Notes under the pieces: generated by a model
What the model saw: only the letters and a program-made list of their open reading frames with translations
What the model was told of the DNA's origin: nothing
Databases searched by the model: none
From: Carallia brachiata
Lineage: Eukaryota > Streptophyta > Magnoliopsida > Malpighiales > Rhizophoraceae
NCBI GenBank assembly: GCA_021464245.1
Contig: JADCRB010000096.1
Coordinates: 162,951-226,950, forward strand
DNA length: 64,000 bases
Direction of reading: 5' to 3'
Program-made: the position numbers and the translations under genes
In this document: positions 1 through 64,000 of the stretch, piece after piece
Layout: each line of letters begins with the position of its first letter
Position numbering within the stretch: position 1 is the first letter of the stretch

Positions 1-1900
1 CATTTAAAAATATTCATAGAATTCTGCTATGGAATAATTAGTATCATTTTTTCTGTAACACAGATGTGATCTGACAATTCCTGTCCTTGTTTACCTTGAT
101 CAACCTGCATGCAAGTCGAACCACAATAAAATTGAACATTGAACCAACTAAATTAATTAAAGAGAAAATATTTTTGGGATCCTTTGTATCTCCCAAAAAT
201 TAACAATTTTTATAACAAAATTATAATTTTTACAATAAAAATTAAAATTTGTTTTTTTTATTATAAATATTAATAATTTTATCGTAAAAATTATTTTTTT
301 TTTTGCATTGAGCACCAATCGACACATAAAAAATAGCACATGTATTTGTATCCTTAACGTGCTTATTAATTTTAATTTTTTTTTGATAAGTAAAACTAAC
401 TTATTATTTAATATTATTTAAATATTATTTTAATTTTTTTTTATTTAAGTGGACTCTAATATGATATAAAATTATAATAAATTACACTAAATAAAAAGAG
501 ACAATCAAAATAGAAATCTCGGCCTTAATTATAATTAGGCCAAAAAGACGCATGAAAAAGAACGTTCACAGATCAGATTAAATCTAATATTTTCACCGAA
601 TCACAGAGCACTGAAGTTGTCAAAAAAGGCCAAGTTGTACAAAATCGACATTAAAGTTGCTATAGGTGGAAACTAGGGAATGGAGATTGAACATGGCCTT
701 TCTCATTGCAACTGGAAAATGTTCTACTGCATGTATCCGTAGAATCAGTCAACGACAATCCTTTTCTTTCGTTAATTATTCTATATATAATACCATATTA
801 CATACTGTTAATGTATTTGTTAATTTTACTCATTTTTTCAGTAAGTAAAACTAATTTATGATCTAATAACATTTAAATATTATTTTTAATTTTTTCATTA
901 AGTAAACCTCACTTATTGTGTGGTATAAAATTATGAATAAACTTTACTCATTTTTAGTCAAAATAAAAATCCTCATATATAAAACTATTATTATTTATGA
1001 ATCCTTGTCATATGCATTGCATTCGATGCTTGAATACTTTCTAGATGACTACTAAACACATCATCATCAACTTGCATATCTATCCATCACAGCAACAAAA
1101 ACTTTACAATGATAAACACGGACATACATTAAAAAAAAATGACCTGTTCCATGTCAAAGAAAGATTTTGCCTTTCAGTTGACAGACAATGATTTATTTTT
1201 AAAAAAATTAGCCACCCCAATCAGCCAAACTGGTAGCTTAGTTACCCAAATTAACAAAAATTTACAAAGTAGGGACTTATCCTAGTAAGGTAGGTCAGAT
1301 TCAGACTGCTGCAAATTTGGTCATTAAAGCCCAATTTTAATCCCATTAAACCTCTCAGACTATATCACTAGAAAAGTGCGTCTTGTATATATATCGGAAA
1401 CACAACGCCATCCTCTGCCTTTAAGCTGGTCGAAGAGAAAAGCTACTGGGTATTTGTTCAAGGTTCGCAAATTTTCAGCACAATTTTGAAATTTCTGTCA
1501 TCACTAGACACAAGGTGTACACGAAATTTCACATTTAAAATTCGATTTCTAGTCTTTACAAATCAAATGGAAATTCTCTCATTCGTCCCTTTTCTATGCC
1601 AAAGCATCAAGAACATGTATGTTGATGATGCCTTTTTTTTTTTTTTTTTTTTCTCTTTAGTAAAAGTCTGCATTGTTTTTTTTCAAAACGAAAATTTCCC
1701 ACATGAATTTTATAAAGTATATATTATAGATTAACTATAATTAACGCTAGCTATTGCCTATTGGCACATAAAAATACTTTTTCTTCATCAAGATTTGGTT
1801 ATCTTGGTTTAAGCTGAGATAAATCTATATATCTCCTAGCTCCAATGTAAATGACACGTAAATTATGAAATCAACAATCATAAAGTAGGTTTTTTTTTTT
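1..1900. other. Non-coding left flank of unit A
   Basis: No gene is recognised. It is AT-rich DNA with poly-T runs (about 1631-1652 and 1889-1905). The stretch 1225-1510 holds a repeated module (near AAAGCCCAATTTTAATCCCAT, then CGCCATCCTCTGCC and CAAGGTTCGCAAATTTTCAG) that recurs in diverged form at 13020-14060, 23300-23620, 24870-25950 and 30500-30640. Short ORFs here are not better conserved than surrounding DNA. Confidence 0.6.
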
Positions 1901-1904
1901 TTTT

Positions 1905-2450
1905 TGGTATACAAGGAGGACTAAGCTCGACATTATTTTAAAAATATCTCTAGGAAAACTAACTCCAATTATATCATTTGCAAGTAAAATTTGTAACCTC
2001 TTTACCGGATTATTAAGAATAGTCAATCCCAAACTTTGAGTGAGAGCGAATAAGGCAAGCTAATTTATAGCTTGCTTTCTCTCACGATAATTATGACTCA
2101 GTTGAAAAGACCAATCCCTCTGCATGAACTCCTTATAGGGACGAATATGGGAAACCCAACTACAAGAAATTTTTATACGGATTATAAACAAATTGTTGTA
2201 GCAATTCATATTTAATCATGCCCCAGGAGACGTTTCTAACTTTGCTTGTATAATTCCACCACCCAACAGGTTTGAATGAGTCAGAAGTAAGTAATAAAAC
2301 ACCAAATATCCCAAAGACTTGACTTATATCAGCCGAGGTAGTAATTTCCCCAGTAAAGATGCGGTGCGGATAATAACGCAGCAATATGTGTAGAATATAA
2401 TGGCGATTATATGGAACCAGATTTTTCATGAATTTTAAGTTCAGCGCCTG
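1905..2450 (-). pseudogene. LINE-type RNase H relict, unit A copy
   Basis: On the minus strand a broken reading frame includes an 89-codon ORF (2160-2429) followed, after stops, by residues like PYRELMQRDWSFQLSHNYRE. The spacing of Arg-Glu, Trp, His and Arg-Glu resembles the last helix region of the RNase H domain that ends plant L1-type non-LTR retrotransposons (pattern IRxLLxxxWxVxxxHxxREAN). The unit B copy shows the same frame. No reverse transcriptase is present. The family assignment is from motif resemblance only. Confidence 0.45.
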
Positions 2451-2642
2451 CCCAAGTCAATTTTATTAGGTTTGAGACTAAAAATTTCCCGTCGGGGAAA
2501 TCCTTTGGTCATGCCTTAGAAAATTAGTTCATGCCATGCTTGATGCTAACGCATGTTAATGATTAATCATACATTGTGTATCACTTTCTTTCTAAAGCAA
2601 TTGTTGAGGTTAAACCTACGGTTAGGATGTGCTCCGTTTATA

Positions 2643-2647
2643 GGTCC
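2643..2647. repeat. E1 target-site duplication, left
   Basis: GGTCC precedes the left LTR and pairs with GGTGT at 12896-12900. The unoccupied site in unit B reads GGTGC (about 24751-24755), so each copy is one substitution away from the ancestral 5-mer. Confidence 0.75.
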
Positions 2648-3440
2648 TGTAACGGGTAAATTTCGAGTCTAAAACAATTAAACTCGAAAATATAAAAATA
2701 AATTACAAATAAAAATTTAAAAATAAAAGAAAATTTACATGGGGTCGATCTCCGTAAATCCTCCGATTAGTGTTCCTTTTTTGACTCCGTCAAGGGCTGC
2801 ACGAGCTTGGTCTTGACAGAAATAATTTCTACAGCTTTTTCTTGAACTGGGTAGACTGAAACCGGATCTGATTTGGACGTTTTGACTACGGTTAAAAACC
2901 GCAGAGACATGATTTGAGTCGATCTGACTTAATTTCACCGAGGGTTAAAGGGACTTGTTCTCGGATGAGTTGTCTGGATTTTGCTGAGGGCCGTATGAGA
3001 CTTAATCTCAACTGAATTTGTAGTAATTTGATATTTTTTGATCTATATTCTCATAAATTCAGATCTAAAGTGATCCGAGAATATAAATCTAAAAATAATT
3101 TTAGAAATGAAAACAACAAATTTTTTGGGGTTTACCCCTGAAATATCTCTAAAAAAGGAGTTAGGAGAGTATATTGCAGAGTAAAACCACGTAGAAAAAG
3201 GAGAAATTTTCTTGAGAGATTTTCCAAATTTTCTTTTTCTCTCAAATTTTCTGGATTTTTCTGTTTACAGATTTACTGAATATGTTTTGAACTGAGGGGT
3301 AGTGGCCTATTTATAGGGCTCCTTTCCCATGTGAACATCACATGGGAAAGGAATATTTTTTGAAATATTTTTCCTTGGCCGGCGTTGCCAATTTCAAGGT
3401 CGGCATCGCCGGCCATTGGCTTTTTTTTTTTTTTTTTTTG
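2648..3440 (-). repeat. E1 3' LTR
   Basis: It matches 12091-12895 along its length, starting TGTAACGGGTAAATTTCGAG where the partner has TGTAAAGCGTAAATTTCGAG. The minus-strand start of this LTR has lost the terminal TGTAAAC and runs from the polypurine tract (GAAGTGGGGGC) straight into an A-tract. Both LTRs share a TATA-like TATAAATAG near the inverted repeat CCCATGTGAACATCACATGGG. Confidence 0.93.
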
Positions 3441-3777
3441 CCCCCACTTCAAGGGTCGGTAAGGAAGAATTTTACAGAGATGATTCGAACCGAGTCTTAA
3501 AGTCCAGTTTGAAACTTGGAAACGTCCTGATGAACATTGAATCTTGGAGTTTTCTATCTTTGACTATGCCTGCTGTTGTTGGATCGCAATAGGAATCCGA
3601 TACGATCTTGAGAAAGTTAGCACCCCAGCCAATATAAAAATTGACATTCTAGCTCCAGGTGCGTGCGAGCTTCCATAGCTCGCAAAGGATTTTTTATATG
3701 TCTTAAAGTTCCAGAGCTCTAGTGAGAATGATCCGGTAGACAAAGAACTTGAACCTCCCCAAGATAAATGCTCAGAA

Positions 3778-4101
3778 CTACAGAACTTTAAGACTGGCAC
3801 ACAGAGAGACTGACTGTAGTGATGATTCCCAAGTTTGCTCCGACGTAAGGACTGTAGTTGGAACTTCCCTATACGTCGCCGCATCCAAAGAAAGATTAGG
3901 ATGATTGCAGCGTCTCATCCTTCTGTGGTAGATGTGAACTAAGGAGAGTAGTTGGAACTCCATAACACCGATGGAGTTGGAGACTGAGTTTCGAGAACTT
4001 TTAGGGATCCCTCGAGAAAGATTACTCCTTCTTTTCTTAACTCGTGCGCCTCCAACTTTTTGATCGAAGAACTTCCTGAGACAAGTGCAGAGACTAGCCA
4101 T
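3778..4101 (-). CDS. Second cargo ORF of E1, unknown function (107 aa)
   Basis: An open frame of 107 codons starts with MASLCTCLRKFF and includes a basic patch, VKKRRSNLSRG. It lies about 300 bp downstream of the homeobox ORF and before the 3' LTR, in the sense of gag-pol. A TATA-like run, TATATATAC, lies about 55 bp upstream of the ATG. The same region occurs in E3 (46027-46390; the ATG is ATA there and an in-frame stop lies upstream of a long open stretch) and in E4 (53680-54003, early stop). I recognise no domain. It could be a real small protein, the remains of a second captured gene, or a conserved 3' region that is open by chance. Confidence 0.4.
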   Translation of the reverse strand: MASLCTCLRKFFDQKVGGARVKKRRSNLSRGIPKSSRNSVSNSIGVMEFQLLSLVHIYHRRMRRCNHPNLSLDAATYREVPTTVLTSEQTWESSLQSVSLCASLKVL

Positions 4102-4150
4102 TTTCTTTTGAGAAAGAAGAGCTGAGCGGTGAGTATTACAACTCGGGAAT

Positions 4151-4166
4151 GCAAGATATATATACA
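4151..4166 (-). promoter_or_regulatory. TATA-like sequence upstream of second cargo ORF (E1)
   Basis: The minus strand reads CATATGTATATATATCTTGC, followed about 50 bp later by the ATG of the small ORF. E3 has a comparable TATATATATCC at about 45994-46004 and E4 a TATATTAC at about 54058-54065, at similar distances. No expression evidence is available. Confidence 0.35.
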
Positions 4167-4285
4167 TATGATAAAGATTTTTTTTTTTTTGAAAAATCAA
4201 AAAGAAGGTACGCAGAATCGAGTAGGATCATCCACGTCCCTTTCCTGCATAAGAGACAAAAGAGGCAGCGGCTGACGCGTGTCAC

Positions 4286-4390
4286 GAAAGTCGTTACCGT
4301 GTGTTGTAGAAGTCGTTGTCGTGTGTTGCAGAAGTCGTTGCCGTGTGCTGCGGAAGTCGTTACCGTGTGCTGCCAAAGTCGTTGCACCTT
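4286..4390. repeat. 22-bp tandem repeat between the two E1 cargo ORFs
   Basis: About four and a half copies of a 22-bp unit (AGTCGTTACCGTGTGTTGTAGA and variants) in tandem. E3 has only a single related copy in this place (about 45845-45875), so the expansion is specific to E1. Confidence 0.8.
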
Positions 4391-4405
4391 ATCTTGTCGG
4401 CTGTC

Positions 4406-5035
4406 CTAGCGGGGCCTGAGGCGCAACTCCAAGTCAAGTTCGACCTCGTCTGGTGGGCCGATGATGTGGACGTTGACGTCGACGTCGACGTCGCTTTCCG
4501 GCTGGTTGATGCTGTCGGAATATTCTAGAAAGAGAGGCAAAGTTTCGCCGGAATAACTCTTTTCTGCTAAAAAAATTCCTCCTAGACTTAAGTACCTAGG
4601 AGGGATGAACCCTTGGCTGACTCCGTAAGACCACCAGGACCAGTACGCATGCTCCCACAAGGTACGGCCTTGATCGTTATAGCCTGAAGAGACTATTGCC
4701 GTGGTAGAACTCGGACCTACTTCATTTGAGGGCGAAGTTGTACCGGTGGGATCTACCATCGGAATGGCAGACTGTTCTTTGGAAAAATCAGCTCTCAGTG
4801 CTGGTTTCTTCCTGCTTCTCCGATTCTAGAACCAATAAAACACATTTTTTCCTTCAATTGCCCCGAGTGGGCGCAATCGTGAGACAAGTTGGTAAATCTG
4901 AGATGCATTAGGCATAATACCTCCATTGTTGTGGAAGACTTCCTCCAAAATTTGCAGTTGTGCCATGGTTGGTTGCCATCTTGTGCGGGGTGACCTTTCT
5001 TCTCCTTTGCCTTGAGGTTCTGCAACTGGTTCCAT
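4406..5035 (-). pseudogene. WUSCHEL-related homeobox (WOX) cargo gene in E1, one nonsense codon
   Basis: A frame of 209 codons from ATG 5035 to TAG 4406 is open except for one stop at codon 70 (4826-4828). That codon is TAG where E3 has CAG, the Gln of the helix-3 WFQN block. Residues 17-80 form a WOX-type homeodomain: an R-T-R-W-Q-P-T start, the short IEGKNVFYWF signature typical of WOX proteins, then NRRSR. Residues 165-169 are TLPLF, matching the start of the WUS-box, and residues 201-207 are LDLELRL, an EAR-like repression motif at the extreme C-terminus as in WUS-clade proteins. A Trp/Tyr-rich block (HAYWSWWSYG) lies between. There is no intron. In plants WOX proteins are DNA-binding regulators of stem-cell and organ identity. 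The gene lies after pol, in sense, with about 500 bp of A-rich spacer before it. The function of this copy is inferred. Confidence 0.9.
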
Positions 5036-5119
5036 CTTTCTTGTAGCAGAGGAGCAAAGGTCTGGTGTGTGGTGAAGATCGGTTGAGACTGATGCTAGGT
5101 TTCAGACTCAAACCCTCCG

Positions 5120-5165
5120 TCGCTTTTATATTTTTGAGCCGTTCACAGTTTATACTCATACGGGC
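5120..5165 (-). promoter_or_regulatory. TATA-bearing leader upstream of E1 WOX ORF
   Basis: On the minus strand the motif TATGAGTATAAACTGTGAAC (TATAAA core) is followed by a second TATAAAAG 22 bp on, about 90-120 bp before the ATG. The same motif precedes the homeobox ORF in E3, E4 and E2, and is amplified in E2. This suggests a promoter carried with the cargo; it is unproven. Confidence 0.45.
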
Positions 5166-5532
5166 CAGAAGTTGGACTGGATTCTGAACTTGGGTTCTGG
5201 ACTGTGTCTGGAACTTGGAATTTTTGGGTTTTGGGCTTTGAATTGGATTTGGATTGAGTGTTTGGCCTTCTAGACTTGGATTTTTGGATTTGGGTCGAGT
5301 GTTTGGGTTTTGGTCTTGGAATTTTGGATTTGGGCTGAGTGTTTGGGTTTGGATTTTCGAGTTTGGATTCTCGCTTGGATTTTCAGATCGGGACTTCCAA
5401 ATTTTTTTTTTTTGATTTGATTTTTTTTTCTATTTTTTTTGAATTTTTTTTACTTATTTTTTTTCTTTTTTTTTGATTTTTTTTTCTATTTTCTTGATTT
5501 TGATTTTTTTTTTAATTTAAAAAAAAATATAT
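5165..5532 (-). repeat. E1 post-pol spacer: A-rich tract and AAATCCAAACCC-like degenerate repeats
   Basis: After the pol stop the minus strand runs through a long A-rich tract and then degenerate short repeats of the type AATCCAAACCCAAACACTC. The same two-part spacer follows pol in E2 (20160-20670), E3 (44751-45060) and E4 (55075-55372), so it is a fixed part of this family. No ORF is recognised. Confidence 0.75.
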
Positions 5533-8500
5533 TTACACATAATACTGTTTCAAAAATTTACCATTGATTGGGCCGATTCGGACGCCTTCTTGGTCTGACA
5601 GCATGTAAGCGTTGTGAGTATAGGCCTCCTGCACTAGGTATGGCCCGTCCCATTTGGAAGTAAACTTGTCACCAGGCCGATGCTTCATGTTGATGGGCCG
5701 TCGCACCGCAAGAACAAGGTCTCCAACTTGAAAAGATCGAGAGCGGACCCTGTGGTTGAACGTGTTGGTAAGCCGGGCTTGGGTAGCACTCAAGTTGCTG
5801 TTGTGCTTCGAGCCTCCTTTCATCGAGGGCTTCTAACTCATCCAGACGTAGGCGAGCATTCTCCTCCTGTGTGAGTCCTTCCAGAACAACCATGCGCAGG
5901 GATAGAATCTGTGTTTCCAACGGCAGTATTGCTTTGACACCGTAGACAAGTGAGTATGGCGTCGCCTGTGTTGGAGTCCGGTAAGTTGTACGATACGCCT
6001 ATAATGCCTCGGGAATTCTGTCATGCCAATCTCTTTTGGATTTAGAGACTACCTTTCGCAACAGGTTGCATAAGGTCTTGTTGAATGCTTCAGCCAAGCC
6101 ATTTGCTAGGGCATTGTACATGGATGACTTGTACTGCTTGAACTTAAATTTCTCGCAGAGCTTGTCGATTAAGCTGTTGTAGAACTGCTTACCATTATCA
6201 GTGACGATGAATCGAGGGACTCTATAGCGATAGATCAGCTGAGTCCGGATGAAACTTGCAACATGCTCCTTTTTTACCTCTCTAAGTGGAATAGCTTCGA
6301 CCCATTTTGAGAAGTAGTCTGTTGCTGCAAGGATGTACAGGTGACCCAGGGATGACTTTGGCAATGGCCCCACTAAGTCGAGACCCCAAGCTTCAAAGGG
6401 CCAGGATGAGACAGTTGAACGCAGTGGTTCCAGTGGTTGATGTATGTAATTGGCATGAAATTGACAAGCTTGACAAGTTTTAGCAAACTCAATGGAATCA
6501 CGTACCATGGTTGGCCAGTAGTATCCCATCCTTCTGTGTTAGAAGTGCAACTTAGGCCCCGATTGACGTCCGCCACAAACACCTGAATGTGCTTCAGCGA
6601 GAGCTTGTTTTGCCTATTCATTATCTAGGCAGCGAAGTAAAACTTCATCAAAAGACCTTCGATACAGAGCATCCTTGAGATATATGAAGCGGGGAGCTCG
6701 TCGTTGAATTTCTGTCTTATGACGACGATCTTCGGGCAGCTTCCCGTGCTGTAGGTAGTCAATGATTGGTTGGCGCCAATCCTCGTCCACCGCGAGACGT
6801 ACATATACAGCGTTGGCTGCTGTAGTTTCTTCATCGTCCTTCTGTGGCACTATCCATTTCTGGCGTACGGCAACAACTGTAGCCTGGATTTCTGACTTTG
6901 CAAGAGAGGTGGCTAGGTTAGCCAATGCGTCTACCTGAGTGTTTTCTCATCGAGGCACATGCTCCAAGGTGATGCTTTCAAATTCATCCATTAGCTGTCG
7001 AGCACGTTGATGGTAAGGCGCAAGATCCTCTTTCTTTACATCATACAATCCTGTAAGTTGATTGATGACGAGCTGGAAATCTCCATGGACTTCTATAGTT
7101 GGAATCTTCATATCGACAGCCATTTGAAGACTAATGATCAAAGCCTGGTGTTCAGCAACATTATTTGAACATAACTCACCGAGAATGATAGCATATGGTA
7201 GTATTTGTCGTTGAGGAGTGACAAACACTATACTGGCACCAGCACCATCACACGCTTGCTGCACCATCAAAGACATCGTCCATGGTGGCAGTGTAGACAA
7301 TGTCGTAGCTTTGTAAGATTACTGCCCACTTGGCAAGTCGTCCTGACAAGATTGGTCTAGATAAGATATATTTGACAGGATCAGCTCTAGCAATGAGACG
7401 TATCGTGTGAGCTTTCATGTAGTGCCTCAGCTTGTCAATGGCAAAGAACAGTGCTAGACATGTCTTTTCAATGGGCGAATAACTCAGCTCCGGACCGTTT
7501 AGTGTTCTGCTCAAGTAGTACAGGGCAACTTCCTTTCCCTGCTCGTTTTCCTGTGCAAGCAAGGCTCCCAAAGATCTTTCCTGCGCTGCAATGTAGAGAA
7601 TCAACGACTTTCCTTGAATTGGAGCACCTAGGACCGGTGGATTGGAAAGGTACTTCTTTATGCTCTCAAAGGCTTTGCTGCAAGCTTCGTCCCACTCGAA
7701 GTTGACATCCTTCTTCATCAACCGATGGAAAGGTTGACATCTCCCAGCTAAATTGGAGATGAAACGGCGAATGTAGGCCAGCTTTCCTTGTAGACTTCGC
7801 AGTCGTGCAGGTTTTTAGGTTCAGGCATCTTTTGAATTGCCTCAACCTTTGACTGATCAACTTCGATTCCACGATGGCGCACCACGAACCCAAGAAACTT
7901 TCCTGATGTGACACCGAATGCGCACTTGAGAGGGTTCATTTTGAGCTGATGCCTCCGAAGTCTTTCGAACACGTCTTGAGATCCTCGAGGTGGTCTTTGC
8001 GCTTCTTAGTCTTTACAACTAAGTCATCAACATAACATTCTACAATCTTGTGCAGCATGTCATCAAAAATTTTTTGCATAGCACGTTGATAAGTGGCGCC
8101 AGCATTTTTTAATCCAAACGGCATAACTTTGTAGCAGTATATACCTTTTGGGGTGCGGAATGCTGTCAACTCCTCGTCTTCTGGTGCCATTCTGATTTGG
8201 TTATAGCCTGAAGAACCATCCATGAAGGACAATGCTTCGTGACCCGTTGTTGCATCGACTGTGATCTCCGTTATGGGCAATGGAAAGTCATCTTTCGGGC
8301 AGGCCTGTTAAGATCTCGAAAATCAACACATACCCTCAACTGTCCATTCTTCTTTCTTACCGGGACATGTTGGCAATCCACGTTGGGTAGGTGACCTCTC
8401 GGATGAAGCCAGCATTGATCAGCTTGTTACCTCCTCCTCGATTTGTGGAATGAGTTCCGGGCGGAACCGTCGTTGTGGCTGCTTGACAGAACGAACACCC

Positions 8501-9986
8501 TTCTTTACTGCTAGACGATGCACCGCAATTTTTGGGTCAAGTCCAGGCATTTCTTTGTAACTCCATGCGAACACGTCCCTGTATTGACTTAATACCTGAA
8601 CATATTCTTGCTCTTCTTCTGCAGTAAGTAAAGCACTTACAAATGTAGGTCGAGGATCTTCCGGAGAGCCAAGATTGACCTCCTTGAGTTCATCAACAGT
8701 TGCTTGGGCCACCATCTTCAAGTTCCGGGGGAGCCTCCTTCACTTCACCATCTGATGAGTCGGACTCAGCCTCCTCGCTAATTGTGACATGAAATGCAGA
8801 ACCTCTGACTTCACCTTCTTTGTTTGACTGGATAAGCCTGTCTTGTTTGGTGGTGGTGTGATGGCACGTGCATCAGCTGCTCGGCTTCGGCTCTTTAGCG
8901 TGATCCGCACAGGTGACTTCTCCTGATAGCCTAAGCCAGGTCGGGACTGTGATGTTTGAGAAGCGGCGCCATGTGTGGACGGCAGCGTACCCATTGTGCT
9001 CGGGTTTGAGAAGTCATAGCCCGCCTTGCCAAAAGCTTGTATGCATTAGGATCAAATCCTTCATGTGTTCTTCTTTCTGGAAGTGAGCCGCCTTCGACTG
9101 CCCCCGTGTGTGGTTTGACGAAGCCTTTTAATGGTTTTGAAGACAAAACCGGCTCAATCTTTGGTATCGGCAGAGTGTAAGTCTCCTTCAGGTTGTGCAG
9201 CTCCTTTGTTTTGGGTTGGCTATGACCTTGCTCCTGTTTAGATCAATACAATAAGAGAAAGGGGGTTGACCTTCTGAGCGTCGTGACTTCGGCACATAGC
9301 GTAGGACTGGAGTGGAGCTTGAAGATGCAACATCCTTCGGACGAAGTTCAGCAGGCTTGGCAGCTTTTCATTTGTTGGAGCCTGGGGTTGGCATTGGCAG
9401 GTTCTTCGACAGCTTTTCCCTTTTTGGGATGCCCCCAGTCCAAGTAGCTTTTGATGGAATGATCTCCGGATTGTCTGTGTCGGTAGAAGACTGCATCCGC
9501 CAAATGTGATTCAGCATCATCGAACGGCTTTAAGTCAGCATTGACCTTTTGAACGCCACCATTGTAGTACTTGAAGCACTGATGCAGGCTTGAGAGCACA
9601 ACTCCATTTCCATGAATCCACGGTCGTCCTAGCAACATCTTATATGTGGTACGTGCATCAATCACATGAAATAGAGTGCTAGAAGTGAGATTACCGATAG
9701 TTAGCTCCAAGCGAATCATCCCAATTGCTTTCTGTCCTCCTTGATTAAAGCCATGAATCATCAAGCGGCTGTCTGATAATTCATCAATGCCGATGCCGAG
9801 CTCCTTTATGGTGGATTTTGGGATAATATTGACTGCCGAACCATCGTCGATCAGAATACGTCGGACCTTCTGTTCTCTCACATAGCCTGATACATACAGC
9901 GGCCGATTGTGGGGTTTGGACCCCAGCAGGAGATCCTCATCTGAAAATGAGATAGCAGAGTAACATCCGACGTGATTTTGGGTCAC
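5533..9986 (-). pseudogene. E1 pol: PR-RT-RH-aRH-INT, frameshifted
   Basis: The retroviral-type polyprotein replicates the element through an RNA intermediate. Protease at 9348-9986 carries the catalytic ILIDDGSA. Reverse transcriptase spans about 8720-7750, with catalytic YVDD at 8023-8034. Gypsy RNase H follows at about 7720-7310 (KTCLALFFAIDKLRHY), then the Tat-specific second RNase H at 7300-6947 (CSNNVAEHQALI, VHGDFQLVINQLTG). Integrase spans about 6925-5533 and has the H/C zinc-binding region (CQACQ), the LDLVGP Asp, the TDNGKQF Asp and the NGLAEAF Glu. The C-terminus ends NGKFLKQYYV. Several indels split the frame, and about 120 bp are missing between the two RNase H domains compared with E3. 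Confidence 0.93.
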
Positions 9987-11882
9987 CTGTGCTCCGCTGA
10001 GTTAGAATCATTTGATGGCTGTGATTCAGCTGAGGTCTGGAGAGTATTGCTGACTTGATTTTGCCACACTTCTGTTGATTGCAAAGCTATAAACAGCTGA
10101 GGGTTAGCGAGAAGGGTTTGGAGAGCTTCATATACCTTCTCCGTTGTCGACTTTTTGTCGAGCGGCTCCTCCTTACGGTGTGTCACCTCTTCTGATGGTT
10201 TTGAAGTGATGGTGGTCTGGTTTGCCGAGGTTACCTTCCTGGTCCAGAATGATTTTATTCTGGCTTTTGAGCTTCATGATTAGCTCCTTCAGGACGAAAC
10301 ACTTCTCGGTTGGATGACTTACTATCCGGTGATATTTGCAGAATCTCGGATCGCTGACTCGATCCTTTTCATTCGGCCGCTTGCACTCTGGGAGTTCGAT
10401 CAGCTTCGCCTCCAAGAGTTGTTCAAGAATGTCGGGACGTCTGAGTCGGGGAATGGATACTGCTTTGCTCCAACTCTCGCAATGTCACCTTCCGCCTTTC
10501 CTGTTGTTTTGGCTGAGTTATTTGGGTCGGAGGATTTACCTTAGCTTTGGCGCCCACTTTTACTGGTGCGGCTTCAACAGTCATCACTTCTTTTCCTTTT
10601 CCGGAGCTGTTGGGTTTCTTAATCTCCCTTCTGCCCCCTTGCTGGTCCAACTGGATGGGAACCGTGCCTCCGGAAGTCTGGATGCTTATCTCCATATCAT
10701 GTGCGCGGGTCGCCAGTTCTTCGAAGTTCGGGGTTTGACACCCTGCAGGATGTATAACAGCTCCCAATGCATTCCCTGGATGCACATCTCTACGGCAGAA
10801 GTCTCCGTCAGGCGATCTTTGCAGTCCAAGCTGAGGGCACGCCATCTGTTGATGTATTCGACAACGGGCTCTCCTTTCCTTTGTTTGGTGCTGGTAAGCT
10901 CCATCATACTTACCGTCCTTCGAGTGCTGAAAAATCTGTTGAGGAACTCTCGTTGTAGCTGTTCCCAACTGTCGATCGATTCTGGTTCAAGATTTATGAA
11001 CCAGGTGAAAGCGGTCTCCCTGAGTGAACGAACAAACTGCTTCACCAAGAGATCTCCATAAGTCCCTGCGTTGTTGCAGGTTTCAACGAAGTGGGCGATG
11101 TGCTGTTTGGGATCGCCTCGTCCGTCGAATTGTTGAAATTTGGGCGGCTGGTAGCCCAAAGGCATGTTGAGACTTTCGATCCGTCTGGTGTACGGTTTGA
11201 CGTACATCTGTGATCCTTGGAAGGATGTAGCTTGTTGCAGGCGTATTGGCTATCATTTCCTGCAATTGTTGAACAGATAGCGAAGCTACAGAATTTGAGG
11301 GTGGCAGCTGTGTAGAACTACCTGGTCGCTTTTCTGCAGAAGACGTCGGCTGGTGTGGCTTCTGGAGTGAAACCGGGTGGATATGGTTGCTCCTCGCGGA
11401 TTTCGGGATCAATTGGATCGGGGCTTTTCCTTTGAGAGCGGCGATCTGTTGATCTTTTTCCTCCACGACTCTGATCAGCTGCAAAATTTTGTTTCCAATT
11501 CTGAAATCTTTCTCTGTACTGGTTGTGTTGGTCATCATGACGGCAACAGATGAGGCTCCGGAAAGACTGGGGGAGAAACTCTTCTGATTCTTCTGTGTGG
11601 ATCTACAGAATGAGTTGGATTCTGTTGAGCAGGCTTCGTCGTGTTGCCCCCGACTTCGATCGGGGTGGGTGATCGACTCCTCCATGCGGCAAGAGAGTCA
11701 GGGGAGATCCTGTTGTGCAGCTGTGGACTCTCCATTTCGATATTTTGTCGGGTTTGGACGGCAAGAAATTGTGTCCGTCCCCGGGTTTCTGGACCTGCGT
11801 ACCCAGGTAGGGTAGTTGATGCAGGCAATGGAGCCGTTGCCTTCTTTTTTGTGGCAGCAGTTGTACTCCTTTTCGGTGCCAT
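9987..11882 (-). pseudogene. E1 gag, frameshifted
   Basis: Gag builds the virus-like particle. The ATG at 11882 gives a basic N-terminus (MAPKRSTTAATKKKATAPLP). The capsid-like core at 11207-10686 has the retrotransposon-gag wording FVRSLRETAFTWF and WEQLQREFLNRFF. A zinc-knuckle-like CKYHRIVSHPTEKC lies at about 10350. At least two small frameshifts split it, near 11640 and 10740. E3 carries the same protein with nonsense codons instead. Confidence 0.9.
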
Positions 11883-12066
11883 TTGATGTGCTGAACACCT
11901 GTAAAATTTTTTTTTTTTTTTTTTTACTTTTTTTTTTTTTTTACTTTTTACTTTTTACTTTTTTCTTTTTACTTTTTTTTTTCTTTTTTTTTTCTTTTTT
12001 TTTTTCTCGGCTCCCCTTTTACCTCTTTTTTTTTTTTTTAAGGAACAAGAGATGGGAGGTGAAGTT

Positions 12067-12084
12067 GTCCCACCGAGCGTGCCA
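12067..12084 (-). other. E1 primer-binding site
   Basis: The minus strand reads TGGCACGCTCGGTGGGAC, starting 6 nt inside the 5' LTR. It begins with TGG as expected for pairing with a tRNA CCA end. E3 (38123-38140) and E4 (60951-60968) have the same site at the same spacing with a few transitions. I do not assign the tRNA. Confidence 0.75.
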
Positions 12085-12090
12085 AAAATT

Positions 12091-12895
12091 TGTAAAGCGT
12101 AAATTTCGAGTCTAAAACAATTAAACTCGAAAATACAAAAATAAATTACAAATAAAAATTTAAAATAAAAGAAAATTTACGTGGGGTCGATCTCCGTAGA
12201 TCCTCCGATTAGTGTTCCTTTTTTGACTCCGTCAAGGGCTGCACGAGCTTGATCTTGACAGAAATAATTTCCACGCTTTTTCTTGAACTAGGTAGACTGA
12301 AACTAGATCTGATTTGGACGTTTTGACTACGGTTAAGAACCGCAGAGACCTGATTTGAGCCGATCTGAGTTAATTTCACCGAAAGGTCAAAGGGACTTGT
12401 TCTCGGATGAGTTGTCTGGATTTTGCTGAGGGCCGTATGAGGCTTAATCCCAGCTGAATTTGTAGTAATTTGATATTTTTAGATCTATATTCTCATAAAT
12501 TCAGATATAGAGCGATCCGAGAATATAAATCTAAAAATAATTTTAGAAATGAAAACAGCAAATTTTTTGGGGTTTACCCCTGAAATATCTCTCAAAAAGG
12601 AGTTAGGAGAGTATACTGCAGAGTAAAACTACGTAGGAAAAGGAGAAATTTGTTGAGAGATTTTCAAAATTTTCTTTTTCTCTCAAATTTTCTGAATTTT
12701 TCTACTTACAGATTTACTGAATATGTTTTGAACTGAGAGGCAGGTGCCTATTTATAAAGGCTCTTTTCCCATGTGAACATCACATGGGAAAAGAATATTT
12801 TTTGAAATATTTTTCCTTGGCCGGCGTTGCCAATTTCAAGATCAGCAACGCCGAACATTGACTTCTTTTTTTTTTTTTTTTTTTTTTTGTTTACA
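12091..12895 (-). repeat. E1 5' LTR
   Basis: An 805-bp LTR with TG/CA ends (TGTAAAGCG on the plus strand, terminal GTTTACA). It pairs with 2648-3440 and contains a long T run at about 12866-12888. Confidence 0.93.
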
Positions 12896-13019
12896 GGTGT
12901 CACACTCTTCAGCGGGACTGTCGGAACCAAGTTTCCCATTTCAATAGATATAAAAAAAAAAAAAAATCCAATCCAAGAACCAGTTTTTTGTTTTTTTTTT
13001 CTTCGGCACTATACCTAAC

Positions 13020-14240
13020 TGTAGAGAATGACACAAATGCCAAATTTTGAGCTGAATAATAACCAGTGGGCTAACCAATTTGGTCATCAAAGGCCCCAGT
13101 TTCAATCCCATTAAGCCTTTTTCCGACCTCAGTCTGTATCATCATCGCCGCAAACATTGGCATTCTACCATAGGACGAAATAATACTTATTTTAGTTCTA
13201 AATTTTTATATATTTGTTTAATTGAGTTTTAATTGTTTTAATTTTTTTAATTGAGTCCTATACCTTTTAAATGCTTTACAATCGAATCCTTTCTATGACA
13301 GCTGTCAATCAAATCATTTAAAACGTACTTTTGACCAAATAAAAGTAAATTAAAAAAATTCTAAATACATTAGTTTAATTATTTTTTAAAAATTCTAAAA
13401 CAAAGAAATACAAAATAAGTGACATTTATGATTTTTTTATTAATATCTATTTGAAGTATGTTTTTAATGGTTTGATTGTTAAAAAGGACTCGATTATAAA
13501 TGATCTAAAAGGTATAGGACTCAATTGAAAAAATTGAAAGGTTTAAAATTCAATTGAAAAAATTTAAAAAAATTTAGAACTAAAATGGTTATTATCCCAT
13601 CATAAAACATATTTGTTGATGACTCGTTCCGAGTGATGATATAACAATAACGAAAAATATCTCAAAAATCAGGTTATGAAATATTTGAAATATATAATTA
13701 TGAAAAAAAATTATCAATTTTTTTTTAGTTTAACAATATTAAAACAATTAATGATTTTTTTTATAATTATATATTTTGAAACATTTTTTGTAACACATTT
13801 TTCGAAATATTTACCATTTCTCATGATATAAATAAGTGATAACAAAGTGAAAAGCGCCTGATAAATAATGAAATAAATAAAAAAAATAAATCGCTAATCC
13901 ACGTCTGGACAAATTCAAGAAAGAGAGTCGGATTATTTACGTTACTCTATATCTGAAAACAGGATGCGGTTCTGTGCCTTTGAAGTTGCTCAAAAATAAA
14001 AGTTATTGGCCCTTTGTTCAAGTTTCACGAATTCTCAACACAATCGTGAAAATTCTCCCATTGATTTTCTCACTCCGGCACAAAAATCAATCTGCTGGAC
14101 CGACCGCTCTTCTTATCCGGCTCAAGCGACGACCTTCGGACGTCATCGATTGTTGACATTGCAGAGTCACTCTTATCAATTGGTGAAATTCCACTCTATC
14201 CCATCAATTTTACTAAAACATTTCTTGTAAATTTGTAAAC
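13020..14240. other. Unit A: second copy of the internal module, no recognised gene
   Basis: After E1, unit A resumes with the repeated module (TGGTCATCAAAGGCCCCAGT) seen at 1225-1510. It is interrupted by the foldback MITE and continues at 13930-14240 with CAAGTTTCACGAATTCTCAACAC. An ORF of 74 codons (14006-14230) has a counterpart in unit B, but the DNA match is uniformly high so coding status is not shown. It may be a remnant of an older duplicated gene or repeat. Confidence 0.4.
13177..13598. mobile_element. Foldback MITE, unit A copy
   Basis: The left end, GAAATAATACTTATTTTAGT, is inverted at the right end (ACTAAAATGGTTATTATCCC). The inverted arms extend over most of the element: the AATTGAGTCCTATACCTTTT stretch on the left mirrors AAAAGGTATAGGACTCAATT on the right. 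There is no coding capacity. A diverged copy sits at the same place in unit B (25029-25465), so insertion preceded the duplication. Confidence 0.8.
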
Positions 14241-15166
14241 GAATAAATTTCTTTCATTTTTTTTCTCTGGTAATTAGAATAATAATATTATGTATAATTA
14301 ATAAAAGAGAAATACATATATCAACATTTAAGTAATAATAAAGTAATATGAATCATTAAAATTTATTATAAATAATTACTTTTTACCTTTTCTTTTATAA
14401 TCATCAGTCAAAAGTTAACACATTAATACTTATCCGTGATAAATTTATAATATATTTGACTTTTATCTTTTAATAATCAATTAACTAGTACCACATGTAA
14501 TGATTGCTAAAAAAAAAATAATAATAATAAAAGCGACCATGTCTTGCAAAATCTATGAGTTATTTGATAATTTAAATTAAAAAAAAATAAACTATTAAAT
14601 ATTATTAAAAAAATTATGTAACTACATTATTATTATCTAAGGTTAAGTTGAACAGTAAAGCTCTAATAAAAAGAGCTAGAATGAACATAGGTACGAAATT
14701 CTTGCCCGTATATTAACAAGACAAATAAAAACAGCGATCACTTTTAAGAAATTGAGAGAGTTGTGGCATGATCCTCAACATTCTGGCAGGAGCTTTGCTC
14801 TTATGGACAACTCGAAATGGATCAATTTTCAAATGCCATTAATTACGACTTTAAGAACCTGAAACCATAATACCCAACAATTTTTTTTCAACCAAAGTGC
14901 AGCAATTTTTCAAACAATATAATAACATCAATTTTCCTAGGGAAGTTGCGACAGAAATTAGATATAGTGTATTGAGCTTAAAATCAAACCATCATGAAAA
15001 GATGGGCAGACTTAGGCAACCTTCATTATTCGTTACAACTTATTTTAACATATAAAAATGGCCTCCTGTGGAATTATCAATTGAAAGATAATTTAATTAA
15101 CATACAATAGAAATGGCCACTGTAGTAGTAATAATTCATGCAGATTTCTCCAATATTATAAGTTCA

Positions 15167-16296
15167 TTAAGTCGTTGGCCAGAACTGTTTCTGAAGGTAG
15201 TTGACAACACCCGCGTCCACTTGGAAGGCTTTGGTCAGAACTTCTGGATTGATGGGTGGCTTTGATCCAAAGACAGCGTTCGCAATTGTTATGACACCAG
15301 GATTCTGGCTGCTCAATCCGGCAAAACGCAACAGCATTGACCTTTCCTATGTTGAGTTGAAAATGGATTTGTCCAATTGGGAACACAAAGACATCGCCAG
15401 GATTGAGTTCTTTGGTGAAAAGGGTATTGTTGTTCTGGTTAGATGCAACAAATCCAACAAGGAGGGTGCCTTCTGTAACCACCAGGATCTCGGTGCCGCG
15501 CGGGTGAGTGTGTGGGGGGTTCAGGCCACCGACTGCCCAGTCAATACGAGCCAGGGAGACACCGAGGGTGTTGAGTCCTGGAAGTTGGTCCACGAACACT
15601 GGTGTGACGGCAAAACCAAGTTTGCTTGCACCAGTGTTTCCAGGTTTGTTAAGCCCGTAAAAGAAGAAATCCTCAGCCGTAACTTGCTTTGGATCCTTGC
15701 AAAACTTTCCATTCACGAACACTGCAGGCATGAAAACAATTTGTCAATATCAAGCAATCATCAGTACTTTGTAGATGAATTATGTAATTTACTGTCTAGC
15801 GAGTGTCTAATACTAATAGACAACATATATGTTTGTAAAAAAAAAAAAGACCAAGAGGTAAAATGTTGGTGTACTGAATTATGATGTTTTTAGTGTTTAG
15901 GATGAAATAAAACTTATAAATTTTATAACAAGAAAAATAATATTTTTAATAAAAAAATAATAACTTTTAATTTTTGTTGCAAATAATATCAATTTAGTTG
16001 TATTCATAATATCAGTGAAACTCCAAAATTTTGCACATTTGTTGGTATTAAAAAAGAAAAAGACAATATATGTGGATAATTACTTGGTAGAAATATTAAA
16101 TAGGATCATTTAATGTTAATGCATTGTACTATACTGAATGAATGTTAAGGAGGAATTAGAAGAGGAAAAACATACCACCATCACGCTCCTTGATGGCAAC
16201 ACAAAAATCTTGAAGTGGACTAGGGTCATAGGCAGAGGCAAGTGAAGATGCCAAAGCCAAAAGAGCAAGAATTGCAAGGAAACGAGCACTTTCCAT
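15167..16296 (-). pseudogene. GLP: Germin-like protein GLP-A, one frameshift
   Basis: Exon 1 is 16176-16296 and exon 2 is 15167-15721, with a GT/AG intron in phase 1. The product begins with a signal peptide ([20 protein letters not shown]) and QDFC. Exon 2 has VFVNGKFC, germin box 1 [10 protein letters not shown] (His-x-His and Glu metal ligands) and box 2 [11 protein letters not shown] (fourth ligand). GLPs are secreted cupins that bind manganese in the cell wall, some with superoxide dismutase activity. One extra base at about 15322-15326, relative to GLP-B, shifts the frame after NAVAF, replacing the last 60 residues. It could be a true recent pseudogene or an assembly error. A TATA box, TATAAATAGGC, lies about 75 bp upstream of the ATG. 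Confidence 0.9.
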
Positions 16297-16370
16297 TGTA
16301 TATATGTACTCTTGTGACACTTGTAGCTTATTATGTTTAGAGGGGTGAGATTTATGTTGGATGGAAGGAT

Positions 16371-16381
16371 GCCTATTTATA
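16371..16381 (-). promoter_or_regulatory. TATA box of GLP-A
   Basis: TATAAATAGGC on the minus strand about 75 bp before the ATG. The same sequence precedes GLP-B, and a slightly changed one precedes GLP-C. Confidence 0.7.
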
Positions 16382-16588
16382 GGCAAAAAAACAATTGATC
16401 CAGTCAATTATGAGAAATATAGTAGCAATATCTTGCAAGTTACCGACAGTACATTATTTAATCTTGATCAAACACTACAACTATTACAGCAATCAATGAT
16501 TGACCAAGACTTGGGTTTTGCATGTTAAGTCTTGTATTAAGAATGACGTTGCCTTGTGTGTAGAATAAAAACACTATAATTACATATG

Positions 16589-16894
16589 ACCATATGAAAC
16601 AGTAGTTTAGTAGTAATTTAGTGTGTCTTTCTCTACAAGATCCAGATTCGAGTTCCTGTGCTATCGACCGCCTCCGAATAAATAGGAATTTATGTTGATA
16701 TGCGATTGCGAGTGCACAACTTGTTAATACTGTGGTTAGATGCGAAGAAGGCCTGTTGGGTCCAATAATACTCGAATGGTTGGTCTGCTTCTTTGGGTTG
16801 GTTAAATAAAGCATGACAAATGAGAGTTACTCCAACCTAGACTCACAGATCTAATAACCGATATACTTTGATGAATTTTTTTTAACAAAAATAG
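16589..16894 (+). mobile_element. tRNA-derived SINE, unit A copy
   Basis: A roughly 305-bp insert has a degenerate A-box-like TAGTAATTTAGTGTG, a B-box-like GATTCGAGTTC and a poly-T end. It is flanked by imperfect direct repeats AACACTATAATTACATATG (16569-16588) and AACACTGTAATTACAAATG (16895-16913). The paralogous copy in unit B shows that insertion preceded the duplication. Confidence 0.8.
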
Positions 16895-16913
16895 AACACT
16901 GTAATTACAAATG

Positions 16914-17866
16914 TACGAGCAAAAAATATAAAAATTAGTTGTGATTAGAAGTCAAAAGTAGAGGAGGCCTTCAAAAAAATATGGTAGCTGGTGAGTATGG
17001 TTAGGAGATTATGACGGTTATCTATATGTGTTTGGACAGATATATATATATATATTAATAGTGAAGGTAATTTTTTTTATTTTCATAAATTTTTTTTTTT
17101 TTGTAATTTAGTATTAAGAACTTCAAGAATATAAGCCTAAATTCCAACTACTCTGATATCCTCCGAAAGACATTTTATTTTTGTGGTTAGTACAACGCAC
17201 GTGGTTGAATTGAAGGGAGGAGGGCATATATTTTTATGCTTTAATGCAGTTGATGTAAATTAACGCTATTGACGATGTCATATTAGCTGGTAGATAAAAT
17301 AACACTAATTGTTTAGGTATCAAAATCAGAGGAGGACCTCACCGAAATATCGTCGTCGGTGAGTATTGTTAGGTGGTAATTTGACATAGTTTACGTTTCA
17401 AAATCAATAGGAAATTTCTCTTAATTACAGTTTTAGCATCTTCTGGTCTTGACCGCGATTAATTCTAGTCCTTTGTCTCTGGAAGCAACCAACTGGGACG
17501 GAGTCGCAAACTAACGAGTCTCGCCGGATAAGGCCAATTTAGTACTAATTTTTTTTGATATTTTACAATGTAGTCCTCAACGTTTTATTCTATTTATTTG
17601 AGTTCTATAATTCAGAATTCCGTTCCATTTAGTATTATTTGGGCGGAAAATGCGAATACATGTTAAATGCATAACTGAATATGTGTAATCAAAGGCATAT
17701 TTTCTGTCCGAAAAAACTAGAGCGAGACAGAATTGTAAGTCAAATGACCCAAATAAATAGAGAAACATTTAGGAGTGCATTAAAAAAATTTAATAGTTAA
17801 TATAAAAAAAAATCACCAAATTTAAGTAGAGTAACAAATCTAACACAAATTTTAATCAGACTGTAA
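16914..17866. other. GLP-A distal upstream region, no gene seen
   Basis: Intergenic AT-rich DNA with a short TA microsatellite (about 17040-17055). It is matched by unit B (28780-29745), and parts (about 17230-17420) are matched by unit C at 35630-35830, so it belongs to the duplicated block. No RNA or protein gene is supported. Confidence 0.6.
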
Positions 17867-17872
17867 ACAACA

Positions 17873-18014
17873 AAAAAATGGTAAAAAGTTCATTTGGTTG
17901 GTGCATGATCAAGTTTTATTTGGTTGATGAAAAAAACTAATCACTAAAAATGGTAAAAAGTTCATTTGGTTGGTGCATGATCAATTTCTATTTGGTTGAT
18001 GAAAAAATTAACCA
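17873..18014. repeat. Two-copy tandem repeat, 72-bp period
   Basis: The sequence AAAAATGGTAAAAAGTTCAT followed by TTGGTTGGTGCATGATCAA is present twice, 72 bp apart, directly after the end of the unit A/B homology. Confidence 0.85.
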
Positions 18015-18049
18015 CCTAAGAGGGCCCTTGCCATATATGATCCAAGTCA

Positions 18050-18325
18050 TGTAATTTTGGCTTCCTTCATCCCCAAAACTCAATAAATAGGCACTCACTC
18101 AACCCTTTCAATCCATCCATTGCAAAGTAAAAACTTCTCTTCTAAAGTTTTGCATTTCTCCTCTTCTCTCGTTTTAATATTTTGAGTATATGCTTTCTAA
18201 TTGTTTCTGAGTTGCATCCGCTAAATCAAAACCTCAAGGTATTAAAATCTTAAATATCCGAGTGGAATCAAGCCCCTTACGACTCTCACCAGAGTCCAAC
18301 AAGTCCATTTGAGATCAAGCTCATA
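18050..18325 (+). repeat. Partial LTR at the 5' end of E2
   Basis: The sequence from a TATA-like CAATAAATAGGC through ATTAAAATCTTAAATATCCG resembles the partial LTR at 47840-48463. It ends at CGGCGTTCGGTGAGAC, which matches the primer-binding region of E1, so the terminal part of the LTR is deleted. Confidence 0.6.
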
Positions 18326-18400
18326 CGGCGTTCGGTGAGACTTTTCTGCCTCCCATCTTTTGCTCCACTGAAAAAAGAAGAAGAGAAATGTAGCGCATCA

Positions 18401-20095
18401 ATGGCGTCAAAGAAGAGTGTGACTGCCTCCACCATCAAGAAGACAGTTGCTCTATTACCTGCATTAACTACCCTACTTGGATACGGAGGTCTAGAAACTT
18501 GCGGACAGACAAGGTTCCTCGCTGCTCAAAATATTGAAATGGATAATCTGCAGCTTATATAGTAACAGGATTTCTCACCCGACTCTCTCGCAGAATGGAG
18601 AAGTCAATCTTCCATCTTGATCAAAGTAGGGGGCAACACATCAAAACTCACACAACACCAAAAGCTGAACTATTCTGCAAAAATAAGCACAGAGGAATCA
18701 GAAGAGCCCTCTACCCCAATCTTCCATGGAGCATCATCTGTCAACACCGACATCGTTGCAGTCATAATAACAAACACAACTAGCACAAAAGATAGGATTG
18801 TAGAATTGGAAAGTAAAATTTTCCAGTTAATTAAAGTTTTGGAGGAAAAAAATCAACAGATCATCCGTCTCAAAGAAAAGGCTTCAATACAAGTTGATTG
18901 TGAGACTAGTGAAGAGCAGTCATATCCACTTGGTTTCACTCCAAAAGCAACTCCAGCCAACATCTTCACGACAGAAAAATAACAAAGTGGTCCCACACAA
19001 CTGCTGCTTTCAAATTCTATCACTTCGTTATCTGTCCAACAATTACAAGACATGATAGCTAACACAATTCGTTTACAACAAAGTGCATCATTTCAAGGTT
19101 TATAAATGTATGTCAAACCGTACACAAGACGAATTAAACACCTCAGCATGCCCTTCGCTTGGACTACCAACCGCCTAAGTTTCAACAATTTGATGGACGG
19201 GGTGATCCTAAGTAACACGTTGCTCACTTTGTTGAAACCTGCAATAATGCAGGAACCTACGGTGACCTTTTGGTGAAACAGTTTGTTCGTTCACTGAAAG
19301 ACATCACCTTTACCTGGTTTATAAACCTTAAACTAGAATCAATTAACAGTTGAGAACAGCTGTAACGTGAGTCTCTCAATAGATTTTTCAGCACCCATCG
19401 AGTAGTAAGTATGATGGAGCTTACAAGTACCAAGCAAAGGAAAGGAGAACCCGTTATCAAATACATAAATAGATGACGTGCTCTTTGTCTAGATTGCAAA
19501 ATCATCTTACAGAGACTTCTGCGGTAGAAATGTGCATTCAGGTGATGCATTAGGAGCTGCTATACATCTTACAGGGCATCAAACCTTGAACTTTCGAGGA
19601 ATTGGTGACTCGCGCTCATGACATAGAGATAAGCATCAAGACCTCTAGTGGCATAGTTCCCATCCAAGTAGACCAGTATGAGGATAAAAAAGTGATGACT
19701 GTTGATGCTTCACCAATCAAAGTAGGAGCTAAAGCGAAAGTGAGCCATCCAACACCAACAAATCAACCAAAATAACAAGAAAAGGGAAAGACGACGTCGC
19801 GAGAGTTGGAACAGAAGAAGTATCCATCCCTGCATTTGACATTCCAAATATTCTTGATCAACTTTTAGAAGCCAAACAAATCAAACTCCCAGAGTGCAAG
19901 TAACCCAGTAAGAAGGATCAGGTTAATAATCTGAAATTATGCAATTATCACTGCATAGCCAGCCATCCAACTAAGAAGTGCTTCGTCTTAAAGGAGTTGA
20001 TCATGAAACTCATGAATCAAAATAAAATCATTTTAGATCTAGAAAACGTAGCCTCAGCCAACCAAACTACTATTTCTTCAAATCCATAAGAAGAA
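18401..20095 (+). pseudogene. E2 gag, decayed
   Basis: The ATG at 18401 starts MASKKSVTASTIKKTVALLP, like E1 gag. Downstream blocks match in order: EEKNQQIIRLKEKA, the core gag region near 19230-19560 (QFVRSL, TFTWF after frame changes), and a zinc-knuckle-like region near 19940 (CNYHCIASHPTKKC). Numerous stops and indels make it non-functional. Confidence 0.85.
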
Positions 20096-20669
20096 GGTCG
20101 ACAATGATTGATGCTTACCTGCTGTCAGACCAAAAAATAGATCTCTCGATCAAGCAGTAAATTTTTAAAACGTTACTATGTTAAAAAAATAAAAAAGAGA
20201 AAAAAAATCTAAAAAAATAAAAAAACAAAAAAATCTAATAAAAAGAAAAAAAAATTCAAAAAAAGCAAAAAAGACAAAAAAAAACAAAAAAAAAAAAAAA
20301 AAAGTATGAAGCTTATGTGCAGGGTTTAGCTCAAAAATCTAAATCCAAGTTCAAAACTCATCCTCAAAATTCAAATTCAGATTCGGGTATAGACCCCGAA
20401 CCCTGACTGAAACCTGACGTCTAGATCCAAATTCGGGCTCAAAGCTCAAATCCAAACCTAGCAAATCTAAATCAAAATCCAAAGCCCAAATCCGAATCCA
20501 ATGTCCAAATTTAAACCCCAACTTAAACCCGAAGCCTAAATCCAAATTCGGGCCTAAACTCGAGTTCAAAATCCCTAAATCCAATTTCTAGCTCAAAATA
20601 CAAATCCAGATTCGGTGACAAACCCCAAACTTGTACCCAAATCTAAAGCCCAAATCCAAGCACAAATCC

Positions 20670-21345
20670 AGACTCCTATCTCGCACGAGCATAAAAGGCG
20701 AAAAGTTCAACAATAAATTCAGACTTTTGTCTTGCATGTGTATAAATGGCGAACAATTTAGCAAATTATCCTCCTGTCTCACACGAGTGTAAAAGGAGAA
20801 CAACTTAAGTAGACTCCTATCTCGCACTAATATAAAAGACGAACACCTTAACAGCAAATCCACACTCCTACCTCGCATGAGTATAAATAACAAATAGTTC
20901 AGCACACCACACTCCTGCCACGCACGAATATAAAAGGTGAACAACTCAATAACATATCTAAATTCTTGCCTTACATGAGTATAAAAGGCAAACAACAGTA
21001 CAACAAATCTACACTCCTACCTCACACGAGTATAAAAGGTGAACAGCTTAGCAAATCAGATTTTTGTCTTACACGAGTATAAAAGGCAATCAACTGAAGC
21101 AGACTCCTACTTCCCACGAGTATAAAAGGCGAAACGTTCAATAACACAACAGCAAACTCCTTTATCGCAAGAGTTTAAAAGGCGACAACCCAATAACAGG
21201 CTTCTGCCTCGGATGAGTACAAAAGAAGAACAGTCAAAGCATTTTCTTGGCCCGCATGAGTATGAATTGTGAATGGTCCAAAAATTAAATTCAGGACTCA
21301 GTCCAAAACTCCTAACATGTATGAGTATAAATTGTGAACGACCTA
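20670..21345 (+). repeat. Array of about 14 TATA-bearing tandem units upstream of the E2 WOX relict
   Basis: Units of the form CGCACGAGTATAAAAGGCGA recur with cores at about 20691, 20741, 20788, 20831, 20882, 20929, 20980, 21031, 21079, 21121, 21174, 21219, 21261 and 21326. The spacing is 42-65 bp, mean near 49. The last two units match the single-copy leader motif ATGAGTATAAACTGTGAA of E1 and E3. Linkers such as AACAACTCAATAACA are also shared. The array appears to be a local expansion of the presumed cargo promoter. Confidence 0.9.
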
Positions 21346-21451
21346 AAAGGATAAAAACAATTGACGGTTTGAGTTTAAATCATTATTTCAGTCTCAACCT
21401 TTTAGTCATTCTTACTGCAGGTCAAGCTTATGCATTCTTTCAGCTAAAAAG

Positions 21452-21850
21452 ATGAAATCAGTTGCAGAACTTGGGGAGAAGGGAGGGGATAGATCACCAT
21501 CCACTAAATGGCGACTAAGTCCAATGCAACTGTAAATCTTGGAGGAATACTTCCGCAATAGTGAAGGTACTTGTCCTAATTTATTACAGCTCTCGTAACT
21601 TGCTTCACGATTGTGACCGTAAGAAGTAGTTGAGATAAAAAAATTGTGTATTTTTGGTTCCAAAACCAGAGAAACAGGGAGAGAGCATCATTGAGAGCTG
21701 CTATCTCTACAGCAGAGCTTATCTCAACCATCGCAGCTATTCCCATGATAGATCTTACTAGTATGACTTCGTTCTCAAAGGAAGTGGGTCCCAACTCAAC
21801 TATTGCAATGGTCCATCAAGGCTATTTCAACCAAAGATATAGTCTATAAT
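21452..21850 (+). pseudogene. WOX cargo relict in E2
   Basis: The ATG at 21452 starts MKSVAELGEKGGDRSPSTKW, aligning with the E1/E3 N-terminus. The helix-1 block reads ILEEYF, and after a frameshift helix 3 reads FWFQNQRNRERA (21655-21690). Downstream, KEVGPNSTIAMV aligns with NEVGPSSTTAIV of E1. Homology stops near 21866, before the WUS-box, so the C-terminal third is missing. Internal stops occur at several codons. Confidence 0.8.
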
Positions 21851-21866
21851 AGTACGCATATTAGTA

Positions 21867-22160
21867 AGCTTGCTTCCCAATGTTCAGCGTCATATTCTTT
21901 GTTGTTCTTGTTGCGACAATTGTTATGTAATAAGTGACACTATGCTCCGCAGGAAGATTTGTTTGAGGTTAACATTTTTCATTTCTTAAGTGATTGTAAA
22001 TTAAGGAGGTGATTCTATGCCTTTCTTGTTGGTTTCAGTATGGATTTGTGGAATGGAAGTTCACTTTCTCCTGTTCTGCACTTTAATCCAATTCAAAATC
22101 CGATAGACCCCAAAAGGAAAAAGATGAAGAAAAACAGATAGACCCCTGCAACTTCAGATT
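21867..22160. other. Spacer between E2 and unit B, nothing recognised
   Basis: Mixed AT-rich sequence with no ORF or repeat that I can place. The E2 3' part and LTR are missing here. Confidence 0.4.
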
Positions 22161-24000
22161 CATTTAAAAAATATTCATAGAATTCTGATATGTAATAATC
22201 AGTATCATTTTTTCTGTAACACAGATGTGAGCTGACAAATCCTGTCCTTGTTTACCCTGATCAACCTGTATGCAAGTTGAACCACAATAAAATTGAACAT
22301 TCAACCAACTAAATTAATTTATGAGAAAATATTTGTGTGCTCTTTTTTTTATGTGCCAATCCCTGTGGTGAATGTAATAAAATTAATAATTTTTATAACA
22401 AAACTAATAATTTTTACAATAGAAATTAAAATTTATTATTTTTTATTATAAATATTAATAATTTTATTATAAAAATTATTAATTTTTTTTGCATTGAGCA
22501 CCAATCGACACATAAAAAATAAGCACATGTATTTGTGCCCTTAATTATAATTATGCCAACAAAACGCACGAAAAAGAGCGTTCACTGATCAGATTAAATC
22601 GTATCTCAAGTCTTATATTTTCACCGAATCACAAAGCACTGAAGCTGTCAAAAAAGGCCAAGTTGTACGAAATCGACATTAGAGTTGCTATAGGTGGAAA
22701 CTGGGGAGTGGAGATTGAACATGGCCTTTCTCATTGCAACTAGAAAATGTTCTACTGCATATATCCGTAGAATCAGTCAACAATAATCCTTTTCTTTCGT
22801 TAATTTATTTTACATATAATATCATAGTACACATTGTTAATCTATATATAAAACTATTATTATTTATGAATCCTCGTCATATGCATTGCATTACATGCTT
22901 GAATACTTCCTAGATAACGACTACACACATTATCATCAACTTGCATATCTATCCATCGCAGCAACAAAAACTTTACAATGATAAACACAGACATACAAAA
23001 AAAAAAAAAAAAAAGGGAAAAAATAGGTGGCCAAATAATTTCTAGACTCATATTTTGTGTAATAAGAAGTATATTTTATACAATTATATTAATAAAAAGT
23101 GATACGAAAAAATATTACTATTTTTTTCAATTGATATTTTCTAGTTACGGTTGCACAAAATATATATCTCATTGTACAAATCAAACGGTGTTTGGATTTT
23201 GAATGGCCACCCAAGTGTTGCCACCTGATGGAACCCCAAAAAAATGACCTGTTCCAAGTCAAAGAAGGATTTTGCCTTTCAGTTGACAGACAATGATTTA
23301 TTTTTAAAAAATTAGCCACCCCAATCAGCCAAACTGGTAGTTTAGTTACCCAAATTAACAAAAATTTACGAAGTATAGGGCCTTATCCTAGTAAAGGTCG
23401 GTCAGATTCAGACTGCTGCAAATTTGGTCATTAAAGCCCAATTTTAATCCCATTGCACCTCTCAGACTATATCACTAGAAAAGTGCGTCTTGTATAATAT
23501 ATCAGAAACACAACGCCATCCTGTGCCTTTAAGCTGGTCGAGGAGAGAAAAGCTATTGGGCACTCGTTCAAGGTTCGCAAATTTTCAGCACAATTTTGAA
23601 AATTCTGTTATCACTAGACATAAGGTGTACGCGAAATTTCAGATTTAAAATTTGATTTCTAGTCTTTACAAATCAAATGGAAATTCTCTCGTTCGTCCCT
23701 TTTCTATGCCAAAGCATCAAGAACATGTATGTTGATGAAGTCTTTGTTTTTTTTTTTTTTTTTTTCTTTTAGTAAAAGTCTGCATTGTTTTTTTTTAAAA
23801 CGAAAATTTCCCACATGAATTTTATGAAGTATAGATATTAGATTAACTATAATTAAGGCTAGCTATTGCCTATTGGCACATAAGAATACTTTTTCTTTAT
23901 CAAGATTTGGTTATCTTGGTTTAAGCTGAGATAAATCTATATATCTCCTAGCTCCAATGTAAAGGACATGTAAATTATGAAATCAACAATCATAATATAT
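22161..24000. other. Non-coding left part of unit B
   Basis: Matches 1-1900 with small indels. It has an A run at about 22997-23015 and a T run at 23746-23765. It carries an insertion of about 230 bp (22990-23240) relative to unit A, ending CAAGTGTTGCCACCTGATGG. No gene is seen. Confidence 0.55.
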
Positions 24001-24014
24001 ATATATATATTTTG

Positions 24015-24545
24015 GTTTACTAGGAGGACTAAGCTCGAAATTAAATTAAAAATATCTTTAAGAAAGCTGACCTCAATTATATCGTCTACAAGTAAACTCT
24101 GTTACCCCTTTAACAGATGATTAAGGATAGTCAGTCTCAAACCTTGAGTGAGAGCAAATGAGACAAACTAATCTGCAGCTCGATTTCTCTCATGATAATT
24201 ATGATTCAGTTGAAAAGACAAATCCCTCTACATGAACTCCCTATAGGAACGAATATGGGAAACCCAACTACAAGAAATTTTTATACGGATTATAAACAAA
24301 TTATTGTAGCAATTCATATTTAATCGTACCCCAGGAGACGTTTCAAACTTTGCTTGTATAATTCCACCACCCAACGGGTTTGAATGAGTCAGCAGTAAGT
24401 AATAAAACACCAACTATCCCAAAGACTTGACTTATATCAGCCGAGGTAGTAATTTCCCCAGTAAAGATGCGGTGCGGATAATAACGTAGCAATATGTGTA
24501 GAATATAATGGCGATTATATGGAACCAGATTTTTCATGAATTTTA
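24015..24545 (-). pseudogene. LINE-type RNase H relict, unit B copy
   Basis: On the minus strand the frame reads SHIRSYREFM, stop, RDLSFQLNHNYHERNRAAD, stop, FVSFALTQGLRL. This is close to the terminal RNase H helix of plant L1-type LINEs (His, Arg-Glu, Asn, Ala-Asp spacing). A CAG-to-TAG change explains the first stop. No reverse transcriptase remains. Confidence 0.55.
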
Positions 24546-24869
24546 ACTTCAGAACCTGCCCGAGTCAATTTTATTAGGTTTGAGACTAACAAATTTCCCG
24601 TCGCGGAAATCCTTTGGTCATGCCTCAAAAAATTAGTTCATGCCATGCTTGATGCTAACGCATGTTAATGATTAATCATAAATTGTGTATCACTTTCTTT
24701 CTAAAGCATTTGCTGAAGCTAAACCTACATCTAGAATGTGCTCCTTCTATAGGTGCTACACTCTTCAGCAGGACTGGTACCAGCTTTCCCATTTCACTAG
24801 ATTAAAAAAAAAAAAAAATCCAATCCAAGAACCTGTTTTTCTTTTTTTTTTTTTTTGGTACTATACCTA

Positions 24870-26110
24870 ACTGTAGAGAATGACACAAATGCCTAATTTT
24901 GAGCTGAATGATAACCAGTGGGCTGACGAATTTGGTCATCAAAGGCCCCAGTTGCAATCCCATTAAGCCTTTCTCAGACCTCAGTCTGTATCATCATAGC
25001 TACAAACATAGGCATTCTATCATAAGACGGAATAATAATTAGTTTAGTTCTCAATTTTTATAAATTCTTTGAATTGATTTTTAAACTTTTAAATTTTTTT
25101 AATTAAGTCTTTTACCTTTTAGATCCTTTACAATCGAGTCATTTTTATCAGTAGTAGTCAATCAAATTGTTTAAACGTACTTTTAATCAAACAAAAGTGA
25201 ATTAAAAAAAATCCTAAATACATTAGTTTAATTATTTTTTTTTAAAATTCTAAAACAAAGAAATACAAAAGAAGAGACATTTATGTTTTTTTATTAATAT
25301 CTATTTGGTCAAAGTACGTGTTTAATGTTTTAACTGACAGTCATTGACAAAAAGGACTTGATTGTAAATCATCTGAAAAGTACAAGAGTCAATTGAAAAG
25401 ATTAAAACATTTAAAATTTAATTGAAAAAATTTATAAAAATTTAAAACTAAAATAATTATTATCACATCATAAGACTGACTTTTTGATGACTTGTCCCAA
25501 GTGACGATATAAGAATAACGATAAATATTTCAAAAATTATGTTATGAAATATCATGAAATGTATAATTATAAAGAAATCATCATTTTTTTAGTTTAACAA
25601 TATTAAAAAAAATTAATAATTTTTTTCATAATTAAACCTTTAAAATATTTTATAATACATTTTTCTAAATATTTATCATTTCTCGTGATATAAATAAGTG
25701 ATAATAAAGTGATAAGTGCCTGATAGATAGTGAAATAAATAAAAAAATAAATCGCTAATCCACGTCTGGACAAAATTCAAGAAAGAGAGTCGGATTATTT
25801 ATCGTTACTCTGTATCTGAAAACAGGATGCGGTCCTGTGCCTTCGAAGTTGCTCGAAAATAAAAGTTATTGGCCCTTTGTTCAAGTTTCACGAATTCTCA
25901 ACACAATCTTGAAAATTCTCCCATTGATTTTTGATTTTCTCTCTCCGGCACAAAAATCAATCTGCTGGACCGACCGCTCTTCTTATCCGGCTCAGGCGAC
26001 GACCTTCGGACGTCATCGATTGTTGACATTGCAGAGTCACTCTTATCAATTGGTGAAATTCATCTCTTTCTCGTCAATTTTACTCAAACATTTCTTGTAA
26101 ATTTGTAAAC
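24870..26110. other. Unit B: second copy of the internal module, no recognised gene
   Basis: Corresponds to 13020-14240 of unit A. An ORF of 87 codons (25837-26100) shares SYPAQATTFGRHRLLTLQSH with unit A. Coding status is not supported beyond the general DNA similarity. Confidence 0.4.
25029..25465. mobile_element. Foldback MITE, unit B copy
   Basis: Same element and position as 13177-13598, with inverted arms beginning AATAATAATTAGTTTAGTTC and ending AACTAAAATAATTATTATC. The arms have diverged from unit A by substitutions and short indels. Confidence 0.8.
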
Positions 26111-27042
26111 TAATAAATTTCTTTCGTTTTTTTTCTATGGTAATTAGAATAATAATATTATGTATAATTATTAATAAAAGAGAAATACCATATATCAATA
26201 TTTAAATAATAATAAAATAATATAAAAAATTAAAATTTATTATGAATAATTACTTTTTACTTTCTCTTTTATAATCATCAGTTAAGAGTTAACACATTAA
26301 TATTTATCTGTGATAAATTTATAATATATTTCACTTTTACCATTTTGATAACCAATTAACCAGTACCACATGGAATGATTGCAAAAATAATAACAATAAT
26401 AAAAGTGACCGTGGCTTGCAAAATCTATGAGTTATTTGATAATTTATATTAAAAAAAAACAGATAAACTGTTAAATGTCATTAGATAAATTATATAACTA
26501 CATTATTAATATATAAGGTTAAGTTAAACAGTAAAGCTCTAATAGAAAGAGCTAAAATGAACATAGGTACGAAATTCTTGCCCGTATATTAACAAGACAA
26601 ATTAAAAACAACGATCACTTTTAAGAAATTGAGAGGGTTGTGGTATGATCCTCAACATTCTGGCCGGAGCTTTGCTCTTATGGACAACTCGAAATGGATC
26701 ACTTTTCAAATGCCATTAATTACGACTTTAAGAACCTGAAACCATAATACCCAACAATTTTTTTCAACCAAAGTGCAGCAATTTTTCAAACAATATAATA
26801 ACATCAATTTTCCTAGGAAAGTTGCGACAGAAAGTAGATATAGTGTATTGAGCTTAAAATCAAACCATCATGAAAAGATGGGCAGACCTAGGCAACCTTC
26901 ATTATTCGTTACAACTTATTTTAAAATATAAAAATGGCCTCCTGTGGAATTATCAATTGAAAGAAAGTTTAATTAACATACAATAGAAAAGGCCACTGTA
27001 GTAGTAATAATTCATGCAGATTTCTCCAATATGATAAGTTCA

Positions 27043-28156
27043 TCAAGTCATTGGCCAGAACTGTTTCTGAAGGTAGTTGACAACACCCGCGTCGAGTTGG
27101 AAGGCCTTGGTCAGAACTTCTGGATTGATGGGTGGCTTTGATCCAAAGACAGCGTTCGCAATTGTTATGACACCAGGATTCTGGCTGCTCAATCCGGCGA
27201 ACGCAACAGCATTGACCTTTCCTATGTTGAGTTGAAAATGAATTTGTCCAATTGGGAACACAAAGACATCTCCAGGATTGAGTTCTTTGGTGAAAAGGGT
27301 ATTGTTGTTCTGGTTAGATGCAACAAATCCAACAAGGAGGGTGCCTTCTATAACCACTAGGATCTCGGTGCCGCGAGGGTGAGTGTGCGGCGGGTTCAGG
27401 CCACCGACTGCCCAGTCAAGACGAGCCAGGGAGACACCGAGGGTGTTGAGTCCTGGAAGTTGGTCCACAAACACTGGTGTGACGGCAAAACCAAGTTTGC
27501 TTCCACCAGTGTTTCCAGGTTTGTTAAGCCCGTAGAAGAAGAAATCGTCAGCCGTAACTTGCTTTGGATCCTTGCAAAACTTTCCATTCACGAACACTGC
27601 AGGTATCAAAACAATTTGTCAATATCAAGCAATCATCAATAAGTTGTAGATGAATTATGTAATTTACTATCTAGCGAGTGTCTAATAGACAATGTATATG
27701 TTTGATCCAAACAAAAAAGAGATAAAATATCTGTGTACTAAATTATGATGTCTTGATTAGCGTTCAAAATGAAACAAGACCTATAGATTTTACAACAAAA
27801 CTAAAAATATTTATAACGAAAAAAATAACAATTTTTTATTTTTGTAACAAAGAATATCAATTTAATTGCATTCATGGTATAAGTGGAGACACTAAAATTT
27901 TGTACATATATTGGTATTAAAAAAGACAAAGACAAGGTATATGGATAATTACTGCGTAGAAATATTAAATAGGATCATTTAATGTCAATGCATAGGAATG
28001 AATGTTAAGGAGCAATTATAAGAAGAAAAACATACCACCATCAGGCTCCTTGGTGGCAACACAAAAATCTTGAAGTGGACTAGGGTCATAGGCAGAGGCA
28101 AGTGAAGATGCCAAAGCCAAAAGAGCAAGAATTGCAAGGGAACGAGCACTTTCCAT
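27043..28156 (-). CDS. GLP: Germin-like protein GLP-B, intact
   Basis: Exon 1 is 28036-28156 and exon 2 is 27043-27596 (GT/AG intron, phase 1), giving 224 codons before TGA, the usual GLP length. Residues 1-22 are a signal peptide. Cys32 (QDFC) and Cys48 (GKFC) are the expected disulfide pair. Box 1, [11 protein letters not shown], supplies His111, His113 and Glu118, and box 2, [11 protein letters not shown], supplies His160, completing the cupin metal site. The protein should be a secreted, oligomeric manganese cupin of the cell wall. Whether it has superoxide dismutase or oxalate oxidase activity cannot be told; most GLPs lack the latter. It is the only locus of the four with an unbroken frame. 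The TATA box is about 75 bp upstream. Confidence 0.95.
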
Positions 28157-28230
28157 TGTATACATGTACTCTTGTTACACTTGTAGCTTATTATGTTGAG
28201 AGGGGTGAGATTTATCTGGGAGGGAAGGAA

Positions 28231-28241
28231 GCCTATTTATA
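28231..28241 (-). promoter_or_regulatory. TATA box of GLP-B
   Basis: TATAAATAGGC on the minus strand, about 75 bp before the ATG at 28156, same as GLP-A. Confidence 0.7.
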
Positions 28242-28448
28242 GGCAGGAAACAATTGATCCAGTCAACCATGAGAAATATATAGTAGCAATATCTCGCAAG
28301 TTACATTATTCAATTAATCTTGATCAAACACTACTACTATTACAACAATTAATCAATTAATCGACCAAGTCTTGGTTTTTGCATGTTAAGACTTGTGTTA
28401 AGAATGACGTTGCCTTGTGTGTAGAATAAAAACTCTATAATTATATAT

Positions 28449-28760
28449 GGCCATCTGAGGTGATAACTTGGTGGTAACTTAGTGTGTCTTCCTTCGTAAG
28501 GACCTTGATTCGAATTCTTGCATAATCGTTCGCTCCCGAATAAATGGGGTTTATGTTAAGACACGATTGTAGATTCACAACTCGTTAACACAATGGTTGA
28601 ATGTAAGGAAGGCTCGTTGGATCCAATAGTGCTCAAATGGTGGGACTATCTTTTAGAGGTAATTGAACGAGATATGACAAATAAGAGTTATTCTGATTTC
28701 GACTCATAAATCTGATGACCGACATAACTGTGATAAAATGTTTTTTTGTCACAAAAAAAA
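28449..28760 (+). mobile_element. tRNA-derived SINE, unit B copy
   Basis: Carries the A-box-like TGGTAACTTAGTGTG, the B-box-like GATTCGAATTC and a T-rich end (TTTTTTTG). Flanking direct repeats are AACTCTATAATTATATATG (left) and AACACTATAATTACATACG (right). It is the paralogue of 16589-16894. Confidence 0.82.
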
Positions 28761-28779
28761 AACACTATAATTACATACG

Positions 28780-28910
28780 TGCAAGCAAACAATATAAAAA
28801 TTAGTTGTGATTAGGAGTCAAAAGTAGAGGAGGCCTTCATGAAAATATGGTAGCTGGTGAGTATGGTTAGGTGATTTTGACGTTTATCTATATACATTTG
28901 GACACAAAAG

Positions 28911-28948
<38 letters not shown>

Positions 28949-29745
28949 TTAATAACAATGAAGATATATTTTTTTATTTTTATAAATTTTTTTTAACTTT
29001 TTTTCAAATTTAATATTGAAAGCTTTAAGGATATAAGTCTAAATTCTAATTATTGTGATATCTTCCGAAAGACATTTTATATTTGTGGTTAAACAACGCA
29101 CATGGTTGAATTGAAGGGAGGGGGACATATATTTTTTTGTTTTAATGCAGTTGATGTGCATTAACGATACTGACGATGCTATATTAGCTAGTAGATAAAA
29201 TAACACTAATTGTTTAGGTATCAATATCAGAGGAGGACCTCGTCGAAGTATCGTCGTTGGTGAATATTGTTAGGTGGTAATTTGATATTGTTTACTTTTG
29301 AAAATCAATAGGAAATTTCTCTTAATTACAGTTTTAGCATCTTCTGGTCTTGACCACGATTAATTCTAGTCCTTCGTCTCTGGAAGCAAGCAACCAGGAC
29401 GGAGTCGCAAACTAACAAGTCTCGCGGGATAAGCACCAATTTAGTGCTAAATTTTTTGATATTTTACAATGTAGTCCTAAATGGTTTATTCTATTTATTT
29501 GAGTTCTATAGTATTATTTGGGCGGAAAATGCGGACATATGTTAAATACATACCGGAATATGAGCAATCAAAGGCATATTTTCTGTCCGAAAAAACTGGA
29601 GTGAGACGGAATTTTAAGTCAAATGACTCAAATAAATAGAGTAAAACATTTAGGATTACATTAAAATATTTTAAAGGTTGATATACGAAAAAAATACTAA
29701 ATTTGTGTAGAATAATAAACCTAATACAAATTTTATCAAGACTTT
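28780..29745. other. GLP-B distal upstream region, no gene seen
   Basis: Matches 16914-17866. Holds an (A)n(TA)n microsatellite at about 28910-28950. No gene is supported. Confidence 0.55.
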
Positions 29746-31340
29746 ACCCTCTTAGAATTTTTTATAATAAATTTAGTACGCTATGATATTTTTTGAAGAG
29801 AATTTATTTATTTCGGTGACGTGACAATTATACATATCAGTCATACATGTTACTGAGTACTGACACGTATGATTGTCATGTTATCAAGACAGACTGATTC
29901 TTATGAACATGTTATCGTAATAGATAAATTCTGTTCATATAATATCATGATATATTAGATTTGTTAAAAAAAATTTAAGGAGGTAAATTACTACTGTTTA
30001 ATATTAGTGTTAAAAAAAAGCATAGATTAAATTCAAAATTTTTAGACTGAATTTTCATTCTCACTTTTAATTATAAAAAATAGATCCTATTAGGTATGTT
30101 AGCCATTAGATTTTTGAGCCGAGACTAAAATAACCTTGTTTGTAAAGCCTCATTCAATAATCCCAAAAAGACTGATATATTATCCGAGCACCGATAAACT
30201 AAATGTGACTTTATCACTGGAGTTCAGACGAACAAGCCTGCTTTCAACTCTACGCATTACTGCGTATATTTGAATCAGTCCTCAATATGACTCAGCAAAG
30301 AAAGAGCGCAAATGCGAGAACTAGAATTCAAAACTCACAATGTGAAAACATGTCAACTTATTACTAAATCACTACCTCAAATAGTATTTTCATTCTCACT
30401 TCCAATTTTTAAATTTTATTATATGCCAATTTAATGTTATAATGCAGCATAACACTATTAGATGTATGTGTAAAATGACAGAATGCCTAGTTTTTTTTTT
30501 TTGGTCATGACAGAATGCCTAATTTTAATGTGGACAATGACCGATTGGGTAACCAATCCCGTATTTAAAGCCCAATTTTCATCCCATTAGGTCTTTCTCA
30601 GAGCCCGGCCCATGTCTGGCATTTTTCTTAGCCCAGATATTCTCATGCTCAAATGTTATTGTCGGTTACACATCAATAGTAACTCTATGTATGACATATA
30701 TATATATATATATATAGGGAAAATAAGGGTGGTTATTCCACGATTTCGCTAAAAAGGACTACATTGAGTGCATTGCACAGTAACCTGGACAATTACACCA
30801 AACCTATGGAAGGGTAAATCCCACTGTACATAGTAAAAATTACTAGCCTCTTCTAACATTGTGTAGAGTCAGACATATATTCAGTCTCACTTTACAGTTT
30901 AAAGCGCTCATATCTTTGGTCGAGTGATCACCTTTACAGTGGCTTCGACACTTAACTATGCCACTTGGTGGTATGATAAATATATAGTTAATAGTTATAG
31001 CAGTGTCACTTTACCCTTCTGCCGACAGTTTGCATCCCTCTCTTCTCTCATATTATACTTAAACTTTTCTTCAAAAACATTAGACTGTTAGTGAACAGTA
31101 GCTAACTCTGTTTAATTAGTTGCTGAGAAAGTTATTGAGAACAAGGAAGAAAGGATAGCACCAATTAGAACTAGCTTCATTAGAGAGGTTGCAAATATAT
31201 GGCGTCACAAAAATTACAAATAGTGTATTGAATTTAAAATGAAAACCATCATGGGAGATGGGCAGGGAATTACTGACCCCCCGTGGAATTACTGAAAGAT
31301 AATTTAATTAACATACAATAGAAGAGGCAACTGTAGTAGT
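29746..31340. other. Junction between units B and C, no gene recognised
   Basis: Up to about 30490 there is unplaced AT-rich sequence. From 30500-30640 the module GGTAACCAATCCCGTATTTAAAG / AGCCCAATTTTCATCCCATTAG marks the edge of duplicate unit C. A TA microsatellite lies at about 30700-30716. The stretch 30720-31150 is unplaced. Confidence 0.45.
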
Positions 31341-31357
31341 ACTTCAATATCAGTTCG

Positions 31358-32715
31358 CTAAGTCGTTGGCCAGAATTGTCTCTCAAGGTAGTTGACAAGA
31401 TCCACGTTGACTTGGAAGGCCTTGGCCAGAATGTCTGGATTGATGGACGGCTTTGATCCAAAGACAGCGTTTGCAATTGTTATGACACCAGGGTTTTGGC
31501 TCGTCAATGCGGCAAACGCAACCGCATTAATCTTTCCTATGTTGAATTGGAAATGAATTTGTCCAATTGGGAACACCAAAGACATCTCCAGGGTTGAGGA
31601 CTTTGGTGAAAAGAGTTTGTTGTTCTGGTTTGATGCGATTAATCCAACAAGGAGGGTGCCCTCTGTAACTACCAAAATCTCGGTGCCACGAGGGTGAGTG
31701 TGCGGCGGGTTCAGGCCACCAACTGCCCAGTCAAGACGAGCCAAGGAGACACCGAGAGTGTTGAGTCCCGGAAGTGGTCCACGAAAACTGGTGTGACGGC
31801 AAAACCAAGATTTTACTAGTGTTTCCAGGTTTTTTAAGCCCTGGAAAGAAGAAATCATTGGCCGTCACTGTCTTTGGATCCTTGCAAAACTTCCCATTCA
31901 TGAACACTGTAGGTATCAGAACAATTTGTCAATATCAAGCAATTAACGATACTACTACATGAATCTTGTAATCTAATATTCAACGAGTCTCTCAAAGAGA
32001 TTATATTTGCCAAATATGTTCCTATCTAACGGAATGCTATCGGATCAAATGGCAGGGACATTGTTGAGAAAAAGATTATTTTTTCCGGGACGAAATGAAA
32101 ATTGGATACATGTAATAGGAGAACAGTTTCCCATTTTTAGCATAAAAGTTTCCTAGAATAGATTTTGTCTGGTTGTACAATTTTTTTTAGGATTAACTTC
32201 TTTTCCTAGAAAACTAGTTATGAATTAAACTTCATATAGTTGAAAAAACAAAAGATATATGACTATGAAATAGGGATTAAGAGGAACAAAATTTAAATGG
32301 GCGTTAGAGTTGTGGAAACACTGGTTTCTTCTATATTTTAAATTTTAGACATGGAACAATATGTTACTGCCTAAACATAAAAGAATTTAAATGTTAGATT
32401 AAAATATTATATATGAATGGTATGAAGTGCCTAAACAAGAATTCTTAAGCAGCGAGCAACTAAAGCTATTATTCACTGCATCAAAAAAATTTCATTAAAT
32501 TAATTCCGTAGACGTACCAAATGGGATCAAAAAAAGTCAATGCATAGTACTCTAATCAACGATTGTTAAGGAGCAATTAGAAGAAAAACATACCCCCAAT
32601 CGCCGTCCTTGATAGCGACACAAAAATTTTGAAGAGGGCTAGGGTCGTAGGCAGAGGCAAGTGAAGATGCCAAAGCCAAAAGAGCAAGAGTTGCAAGGAA
32701 ACGAGCACCTTCCAT
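31358..32715 (-). pseudogene. GLP: Germin-like protein GLP-C, decayed
   Basis: Exon 1 is 32594-32715 ([20 protein letters not shown], then QNFC) and exon 2 is 31358-31906. The first exon is one base longer than in GLP-B (GATTGGGG at the donor), which would shift the frame. In exon 2 the frame is broken near 31805 (small deletions after PGNT) and again near 31590-31620, although both germin boxes ([10 protein letters not shown] and [11 protein letters not shown]) and the C-terminus FWPTT are recognisable. A TATA-like TATAAATAGGC-type site is at 32793-32804. It is a pseudogene of the tandem GLP array. Confidence 0.88.
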
Positions 32716-33239
32716 TGTTTGTATATATATACTCTTGTGGACTTGAAGTTGCTTATGATGTTTAAAGGGGTGAGTTGTCTTGCATGGGAAGAAGCCTATT
32801 TATAGAAAAAAGAATTATTGAGCCAGTCCATTGTGCCATATAACATGCAATGTTTAATCTGCGAGTCACCACCAGTTATTATTTAATTAATCCTTGATCA
32901 AGCGCACTTTCTTAATTGACCAAGACTTGGCTTTTGCATCTTTTCCACTAGTTCAACAATGTGCGACATGTTTTTTTTTTTGCTCTCCTTCTTGTCTGAG
33001 TTTTCTTTTACCCTTCTCTAACATGTGCAAGAATTTTTTTTTGAGCTGCATGAAAATTTTTTCTAAGAAAAGTGCATTATACAGCTAATTTCGTTTTTTT
33101 TTCCCTCAAGTTTATTGCATGTTGCAAGTGAATTTAAAATTTTTTGTTAAAATAATATTTTCATTACATAAAATAGACATGCATATAGAATCCCTTTTAA
33201 TATAAAATAAAAAATCTAAATTATGCAGATTTTAAAAAA

Positions 33240-33895
33240 AAAAATTTATTATTTCTATTGAAATTTTTAATATTCGTACTCAAATTTTGTTTTGATCACT
33301 TAACTACACAAAATTTTAAAATTATGTATAAATACCCAAAATTTTAGTAGAAGTAGACTTAAATTTTTAATAATTCTACTCAAATTTTTAGTTATAAGCA
33401 GTAACTACTCAAAATTTTGAAATTATATATAAATAAAATTTGAGTAGTCTACTAAAATTTTTAGTACTTCTATACAAATTTTTTATTTTGAGCACCTAGC
33501 TACTTAAATTTTTAAAATTATGTAAAATACTCAAAATTTGAGTAGAAGTAAACTTAAATTTTTCGTACATCTACTCAAATTTTTAGTTTTTAGTACCAAC
33601 TACTCAAATTTTTAAAATTATATACAAATCTTAAAATTTGAGTAGTTGTACACTCAAATTTTTAGTACTTTTACTCAAATTTTTTGTTTTGAACACTTAG
33701 CTATTCAAAATTTTAAATTATTATAAATATTCAAAATTTGAGTAGATATATATTCAAATTTTTAGTAATTCTACAAAAATTTTTAGTTTTATCCACTAAT
33801 TACTTAAATTTTTAAAATTGTGTATATATACAGAAATTTAAGTATAATTAGATATTTTTTAGTTTTGAACACCTAATTACTCAAATTATATTATT
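33240..33895. repeat. AT-rich tandem repeat, period about 100 bp, six to seven units
   Basis: The phrase TTTTAGTTTTGAGCACCTAA and variants recur at about 33289, 33391, 33484, 33585, 33686, 33785 and 33862. Each unit holds ACTCAAAATTT and its inverse AAATTTGAGTAG, so units can form hairpins. It lies within unit C and is absent from A and B. Confidence 0.82.
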
Positions 33896-35620
33896 GTCGT
33901 TATATTGTGATTTTGAAAAAAGTAATTTTTAAAAATATTCATCAAACATATTTTAGTGGCTTGGCATTATTTTATGCATAACTATAATTTTTTTTAACCC
34001 AAGATAGAAAATGCTTGGAATTTTACCTTTTTATTATAAAATCATTTTGGATTCTTGATGCACGTACTAAAAATCAAATTGTTTGCATAATTGCTCTCTT
34101 AATATAGATGTTTATTAAATTATGATAAAAATTATAAAAAAAAAGTTGGAAAAAAAAAAATAAAAACATTTGTATATTAAAATGCAAGTCCTTAGGCGTA
34201 TCGCAAGTCAAATTATAAGTTGATTAACTCAAACTATTAAGTTAGTTTCAATTTTTATGAGAATTGATATTATAATTGCACGTATTGTATGGGTCTAATC
34301 TTAGTATAAACAAAGGAAGAGTATTGTCATCGTATTATGATTTTTAGAAAAAAATTTAAAAAAATTCATAAAATATAATTTAATAGCTTAATATTGTTTT
34401 GTGAAAAAATATTTATTTTTTTTACTAAGATGAGATAATAATAGAGAAATGCTTTCATATTTTTTTTCTCGTAGTATAAAATTATTCTTGAATCATTAGG
34501 CATGCTTAAAGTTTAAGAATTAATTTGTTTGTATTTTGTTCTCCCAATATAAATTTTAAATATTTAATTATAATAAATTATGTATAAAAATTTGAAAAAC
34601 AAACTAAATATCAAAATGTGGTACGTGTTTAGTTTTGCCGAATTACGAAGGCAACATTAAGTGGAGTTTTCAAAGTTGATTTTGCAGTCGAGGTAATACC
34701 AAAATTGCAAGATAAAATATACACGGTGCAGAGAATGTTACTAAAATTCTTAGTAGTTTCAACTACTCTCTTGCTAGATACATCTTGAATTCTGAGTCTC
34801 TTATCATTAGTGAGTTGGACATAAGTCACGTCCAACCAGATGTTCATAGCTTACACCATTGTCGCTCTAGGCATAGCTCTTTTTTTTTTTTGGTGTTCTG
34901 TTTTTTTGTAAAGAAATTTTTTTTTTTTTATGTCTCTTCTTTTTTTCTTTTATAGTGTTACCAGCATGTGGTCGTTCTAGGATTATCTAGGGTCTGAGGA
35001 AATCAAATAGAAGAGCAAACGTTGGTTCATTCGTTATATTTTTTATTTTTTGGGCCCATCGATTTCGATGTTTTTTTTTTTTAGAGATTTCAAATATTTT
35101 AAGGACCACAATCTTCTTTTTTCCATTTAACCTGCATAATAGGTAATCCATTAAACTGAAGTTGAGTTTATTATACTCAGATCTTTAGGTGAGTGTAAAT
35201 AACATGCACTAATCCTTTATCATTACTTGGAACCTTGCCTTACATGCAATATAAGAACTAGTCATTCATACTTTATATATATATATATATTTTTGTTTTT
35301 GAAAAGTCAATTTTTTTAGTACTCCACAAATAAAGTGCATGCAGTGTAATTTTACTACAGAGTACTCTGTTGTGCATTTAACTCATTTTAAGGTTAATAA
35401 AAATAGTCTATTATTCAAAATTTATCTATGATATTTTGAATAATTATTGTGTGGGGCTGTGAGAATCCAAAAATATCTTTACCATTAAAGAAAATATTCA
35501 CATCACTAGAATCGGAAACAATTTCAAACACTAATTTATTTTGTTGTATTGTTTCATGGGGTTTACCAATAAAAACTGCACAAAGCATTCTGCTATGGAA
35601 TAGGATAAGAACAAACCAAG
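33896..35620. other. AT-rich region of unit C, nothing recognised
   Basis: Long AT-rich stretch with many T runs and a TA microsatellite (about 35275-35290). The short ORFs are not supported by similarity to anything in the window. Confidence 0.4.
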
Positions 35621-36170
35621 TTCATATTTTTATGTTTGAATGTAGTGGATGTGCATTAAAGATATTGACGTTGTCAAATTAATTTATACATTATAATAAC
35701 TAATTGTTAAAGGGATCAAAATTAAAGGTGGATCTCACTGAAATATCCTAGTTGGTGAGTATTGTCAGGTGGCAATTTGACATAGTTTATGTTCGAATAT
35801 CAATAGAACATTTCTTGGTTGCTATTAGTTGGAAAAATGAATAAATAGAAGTGATGTTCTACAATAACGTCAAGAAAAATTATGCTGTTTCCGGTAAGTA
35901 AAGATTGCCACACTAAATTATTGAAAAAGCATACCATGGGAACAAGCAAGACTCAATAAAAAATTTCTATTAATTACAGTTCTCCAATTTGGGGTAAGGA
36001 CCGGGATTTCTTCTCTTTTTTTTTTTCTTTCTTTTGTTTTGTTTTTGTTTTTTTTTTTAAATAGACCATCACAGTCAAATATAAAATCACCTTAGATTCA
36101 AAAAAGAACAAAAAAAAAAAAAAAAGAAAAACAGAAAAGGGTGTTTGCAAGACTATTATATTGTAGAATC

Positions 36171-36746
36171 CTTGCAAGTTAGGAAGCTAAGACACTTTTA
36201 AAATGATGAGTGTCCGTGCCGGATATACGTGTCGGACACTAAACTCTCATGATACTCTTCGGACACATGTCAGAAACTCTAAAACGTGTCTAACAAAAAA
36301 ATAAAAATAAAAATATTTCAGACACGTTTCAAACATTTTTTAATTCCCGTGTCGGACACCTCTTATATATATTTCAGACACTTTTATATGTATTTAATAT
36401 TTATTAATATATTATACACGCACATATATATTATTTGCTTAAATATTTTGTTGTATATATATATATACACACACAAAGACACACACACACACACATACAT
36501 ATATAATATATACATACACACATATATAATGTTTTTAAAAAAAATTATGAACAAAATACAAATTATATTATAAAATATCATAATAATAATCATTATGAAC
36601 TATATTTAAAAAAAATTTTAAATTTATTAAAAATATTTAAATTATATACATACATATTTAATATTTAATATATTTTATAATCGTATTTAAAATTTTCGTA
36701 TCCTCGTATCCGCATCGTCTCGTGTCCGTTCATCCTAACTTGCAAG
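36171..36746. mobile_element. Small TIR element flanked by CTTGCAAG
   Basis: CTTGCAAGTTAGGA at 36171-36184 is exactly inverted as TCCTAACTTGCAAG at 36733-36746. As CTTGCAAG is itself palindromic, it can be an 8-bp target duplication around an element with ends TTAGGA/TCCTAA. The interior repeats GTGTCGGACAC-type wording and holds TA/CA microsatellites. An 8-bp duplication would suit a hAT-like or Mutator-like non-autonomous element; the class is uncertain. Confidence 0.55.
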
Positions 36747-37099
36747 AGCTTACCGTTGGAAAGGAGTAACCTTACCTTTATATCAATACTCTCAAAATTT
36801 TACGTAATTTTCATTGAAAAATGTTTATTATTGGTCATCAATTGCAGTATGGATCTGGCAGAAAAGTTATTAAGCTTTTAGCCTTGGTTTGGGAGGAGAG
36901 ATATGGCGTAAGAGGAGAGAAATTATAAGTAGAATGAGTATGTGTATTGTGTTTGGGTGATATCCAACGATTGAGCGAAAGGACAAAAAGTAGCCATGTT
37001 TTCCAGCATGGCCCAGAAAGATCGTTAATCCAAAATGGCGAGGAAAGGAAGCAATTAAAATTGTTAATGAGTCCGGTAGAGTTGAATTTTGGCATGTTC

Positions 37100-37326
37100 A
37101 AGTTTGGTCTGTAAACATATACCTTGATCTTGAGTTCAGCTCAAACTTAATTCGAATTTTAATATTTGAGTTCGAGCTCAACTCAATAATAAATTATAAA
37201 GTTCAATCACAGCTCGGGTTCGACTCGTTTTGGCTTATGTTTCAAAATTTTGTTAATCCGAACTTGATATAAGCTCGGCTTGTTTGAGTCAAAAATTTTT
37301 TAAAAGTTCTAAAAATAATATATAAT
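37100..37326. mobile_element. Left half of a TIR repeat interrupted by E3
   Basis: Starts AAGTTTGGTCTGTAAACATA and runs through GAGTTCGAGCTCAACTC-like text up to the E3 junction. The right half resumes at 47519 and ends near 47776 with ACAGCCAAACTTTT, the approximate inverse of the left end. E3 is therefore nested in this older repeat. Confidence 0.6.
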
Positions 37327-38116
37327 TATAAATATCCTTTTTCTATAAAATAAAAAAAAAAGGTCAAGTTAATGTTGGCGTTGACAATTTTAAAATTGAC
37401 AACGCCGACGCAGAAGAAATATTTTCTTCCTTTCCCATGTGATTTTCACATGGTAAAGGAGTCCTATAAATAGATTCTTACCCCCAAGTTCAAAATAGAT
37501 TCAGAAAATTTATAGACAGAAAAATCCAAAGAATTTAAGAGAAAAAGAATTTTAAAAATCTCTCAAGAAAATTTCTCCTTTTTCTATGTGTTTTTACTCT
37601 ACAGTATACTCTCCTGACTCCTTTTTTAGAGATATTTCAGAGGTAAACCCCAAAAAATTTGCTGTTTCCATTTCTAAAGTTATTTTTGAGTTTATATTCT
37701 CTGATCGCTTTATATCTGAATATGTGAGAATATAAATATGAAAATATCAAAATATTGTAAATCCGGCTGGGATCAAGTCTCATACGACCCTCAGCAAAGT
37801 CCAGGCTGTTCATCTGAAAACAAGTCCCTTCGACCCTCGGTGAAATTAGACCAGGTCTCTGTGATTCTTAACCGTAGTCTAAACGTGCAAATCAGATCCA
37901 GTTTCAGTCTATTCAGTTCAAGATAAAACTGTGGAAATCATTTCTTTCAAGATTTAAGTTCGTGTAGCCCTTGACAGAGTCAAAAAAGAACACTAATCGG
38001 AGGAATCACGAATATCGAGCTCACGTAAATTTTCTTTTATTTTAAATTTTTATTTGTAATTTATTTTTGTATTTTCGATTCTAATTGTTTTAGGTTCGAA
38101 ATTTACGTTCGTTACA
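37327..38116 (+). repeat. E3 5' LTR
   Basis: 790-bp LTR pairing with 46719-47518. The first dinucleotide is TA here where the partner has TG (TGTAAATATCC). It ends CGTTACA, and TATA-like TATAAATAG lies after an imperfect CCCATGTG/CACATGG inverted repeat. Confidence 0.95.
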
Positions 38117-38122
38117 AATTTC

Positions 38123-38140
38123 TGACACGCTCAGTGGGAT
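38123..38140 (+). other. E3 primer-binding site
   Basis: TGACACGCTCAGTGGGAT lies 6 nt after the LTR. It differs from the E1 site only by G-to-A and C-to-T transitions. Confidence 0.7.
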
Positions 38141-38370
38141 TTCTTCACCTCCTATATCTTATTTTTTTTTTAAAAAAAAAAGCAAAAAAAGCAGCGGAGA
38201 AAAGAAAAAAAAAGAAAAAAAAAGAAAAGAGCCGAGAAAAGAAAAAAAAGAAAAAAAGAAAAAAAAAGAAAAAGACAAAATAGAGAAGAAGGCAAAAAAA
38301 GGTAAAAAGTAAATATAAAAAATAAAAGAAGAAGAAAAAAGAAATTTTTAACTAGAATCCAGCACATCAA

Positions 38371-40205
38371 ATGATATCAAAGAGAAGTACAGCTGTCGGT
38401 ACCAACAAGAAGGCAACAGCTCCATTGTCTGCATCAACTACCCTACCTGCGCACGCAGACCTAGAAACCCATGGACAGACACGATTTCTCGCCGTCTAAA
38501 TTCGACAAAATATCGAAACGGAGAGTCCACAGCTCGCACAGTAATAGGATCTCTCCCCTGATTGTCTTGCCGCATGGAGGAGTTGATCACCCACCCCAAT
38601 TGAAGTCGGGGGCAACGCGACGAAGCCTGCTCAACAAAATCCAACATATTCTGTAAAGATCCACACAGAAGAATAAGAGGAATCTTCTACCCCAGTCTTT
38701 CGCGAAGCCTCATCTGTTACTGTCATGATGACCAACACAACTAGCACAGAAGAAAGGATTTTAGAATTGGAGAACAAGATTTTATAGCTAATCAGAATCG
38801 TGGAGGAAAAAGATCAACAGATCGCCGCTCTTAAAGGGAAGGCCCCGATCCAAGTTGATCCCGAGATCAGCGAAGAGCAACCATATCCACCCAGTTTCAC
38901 TCCAGAAGCCACACCAGCCGACGTCTTCACTGCAGAAAAGCAACCAGGTAGTTCTTCACAACTGTCACCCTCAAATTCTGTAGCTTCGCTATCTGTTCAA
39001 CAATTGCAGGAAATGATAGCTAACACGATCCGGTTACAACAAGTTAGATCCTTTTAAGGATCATAGATGTACATCAAACCGTACACTAGACAGATCGAAA
39101 GTCTCAATATGCCTTTGGGCTACCAGCCGCCCAAATTTCAACAATTCGACAGACGAGGCGATCCCAAACAGTACATCGCTCACTTCATTGAAACCTGCAA
39201 CAACACAGGGACTTACGGAGATATCTTGGTGAAGCAGTTTGTTCGTTCACTCAGGGAAACCGCTTTCACCTGTTTCATAAATCTTGAACTAGAATCGATA
39301 GATAGTTGGGAACAGTTACAACGAGAGTTCATCAATAAATTTTCCAGCACTCAAAGGACGGTAAGTATGATGGAGCTTACCAGCACCAAACAAAGGAAAG
39401 GAGAGCCCGTTGTCGAATACATCAACAGATGGCGTGCTCTTAGCTTGGACTGCCAAGATCGCCTGACGGAGACTTCTTCTGTAGAGATGTGCATCCAGGG
39501 AATGCATTGGGAGCTGTTATACATCCTGCAGGGCATCAAACCCCGAACTTTCGAAGAACTAGCGACCTGCGGACATGATATGGAGATAAGCATCTAGAGT
39601 TTCGGGGGCACGGTTCCCATCCAGCTGGACCAACAAGGAGGCAGAAGGGAGATTAAGAAACCCAACAGTTCAGGAAAAGGAAAAGAAGTTATGACTGTTG
39701 AAGCCGCACCAGTAAAAGTGGGAGTCAAAGCTAAGGTAAATCCTCTGACCCAAATAACTCAGCCAAAACAACAGGAAAGGCGGAATGTGACATTGCGAGA
39801 GTTGAAGCAGAAGCAATATCCATTCCCCAACTTAGACGTTCCCAACATTCTTGAACAACTCTTGGAGGTGAAGCTGATCGAACTCCCAGAGTGCAAGCAG
39901 CCCAATGAAAAGAATTGAGTCGGTGATTCAAGATTCTGCAAATATCACTGCATAGTAAGTCATCAAACCGAGAAATGTTTCGTCTTGAAGGATCTAATCA
40001 TGAAGCTCAAGAGCCAGAATAAAATCATTCTAGACCAGGAAGGCGTAACCTCGGCAAACCAAACCACCATCGCTTCAAAATCATCAGAAGAGGTGACACA
40101 CTGTAAGGAGGAGCCGCTCAACAACAAAATGTCGACAACGGAGAAGGTATATGAAGCTCTCCAAACCTTTCTTGCTAACCCTCAGCTGTTTACAGCTTTA
40201 CAATA
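38371..40205 (+). pseudogene. E3 gag with nonsense codons
   Basis: The ATG at 38371 begins MISKRSTAVGTNKKATAPL. The core gag region at 39067-39597 (QFVRSLRETAFTCF, WEQLQREFINKF) is a continuous 176-codon stretch, and the zinc-knuckle-like CKYHCIVSHQTEKC lies near 39935-39975. Stops occur for instance at codons aligned with Gln in E1. The linker and the start of pol follow. Confidence 0.9.
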
Positions 40206-43200
40206 ACAGAAGTGTGGCAAATTAAAGTCAGCAATACTCTCCAGATCTCAGCTGGATGTTACTCCGTTATCTCATTTTCAGATGAGGATCTCCTACTGGG
40301 GTCCAAACTCCCTAATCGGCCGCTATATGTATCAGGCTATGTGAGAGAACAGAACGTCCGACGTATTCTGATCGACGACGGCTTGACAGTCAATATTATC
40401 CCAAAATCCACCGTAAAGAAGCTCGGCATTGGCATTGATGAGTTGTTAGACAGCCGCTTGATGATTCATGGCTTTAATCAAGAAGGACAGAAAGCAATTG
40501 GAATGATTCGCTTGGAGCTAACTATCGATAATCTCACTTCTAGCACTCTATTTCATGTGATTGATGCATGTACCACGTATAAGATGTTGCTCGGACGATT
40601 GTGGATTCATGGAAATGAAGTTGTGCTCTCAAGCCTACATTAGTGCTTCAAGTACTACAATGGTAGCGTTCAAAAGATCAATGCTAACTTAAAGCCATTT
40701 GATGATGCTGAATCACATTTAGCAGATGCAGTCTTCTACACTGACACAGACAATCCGGAGATCATTCATCAAAAGCTACTTGGACTAGGGGCATCCACAA
40801 AAAGGGAAAAGCTGTCGAAGAACCTGCCAATACTCAACCTCAGGCTCTAAGAAATGAAAAGCTGCCACAGCTTGCTGAACTTCGTCCGAAAGATGTTGCA
40901 TCTTCGAGCTCCACTCCAGTCCTACACTATGTGCCAAAGTCACGACTCCTAGAAGGTCAACCCCCTTTCTCTTATTGTATTGATCATAAACAGGAGCAAG
41001 GACATAATCAACTCAAGACAAAAGAACAGCACAACGTGAAGGATACTTACACTCTGTCGATACCAAAGATTGAGCCGGTTTTGTCCTCAAAACCATTAAA
41101 AGGCTTTGTCAGACCACACACGGGGGCAGTCAAAGGCGGCTCATTTTCAGAAAGAAGAACACACGAAGGATTTGATCCTAATGCATACAAGCTTTTGGCC
41201 AAGGCGGGTTAGGACTTCTCAAACCCGAGCACAATGGGTACACTGCCATCTACAAGTGACGCCACTTCTCAATCATCACAGTCCCGACCTGGCTTAGGCT
41301 ATCAAGAGAAGTCACATGTGCGAATCATGCTAAAGAGCTAAAGCCGAGTAGCTGATGCACGTGCCATCACCACTACCACCAAACAAGACAGACTTATCCA
41401 GTCAAACAAAGAAGATGCAGTCAGGGGCTCTACATTTCATGTCACAATTAGCGAGGAGGCTGATTCTGACTAACAGAAGGCGAAGTAAAGGAGGCTCCCC
41501 GCAACTTGAAGATGGTGGCCAAGCAATTGTTGATGAACTTAAGGAGGTCAATCTTGGCTCTCTGGAAGATCCCCGACCTACATTTATAAGTACTTTACTT
41601 ACTGCAGAAGAAGAACAAGAATATGTTCAGGTATTAAGTCAATATAGGGACATGTTCGCATGGAGTTACAAAAAAATGCCTGGACTTGACCCGAAGATCG
41701 TGGTGCATCATCTAACAGTAAAAAGGGGTGTTTGTTCTGTCAAGCAGCCACAACGACGGTTCCGCCTGGAACTCATTCCACAAATTGAGGAGGAAGTTAA
41801 CCAGCTGATCAATGCTGGCTTCATCCGAGAGATCACCTACCCAACGTGGATTGCCAATATAGTCCCGGTAAGAAAGAAGAATGGACAGTTAAGGGTATGT
41901 GTTGATTTTTGAGATCTTAACAGGGCCTGTCCGAAAGATGATTTTTCGTTACCCATAACGGAGATCACTGTTGATGCAACAACAGGCCACGAAGTATTGT
42001 CCTTCATGGATGGTTCTTCAGGCTATAACTAGATCAGGATGGCACCAGAAGATGAGGAGTTGACGACATTCCATACCCCAAAAGGTATATACTGCTACAA
42101 AGTTATGCCATTTGGATTAAAAAATGCTTGTGCCACTTATCAGCGTGCCATGCAAAAAATTTTTGATGACATGCTGCACAAGATTGTAGAATGTTATGTC
42201 GATGACTTAGTAGTAAAGACTAAGGAGCGCAAAGATCACCTCAAGGATCTTAAGACAGTGTTTGAAAGGCTTCGTAGGCATCAGCTCAAAATGAATCCTC
42301 TCAAGTGCGCATTTGGTGTCATATCAGGCAAGTTTCTTGGGTTCGTGGGTGCGCCATCGTGGAATCGAAGTTGATTAGTCAAAGGTTGAGGCAATTCAAA
42401 AGATGCCTGAACATAAAAACCTACACGAATTGCGAAGTCTACAAGGAAAGCTGGCCTACATTCACCGTTTCATCTCCAACTTAGTTGAGAGATGTCAACC
42501 TTTCCATCGACTGATGAAGAAGGATGTCAACTTCGAGTGGGACGAAACTTGCAGCAAAGCCTTCGACAGCATATAGAAGTACCTTTCCAATCCACCAGTC
42601 CTAGGTGCTCCAATTCAAGGAAAGTCGTTGATTCTCTACATTGCAGCGCAGGAAAGATCTTTGGAAGCCCTGCTTGCACAGGAAAATGAGTAGGGAAAAG
42701 AAGTTGCCATGTATTACTTGAGCAGAACACTAAACGATCCGGAGCTGAGCTATTCGCCCATTGAAAAGACATGTCTAGCACTGTTCTTCGCCATTGATAA
42801 GCTGAGGCACTACATACAAGTTCACACGGTATGTCTCATTGGCAGAGCTGATCCTATCAAATATATCTTATCTAAACCAATTTTGTCAGGACGACTTGCC
42901 AAGTGGGCAGTAATCCTACAGAGCTATGATATTGTCTACGTGCCTCAAAAAGCAGTAAAGGGACAAGCTTTAGCAGATTTCCTAGCAGATCACCATGTCC
43001 CGTCGAATTGGGAGTTCACAGATGATCTTCCAGATGAAGAGGTCTTTTACATTGAGACACTGCCACCATGGACAATGTTCTTTGATGGTGCAGCAAGACA
43101 TGATGGTGCTTGTGCCGACATAGTGTTTGTCACTCCTTAACGGCAAATACTACCATATGATATCATTCTCGGTGAGTTATGTTCAAATAATGTTGCCGAA

Positions 43201-44750
43201 TACTAGACTTTGATCATTGGTCTTCAAATGACTGTCGAAATGAAGATTCCAACTATAGAAGTCCTTGGAGATTCCCAGCTCGTCATCAACCAACTTACAG
43301 GGTTGTATGATGTAAAGAAAGAGGACCTTGCACCTTACCATGAACGTGCTCGACAGCTAAGGGATGAATTTGAAAGTATCACCTAGGAGCATGTGCCTCG
43401 ATGAGAAAACACTCAGGTAGACGCATTGGCTAACCTGGCCACTTCTCTTGCAAAGTCAGAAAATCCAGACTACAGTTGTTGGCGTATGCCAGAAATGGAA
43501 AATGCCACGGAAGGATGATGAAGAAATTACAATAGCCAACGCTGTATATGTACGTCTCGCGGAGGACGAAGATTGGCACCAACCAATCATTGACTACCTA
43601 CAGCATGGGAAGCTGCCTGAAGATCATCGTCATAAGACAGAAATTCAACGACGAGCTCCCCGCTTTATATATCTCAAGGATGCTTTGTATCGAAGGTCTT
43701 TTGATGGAGTTTTACTTCGCTGCCTAGACAATGAAGAGGAAAAACAAGCTCTCGCTGAAGCACATTCTGGTGTTTGTGGCGGACATCAATCAGGGCCTAA
43801 GTTGCACTTCCAACTCAGAAGGATGAGATACTACTAGCCAACTATGGTAAGTGATTCAATTGATTTTGCTAAAACCTGTCAAACTTGTCAATTTCATGCA
43901 AATTACATACATCAACCACCAGAGCCACTGCATCCAACTGTCTCGTCCTGGCCCTTTGAAGCTTGGGGTCTCGACTTAGTGGGGCCCTTACTAAAGTTAT
44001 CCCTGGGCCGAAACTATTCCACTTAGAGAGGTAAAGAAGGAGCAAGTTGCCAATTTCATCCGGACTCAGCTGATCTATCGTTATGGAGTCCCTCGATTCA
44101 TCATCACTGATAATGGCAAGCAGTCCTACAACAGCTTGATCGACAAGCTCTGCGAGAAGTTCAAGTTCAAGCAATACAAGTCATCCATGTACAATGCCCC
44201 GACTAACGGTTTGGCCGAAGCATTCAACAAGACTTTATGCAACCTATTGCGGAAGGTAGTCTCTAAATCAAAAAGAAATTGGCATGACAGAATTCCGGAG
44301 GCATTATGGGCGTATCGTACAACTTACCGGACTCCAACGCAGGCGACGCCATACTCACTTGTCTACGGCGTCGAAACAATATTGCCATTGGAAACATAGA
44401 TTCCATCTCTCTGCATTCTGGAAGGACTCACATAAGAGGAGAATGCTCGCCTACGTCTCGATGAAAGGAGACTCGAAGCACAACTACAACTTGAGTACTA
44501 GCAAGCTCAGCTCACCAACACGTTCAACCGTAGGGTCTGCCCTCAATCTTTTCAAGTTGGAAACCTTGTTCTTGCAGTACGACGGCCCATCAACATTAAG
44601 TATCGACCTGGTGACAAGCTTACTTCCAAATGGGATGGGTCATACTTAGTGTAGGAGGCTTATACTCAAAATGCTTACATGCTGTCAGATCAAGAAGGCG
44701 TCCGAATTGACCCAATTAATGGTAAATTTTTGAAACAGTATTATGTGTAA
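40206..44750 (+). pseudogene. E3 pol: PR-RT-RH-aRH-INT
   Basis: Protease at about 40240-40640 has ILIDDGLT in place of the ILIDDGSA of E1, changing the residue after the catalytic Gly. Reverse transcriptase spans about 41500-42480 with YVDD at 42195-42206. Gypsy RNase H follows at about 42540-42960, and the linker LADFLADHHVPSNWEF that E1 lacks is present. The second RNase H spans about 43061-43400. Integrase at about 43440-44750 has lost roughly 50 bp near 44008 (the TDYFSKW block of E1) and ends NGKFLKQYYV. Nonsense codons and indels make it inactive. Confidence 0.93.
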
Positions 44751-45070
44751 ATATGTTAAAAAAATTAAAAAAAGAAAATCAAAAAAATCAAAAGAAAAAA
44801 ATCAAAAAAAGAAAAAAAAATCAAAAATAGAAGAAAAGAAAAAAAATCGAAAATCAAAAAAAAGAAAAACAAGAGTCCCAATCTGAAAGTCCAAGCGAAA
44901 GTCCAAACCTGAAAATGCAAGCGCAAACACTTGAGCTCAAATCTGAAAACTCAAGCCCAAATCAAGAAAGCCCGAAAACCCAAATCCAATCCAAAACAAA
45001 ACCCGAAACCCAAAAATTCCAAGTTCCAACACAAGTCCAGAACCCAAGTTCAAAATTCAATCCAACTCCT
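44751..45070 (+). repeat. E3 post-pol spacer
   Basis: A-rich tract followed by degenerate AAATCCAAGCCC-like repeats, as in the other elements. No ORF is supported. Confidence 0.75.
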
Positions 45071-45071
45071 G

Positions 45072-45100
45072 GCCCGCATGAGTATAAACTGTGAATGGCC
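45072..45100 (+). promoter_or_regulatory. TATA-bearing leader motif upstream of E3 WOX ORF
   Basis: CCCGCATGAGTATAAACTGT (TATAAA at 45083-45088) about 120 bp before the ATG at 45204. It corresponds to the unit that is tandemly expanded in E2. Confidence 0.45.
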
Positions 45101-45203
45101 CAAAAATAAAAAGCAACGGAGGGTTTGAGTCTGAAACTCAGCCCCAGTCTCAACTGATCTTCACCACCACATACCAGACTTTTGCTCCTCTACTACAAGA
45201 AAG

Positions 45204-45830
45204 ATGGAACCAGTGGCAGAACCTCAAGACAAAGGAGAAGAAAGGTCACCCCGCACAAGGTGGCAACCAACCATGACACAACTGCAAATTTTGGAGGAAG
45301 TATTCCACAACAATAAAGGTATTATTCCTAATACATCTCAGATTTACCAACTTGTCTCACGACTGCGCCCGCTCAGGGCGATCGAAGAAAAAAATGTGTT
45401 CTATTGGTTCCAGAATCGGAGAAGCAGGATGAAACCAACACAGAGAACTGCTTTTTCCAAAGTACAGTCTGCCGTTCTGATAGTAGATCCCACCGGTACA
45501 GCTTCGCCCTCAAATGAAGCAGGTCTGAGTTCTTCCAATGCAATGGTCTCTCCACGGTATGTTCATCAAAGCCGTAGCCTATGAGAGCATGCATACTGGT
45601 CCTGGTGGTCTTACGGAGTCAGCCAAGGGTTCATCCCTCCTAAGTACTTAAGTCTAGGAAGAACTTTTCTCGCAAAAGAAGTCATTCCAGCAAAACCTTT
45701 GCCTCTGTTTTCAGAATATTCCGGCAGCATCAACCAGTTGGAAGGCTCTAGCGATGTCAACATCATCGGCCCACCAGACGAGGCCGGGCTTGATTTGCAG
45801 CTGCACCTCGAGCCCTGCCAAGACGGCTGA
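45204..45830 (+). pseudogene. WUSCHEL-related homeobox (WOX) cargo gene in E3, one nonsense codon
   Basis: A 208-codon frame from ATG 45204 to TGA 45828-45830 is interrupted once, at codon 127 (45582-45584, TGA where E1 has TGG). The homeodomain (residues about 17-80) is uninterrupted and includes the WOX block NVFYWFQNRRSR; the Trp, Phe, Asn and Arg of the recognition helix are all present. After the stop the frame continues through HAYWSWWSYG, a WUS-box-like PLPLF and a C-terminal LDLQLHLE (EAR-like). Two of the seven homeodomain-region differences from E1 replace Gly of GxIEGKN, so binding may be altered. A peptide truncated at codon 126 would still hold the whole homeodomain but lack the C-terminal motifs. 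Confidence 0.92.
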
Positions 45831-46026
45831 CAGGATAAGGTGCAACGACTGCTGCAGTACACGTAACGACTTTCATGACACACGACAACCGTTGCCTTTT
45901 TTGTCTTTTATGTGGGAAAAGGACGTGGAGGACCCCACTCGATTCTGCGTACCTTTTTTTTGACTTATATATATATATATATATATCTTTGGTGTATGTA
46001 TATATATCCTGCATGCCCGAATCATA

Positions 46027-46602
46027 ACACTCACCCCTCAGCTCTTCTCAAAAACAAAATAGCTAGTCTCTCACTTGTCTTACGAAGTTTTTGATCAAGA
46101 GGTAGGAGGCGCACGAGCTAAGAAAAGAAGGAGTAGTCATCCTCGAGGGATCTCTAAAAGCTCTCGAAACTCAGTCTCCAACGCCATCGGTGTCATGGAG
46201 TTCCAACCACTCTCCTTAGTTCGCATCTATCGTAGCGAGCTGAGAAGTTGTGATCGTCTTCCTGGATCTACAGATGCAGCGACATACAGGGAAGTTCCAA
46301 CTACCTCCTTATGTCGGAGCAGACTTGAGAATCAGCATTACAGTCAGTCTCTCTGTGTGCAGGTCTTGAAGTTCTGTAGTCTTGGGTCTTCCTCATGGGG
46401 AGGTTCAAGTTTTTTGCCCACCGGATCATCCTCACCAGAGCTATGGAACTTTAAGACATATAAAAAATCTTTTGCGACCTATGGAAGCTTGACCTCACTT
46501 GGAGCCAGAATGTCAATTTTTATATTGGTTGGACTGCTAACTTTCTCAAGATCATATCGGTTTCCATTGCGATCCAACAACAGTTGGGTTAGTCAGAGAT
46601 AG
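46027..46602 (+). pseudogene. Second cargo ORF region in E3
   Basis: Corresponds to the 107-codon ORF of E1. The ATG equivalent reads ATA (AATAGCTAGTCTC), but from 46075 a 176-codon stretch is open and includes VGGARAKKRRSSHPRGISKS and GVMEFQPLSLV, matching E1. It runs on past the E1 stop. TATA-like sequence lies at 45990-46004. Function is unknown. Confidence 0.4.
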
Positions 46603-46718
46603 GAGATTTCAACATTCAATATTCATTAGGACATCTCAAATTTTACATTGGACTTCAAGACTTGGTTCGGATTACATCCCCAAAATTCCTCCTTATCGAC
46701 CCTTGAAGTGGGAGCATT

Positions 46719-47518
46719 TGTAAATATCCTTTTTCTATAAAATTAAAAAGGGTCAAGTCAATGTCGGCGTTGCTAATTTCAAAATTGACAATGTCGACGA
46801 GGAAGAAATATTTCTTCCTTTCCCATGTGAATTCACATGGGAAAGGAGCCCTATAAAGAGGCCCCTGCCCTAGCAATAGGCCCAAAACAGATTCAGAAAT
46901 TTATAAACAAAAAAATCCAGAGAATTGAGAGAAAGAATTTTGAAAATCCTCAATAAAATTTCTCCTTTCCTATGTGTTTTATACTCTGCAGTATACTCTC
47001 CTAACTCCTTTTTGAGAGATATTTCAGGGTAAACCCCAAAAAATTTTCTGTTTCCATTTCTAAGGTTATTCTTGGGTTCATATTCTCTGATCGCTCTAAA
47101 TCTGAATTTGTGACAAATATAGATCAAAAAATATCAAAATATTGCAAATTCGGCTAGGATCAAGTCTCATACGGCCCTTAGCAAAGTCTAGACAGCTCAT
47201 CCGAGAACAAGTCCCTTCGACTCTCGGTGAAATTAAACCAGATCGGCTCAGATCAGGTCTCTGTGATTCTTAACCGTAGTCTAAACGTCTAAACTAGATC
47301 CAGTTTTAGTCTACCCAGTTCAAGATAAAGTTGTAAAAATTATTTCTGTTAAGATCAAGTTCGTGCAGCCCTTGACGGAGTGAAAAAAGGAACACTAATT
47401 GGAGGAATCATGAAGATCGACCCCACGTAAATTTTCTTTTATTTTAAATTTTTATTTGTAATTTATTTTTGTATTTTCGAGTCTAATTGTTTTAGCCTCG
47501 AAATTTACGTCCGTTACA
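46719..47518 (+). repeat. E3 3' LTR
   Basis: 800-bp LTR starting TGTAAATATCC just after a purine-rich tract (GAAGTGGGAG, 46705-46714) and ending CGTTACA, followed by the ATAAT duplication. Confidence 0.95.
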
Positions 47519-47776
47519 ATAATATAAGGAACAAACATATTATCGAGCATATCATCAAGTATATTATTAAACACCTTATTGAGCATTATACCATGTATCT
47601 TATCGAGCTTCCATCGAGTTTTTAATGATCTGTTCACGAATATAAACGAACCGAATAACTTCTTATTCAAACTTGGCTCGTTTAGTAAATGAGCTTTAAA
47701 ATTGAGTTTGAATATCGTTCATTTATGTTACCAGATGAGCCCGAATGAGCTTTCATAGAGTCGAACAGCCAAACTT
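47519..47776. mobile_element. Right half of the TIR repeat interrupted by E3
   Basis: Begins with the E3 target duplication and ends near ACAGCCAAACTTTT, the inverse of AAGTTTGGTCTGT at 37100. Interior text such as GAACGAGCC/GAGCTTT echoes the left half. Confidence 0.55.
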
Positions 47777-47839
47777 TTATTGAAAGTGCTAGTTCGGTAA
47801 TAGCTCTAGAAGCAATCCCTCTTATATGCATGTTAAAAG

Positions 47840-48463
47840 ACTTTCTTACCCCCATTATATTTCAAAATTTGCAACAAAACTTTTGGGTGTATACTCTCTG
47901 GATGTCATTGAGGTGGATCTTCCAAATCAAAAGTCCAACATATTAGAATCTTAAATATCTGAATGGAATCAAATCTCCTAAAGCCCTCACTAGAGTTTAA
48001 TTGGTTCATCTGAGATCACGCCCCCTATGGTCCTCAATGAAGTTAATCCATTCTCACTGCGATCAAGTCTCTACGATTTTTATTGAAGTTAATATATCTG
48101 TTTGAAATCAAACCTTAGCTTTCAGTGGAATTACCTAAGATTAAGCTCATACGGTCCTTACTAGAGTCAAATCAATTCGATCGAGATCAGGTATCTACGA
48201 CCCTTATCGGAGTTAAGGCATTTGCCTGATATCAAGTTTCGGCTCTCAGTAGATTTTATTCTTTTAATTCAAGAGTAAACTGTGGAATTCATTTTCTTTT
48301 GTTTAAGATCAAGTTAACACAGCACTTGACGAAATCACACAAAAGAACATTAATTGGAAGATTTACATAGAGATTGACCCCACAAAAATTCTACATTCGC
48401 ATTTGTAATTTGTACTTGCATTTTCAAAATTTAATTGTTTAAACTCAAAACTTACGATCCTTT
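47840..48463 (+). repeat. Partial LTR of a related Ty3/gypsy family
   Basis: Sequence such as ATTAGAATCTTAAATATCTG and GATTGACCCCACAAAAATTC parallels the R-U5 part of the E3 LTR (ending ACTCAAAACTTACGATCC) and more closely the E2 LTR fragment. The 5' part and any internal region are missing, so it is a truncated or solo LTR. Confidence 0.6.
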
Positions 48464-49120
48464 CAATTTATTATATTATTTTCTTTTACTTTCCACTCAT
48501 TTGCAAACAAAACAATTTCAACCGTTTTTACTTATATTACACTCAAAAAGAATGAAATACATTCATTCCTTCCAATATTAATTCCTCACATTTATATTTC
48601 TCTCGTGTTTCTCTCTTCCTTTTTTTTTTTTTAAACATACGGTTAGTTTCACCTATAAACCAGAAAAAAAAAAACAAAACTTGGAATATTCTTTTTTTTT
48701 TGGGTCTTCAAAAAAAGATGAACGGAGACTTGAGAGTGATTTAAAAAAAAAGAAGAAAAACAAACAAAACAAGCAAAAGGCGAAACCTTCTTTTTCGTCG
48801 GCATTCTTCTCAGGATTAGAATTTGAAAATTGAATGATAAAAATCTAAATCTTTAGTCACTAAATTCTCCTGATGGATAACAAAAGGAAAACTTTGGAAA
48901 TTGCCTTTTACCTTTGTTTTTTTTTTCCTTTATTTTCATGCCAAATTAAGAAAAAAATATCACCACACAACAAAAGCAATGAGGTGAGTAGTGAAGAATA
49001 GGCTAAGATTTTCTCTTAATTTTGTTAATATGTATAGAATAGTGTTATTTAGATATAATGAATTGTACCAAATACGTTACGAAGAAAAAAATTGAATTGA
49101 ATCAAGAAAGATAATATTTA

Positions 49121-49935
49121 GCAGCTATTTGGTTTATAGTTTGGTATAGGAATCAGAATGAGAATTAAAATTAAATGGAGTCATGAACGGAATAATTAAT
49201 TATAATATGTTTAGTTCACTCTCGAATTGAAATTAGATTTTATTTGTAATTGTTTGATCCGATTCAGAATCAGAATCAAATTATTTTTTAGTTATTTGAT
49301 TTGATTGAAAGAAAAATATAATTATTTTATTTAAAAATATAATTATGATTGAATAAAAATATATAAAAACAGAAAAATTATCTCTCTCTCCTCCTCCTCC
49401 TCCTCCTCCTCTTTCTCTCCCCTCCCTCTCTCGTTTCTAGTATGTGCAGCACACCCGAAGACACCAAATGAGGGGATATAAAATTTTTGGATTAATAACA
49501 TTTATTTCTTCAGTAGATAAACGGCGAAACAAAATGAAGGAAGATACAAAACGAAGATTTTCAGCGTTAAATAGAAGAAAATCATCGCTTTTAGCATTTA
49601 TATTGATCTCTTCTATATATACTTCATCTTCTTCTATTCTCGTCCTTGATTTCTGGTTTGATAAATTATTAAAAGTTATTCTAGGTAAATTAAGTGGCTT
49701 TTTTATTGTGAAGGTAGTTTTTTCTTTTGTTGAAGGAAGTTTTTGTCGAGGTAAATTTATGAAATGTGAATGATTGATAAGTAATTAATAGAAATCATGA
49801 TTCTCATAAAACTAGAAATCTCATTTCTTATTTTAAAGAAATAAAAATCCATTTTATTGAAAATAAACAATTGGAATGAGAATCAAACAGCTGAATCTCA
49901 TTCTTAAGTTAAATCTTTCCAAAACAAACACCCTC
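49121..49935. mobile_element. Tourist-like (PIF/Harbinger) non-autonomous element
   Basis: Flanked by TTA at 49118-49120 and 49936-49938. The ends are GCAGCTATTTGGTTT and the inverse GAGGGTGTTTGTTTT, partly matching, and a subterminal GAATGAGAAT occurs near both ends in inverted orientation. Contains a CT/CTC microsatellite at 49380-49437. The 109-codon ORF inside is not recognised. Confidence 0.45.
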
Positions 49936-50718
49936 TTAATGATTTTCTCTATTTTTCTTAATTTCCTCTCTTTTTTTTTGAGCATCTAATCATAATAGTT
50001 AGTCGAAATGAATATCACTACTCATACGTATGTATAAATATATATTAGAGAAATAACGTTGTTCACTATTGCAAGTCCTAGCACAAGATAGTCCCCGTTC
50101 AATTGATTGTTGTATTACGGTCTAAAAAATATAAGGAATAATCTTCATAACTTCACTTAAATAGTTTAAAAATAATAAAAAATTAATATGTATCGTTGGA
50201 TGATTAATTTAAAAAAAAAAAAAAAACCGTCATATACTATTTGCTAATATTGTGTTGCTTTGTTATTGCTACTTATTTGAAACTGAAGTTATGTAGTGTT
50301 ACTCAAAATATAATAGACATATCAATCGACTTTAGTGATACTAAATCTCAATCCTAAGAATATATGGAAACGACTTCAATTTTTAATGTCCTTAAGCACA
50401 CACACCCAAGATTCAAACATTCAATCATTCCAACTGTTTCCTCTTCTCTTAACTAATTGGTCTTGATCTACGAAAGCTCAAAAGAAAAAAAAAAACACAC
50501 ACACACACACACACATACACCCAAATTAAAACAATAAGCATTCAAAATATCCAGAATAGAAAAGTTTTATCCTAAGAGTATAATATATGGTAACAAGTTC
50601 AATTTTCAGATCCTTAAGTTCAAAAAAAAAAAAAAAAAGGATGAGAATTGAAAATTTTCCAGACTGAAAAATTTACCATTTGGAAATAGCATGACTGGCT
50701 GTCTCAATGGTACTCCTC

Positions 50719-50726
50719 TATAAAAA
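50719..50726 (+). promoter_or_regulatory. TATA box of GLP-D
   Basis: TATAAAAA about 90 bp before the ATG at 50813. Confidence 0.6.
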
Positions 50727-50812
50727 CTCTCGTTTCCCATCAGGATCATCTCACCCCACAGCCAAAAACCGAAGGAACAGAAGCTATAGTTCTATTAGAG
50801 TTCAGTAGTAAA

Positions 50813-51281
50813 ATGAAAGGTGTTCATTTCCTCACGGCTTTAGCTCTTTTTGCTTTGGCTTCTTCCCTTGCCTCTGCCCATGACCCCAGTCCTCTTCAGG
50901 ACTTTTGTGTGGCCATCCAGGAGCCTAATGGTGGTATGTTTGCATCAGTTGGTCCTTATAGAGTCCTCGAGGTTCTATCATAATATATTAATTCTTTTTG
51001 ATGCCCAAAATTAGTTTGAGAAAAAATTATAAATATCACGGATCATTGTAGTCTAATCATTATGAGATTCGTTTGTATTATGAAATCATAATCTCTGCAG
51101 ATAAAACTAAACATATATTTGACTCCGCATAATTTTGGAAGTGACTACTGATTTAGTGTAACAGTTTAGCTCACTATACATTGTGCTCAGCGTAATCTTT
51201 CTCAGTAGGTTTGTGAGGTGTCATCCTGTTTTTTCATATTTTAGACCATAAAAGAAAGTACTATGTATCACATTTTCAGAA

Positions 51282-51318
<37 letters not shown>

Positions 51319-52166
51319 CTGTACGCAGCATCCATTGCATGAATTAATTTTTCAAAAATGTTAATGACATAGGAAATGGACATGGCGGAAGACCCTTGTT
51401 CACAAATGTATAATTATAACCGTTTATCATGGTTTTTAAGTGTTTTTATGTATAATAATCAGTAATTATGGTTAAATAACATGGACTCGAGTCTAGGTCT
51501 ATTTACTTTTCTCCATATTGTAATTCCTAATTTTTTGTCTGTTTAAAGACCTAATAGACTGGAAGTTTTGTGAACAATTTTTGCAATTGCATTGATGTTT
51601 AACTAAATGTTTAGTACGTGCAGCGTTCCTGAATGAGAAGTATTGCAAGAATCCGAAGCTTGTAACTGCAGATGATTTCTGCTTCCAAGGACTCAATACT
51701 CCTGCAAACACTAACGCCAGCAAACTTGGTTTTGGGATCAAACCGGTCTTCGTTGGCCAACTTCCGGTACTTAACACTCTTGGGCGACTCCATGGCTCGT
51801 CTTGACTTCACGGTGGGCGGCGTGGCCCCACCTCACACTCACCCTCGTGCCACCGAGACGGTGGTGGTTACAGAGGGCACGCTCCTTGCTGGATTTGTTG
51901 CATCCAGCCAGAACAATGCCCTTTTCACTAAAGTCCTGAACGCGGGAGATGTCTTTGTGTTCCTAATTGGACAAATTCATTTCCTATACAACATGGGAAA
52001 GGTCAATGCTGTTGCACTCGCTGCAATCAGCAGCCAAAATCCTGGTGTCATAATAGTTCCATTCTCTATCTTTGGATCAAAACCGCATATCAAGGAAGAA
52101 ATTCTTGCCAAGTCCTTCCAAGTCAACGTGGATGTTATCAAACAACTTCAGAAGCCATATGCTTAA
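50813..52166 (+). pseudogene. GLP: Germin-like protein GLP-D, one frameshift
   Basis: Exon 1 is 50813-50933 (MKGVHFLTALALFALASSLA, QDFC) and exon 2 is 51624-52166, with a 690-bp GT/AG intron containing an AT microsatellite (about 51290-51316). All cupin ligands are present (PPHTHPRATE and GQIHFLYN) and the C-terminus is LQKPYA. One extra base at about 51782-51784 (GGG before CGACTCC) breaks the frame between LNTL and the D-S-M-A-R-L-D block, while both sides remain well conserved. It is opposite in strand to the other three and more diverged, so it is an older family member. A sequencing error is an alternative to true loss. Confidence 0.88.
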
Positions 52167-52588
52167 TGACTTAAACATATGACCGAAGACCCATATTAAG
52201 ATTTCCTCTTGATCTTGATTGCATCGTGTTAACTTCCCTTAAATCTATTAGAGGCCATTGATATGTTTTGCGAAAGTCTTTAGCATAATAAAGGAAATTT
52301 TGCCTTATTTCGTATTTTTGGCCATCGTGTTGAATTTTAAACTTAAATTCTGTTTTCATTTTCTATGTGGTTTTATCTTCACCAATTCTTAATTAATAAA
52401 GGGCTTTATTACATGGACAAGGTAAACGAACAAGCGAGATCAATTAAGCTAATATTGAATTAAAGGATTTTAATTTTTTAATTAATTTTTCCCGTTCCGT
52501 ATGGACAGTTCGTTTTCTAAAAAAGGACAACGAAGAAAAATTAGCCTCGAGGAGGCCCATTTTACAGAGATCAAATTAATTCGTAGAA
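52167..52588. other. GLP-D downstream region
   Basis: Contains a possible polyadenylation signal AATAAA near 52288 and no other recognisable feature before E4. Confidence 0.4.
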
Positions 52589-52593
52589 TTTAT

Positions 52594-53393
52594 TGTAAGT
52601 GCTGTAAATTTTAAACCTGTAACAGTTAAATTCAAAAATACAAATACAAATTACAAATTACAAATAAAAATTTTAAAATAAAATAAAATTGATGTAGGGT
52701 CAATTCTCGTACAAATCCCCCTATTAGTGCTTTTTCGTAACACCATAAAGAGTTGCACGAGCTTAATCTTGAAAGAAATATAATTTCATAACTTTATCTT
52801 AAACTGAATGAGTTTTGTTGAGAACCGAGACTGGACTGTAGGCAGATGCTTGGACTACAGTGAAAACTGTAGAGACTTAATCTGATTTGAACTGGCTTGA
52901 TTTCACCGAGGGTTATAGGAGCTTGTTTTCGGATAAGCTGACTGAACTTTATTGAGGGTTGTAGGAAGTTTAATCTTAGACAAATGTTGAATATTTAATA
53001 TCTTGAATTTTTACTCTTGCAGATCCTAATATGAGGCGACCGGAGAGTATAAACCCAAAATATATTTGGAAATGAGTATATTAAATATTTTAGGTTTTAT
53101 ATCTGAAAAATCTCCCTTAATGGTGCTTAGGGAGCGTATGCCCAAAATACTAAAACTTAAAGAAATGGAAAACAAGAAATGTGTTTAAAGTGAAATGCTT
53201 TGCTTACTTTGATTTTGGATCCTTAGGGACTTGTTGTGTTTTCCCTGCTTCGGAAATCGCCGATTTATAGGCTCTCAAAGGAACAAACAAACAAATGATT
53301 TTGCCTAACTTGTTTGACAAATTGGCATGGGGTGGCCTTCTAGATGTTTACAAAATTTTTAAATGGGTGGCCTTCTAGATTTTTGTGTTTACA
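52594..53393 (-). repeat. E4 3' LTR
   Basis: 800-bp LTR, TGTAAGTGCTGT to GTGTTTACA on the plus strand, followed inward by the polypurine tract (minus strand GGAGTAGGGGCAT). Confidence 0.92.
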
Positions 53394-53679
53394 AATGCCC
53401 CTACTCCAAGACTTGGTGAGGAAGAATATTGGTGATGTGATCCGAATCGAGTCTTGAAGTCCAATTTGAAACTTGAGAAGTTTTGATGAACATTAAATCT
53501 TGATGTCTTTAACTCCGACCAGCTTAGCTGCTGTTGGATCTTAATAAGAACTAATACGACTTTTAGGATGTTGTCCCTCCAGCCAATATAAAAATTGAAG
53601 TTTCATGGTTCTGGTGAAGATAATGCAGTAGGCAAAAAACTTGAACCTCCCCTTAGGGAGTGGCCATTACCATAGAACA

Positions 53680-54003
53680 ACAAGGCCAACACACAGAGAG
53701 ATGGATTGTAGTGATGATCCTTGAGTCTGCTTTGACGTAAGAAGAGTAGTTGGAACTTACTTGCCCATTACCGCATCTAAGAACAAATGAGGATAATCAC
53801 AACTTCTCAGTTCACTGTAATAGATGTGAACTAAGGAGAGTGGTTGGAACTCCATCAGTTATGGCATTGATGGCATCATAGGCTAATATTTGAGGGCTTT
53901 TAAGGATTCTTCAAAGAGAATTACTCCTTCTCTTTTTAGCTCATGCACTACCAGCTTCTTGATCACAGAACTTCCTGAAACAAAAAGTCTAAGGACTAGC
54001 CAT
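53680..54003 (-). pseudogene. Second cargo ORF region in E4, broken
   Basis: Aligns with the E1 ORF from ATGGCTAGT (54003), but codon 5 is a stop and further stops follow. Conserved stretches include the region encoding GVMEFQ-like and LLSSH-like text. An upstream TATATTAC is at about 54058. Confidence 0.5.
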
Positions 54004-54305
54004 TTTCTTTCAGAGAGAAGGAGGAGTTGAACTGTGGGTTCGGTGACTTAAGACTGGATGTAATATAAACACAATGAAAGCTACTGTTTTTTTTCAAAGT
54101 CAAAAAGGAGATATGTAGAATCTATTGGGTTCCTCTTTTATGTCTCTTTCTGTCATATGAGACAAACGAGCGGTAGTCGAGGTGTGTTGCGCAAGTCAAT
54201 ACTGTGTGCTACGAAACTCATTGCACCTTATCCTTATCGGTTGACCTTATGAGGCTCGAGGTATAGCTCCACAAAAGTCGTTGTACCTTACACTTGTCAG
54301 CCAAT

Positions 54306-54947
54306 TTAGCGGGGCCTGAGATGTAGCTCCAAGTCAATCACATCCTCATTCAGCGGGCCGATGACGTTGAGACTACCAGAACTTTTCGAGTGATTGACGT
54401 CGCCCGGGTTTACCAGAAAAAGAGACAAAGTCTTGTCAGAATATGGCTCTCATGATACAAATTCCCTTTTGAACTGAAGTATCCATAAGAGATGAACCCC
54501 TGACTAACTCTATGAACCACCAGGACCAGTATGTGTAGTTCTATAGGCTACAACTTTGATTGAAATAGCCTTGAGGGACCACTGTAATGGTGGATCTCAG
54601 ATCTGCTTCACTTGAGGATGAAGTTATATTGTTGAGATCTACCATGAGAGTAGCTGCGATGATAGACATAGACTGCTCTGCAGGAACAACAGCTTTTTGG
54701 GTTGTTCTCTCTCTCTCTCTCTCTCTCTTTCTCCGATTCTAAAACCAAAATACACATTTTTTGTTTTGACTGCCCCGTACAACTGCAGTCGCGAATCAAG
54801 CCAGAAGACCTATGATGCATTAGGAGTAGTACCTCTATTGTTGCAGAAGACTTTCTCTAGGATTTGCAGTTGCACAGGAGTTGTATGCTATCTAACATGA
54901 GGTGACCTATCTCCTTCCCTGTCTTGATGTTCTATAGCTGGTTCCAT
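54306..54947 (-). pseudogene. WOX cargo relict in E4
   Basis: The ATG at 54947 begins MEPAIEHQDREGDRSPHVR; then VQLQILEKVF and a helix-3 region, KNVYFGF/YFWF, broken by a frameshift. A CT microsatellite (54708-54728; AG on the coding strand) expands the basic end of helix 3 into Arg-Glu repeats. The last codons still read DLELHLRPR before TAA at 54306, so the C-terminal EAR-like motif persists. Several other stops make it non-functional. Confidence 0.85.
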
Positions 54948-55074
54948 TCTTCTTGTTGAAAAAGGAACAGAAGTTTGGTATGTAGTGAAGTCGAGTTGAG
55001 ACTGAAGTAATGACTCAGAATCAAACCCTCAATTGCCTTTTTTTTTTTTTTTTGATTGTTTACAATTTATACTT

Positions 55075-55372
55075 GTGCGGGCTAGGAGTTTTAGATTTTG
55101 GGGCTTTAGATTTTGGATTTGGGTTTTGGGTTTCGGTTTGAAATTGGGCTTTTGGGTTCTGGTTTGGATTTGGGCTTAGGTTTAAGTTTGTATTTAGGCT
55201 TGGGTTCGACCATGAGCTTTTGGGTTTAAGTTTGTATTTGGGCTTGGACTTTGAGTTTTGGACTTAGGCTTTCAGTTTCAAGTTTAGGTTTGGGTTCGAG
55301 CTTTGAGTTTTGGACTTGGGCTTGGGTATTGTGCTTGGACTATATACTTTCAGACTTTTTTTTTGTACATAT
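55075..55372 (-). repeat. E4 post-pol spacer and single leader motif
   Basis: Degenerate AAACCCAAATCC-like repeats (plus strand TTTGGGTTTGG text) between the pol end and the WOX relict. The single leader unit (minus strand GCACAAGTATAAATTGTAAA) lies at about 55062-55085. Confidence 0.7.
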
Positions 55373-58300
55373 CTATACATAATAACGTTTTTAAAATTTA
55401 CCATTGATCGGGCCTATTTGGACGCCTTCTTAATCTGACAACATGTAAGCATTATAGGTATAGGCTTTCTATACTAAGTATGGCTTGTCCCATTTAGAAG
55501 TAAGTTTGTCGCCAGGTTGGTGCTTCAAGTTGATGGACCGTTGTACTGCAAGGACAAGATCTCCAACTTGAATGATCAGGATCGAACTCTCCGATTGAAT
55601 GCATTACTGAGTCAGGCCTGGTGGTATTTGAGTTCTTGCTGTGCTTTGAGCTTTTTCTCATTAACAGCTTCCAACTCATCTAAACACGATTGAGCATTTT
55701 CCTCCTGCGTGAGGGCTTCTAGAACAGCCATGTAGAGGGATGAAATCTGTGTTTCCAATAGTAGTATCACTTCGACGACATAAATAAGGGCATAAGGCGT
55801 CATTTGTGTTAGAGTGCGATAAGTTGTGCGATATGCCCAAAATGTCTCAGTAATTCTATCATGCCAGTCTCTTTTGGATTTATAGACCACCTTGTGCAAT
55901 AAGTTGCACAATGTTTTATTAAATGCTTCAACCAAACCATTAGTAAGGGAATTGTACATAGATGACTTGTATTGTTTAAACTTGAATTTTTCGCACAACT
56001 TATCCATCAAACTATTGTAGAACTATTTGCCATTATTAGTGATAATGAATTGAGCAACTCCATAGCGATATCTTAGATGAGTCCAGATGAAATTGACAAC
56101 ATGTTCCTTGTTAACTTCTCTAAGTGGAATAGTTTCAGCCTATTTCGTGAAGTAGTTTGTTGTTGCAATGATGTAAAGGTGACCTAGGGATGACTTTGGC
56201 AAAGGGCCCACTAAATCAAGGCCCCAAGCTTCAAAGGGCCAAAATGAGACGGTCGGATGTAGCAGTTCTGACAGTTGATGGATATAATTTGGATGTAATT
56301 GACAAGCTTGACAGGTTTTAGCAAACTCCAGCGCATCACGTACTATAGTTGGCTAGTAGTATCTCGTCCTTCTCAGCTGAAAGTGCAACTTAGGCCTTGA
56401 TTGATGTCTGCCATAGATGCTGGAATGTGCTTCTTGGAGAGCTTGTTTCGCCTCTTCACCACCCAGATAGCGGAGTAATAGTCCATCAAAGGACTTTCGA
56501 TATAAATTATCCTCGAGACATATGAAACGGAAAGCTCGACGTTGAATTTCTATTTTGTGATTACGATCTTCAGGCAGCTTCCCATGTTCCAGGCAGTTAA
56601 TAATTGGTTGACGTCAATCTTTATTCTTAGTTAGGCATATGGAAACAGCTTTAGTTGTTCCACTTTCTCCATCATCTTCCTACGGCACTATCCACTTCTG
56701 ACACACAGTAACAACTGTAACTTAGATTTCTAATTTTGCGAGAGAGGTGGCCAGATTAGCCAATATGTCTTCCCGAGAGTTTTCTTAACGAGGAACATGC
56801 TCCAATGTGATGCTTTCAAATTCATCCACTAGCTGTCAGGCGCGTCAATAGTAAGGTGCAAGGTCTTCTTTCTTCACATCATACAACCCTGTAGGTTGGT
56901 TGATCATGAGTTGAGAATCTCCATGGACTTCTGTTGCTGGAATCTTTATATTGACAGCCATTTGGAAAACAATGATTAATGCCTGGTACTCAGCGACATT
57001 ATTTGAGTATAATTCTCCGAGAATGACAGCATATGGTAGTATTTGTTTTTGGGGAGTGACAAATACTATGCCAGCACTAGCACCATCATGCTTTGCTACG
57101 CTATCGAAGAACTTTGCCCAAGGTAGCAAGGTCTCAATGTAAAAGTCTTTTTCATCTGGGAGATCATTTGTAAACTTCCAATTTGACGAGGCAGGGTGAT
57201 CTGCACGAAAGTCTACTAAAGCTTGCCCTTTGACTGCTTTCTAATGCACGTAAACAATATTATAACTTTGTAATGCTGCCCACTTGGCAAGTTGTCCTGA
57301 CAATACTGGTCTAGGAAAAAGGTATTTGATAGGATCAGCTTTGGCTACAAGGCGAATCATGTGAGATTGCATGTAGTGCTTTATTTTATCAATGGTGAAG
57401 AAAAGTGCTAAACATGTCTTCTCGATGGACGAGTAGTTTAACTCTAGACCGTTTAATGTTCTGCTTAGATACTACAGGACAATTTCTTTTCCTTACTCAT
57501 TTTCCTGTACTAGTACAGCTCCTAGAGACCTTTCCTGTGCAACAATGTAGAGAATCAATGGTTTTCCCTGAATCAAGGCACCTTAGACCAGTGGATTGGA
57601 AAGGTACTTCTTTATACTTTCAAAGGCCTTGCTAAAAGCTTTGTCCCACTCGAAGTTGGCATCATTCTTCATCAACCGATGTAAAGGTTGACACCTCCCA
57701 GCTAAGTTGAAGATGAAACGATGAATGTAGGCCAATTTTCCTTGAAGACTTCGTTGTTCGTGCAAGTTTTAAGGTTCAAGAATCTTTTGAATTGCCTTAA
57801 CCTTTGATTGATCAACTTTAATACTACTATGACGAACCGCGAATCCAAGGAACTTTTCTGATGTGACACCAAATGTGCACTCGAGAGGGTTTACCTTGAG
57901 CTGATGCTTGCGAAGTCTTTCAAACACAATTTTGAGATCCTCCAGATGATCTTTGCGCTCTTTAGTCTTCACCACAAGGTCATTAACATAGCATTACACG
58001 ATCTTGTGGAGCATGTTGTCAAAAATCTTTTGCATGACACGCTAATAAGTGGCGTCAGCATTCTTCAACCTGAACGACATGATTTTATAACAGTATATTC
58101 CTTTTGGTGTATGGAATGCTGTTAATTCCTCATCCTCGGGTGCCATCCTAATTTGATTATAACTTGAAGAACCATTCATAAAGGATAACACTTCATGGCC
58201 AGTCGTTGCATCGACCGTAATTTTTGTTATAGGTAATGAAAAATCGTCTTTTGGGCAAGCCCGATTAAGATCTCTGAAGTTGACACAAACCCTTATAAGC

Positions 58301-60056
58301 CCATTCTTCTTTCTTACTGGGTCTATATTTGCTATTTAAGTTGGGTAGGTGACTTCTCAGATGAAGCCAGCATTGATCAGCTTGTTGGCTTCTTCCTCAA
58401 TTTGTGGAATAAGCTCCAGGCGAAACTGTCGTTGCGGTTGCTTAACTGGACGAACACCATTTTTTACTGCTAGGTGATGTACTGCGATCTTCCGGTCAAG
58501 TTCAGACATTTCTTTGTAGTTTCAAGCGAATAGATCCTTGTATTGACTTAATATTCAGACATATTCTTTCTCTTCTTTTGGTGTGAGTAAAGCACTCACA
58601 AATGTAGGTCAAGGATCTTCCGGGGAGGCAAGATTGACCTCCTTGAGTTCATCAACAGTTATTTGGCCACCATATTCGAGTTTTGGGAGAGTCTCTTTTA
58701 CTTCAGCATATGATGAGTCAGATTCAACCTCCTTACTAATCGTGACCTGCAATGTAGAGAACCTAACTTCATCTTCTTTGTTTAACTGCATGGGCCTTTC
58801 CTGTTTGGTGGTGATGGTGATGGCACATGCATTAGCTGCTCAGTCTTGGCTCTTCAGCGCGATCCGAACATGTGACTTCTCTTGATAGACTAAGCTGGGT
58901 CGGGACTTCGAGGATTGAGTAGTGAAGCCATGCGTGGATGGCAGCATACCCATTGTGTTTGGGTTTGAGAAGTCATAGCCCGCTTTAGCCAAGAACCTGT
59001 ATTCGTTAGGATCAAATCCTTTGTCTGTTCTTTTTTCTGGAAGTGAGTCACATTCAATTTTCCCCACGAGTAGTCTAACAAAACCTTTAAGTGGTTTTGA
59101 GGCCAAGACTGGATCAATATTCGAGAGTGGTAAGGCATGGGTTGTCTTTAAGTTGTGAAGCTCTTCTGCCTTGGGTTGGCTGTGTCATTCCCCTTGTTTG
59201 GGATTGGTACAATAAGAGAAAAGAGGCTGACTTTTTGGATGTCGTGACTTTGGCACATAGCGTAGGACTGGAGTAAGACTCTAAGATGTAGCCTCTTGCG
59301 TGCGAGGTTCGGCAGGCTGTGGCAGCTTTTCATCTGTTGGGTCCTGGGGGCGAGTATCAGCAGAGTCTATGATAGCTTCAACCTCTTTAGGGATTCCCCC
59401 AATCAAGGGAACTTTCGATGGGACGATCTCAGGATTGTCCGTGTCGATGTAGAAGATTGCGTCCGCCAAATTTGATTCAGCTTCATCGAATGGCTTTAAG
59501 TCGACATTGACTTTTCAATGCTATCCTTGAAGTATTTGAAGCATTGGTGCAGAATTGAAAGCACAACCCTATTTCCATGGATCTATAGACATCTCAGTAA
59601 CATCGTGTATGTGGTGCATGCATCGATTACATGGAACAGAGTGCTGGAAATAAGGTCACCAATGGTTAGGTCTATATCAATCATAACAATCGCTCTCTGT
59701 CCTCCTTGGTTGAAGCCATAAATCATTAAGTGACTCTTTGATAATTCATCAATGCTGATGCCAACGTCCATCATGGTAGATTTTGGGATGATTTTTATTG
59801 TCGAGCCATCGCCAATCAGGATGCGACGAATCTTCTGCTCTCTTGCATATCCTGATACATAGAGTGGTCGATAGTGGGGTTTGGATCCTAACAAAAGATC
59901 CTCATCCATGAATGAAATAGCTGAGTAGCATATGACATGATCTTGGGCCATCTGATTCTCTGTTGCGTTGGAATCAATGGTAGGCAGAGATCCTGCTGTG
60001 GTACGAACAGTCATGCTGACTTGGTTCTGCCAGACTTCAGATGATTGCAAAGTCAA
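55373..60056 (-). pseudogene. E4 pol, decayed
   Basis: Protease at 59583-60056 reads ILIGDGST in place of IDDGSA. Reverse transcriptase carries YVND at 57979-57990, an Asp-to-Asn change of a catalytic residue (GAT to AAT). RNase H spans about 57640-57250, the second RNase H 57129-56845 (FDSVAKHDGASAGIVF, NNVAEYQALI) and integrase about 56750-55373 (core from 56010: FKQYKSSMYN). Many stops are present. No large pol deletion is evident. Confidence 0.92.
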
Positions 60057-60725
60057 AAGGAGTTGAGGGCTAGCGAGAAGGCTTTGGAGAGCTTTAGTTT
60101 CCTACCCTATCGTCGACTTTTCAGCGTTGCATGGTTCCTCCCTTTGGCATGCCGTTTCTTCTGATGGATTCGAAGTGATGGTGGTCAGGTTGGCCGAGAT
60201 TACGTCTTCCTGATCCATAATAATTTTATTCTGATTTTTGAGCTTCATGTTTAGCTCCTTCAAAACGAAGCACTTCTTGGTTGGATGACTGATTATTTGG
60301 TGGTACTTGTAGAATTTCGAGTCGTTGACCTGATCCTTTTCATTGGGCCGTTTGCATTCTGGGAGTTCGATCAACTTCACCTCCAATAGTTGGTCAAGAA
60401 TGTTTAGGACGTCCCAGTCGAGGAATGGATATTTCTTCTGCTCCAATTCTCGCAATATCATCTTTTACCTTTCTTATTGTTTTGGCCGATTTGTTGGTGC
60501 TGGAGGGTTCACCTTCAATTTTGCTCCCACTTTTGTTGGTACAGTGTGGACGGTCATCACTTCCTTACCTTTGTCTGTTTCAATATTTTTGCTGTGTTTG
60601 GATAGTGAGAAATCATGACTGTCCGCGGGTTTCTAACGTACGTACCTGGATAGGATAGTTGATGAAGGAAATGAAGCAGTTACCTTTTTATTGGCGACGG
60701 CTGTTGTGTTGTTCTTTGGGACCAT
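60057..60725 (-). pseudogene. E4 gag remnant lacking the core domain
   Basis: From ATG 60725 the N-terminal part aligns with E1 gag for about 40 codons. It then jumps at about 60590 to the segment just before the zinc knuckle (KGKEVMTVHTV), omitting the whole retrotransposon-gag core. The knuckle-like CKYHQIISHPTKKC region (ending CFVLKELNMKLKNQNKI) follows. The element could not make capsid alone. Confidence 0.85.
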
Positions 60726-60950
60726 CGATGTACTAGGTACCTGTTAGAAAATTTTCTTTTTTTTTTTCTTTTTCCTTTTTTTCTTTTTTTTCTCTGTTTT
60801 GTCTTTTTTTATTTTTTTAATTTTTTTTTCTCTTTTTTTTTCCTTTTTTGTTCTTCTCCCTCTTTTGTCTTTTTCATTTTTTTCTTTTTTTTTTCCTCAG
60901 CTCTTTTTTATTATTATTTTTTTAAAGAACAAGAGATGGGAGGTGAAGAG

Positions 60951-60968
60951 ATCCCATCGAACATGCCA
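60951..60968 (-). other. E4 primer-binding site
   Basis: Minus strand TGGCATGTTCGATGGGAT, 6 nt inside the 5' LTR, matching the E1 site with transitions. Confidence 0.7.
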
Positions 60969-60974
60969 GAAATT

Positions 60975-63055
60975 TGTATGTGCTGTAAATTTCGAGTCTG
61001 TAACAATTAGATTAGAAAATATATCAATACAAATTACAAATATACATTTTAAAATAAAATAAAATTGATGTGGAGTCGATTCTCGTACGAATCCTCTGAT
61101 TAGTGCTCATTCGTGACTCCGTTAAGGGCTGCACTAGTTTAATCTTGACAGAAATAGATTTTACAACTTTATCTTGATCTGAATGAGTTTTGTTGAGAAC
61201 AGAGGTTGGACTGCGGGCAGATGCCTGGACTACAGTGAAAGCCGTAGAGACTTAATCTAACTTGAACTGACTTGATTTCATCGATGACTATAGGGGCTTA
61301 TTCTCGGATGGACTGCCTGGACTTTACTGAGGGCCGTAGGAGACTTAATCTCATACAAATGTTTAATATTTTAATATTTTCAGTTTTTACTTTCGTAAAT
61401 CCCAATATGAGGTGACCGGATAGTATAAATCAAAAATATATTTGGAAATAAATATATTAAATATTTTGATCTTTATATTTGGAAGATCTCCCTTGATGGT
61501 GTTTGGGAAGTATATATCCAAAATAGTAAAACGTAAAGAAATGGAAAATAGGAAATGTGTTTAAAGTGAAATGCTTTACTTGCTTTGGGTCCGTTTGGAG
61601 ACGCTGTCAGTTTTTTGTTTATGCTTTTCAATTTCTGTTTTTTGTTTTTATTGTTTGCTGAATTTTTGTGTTTATTGCTGTCAATTTTTGTTTTTTTTTA
61701 TAAGAATAAAAAAATAAGTAAAAAGGATAGTGAGAGAAATGGTAAAAGAGTATAATATAGAGAGAAAAATGGGAGAGAGAGAGAGAGAGAGAAAGAGGGT
61801 AGAGAGAGAATGAGTAGAGAGAGAAAAAGGAGAGAGAAAGAGAGAAGAAAGAGAATGAGTAGAGATAATGACATAAAGAGAAAGGGTTGAGAAAGAATGA
61901 GTAAACAGAATAGTAGAGAGAGAAAATGGAGAAAGAGGGTAGAGAGAGAATGAGTAGAGAAAATGACAAAGAGAGAAAGAGAGAGGGTGTAGAGAAAGAA
62001 CAAGTAAGAAAATGATAGAGAGAGAAAATGAGAGAGAGGGTAGAGGAGAATGAGAGAGAATGTAGAGAGAATGGTAAAACAAGAAAAAGTGAAAGTCTAG
62101 AGTAGTAGAGAGAGAATGAATAGGAGAGAAAAAAAGAGAGAGAGAGGGTAGAGAGAGATGAGTAGAGAGAAAATAGAGAGAGAGGGTAGAAGAGAGAATG
62201 GTAGAAATAGAAAAAAGGGAGAGAGGAGAGAGAGAATGATAGAGATAGAAAAAGGAGGAGAGAGAGTAGAGAGAGAAATAGAGAGAGAGCGGGGTGAGCG
62301 AGAGAATGGTAGAGATTGAAAAAAAGGGAGAGAGGAGAGAGAGAACGATAGAGATAGAAAAAGGGGAGAGATGGTAGAGAGAGAATGAGTAGAGAGAGAA
62401 AATAGAGAAAGAGAGGGTAGAGAGAGAATGGTAGAGATAGAAAAAAAGGGAGAGAGGAGAGAGAGAAAATAGAGAGAGAGGGTAGAGAGAGAATGATAGA
62501 GATAGAAAAGGAGAGAGAGGGTAGAGAGAGAATGAGTTGAGAGAGAAAGAGTAGTGAGAGAAAAAATATAGAGGGATAGAGAGAGGATGAGTAAAGAGAG
62601 ATATGATAAAGAGGGTGGATAGAGAAAGAAAATGTTGTGAGAGAAAGTATAGAAAAAAAGTGAAAAACAAAATCGGAAAGCTATTTTTATTGTTTTCCCA
62701 ATTTGATTTTTTTCTTTGAAAAACACTTTTAACTTTTCAACGAAAAACAGAAAACAGAATCAATAACAAATATGTTTCCTGTTTTTTTTGTGAAAAATAA
62801 ACAAAAAACAGAAAACTTAAATCACTCCAGGCCCTTTGCTTTTGGATTCCTTGGGGACTTCTTGTGTTTTTCCTGTTTCAGAAATCGCCTATTTATAGGT
62901 TCTCAAAGGAACAAACAAACAAATGATTTTGCCTAACTTGTTTCACAAATTGGCATGAGGTGGCCTTCTAGATGTTTATAAATTTTAAAATGGGGTGACC
63001 TTCTAGATGTTTGCAAATTTCAAATAGGGTGGCCTTCTAGACTTTTGTGTTTACA
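60975..63055 (-). repeat. E4 5' LTR, interrupted
   Basis: Pairs with 52594-53393 on both sides of an insertion at 61587-62834. Ends GTGTTTACA. Confidence 0.92.
61587..62834. mobile_element. GA-rich TIR element inserted in the E4 5' LTR
   Basis: Starts GGGTCCGTTTGGAG and ends CTCCAGGCCC, partly inverted. It is flanked by CTTGCTTT (61579-61586) and TTTGCTTT (62835-62842), a likely 8-bp duplication that fits hAT-type transposition. Subterminal regions contain inverted TTTTTGTTT / AAACAAAAA tracts. The core (about 61720-62660) is almost wholly purine on the plus strand, with GAGAGAGAATGAGTA-like repeats. The long minus-strand ORFs here are a by-product of that repeat. Confidence 0.7.
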
Positions 63056-63060
63056 TTCAT

Positions 63061-64000
63061 ATCAAGAAACTATTAATTTCAAACCTTTAAATCGATTATA
63101 ATCATAAATTAAGTTCGAAAATCTTAGACTTCTTTTTCCAATCAGTCTTTCCATTTTTAACTTCTATATTATGCCACTTTTAGTTACTTAATCAATCCAA
63201 TAAAATATATTTTTTGACTTTGATCTTACCACGAATAGTCTCGATACGTAACCACAAGGAATCAATCTCTTTTCAATTGCCATTCTCTCTGTGTTAATTA
63301 CTGCAATTCGATTAGGACTCGAAACCATAATTTCAAGCATTTCAATTAGGAATCGGAACCATAATTTCCAACAATTTTCACAACAACAATTAGTGACAAA
63401 GTCTTTTTTTTCTTTTGGGTCCATCTAAATTGAGCAAAGGAGAGTTATCTAGGGTGATTACTAAACTACACTTGGTGATTAATTATAATTAGTATCATAG
63501 ACTACTGTTGATGTAATGATTTAAAAGGTGTATAGGTGTTCGATAAGAAAAAGAATTATTTGAGTAGTAAAAATAAAGTTTGTATTTGAGAATGGAGCAG
63601 AGAAAATAGTGAAGGGAAAATGAGTTGCAAGGTGACACAAGAAAACTTTTAAACTGATCTTTGAATTCTTGTTTTTGATCACTTAAACCTTCTGCCAGCT
63701 ACGGCCTTTTTATAGGCTTATATACATATGTGAACAAATATAAAATTTTTGGCTGCCGACTTAACTATTTCCATGCACATACAGAGTTGCTTATTTCCAT
63801 GCACAGACACGTTACACCTAGCTTTAATAGTCTGTTTGGACTATAAGATTTCGGTAAAAAAGAAAGTTGTCAGAGAAAAAGTGATAAAAAAAGAAAATTA
63901 TGTGAAAGAAAATTGTAAGAATTTATTGTTTGAATTGTGAGAAATATGTGAGAAAAAAATTGATGAGAAAGTGAAATTATGTGTTTAGATTGTATGAGAA
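63061..64000. other. Right flank, no gene recognised
   Basis: AT-rich DNA without supported genes. From about 63826, GTCTGTTTGGACTATAAG and then A-rich text resembles the start of another non-autonomous TIR element running out of the window. Confidence 0.4.

Follow-up and report, generated by a model that had tools for sequence, protein, structure and literature searches.

The closest precedent for a WOX gene inside a plant LTR element comes from Vigna. In Vigna marina and V. riukiuensis, WOX genes have been amplified and lie mostly between identical LTRs with TSDs, and V. riukiuensis holds over 1000 LTR-flanked copies, according to the available text of a 2023 meeting report (PMC10714607). 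The family described here is similar in that its WOX copies also lie between LTRs with TSDs and have been amplified. Sequence, lineage, gag-pol content, orientation and selection tests are absent from the available part of that report, and the two cases are likened by description only. Because LTR-flanked WOX genes are reported in Vigna (PMC10714607), a WOX gene inside an LTR element is an already known kind of event, and the present family is not its first instance. An earlier note on this DNA, made from the sequence alone, had known of no described LTR retrotransposon family with a stem-cell regulator as cargo. In that general form the claim gives way to the Vigna report; what holds is narrower, in that a literature search working from partial listings found no LTR family with its own gag-pol that retains a WUSCHEL (WUS)-like gene, PMC10714607 being the only relevant record. 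Two Vigna proteins, both named WUSCHEL, were among the best 120 of 4,122 protein matches.

Other plant elements resemble the present family in single traits. The TRP28 ORFs of Retand, as given in the available sections of PMC11963269, are likewise extra genes between pol and the 3' LTR with predicted DNA binding; they are antisense and belong to PF04195, whereas the gene described here is in sense and encodes a homeodomain. The Ogre/Tat elements with eORFs, in the accessible parts of PMC6317226, share an aRH between RNase H (RH) and integrase (INT), and extra ORFs are common among them. Their prominent eORF domains are the plant mobile domain, Transposase_28 and Athila ORF-1, in contrast to the homeodomain found here. 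That survey, as excerpted, kept eORFs of at least 250 codons, and an ORF of 209 codons would be missed by it. Maize Bs1, named in the available text of PMC7264820, is a further plant LTR element that has taken up host sequence. Transduced ORFs are described in that text as present in one or few copies, whereas every family member inspected has the gene studied here. Extra ORFs are thus common in plant LTR elements and clues to their function are few; here the extra gene belongs to a recognisable class of stem-cell regulators and carries repressor motifs.

Architecture of element E1

The window (the whole stretch of 64,000 nucleotides of Carallia brachiata DNA that was analysed) contains the LTR retrotransposon E1, with the following features.

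2648..12881, minus strand: element E1, a retrotransposon with LTRs and two RNase H domains (LTR pair 93.5% identical; Pfam domains)
12091..12881, minus strand: 5' LTR (blastn against the 3' LTR)
10686..11249, minus strand: gag, PF03732 (Pfam, E 1.6e-15)
9348..10001, minus strand: protease region, weak aspartyl protease match under the cut-off (Pfam, E 5.1e-04)
7936..8307, minus strand: reverse transcriptase (RT), PF00078 (Pfam, E 1.5e-22)
7248..7814, minus strand: RNase H, PF17917/PF17919 (Pfam)
6947..7318, minus strand: second RNase H, PF13456, between RH and INT (Pfam, E 1.1e-16)
5999..6538, minus strand: integrase core, rve, PF00665 (Pfam, E 3.8e-11)
3778..4102, minus strand: ORF-B, second small sense ORF with no family match (ORF list, Pfam scan)
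2648..3439, minus strand: 3' LTR (blastn against the 5' LTR)

The Pfam domains follow one another in the order gag, weak protease, RT, RNase H, second RNase H and integrase. An aRH between RH and INT is a trait of the angiosperm Tat lineages Ogre and Retand in the available text of PMC6317226, and in E1 the PF13456 domain sits at exactly that place. Judged by its domains, E1 is a Ty3/gypsy element with Tat-type gene order. An assignment to Retand was dropped, because the stretch from pol to the 3' LTR of E1 measures ~2.1 kb (pol end near 5.54 kb, LTR at 3439), shorter than the 2,933-6,566 bp given for the POL-3'LTR region of Retand clusters in the accessible part of PMC11963269. This region of E1 holds a single antisense ORF of at least 100 aa (103 aa). 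ORF-B, without a match in the Pfam scan, lies 3' of the WUS-like ORF and encodes a basic KKRRS stretch. Its counterpart in element E2 is at 46063-46602 (plus strand), and its frame is intact in some young copies and broken in several others.

A WUSCHEL-like ORF between integrase and the 3' LTR

Downstream of pol, E1 carries an ORF with three recognisable motifs.

4406..5035, minus strand: WUS-like ORF, 209 codons plus stop, with one in-frame TAG at 4826-4828 (ORF list, translation, Pfam)
4805..4987, minus strand: homeodomain, codons 17-77 of the ORF (PF00046)
4529..4543, minus strand: WUS-box-like TLPLF (translation)
4418..4438, minus strand: EAR-like LDLELRL at the end of the ORF (translation)

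The frame opens with ATG and runs from 5035 to 4406. The earlier note had read it as a WUSCHEL-type homeobox gene carried by a Ty3/gypsy retrotransposon, placed between integrase and the 3' LTR in the sense of gag-pol. The position and orientation were found as described (rve at 5999-6538, LTR at 2648-3439), and the identification is supported by a homeobox HMM match, by WUS as best PDB relative and fold match, and by the enclosing LTRs and TSDs. PF00046, the profile proposed there as a check, matched the E1 ORF with an E value of 2.4e-12 when the TAG was read through and of 2.4e-07 over the unbroken first 69 residues; the match of the E2 ORF, read through its stop, had an E value of 2.7e-13. 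The homeodomain, TLPLF and the terminal LDLELRL are all present in the 209-codon frame as claimed, but the frame is not open, for a TAG lies between IEGKNVFYWF and NRRSR. Because this codon, which replaces the Q of FYWFQN, breaks the frame, the E1 copy of the ORF is dead.

Related copies in the window

Three further copies of the family are present in the window.

37327..47518, plus strand: element E2, flanked at either end by the TSD ATAAT, LTR identity 84.8% (LTR blastn)
45204..45830, plus strand: WUS-like ORF of E2, with one in-frame TGA at 45582-45584 (translation, PF00046)
52596..63013, minus strand: element E3, older, ends approximate, 5' LTR split by an insert (LTRs 82.2% identical)
54309..54947, minus strand: decayed WUS-like ORF of E3 (tblastn pieces, E 2.7e-26)
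18228..21861, plus strand: relic E4, gag present, nearly all of pol deleted (similarity to the family)
21452..21861, plus strand: remnant of the decayed WUS-like ORF of E4 (tblastn, E 2.7e-15)

The WUS-like gene lies within the LTRs in E1, E2 and E3; the window search found no 3' LTR for E4. It had been considered that the ORF might fall outside the LTR boundaries in other copies, and in E2 there are LTRs on both sides of it and the TSD ATAAT. Nor are the three motifs a product of chance, which the note had thought very unlikely, since the frame recurs in E2 with a different stop, in decayed form in E3 and E4, and free of stops and frameshifts in part of the genome copies. Likeness between E1 and E2 is 0.87-0.93 in gag, parts of pol and the WUS-like ORF, and 0.80-0.86 in the spacers, the LTRs and ORF-B.

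Some minor features of the window were also recorded. The insert in the 5' LTR of E3 (61588-62833) is ~1.2 kb long and mostly of low complexity, and an LTR-like fragment at 48268-48467 is perhaps the remnant of a solo LTR. Germin-like protein genes or fragments are found at 15156-15731, 27043-27609, 31358-31858 (-) and 51666-52166 (+), partly in duplicated blocks ~11.9 kb apart; among the best 120 protein matches of the germin-like sequences, identity reaches at most 82%, to Erythroxylum.

The family across the host genome

A search of the host genome with the ORF protein gave 2,290 candidates, of which the best 150 all had E values of 6.5e-97 or better and each spanned at least 201 of 208 residues. 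The family carrying the WUS-like gene has at least 150 copies. A homeobox family search of the genome returned host homeobox genes and element copies mixed among its best 150 of 1,347 candidates.

Copies were also sampled by the tail of pol. A 71-residue piece of pol was searched, and 60 entries on eight contigs were examined from the best 150 of 1,241 candidates. The ORF was downstream on the same strand for 25 of these 60 copies among the matches listed; eight of the remaining 35 were fetched, and it was present in every one. No copy without the WUS-like ORF was found among those looked at (the 25 listed and the eight fetched pol-tail copies).

Complete frames from ATG to stop, 203-209 aa long, were present in 18 of 20 copies chosen from stop-free entries, the exceptions being L022, which is frameshifted, and L023, which has lost its start. 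In a set of 30 copies ordered by their likeness to E2, which includes E2 itself and three of the first 20, half (15/30) had neither a stop nor a frameshift relative to copy L019. Three of the eight pol-picked copies, which all came from entries without a listed ORF, were free of both over the stretch fetched. Of 19 copies examined, the LTRs could be aligned in 12, for some of them along only a portion of the LTR, and six had exact 5-bp TSDs. The youngest pairs differ by 1/910, 4/940 and 3/436 mismatches. At an LTR substitution rate of 1.3e-8 per site and year, the youngest copies are less than 0.3 million years old.

Protein motifs, fold and WOX affiliation

Compared by sequence with the PDB, the E2 protein (read through its stop) was closest to WUSCHEL (E 5.7e-15), with STENOFOLIA at 2e-12. 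An AlphaFold model of the same protein had pLDDT >90 at residues 21-70 of the homeodomain and low confidence in the tail, and its best fold matches were DNA-bound WUS homeodomains, 6ryd first. Motifs were tabulated for the 44 of 46 copies in which the central motif was found (L074 and L077 were dropped). The WUS-box TLxLFP is present in 35 of these 44, and LxLxL in all 44 C-terminal strings; in place of TLxLFP, E1 has TLPLFL and E2 has PLPLFS.

In the available text of PMC6788696, NVFYWFQNH marks the modern (T3) WOX clade and NVFYWFQNR the intermediate clade. Helix 3 of the element protein reads NVFYWFQNR, so the modern-clade signature is absent, and the protein combines an intermediate helix-3 signature with a modern-clade WUS-box and a homeodomain of WUS length. 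Its EAR motif, LDLEL[HR]L, agrees with the EAR core in its general form and is neither the L[DE]L[ST]LN of WUS nor the L[DE]LRLS of WOX5/7. Homeodomain phylogenies, which the earlier note had advised, put the element homeodomain on a long branch; in one tree this was apart from the intermediate clade (99/97), yet also outside the WUS-type proteins (82/84). When host paralogues were included in the tree, none of the groupings with WOX5, WUS or the intermediate clade was rejected (p 0.29-0.31). The element protein can thus be called WUS-like, but not an orthologous WUS, given the intermediate-clade signature of helix 3 and the several placements that the tree with host paralogues allows.

By homeodomain, the host genome has WOX loci that we take, from subclade signatures, to be WUS (two), WOX1 (two), WOX2, WOX3, WOX4 (two), WOX5 and WOX13. 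The best alignment scores of a young element copy among the host WOX proteins were those to host WUS (165 and 164), with 34/67 identical residues for L061 and 33/67 for L062; identity to host WOX3 was slightly higher, at 36/66, with a lower score. Host WUS and the element protein have in common a homeodomain of WUS length and the IEGKNVFYWFQN core. They differ in that NHKAR of host WUS is NRRSR in the element protein, and in that the latter sits inside a retrotransposon. That this is a WUSCHEL-like homeodomain gene is, in our view, practically certain.

Origin and predicted expression of the gene

In host WOX5 a GT...AG stretch separates the homeodomain from TLQLFP and LDLRL, which are read in a different frame, and the element ORF is without an intron at this break. 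WUS-clade genes have two to four exons in sunflower and two in Dendrobium, in the partial accounts available. Because host WOX5 has an intron where the element ORF has none, it is likely, to judge from the two gene structures, that an ancestor of the element captured a spliced WUS-type RNA.

A putative promoter lies upstream of the ORF.

5149..5154, minus strand: TATAAA within an island conserved 5' of the WUS-like ORF, predicted to be an internal promoter (invariant in four of four window copies)

All 20 fetched copies have the GAGTATAAA motif, whose first base lies 120-126 nt ahead of where the ATG usually stands, and an internal TATA promoter is predicted for the WUS-like gene. Splicing was considered as an alternative to such a promoter; upstream of the ATG, no splice acceptor common to E1 and E4 was seen when the sequences were read by eye. 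The available part of PMC7264820 cites a Grande gene of maize that occupies the corresponding region and is transcribed from a promoter of its own.

Tests of selection on the WUS-like ORF

Variants were counted as single-base differences from copy L019. Across 46 distinct copies, 20 of which had been taken from a ranking by homeodomain score, which favours like homeodomains, the homeodomain had 33 synonymous and 31 nonsynonymous variants (ratio 0.28, p 4.8e-07). For homeodomain variants present in at least two copies the counts were 17 and 11 (ratio 0.19), and for the part behind the homeodomain, in the same 46 copies, 56 and 110 (ratio 0.58). When a ranking by the whole ORF supplied the sample (30 copies), the homeodomain had 29 synonymous and 31 nonsynonymous variants (ratio 0.31); in the eight pol-picked copies the counts were 12 and 20 (ratio about 0.49). 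Invariant positions were defined across 113 WUS-type and eight intermediate WOX proteins. E1 keeps 20 of 24 of these as compared with 13 of 48 other positions (Fisher p 6.4e-06), and E2 keeps 19 of 24 as compared with 11 of 48 (Fisher p 6.3e-06).

Results from the older copies point the other way. Among the old window copies there was no third-codon-position excess in the ORF. Between E1 and E2, dN/dS was 0.68 for the whole ORF (interval 0.44-1.16), 0.11 for RT, 0.17 for INT and 0.29 for gag, with gag and pol pieces ranging over 0.11-0.50. At sites where E1 and E2 agree, E4 differs by 20, 16 and 62 changes at the first, second and third codon positions of gag, a strong third-position excess; the corresponding numbers are 29, 40 and 42 in the WUS-like ORF, with little or no such excess, and 14, 24 and 17 in its homeodomain. 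The gag stretch used for this control had no match in E3, and the control was computed without E3. Because gag alone has a strong third-position excess against E4, constraint on the ORF over the long run was much weaker than on gag. In simulations of stop survival, 52-61 random changes left the frame free of new stops in 10-14% of cases, which is not decisive.

Our reading of these figures is that the homeodomain is under moderate purifying constraint in the present family, and that the protein has changed fast over the long run. Four of the eight pol-picked copies (L098, L100, L102 and L105) make up a second subfamily that shares homeodomain codon changes relative to L019, including NVYFWF for NVFYWF. 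By comparison of its sequences, the element homeodomain has diversified, and a second subfamily with shared homeodomain changes fits fast long-run change. It is probable, even with the gag control taken into account, that the WUS-like gene, present in every copy inspected, is both resident in the family and selected.

Proposed role and alternatives

In the available text of PMC9781121 and PMC6788696, TOPLESS is an interaction partner of EAR motifs, and WUS function is described as depending on the WUS-box. From the WUS-box and EAR motifs of the element protein a TOPLESS-recruiting repressor is predicted, and we regard repressor biochemistry as reasonably likely. In the mechanism that we propose, the ancestor element would have captured the spliced RNA of a WUS-type gene, which would now be transcribed from its own TATA promoter. 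The homeodomain of the product would bind WUS-like sites, the WUS-box and EAR motifs would recruit TOPLESS, and host genes would be repressed in meristem or germ-line-forming cells. Such repression might favour undifferentiated or less defended cells, from which new insertions would reach the next generation. We hold it to be about as likely as not that this reading is right as a whole, namely a Tat-order family with a resident WUS-like gene whose protein is a repressor used on host genes in meristem or germ-line-forming cells; that the element would benefit through the host's stem-cell state is put forward more tentatively.

WUS blocks cucumber mosaic virus via repression of methyltransferase genes, according to the accessible part of a review (PMC9781121 or PMC6788696). 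Given this antiviral action, a WUS mimic could by analogy alter both cell fate and defence. The strongest version, in which the element's WUSCHEL mimic would keep cells in, or push them to, stem-cell identity, lower their defence and transpose in the gamete lineage, is speculative and on balance unlikely. If true, it would be a plant counterpart of a retroviral oncogene, permanently retained.

The most serious competitor, although we consider it unlikely too, is that the protein acts on the element itself, binding its LTR or internal promoter so as to adjust its transcription, without any part for host stem-cell genes. The synonymous excess in the DNA-binding domain would suit such a self-regulator, and regulatory roles are proposed for the TRP28 antisense ORF proteins of Retand in the available text of PMC11963269. 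A scan of the LTRs of E1, E2 and E3, however, found no excess of the WUS-type sites tested, and TAAT was rarer there than in dinucleotide shuffles (5-8 versus ~12-14 in the E1 and E2 LTRs, 10-11 versus ~14 in those of E3), a weak argument in that the sites are of the known WUS type and the protein's own may differ. The scan thus gave no motif support for binding of the element protein to its own LTR. Because the scan was negative, host targets are weakly preferred over self-regulation.

A captured cDNA might also have spread only through its residence in an active element. Such a passenger would explain the loose constraint outside the homeodomain (ratio 0.58) and why codon positions carry no signal among old copies or in the comparison with E4, in which gag does show one. 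It sits badly with homeodomain ratios of 0.28 (46 copies) and 0.31 (the 30 copies not ranked by homeodomain), with the retention of core residues while most other homeodomain positions changed, and with an ORF missing from none of the copies looked at, and we hold it to be improbable.

Selection at the level of the host, with some copies serving as extra WOX loci, would agree with the gene having its own TATA island, and the available text of PMC10714607 leaves open whether WOX amplification aids coastal adaptation in Vigna. It is nevertheless very unlikely here, for near-identical complete ORFs are found in many dispersed, partly very young insertions, as selection for spread of the element predicts. 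A coincidence of assembly or annotation, with host WOX genes merely beside LTR elements, has a negligible probability, since LTRs and TSDs enclose the ORF and the host has its WUS, WOX1-5 and WOX13 at loci of their own that differ in sequence, and no point in its favour was found.

Such a gene, recognisable in class and equipped with repressor motifs, is retained in a young family of high copy number in which DNA binding bears signs of selection, and it thereby allows a test of whether an element can steer cell identity. Together with the Vigna report, the family suggests that WOX capture may recur, and plant WOX gene counts may be inflated by mobile copies.

Short WUS-like proteins (P0001, P0002, P0011, P0013, P0019 (Ipomoea), P0078 and P0023) were also noted, most of them with a WUS-box and an EAR motif. 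In Ipomoea some of them occur as fusions with unrelated gene models, which looks like dispersal by a mobile element.
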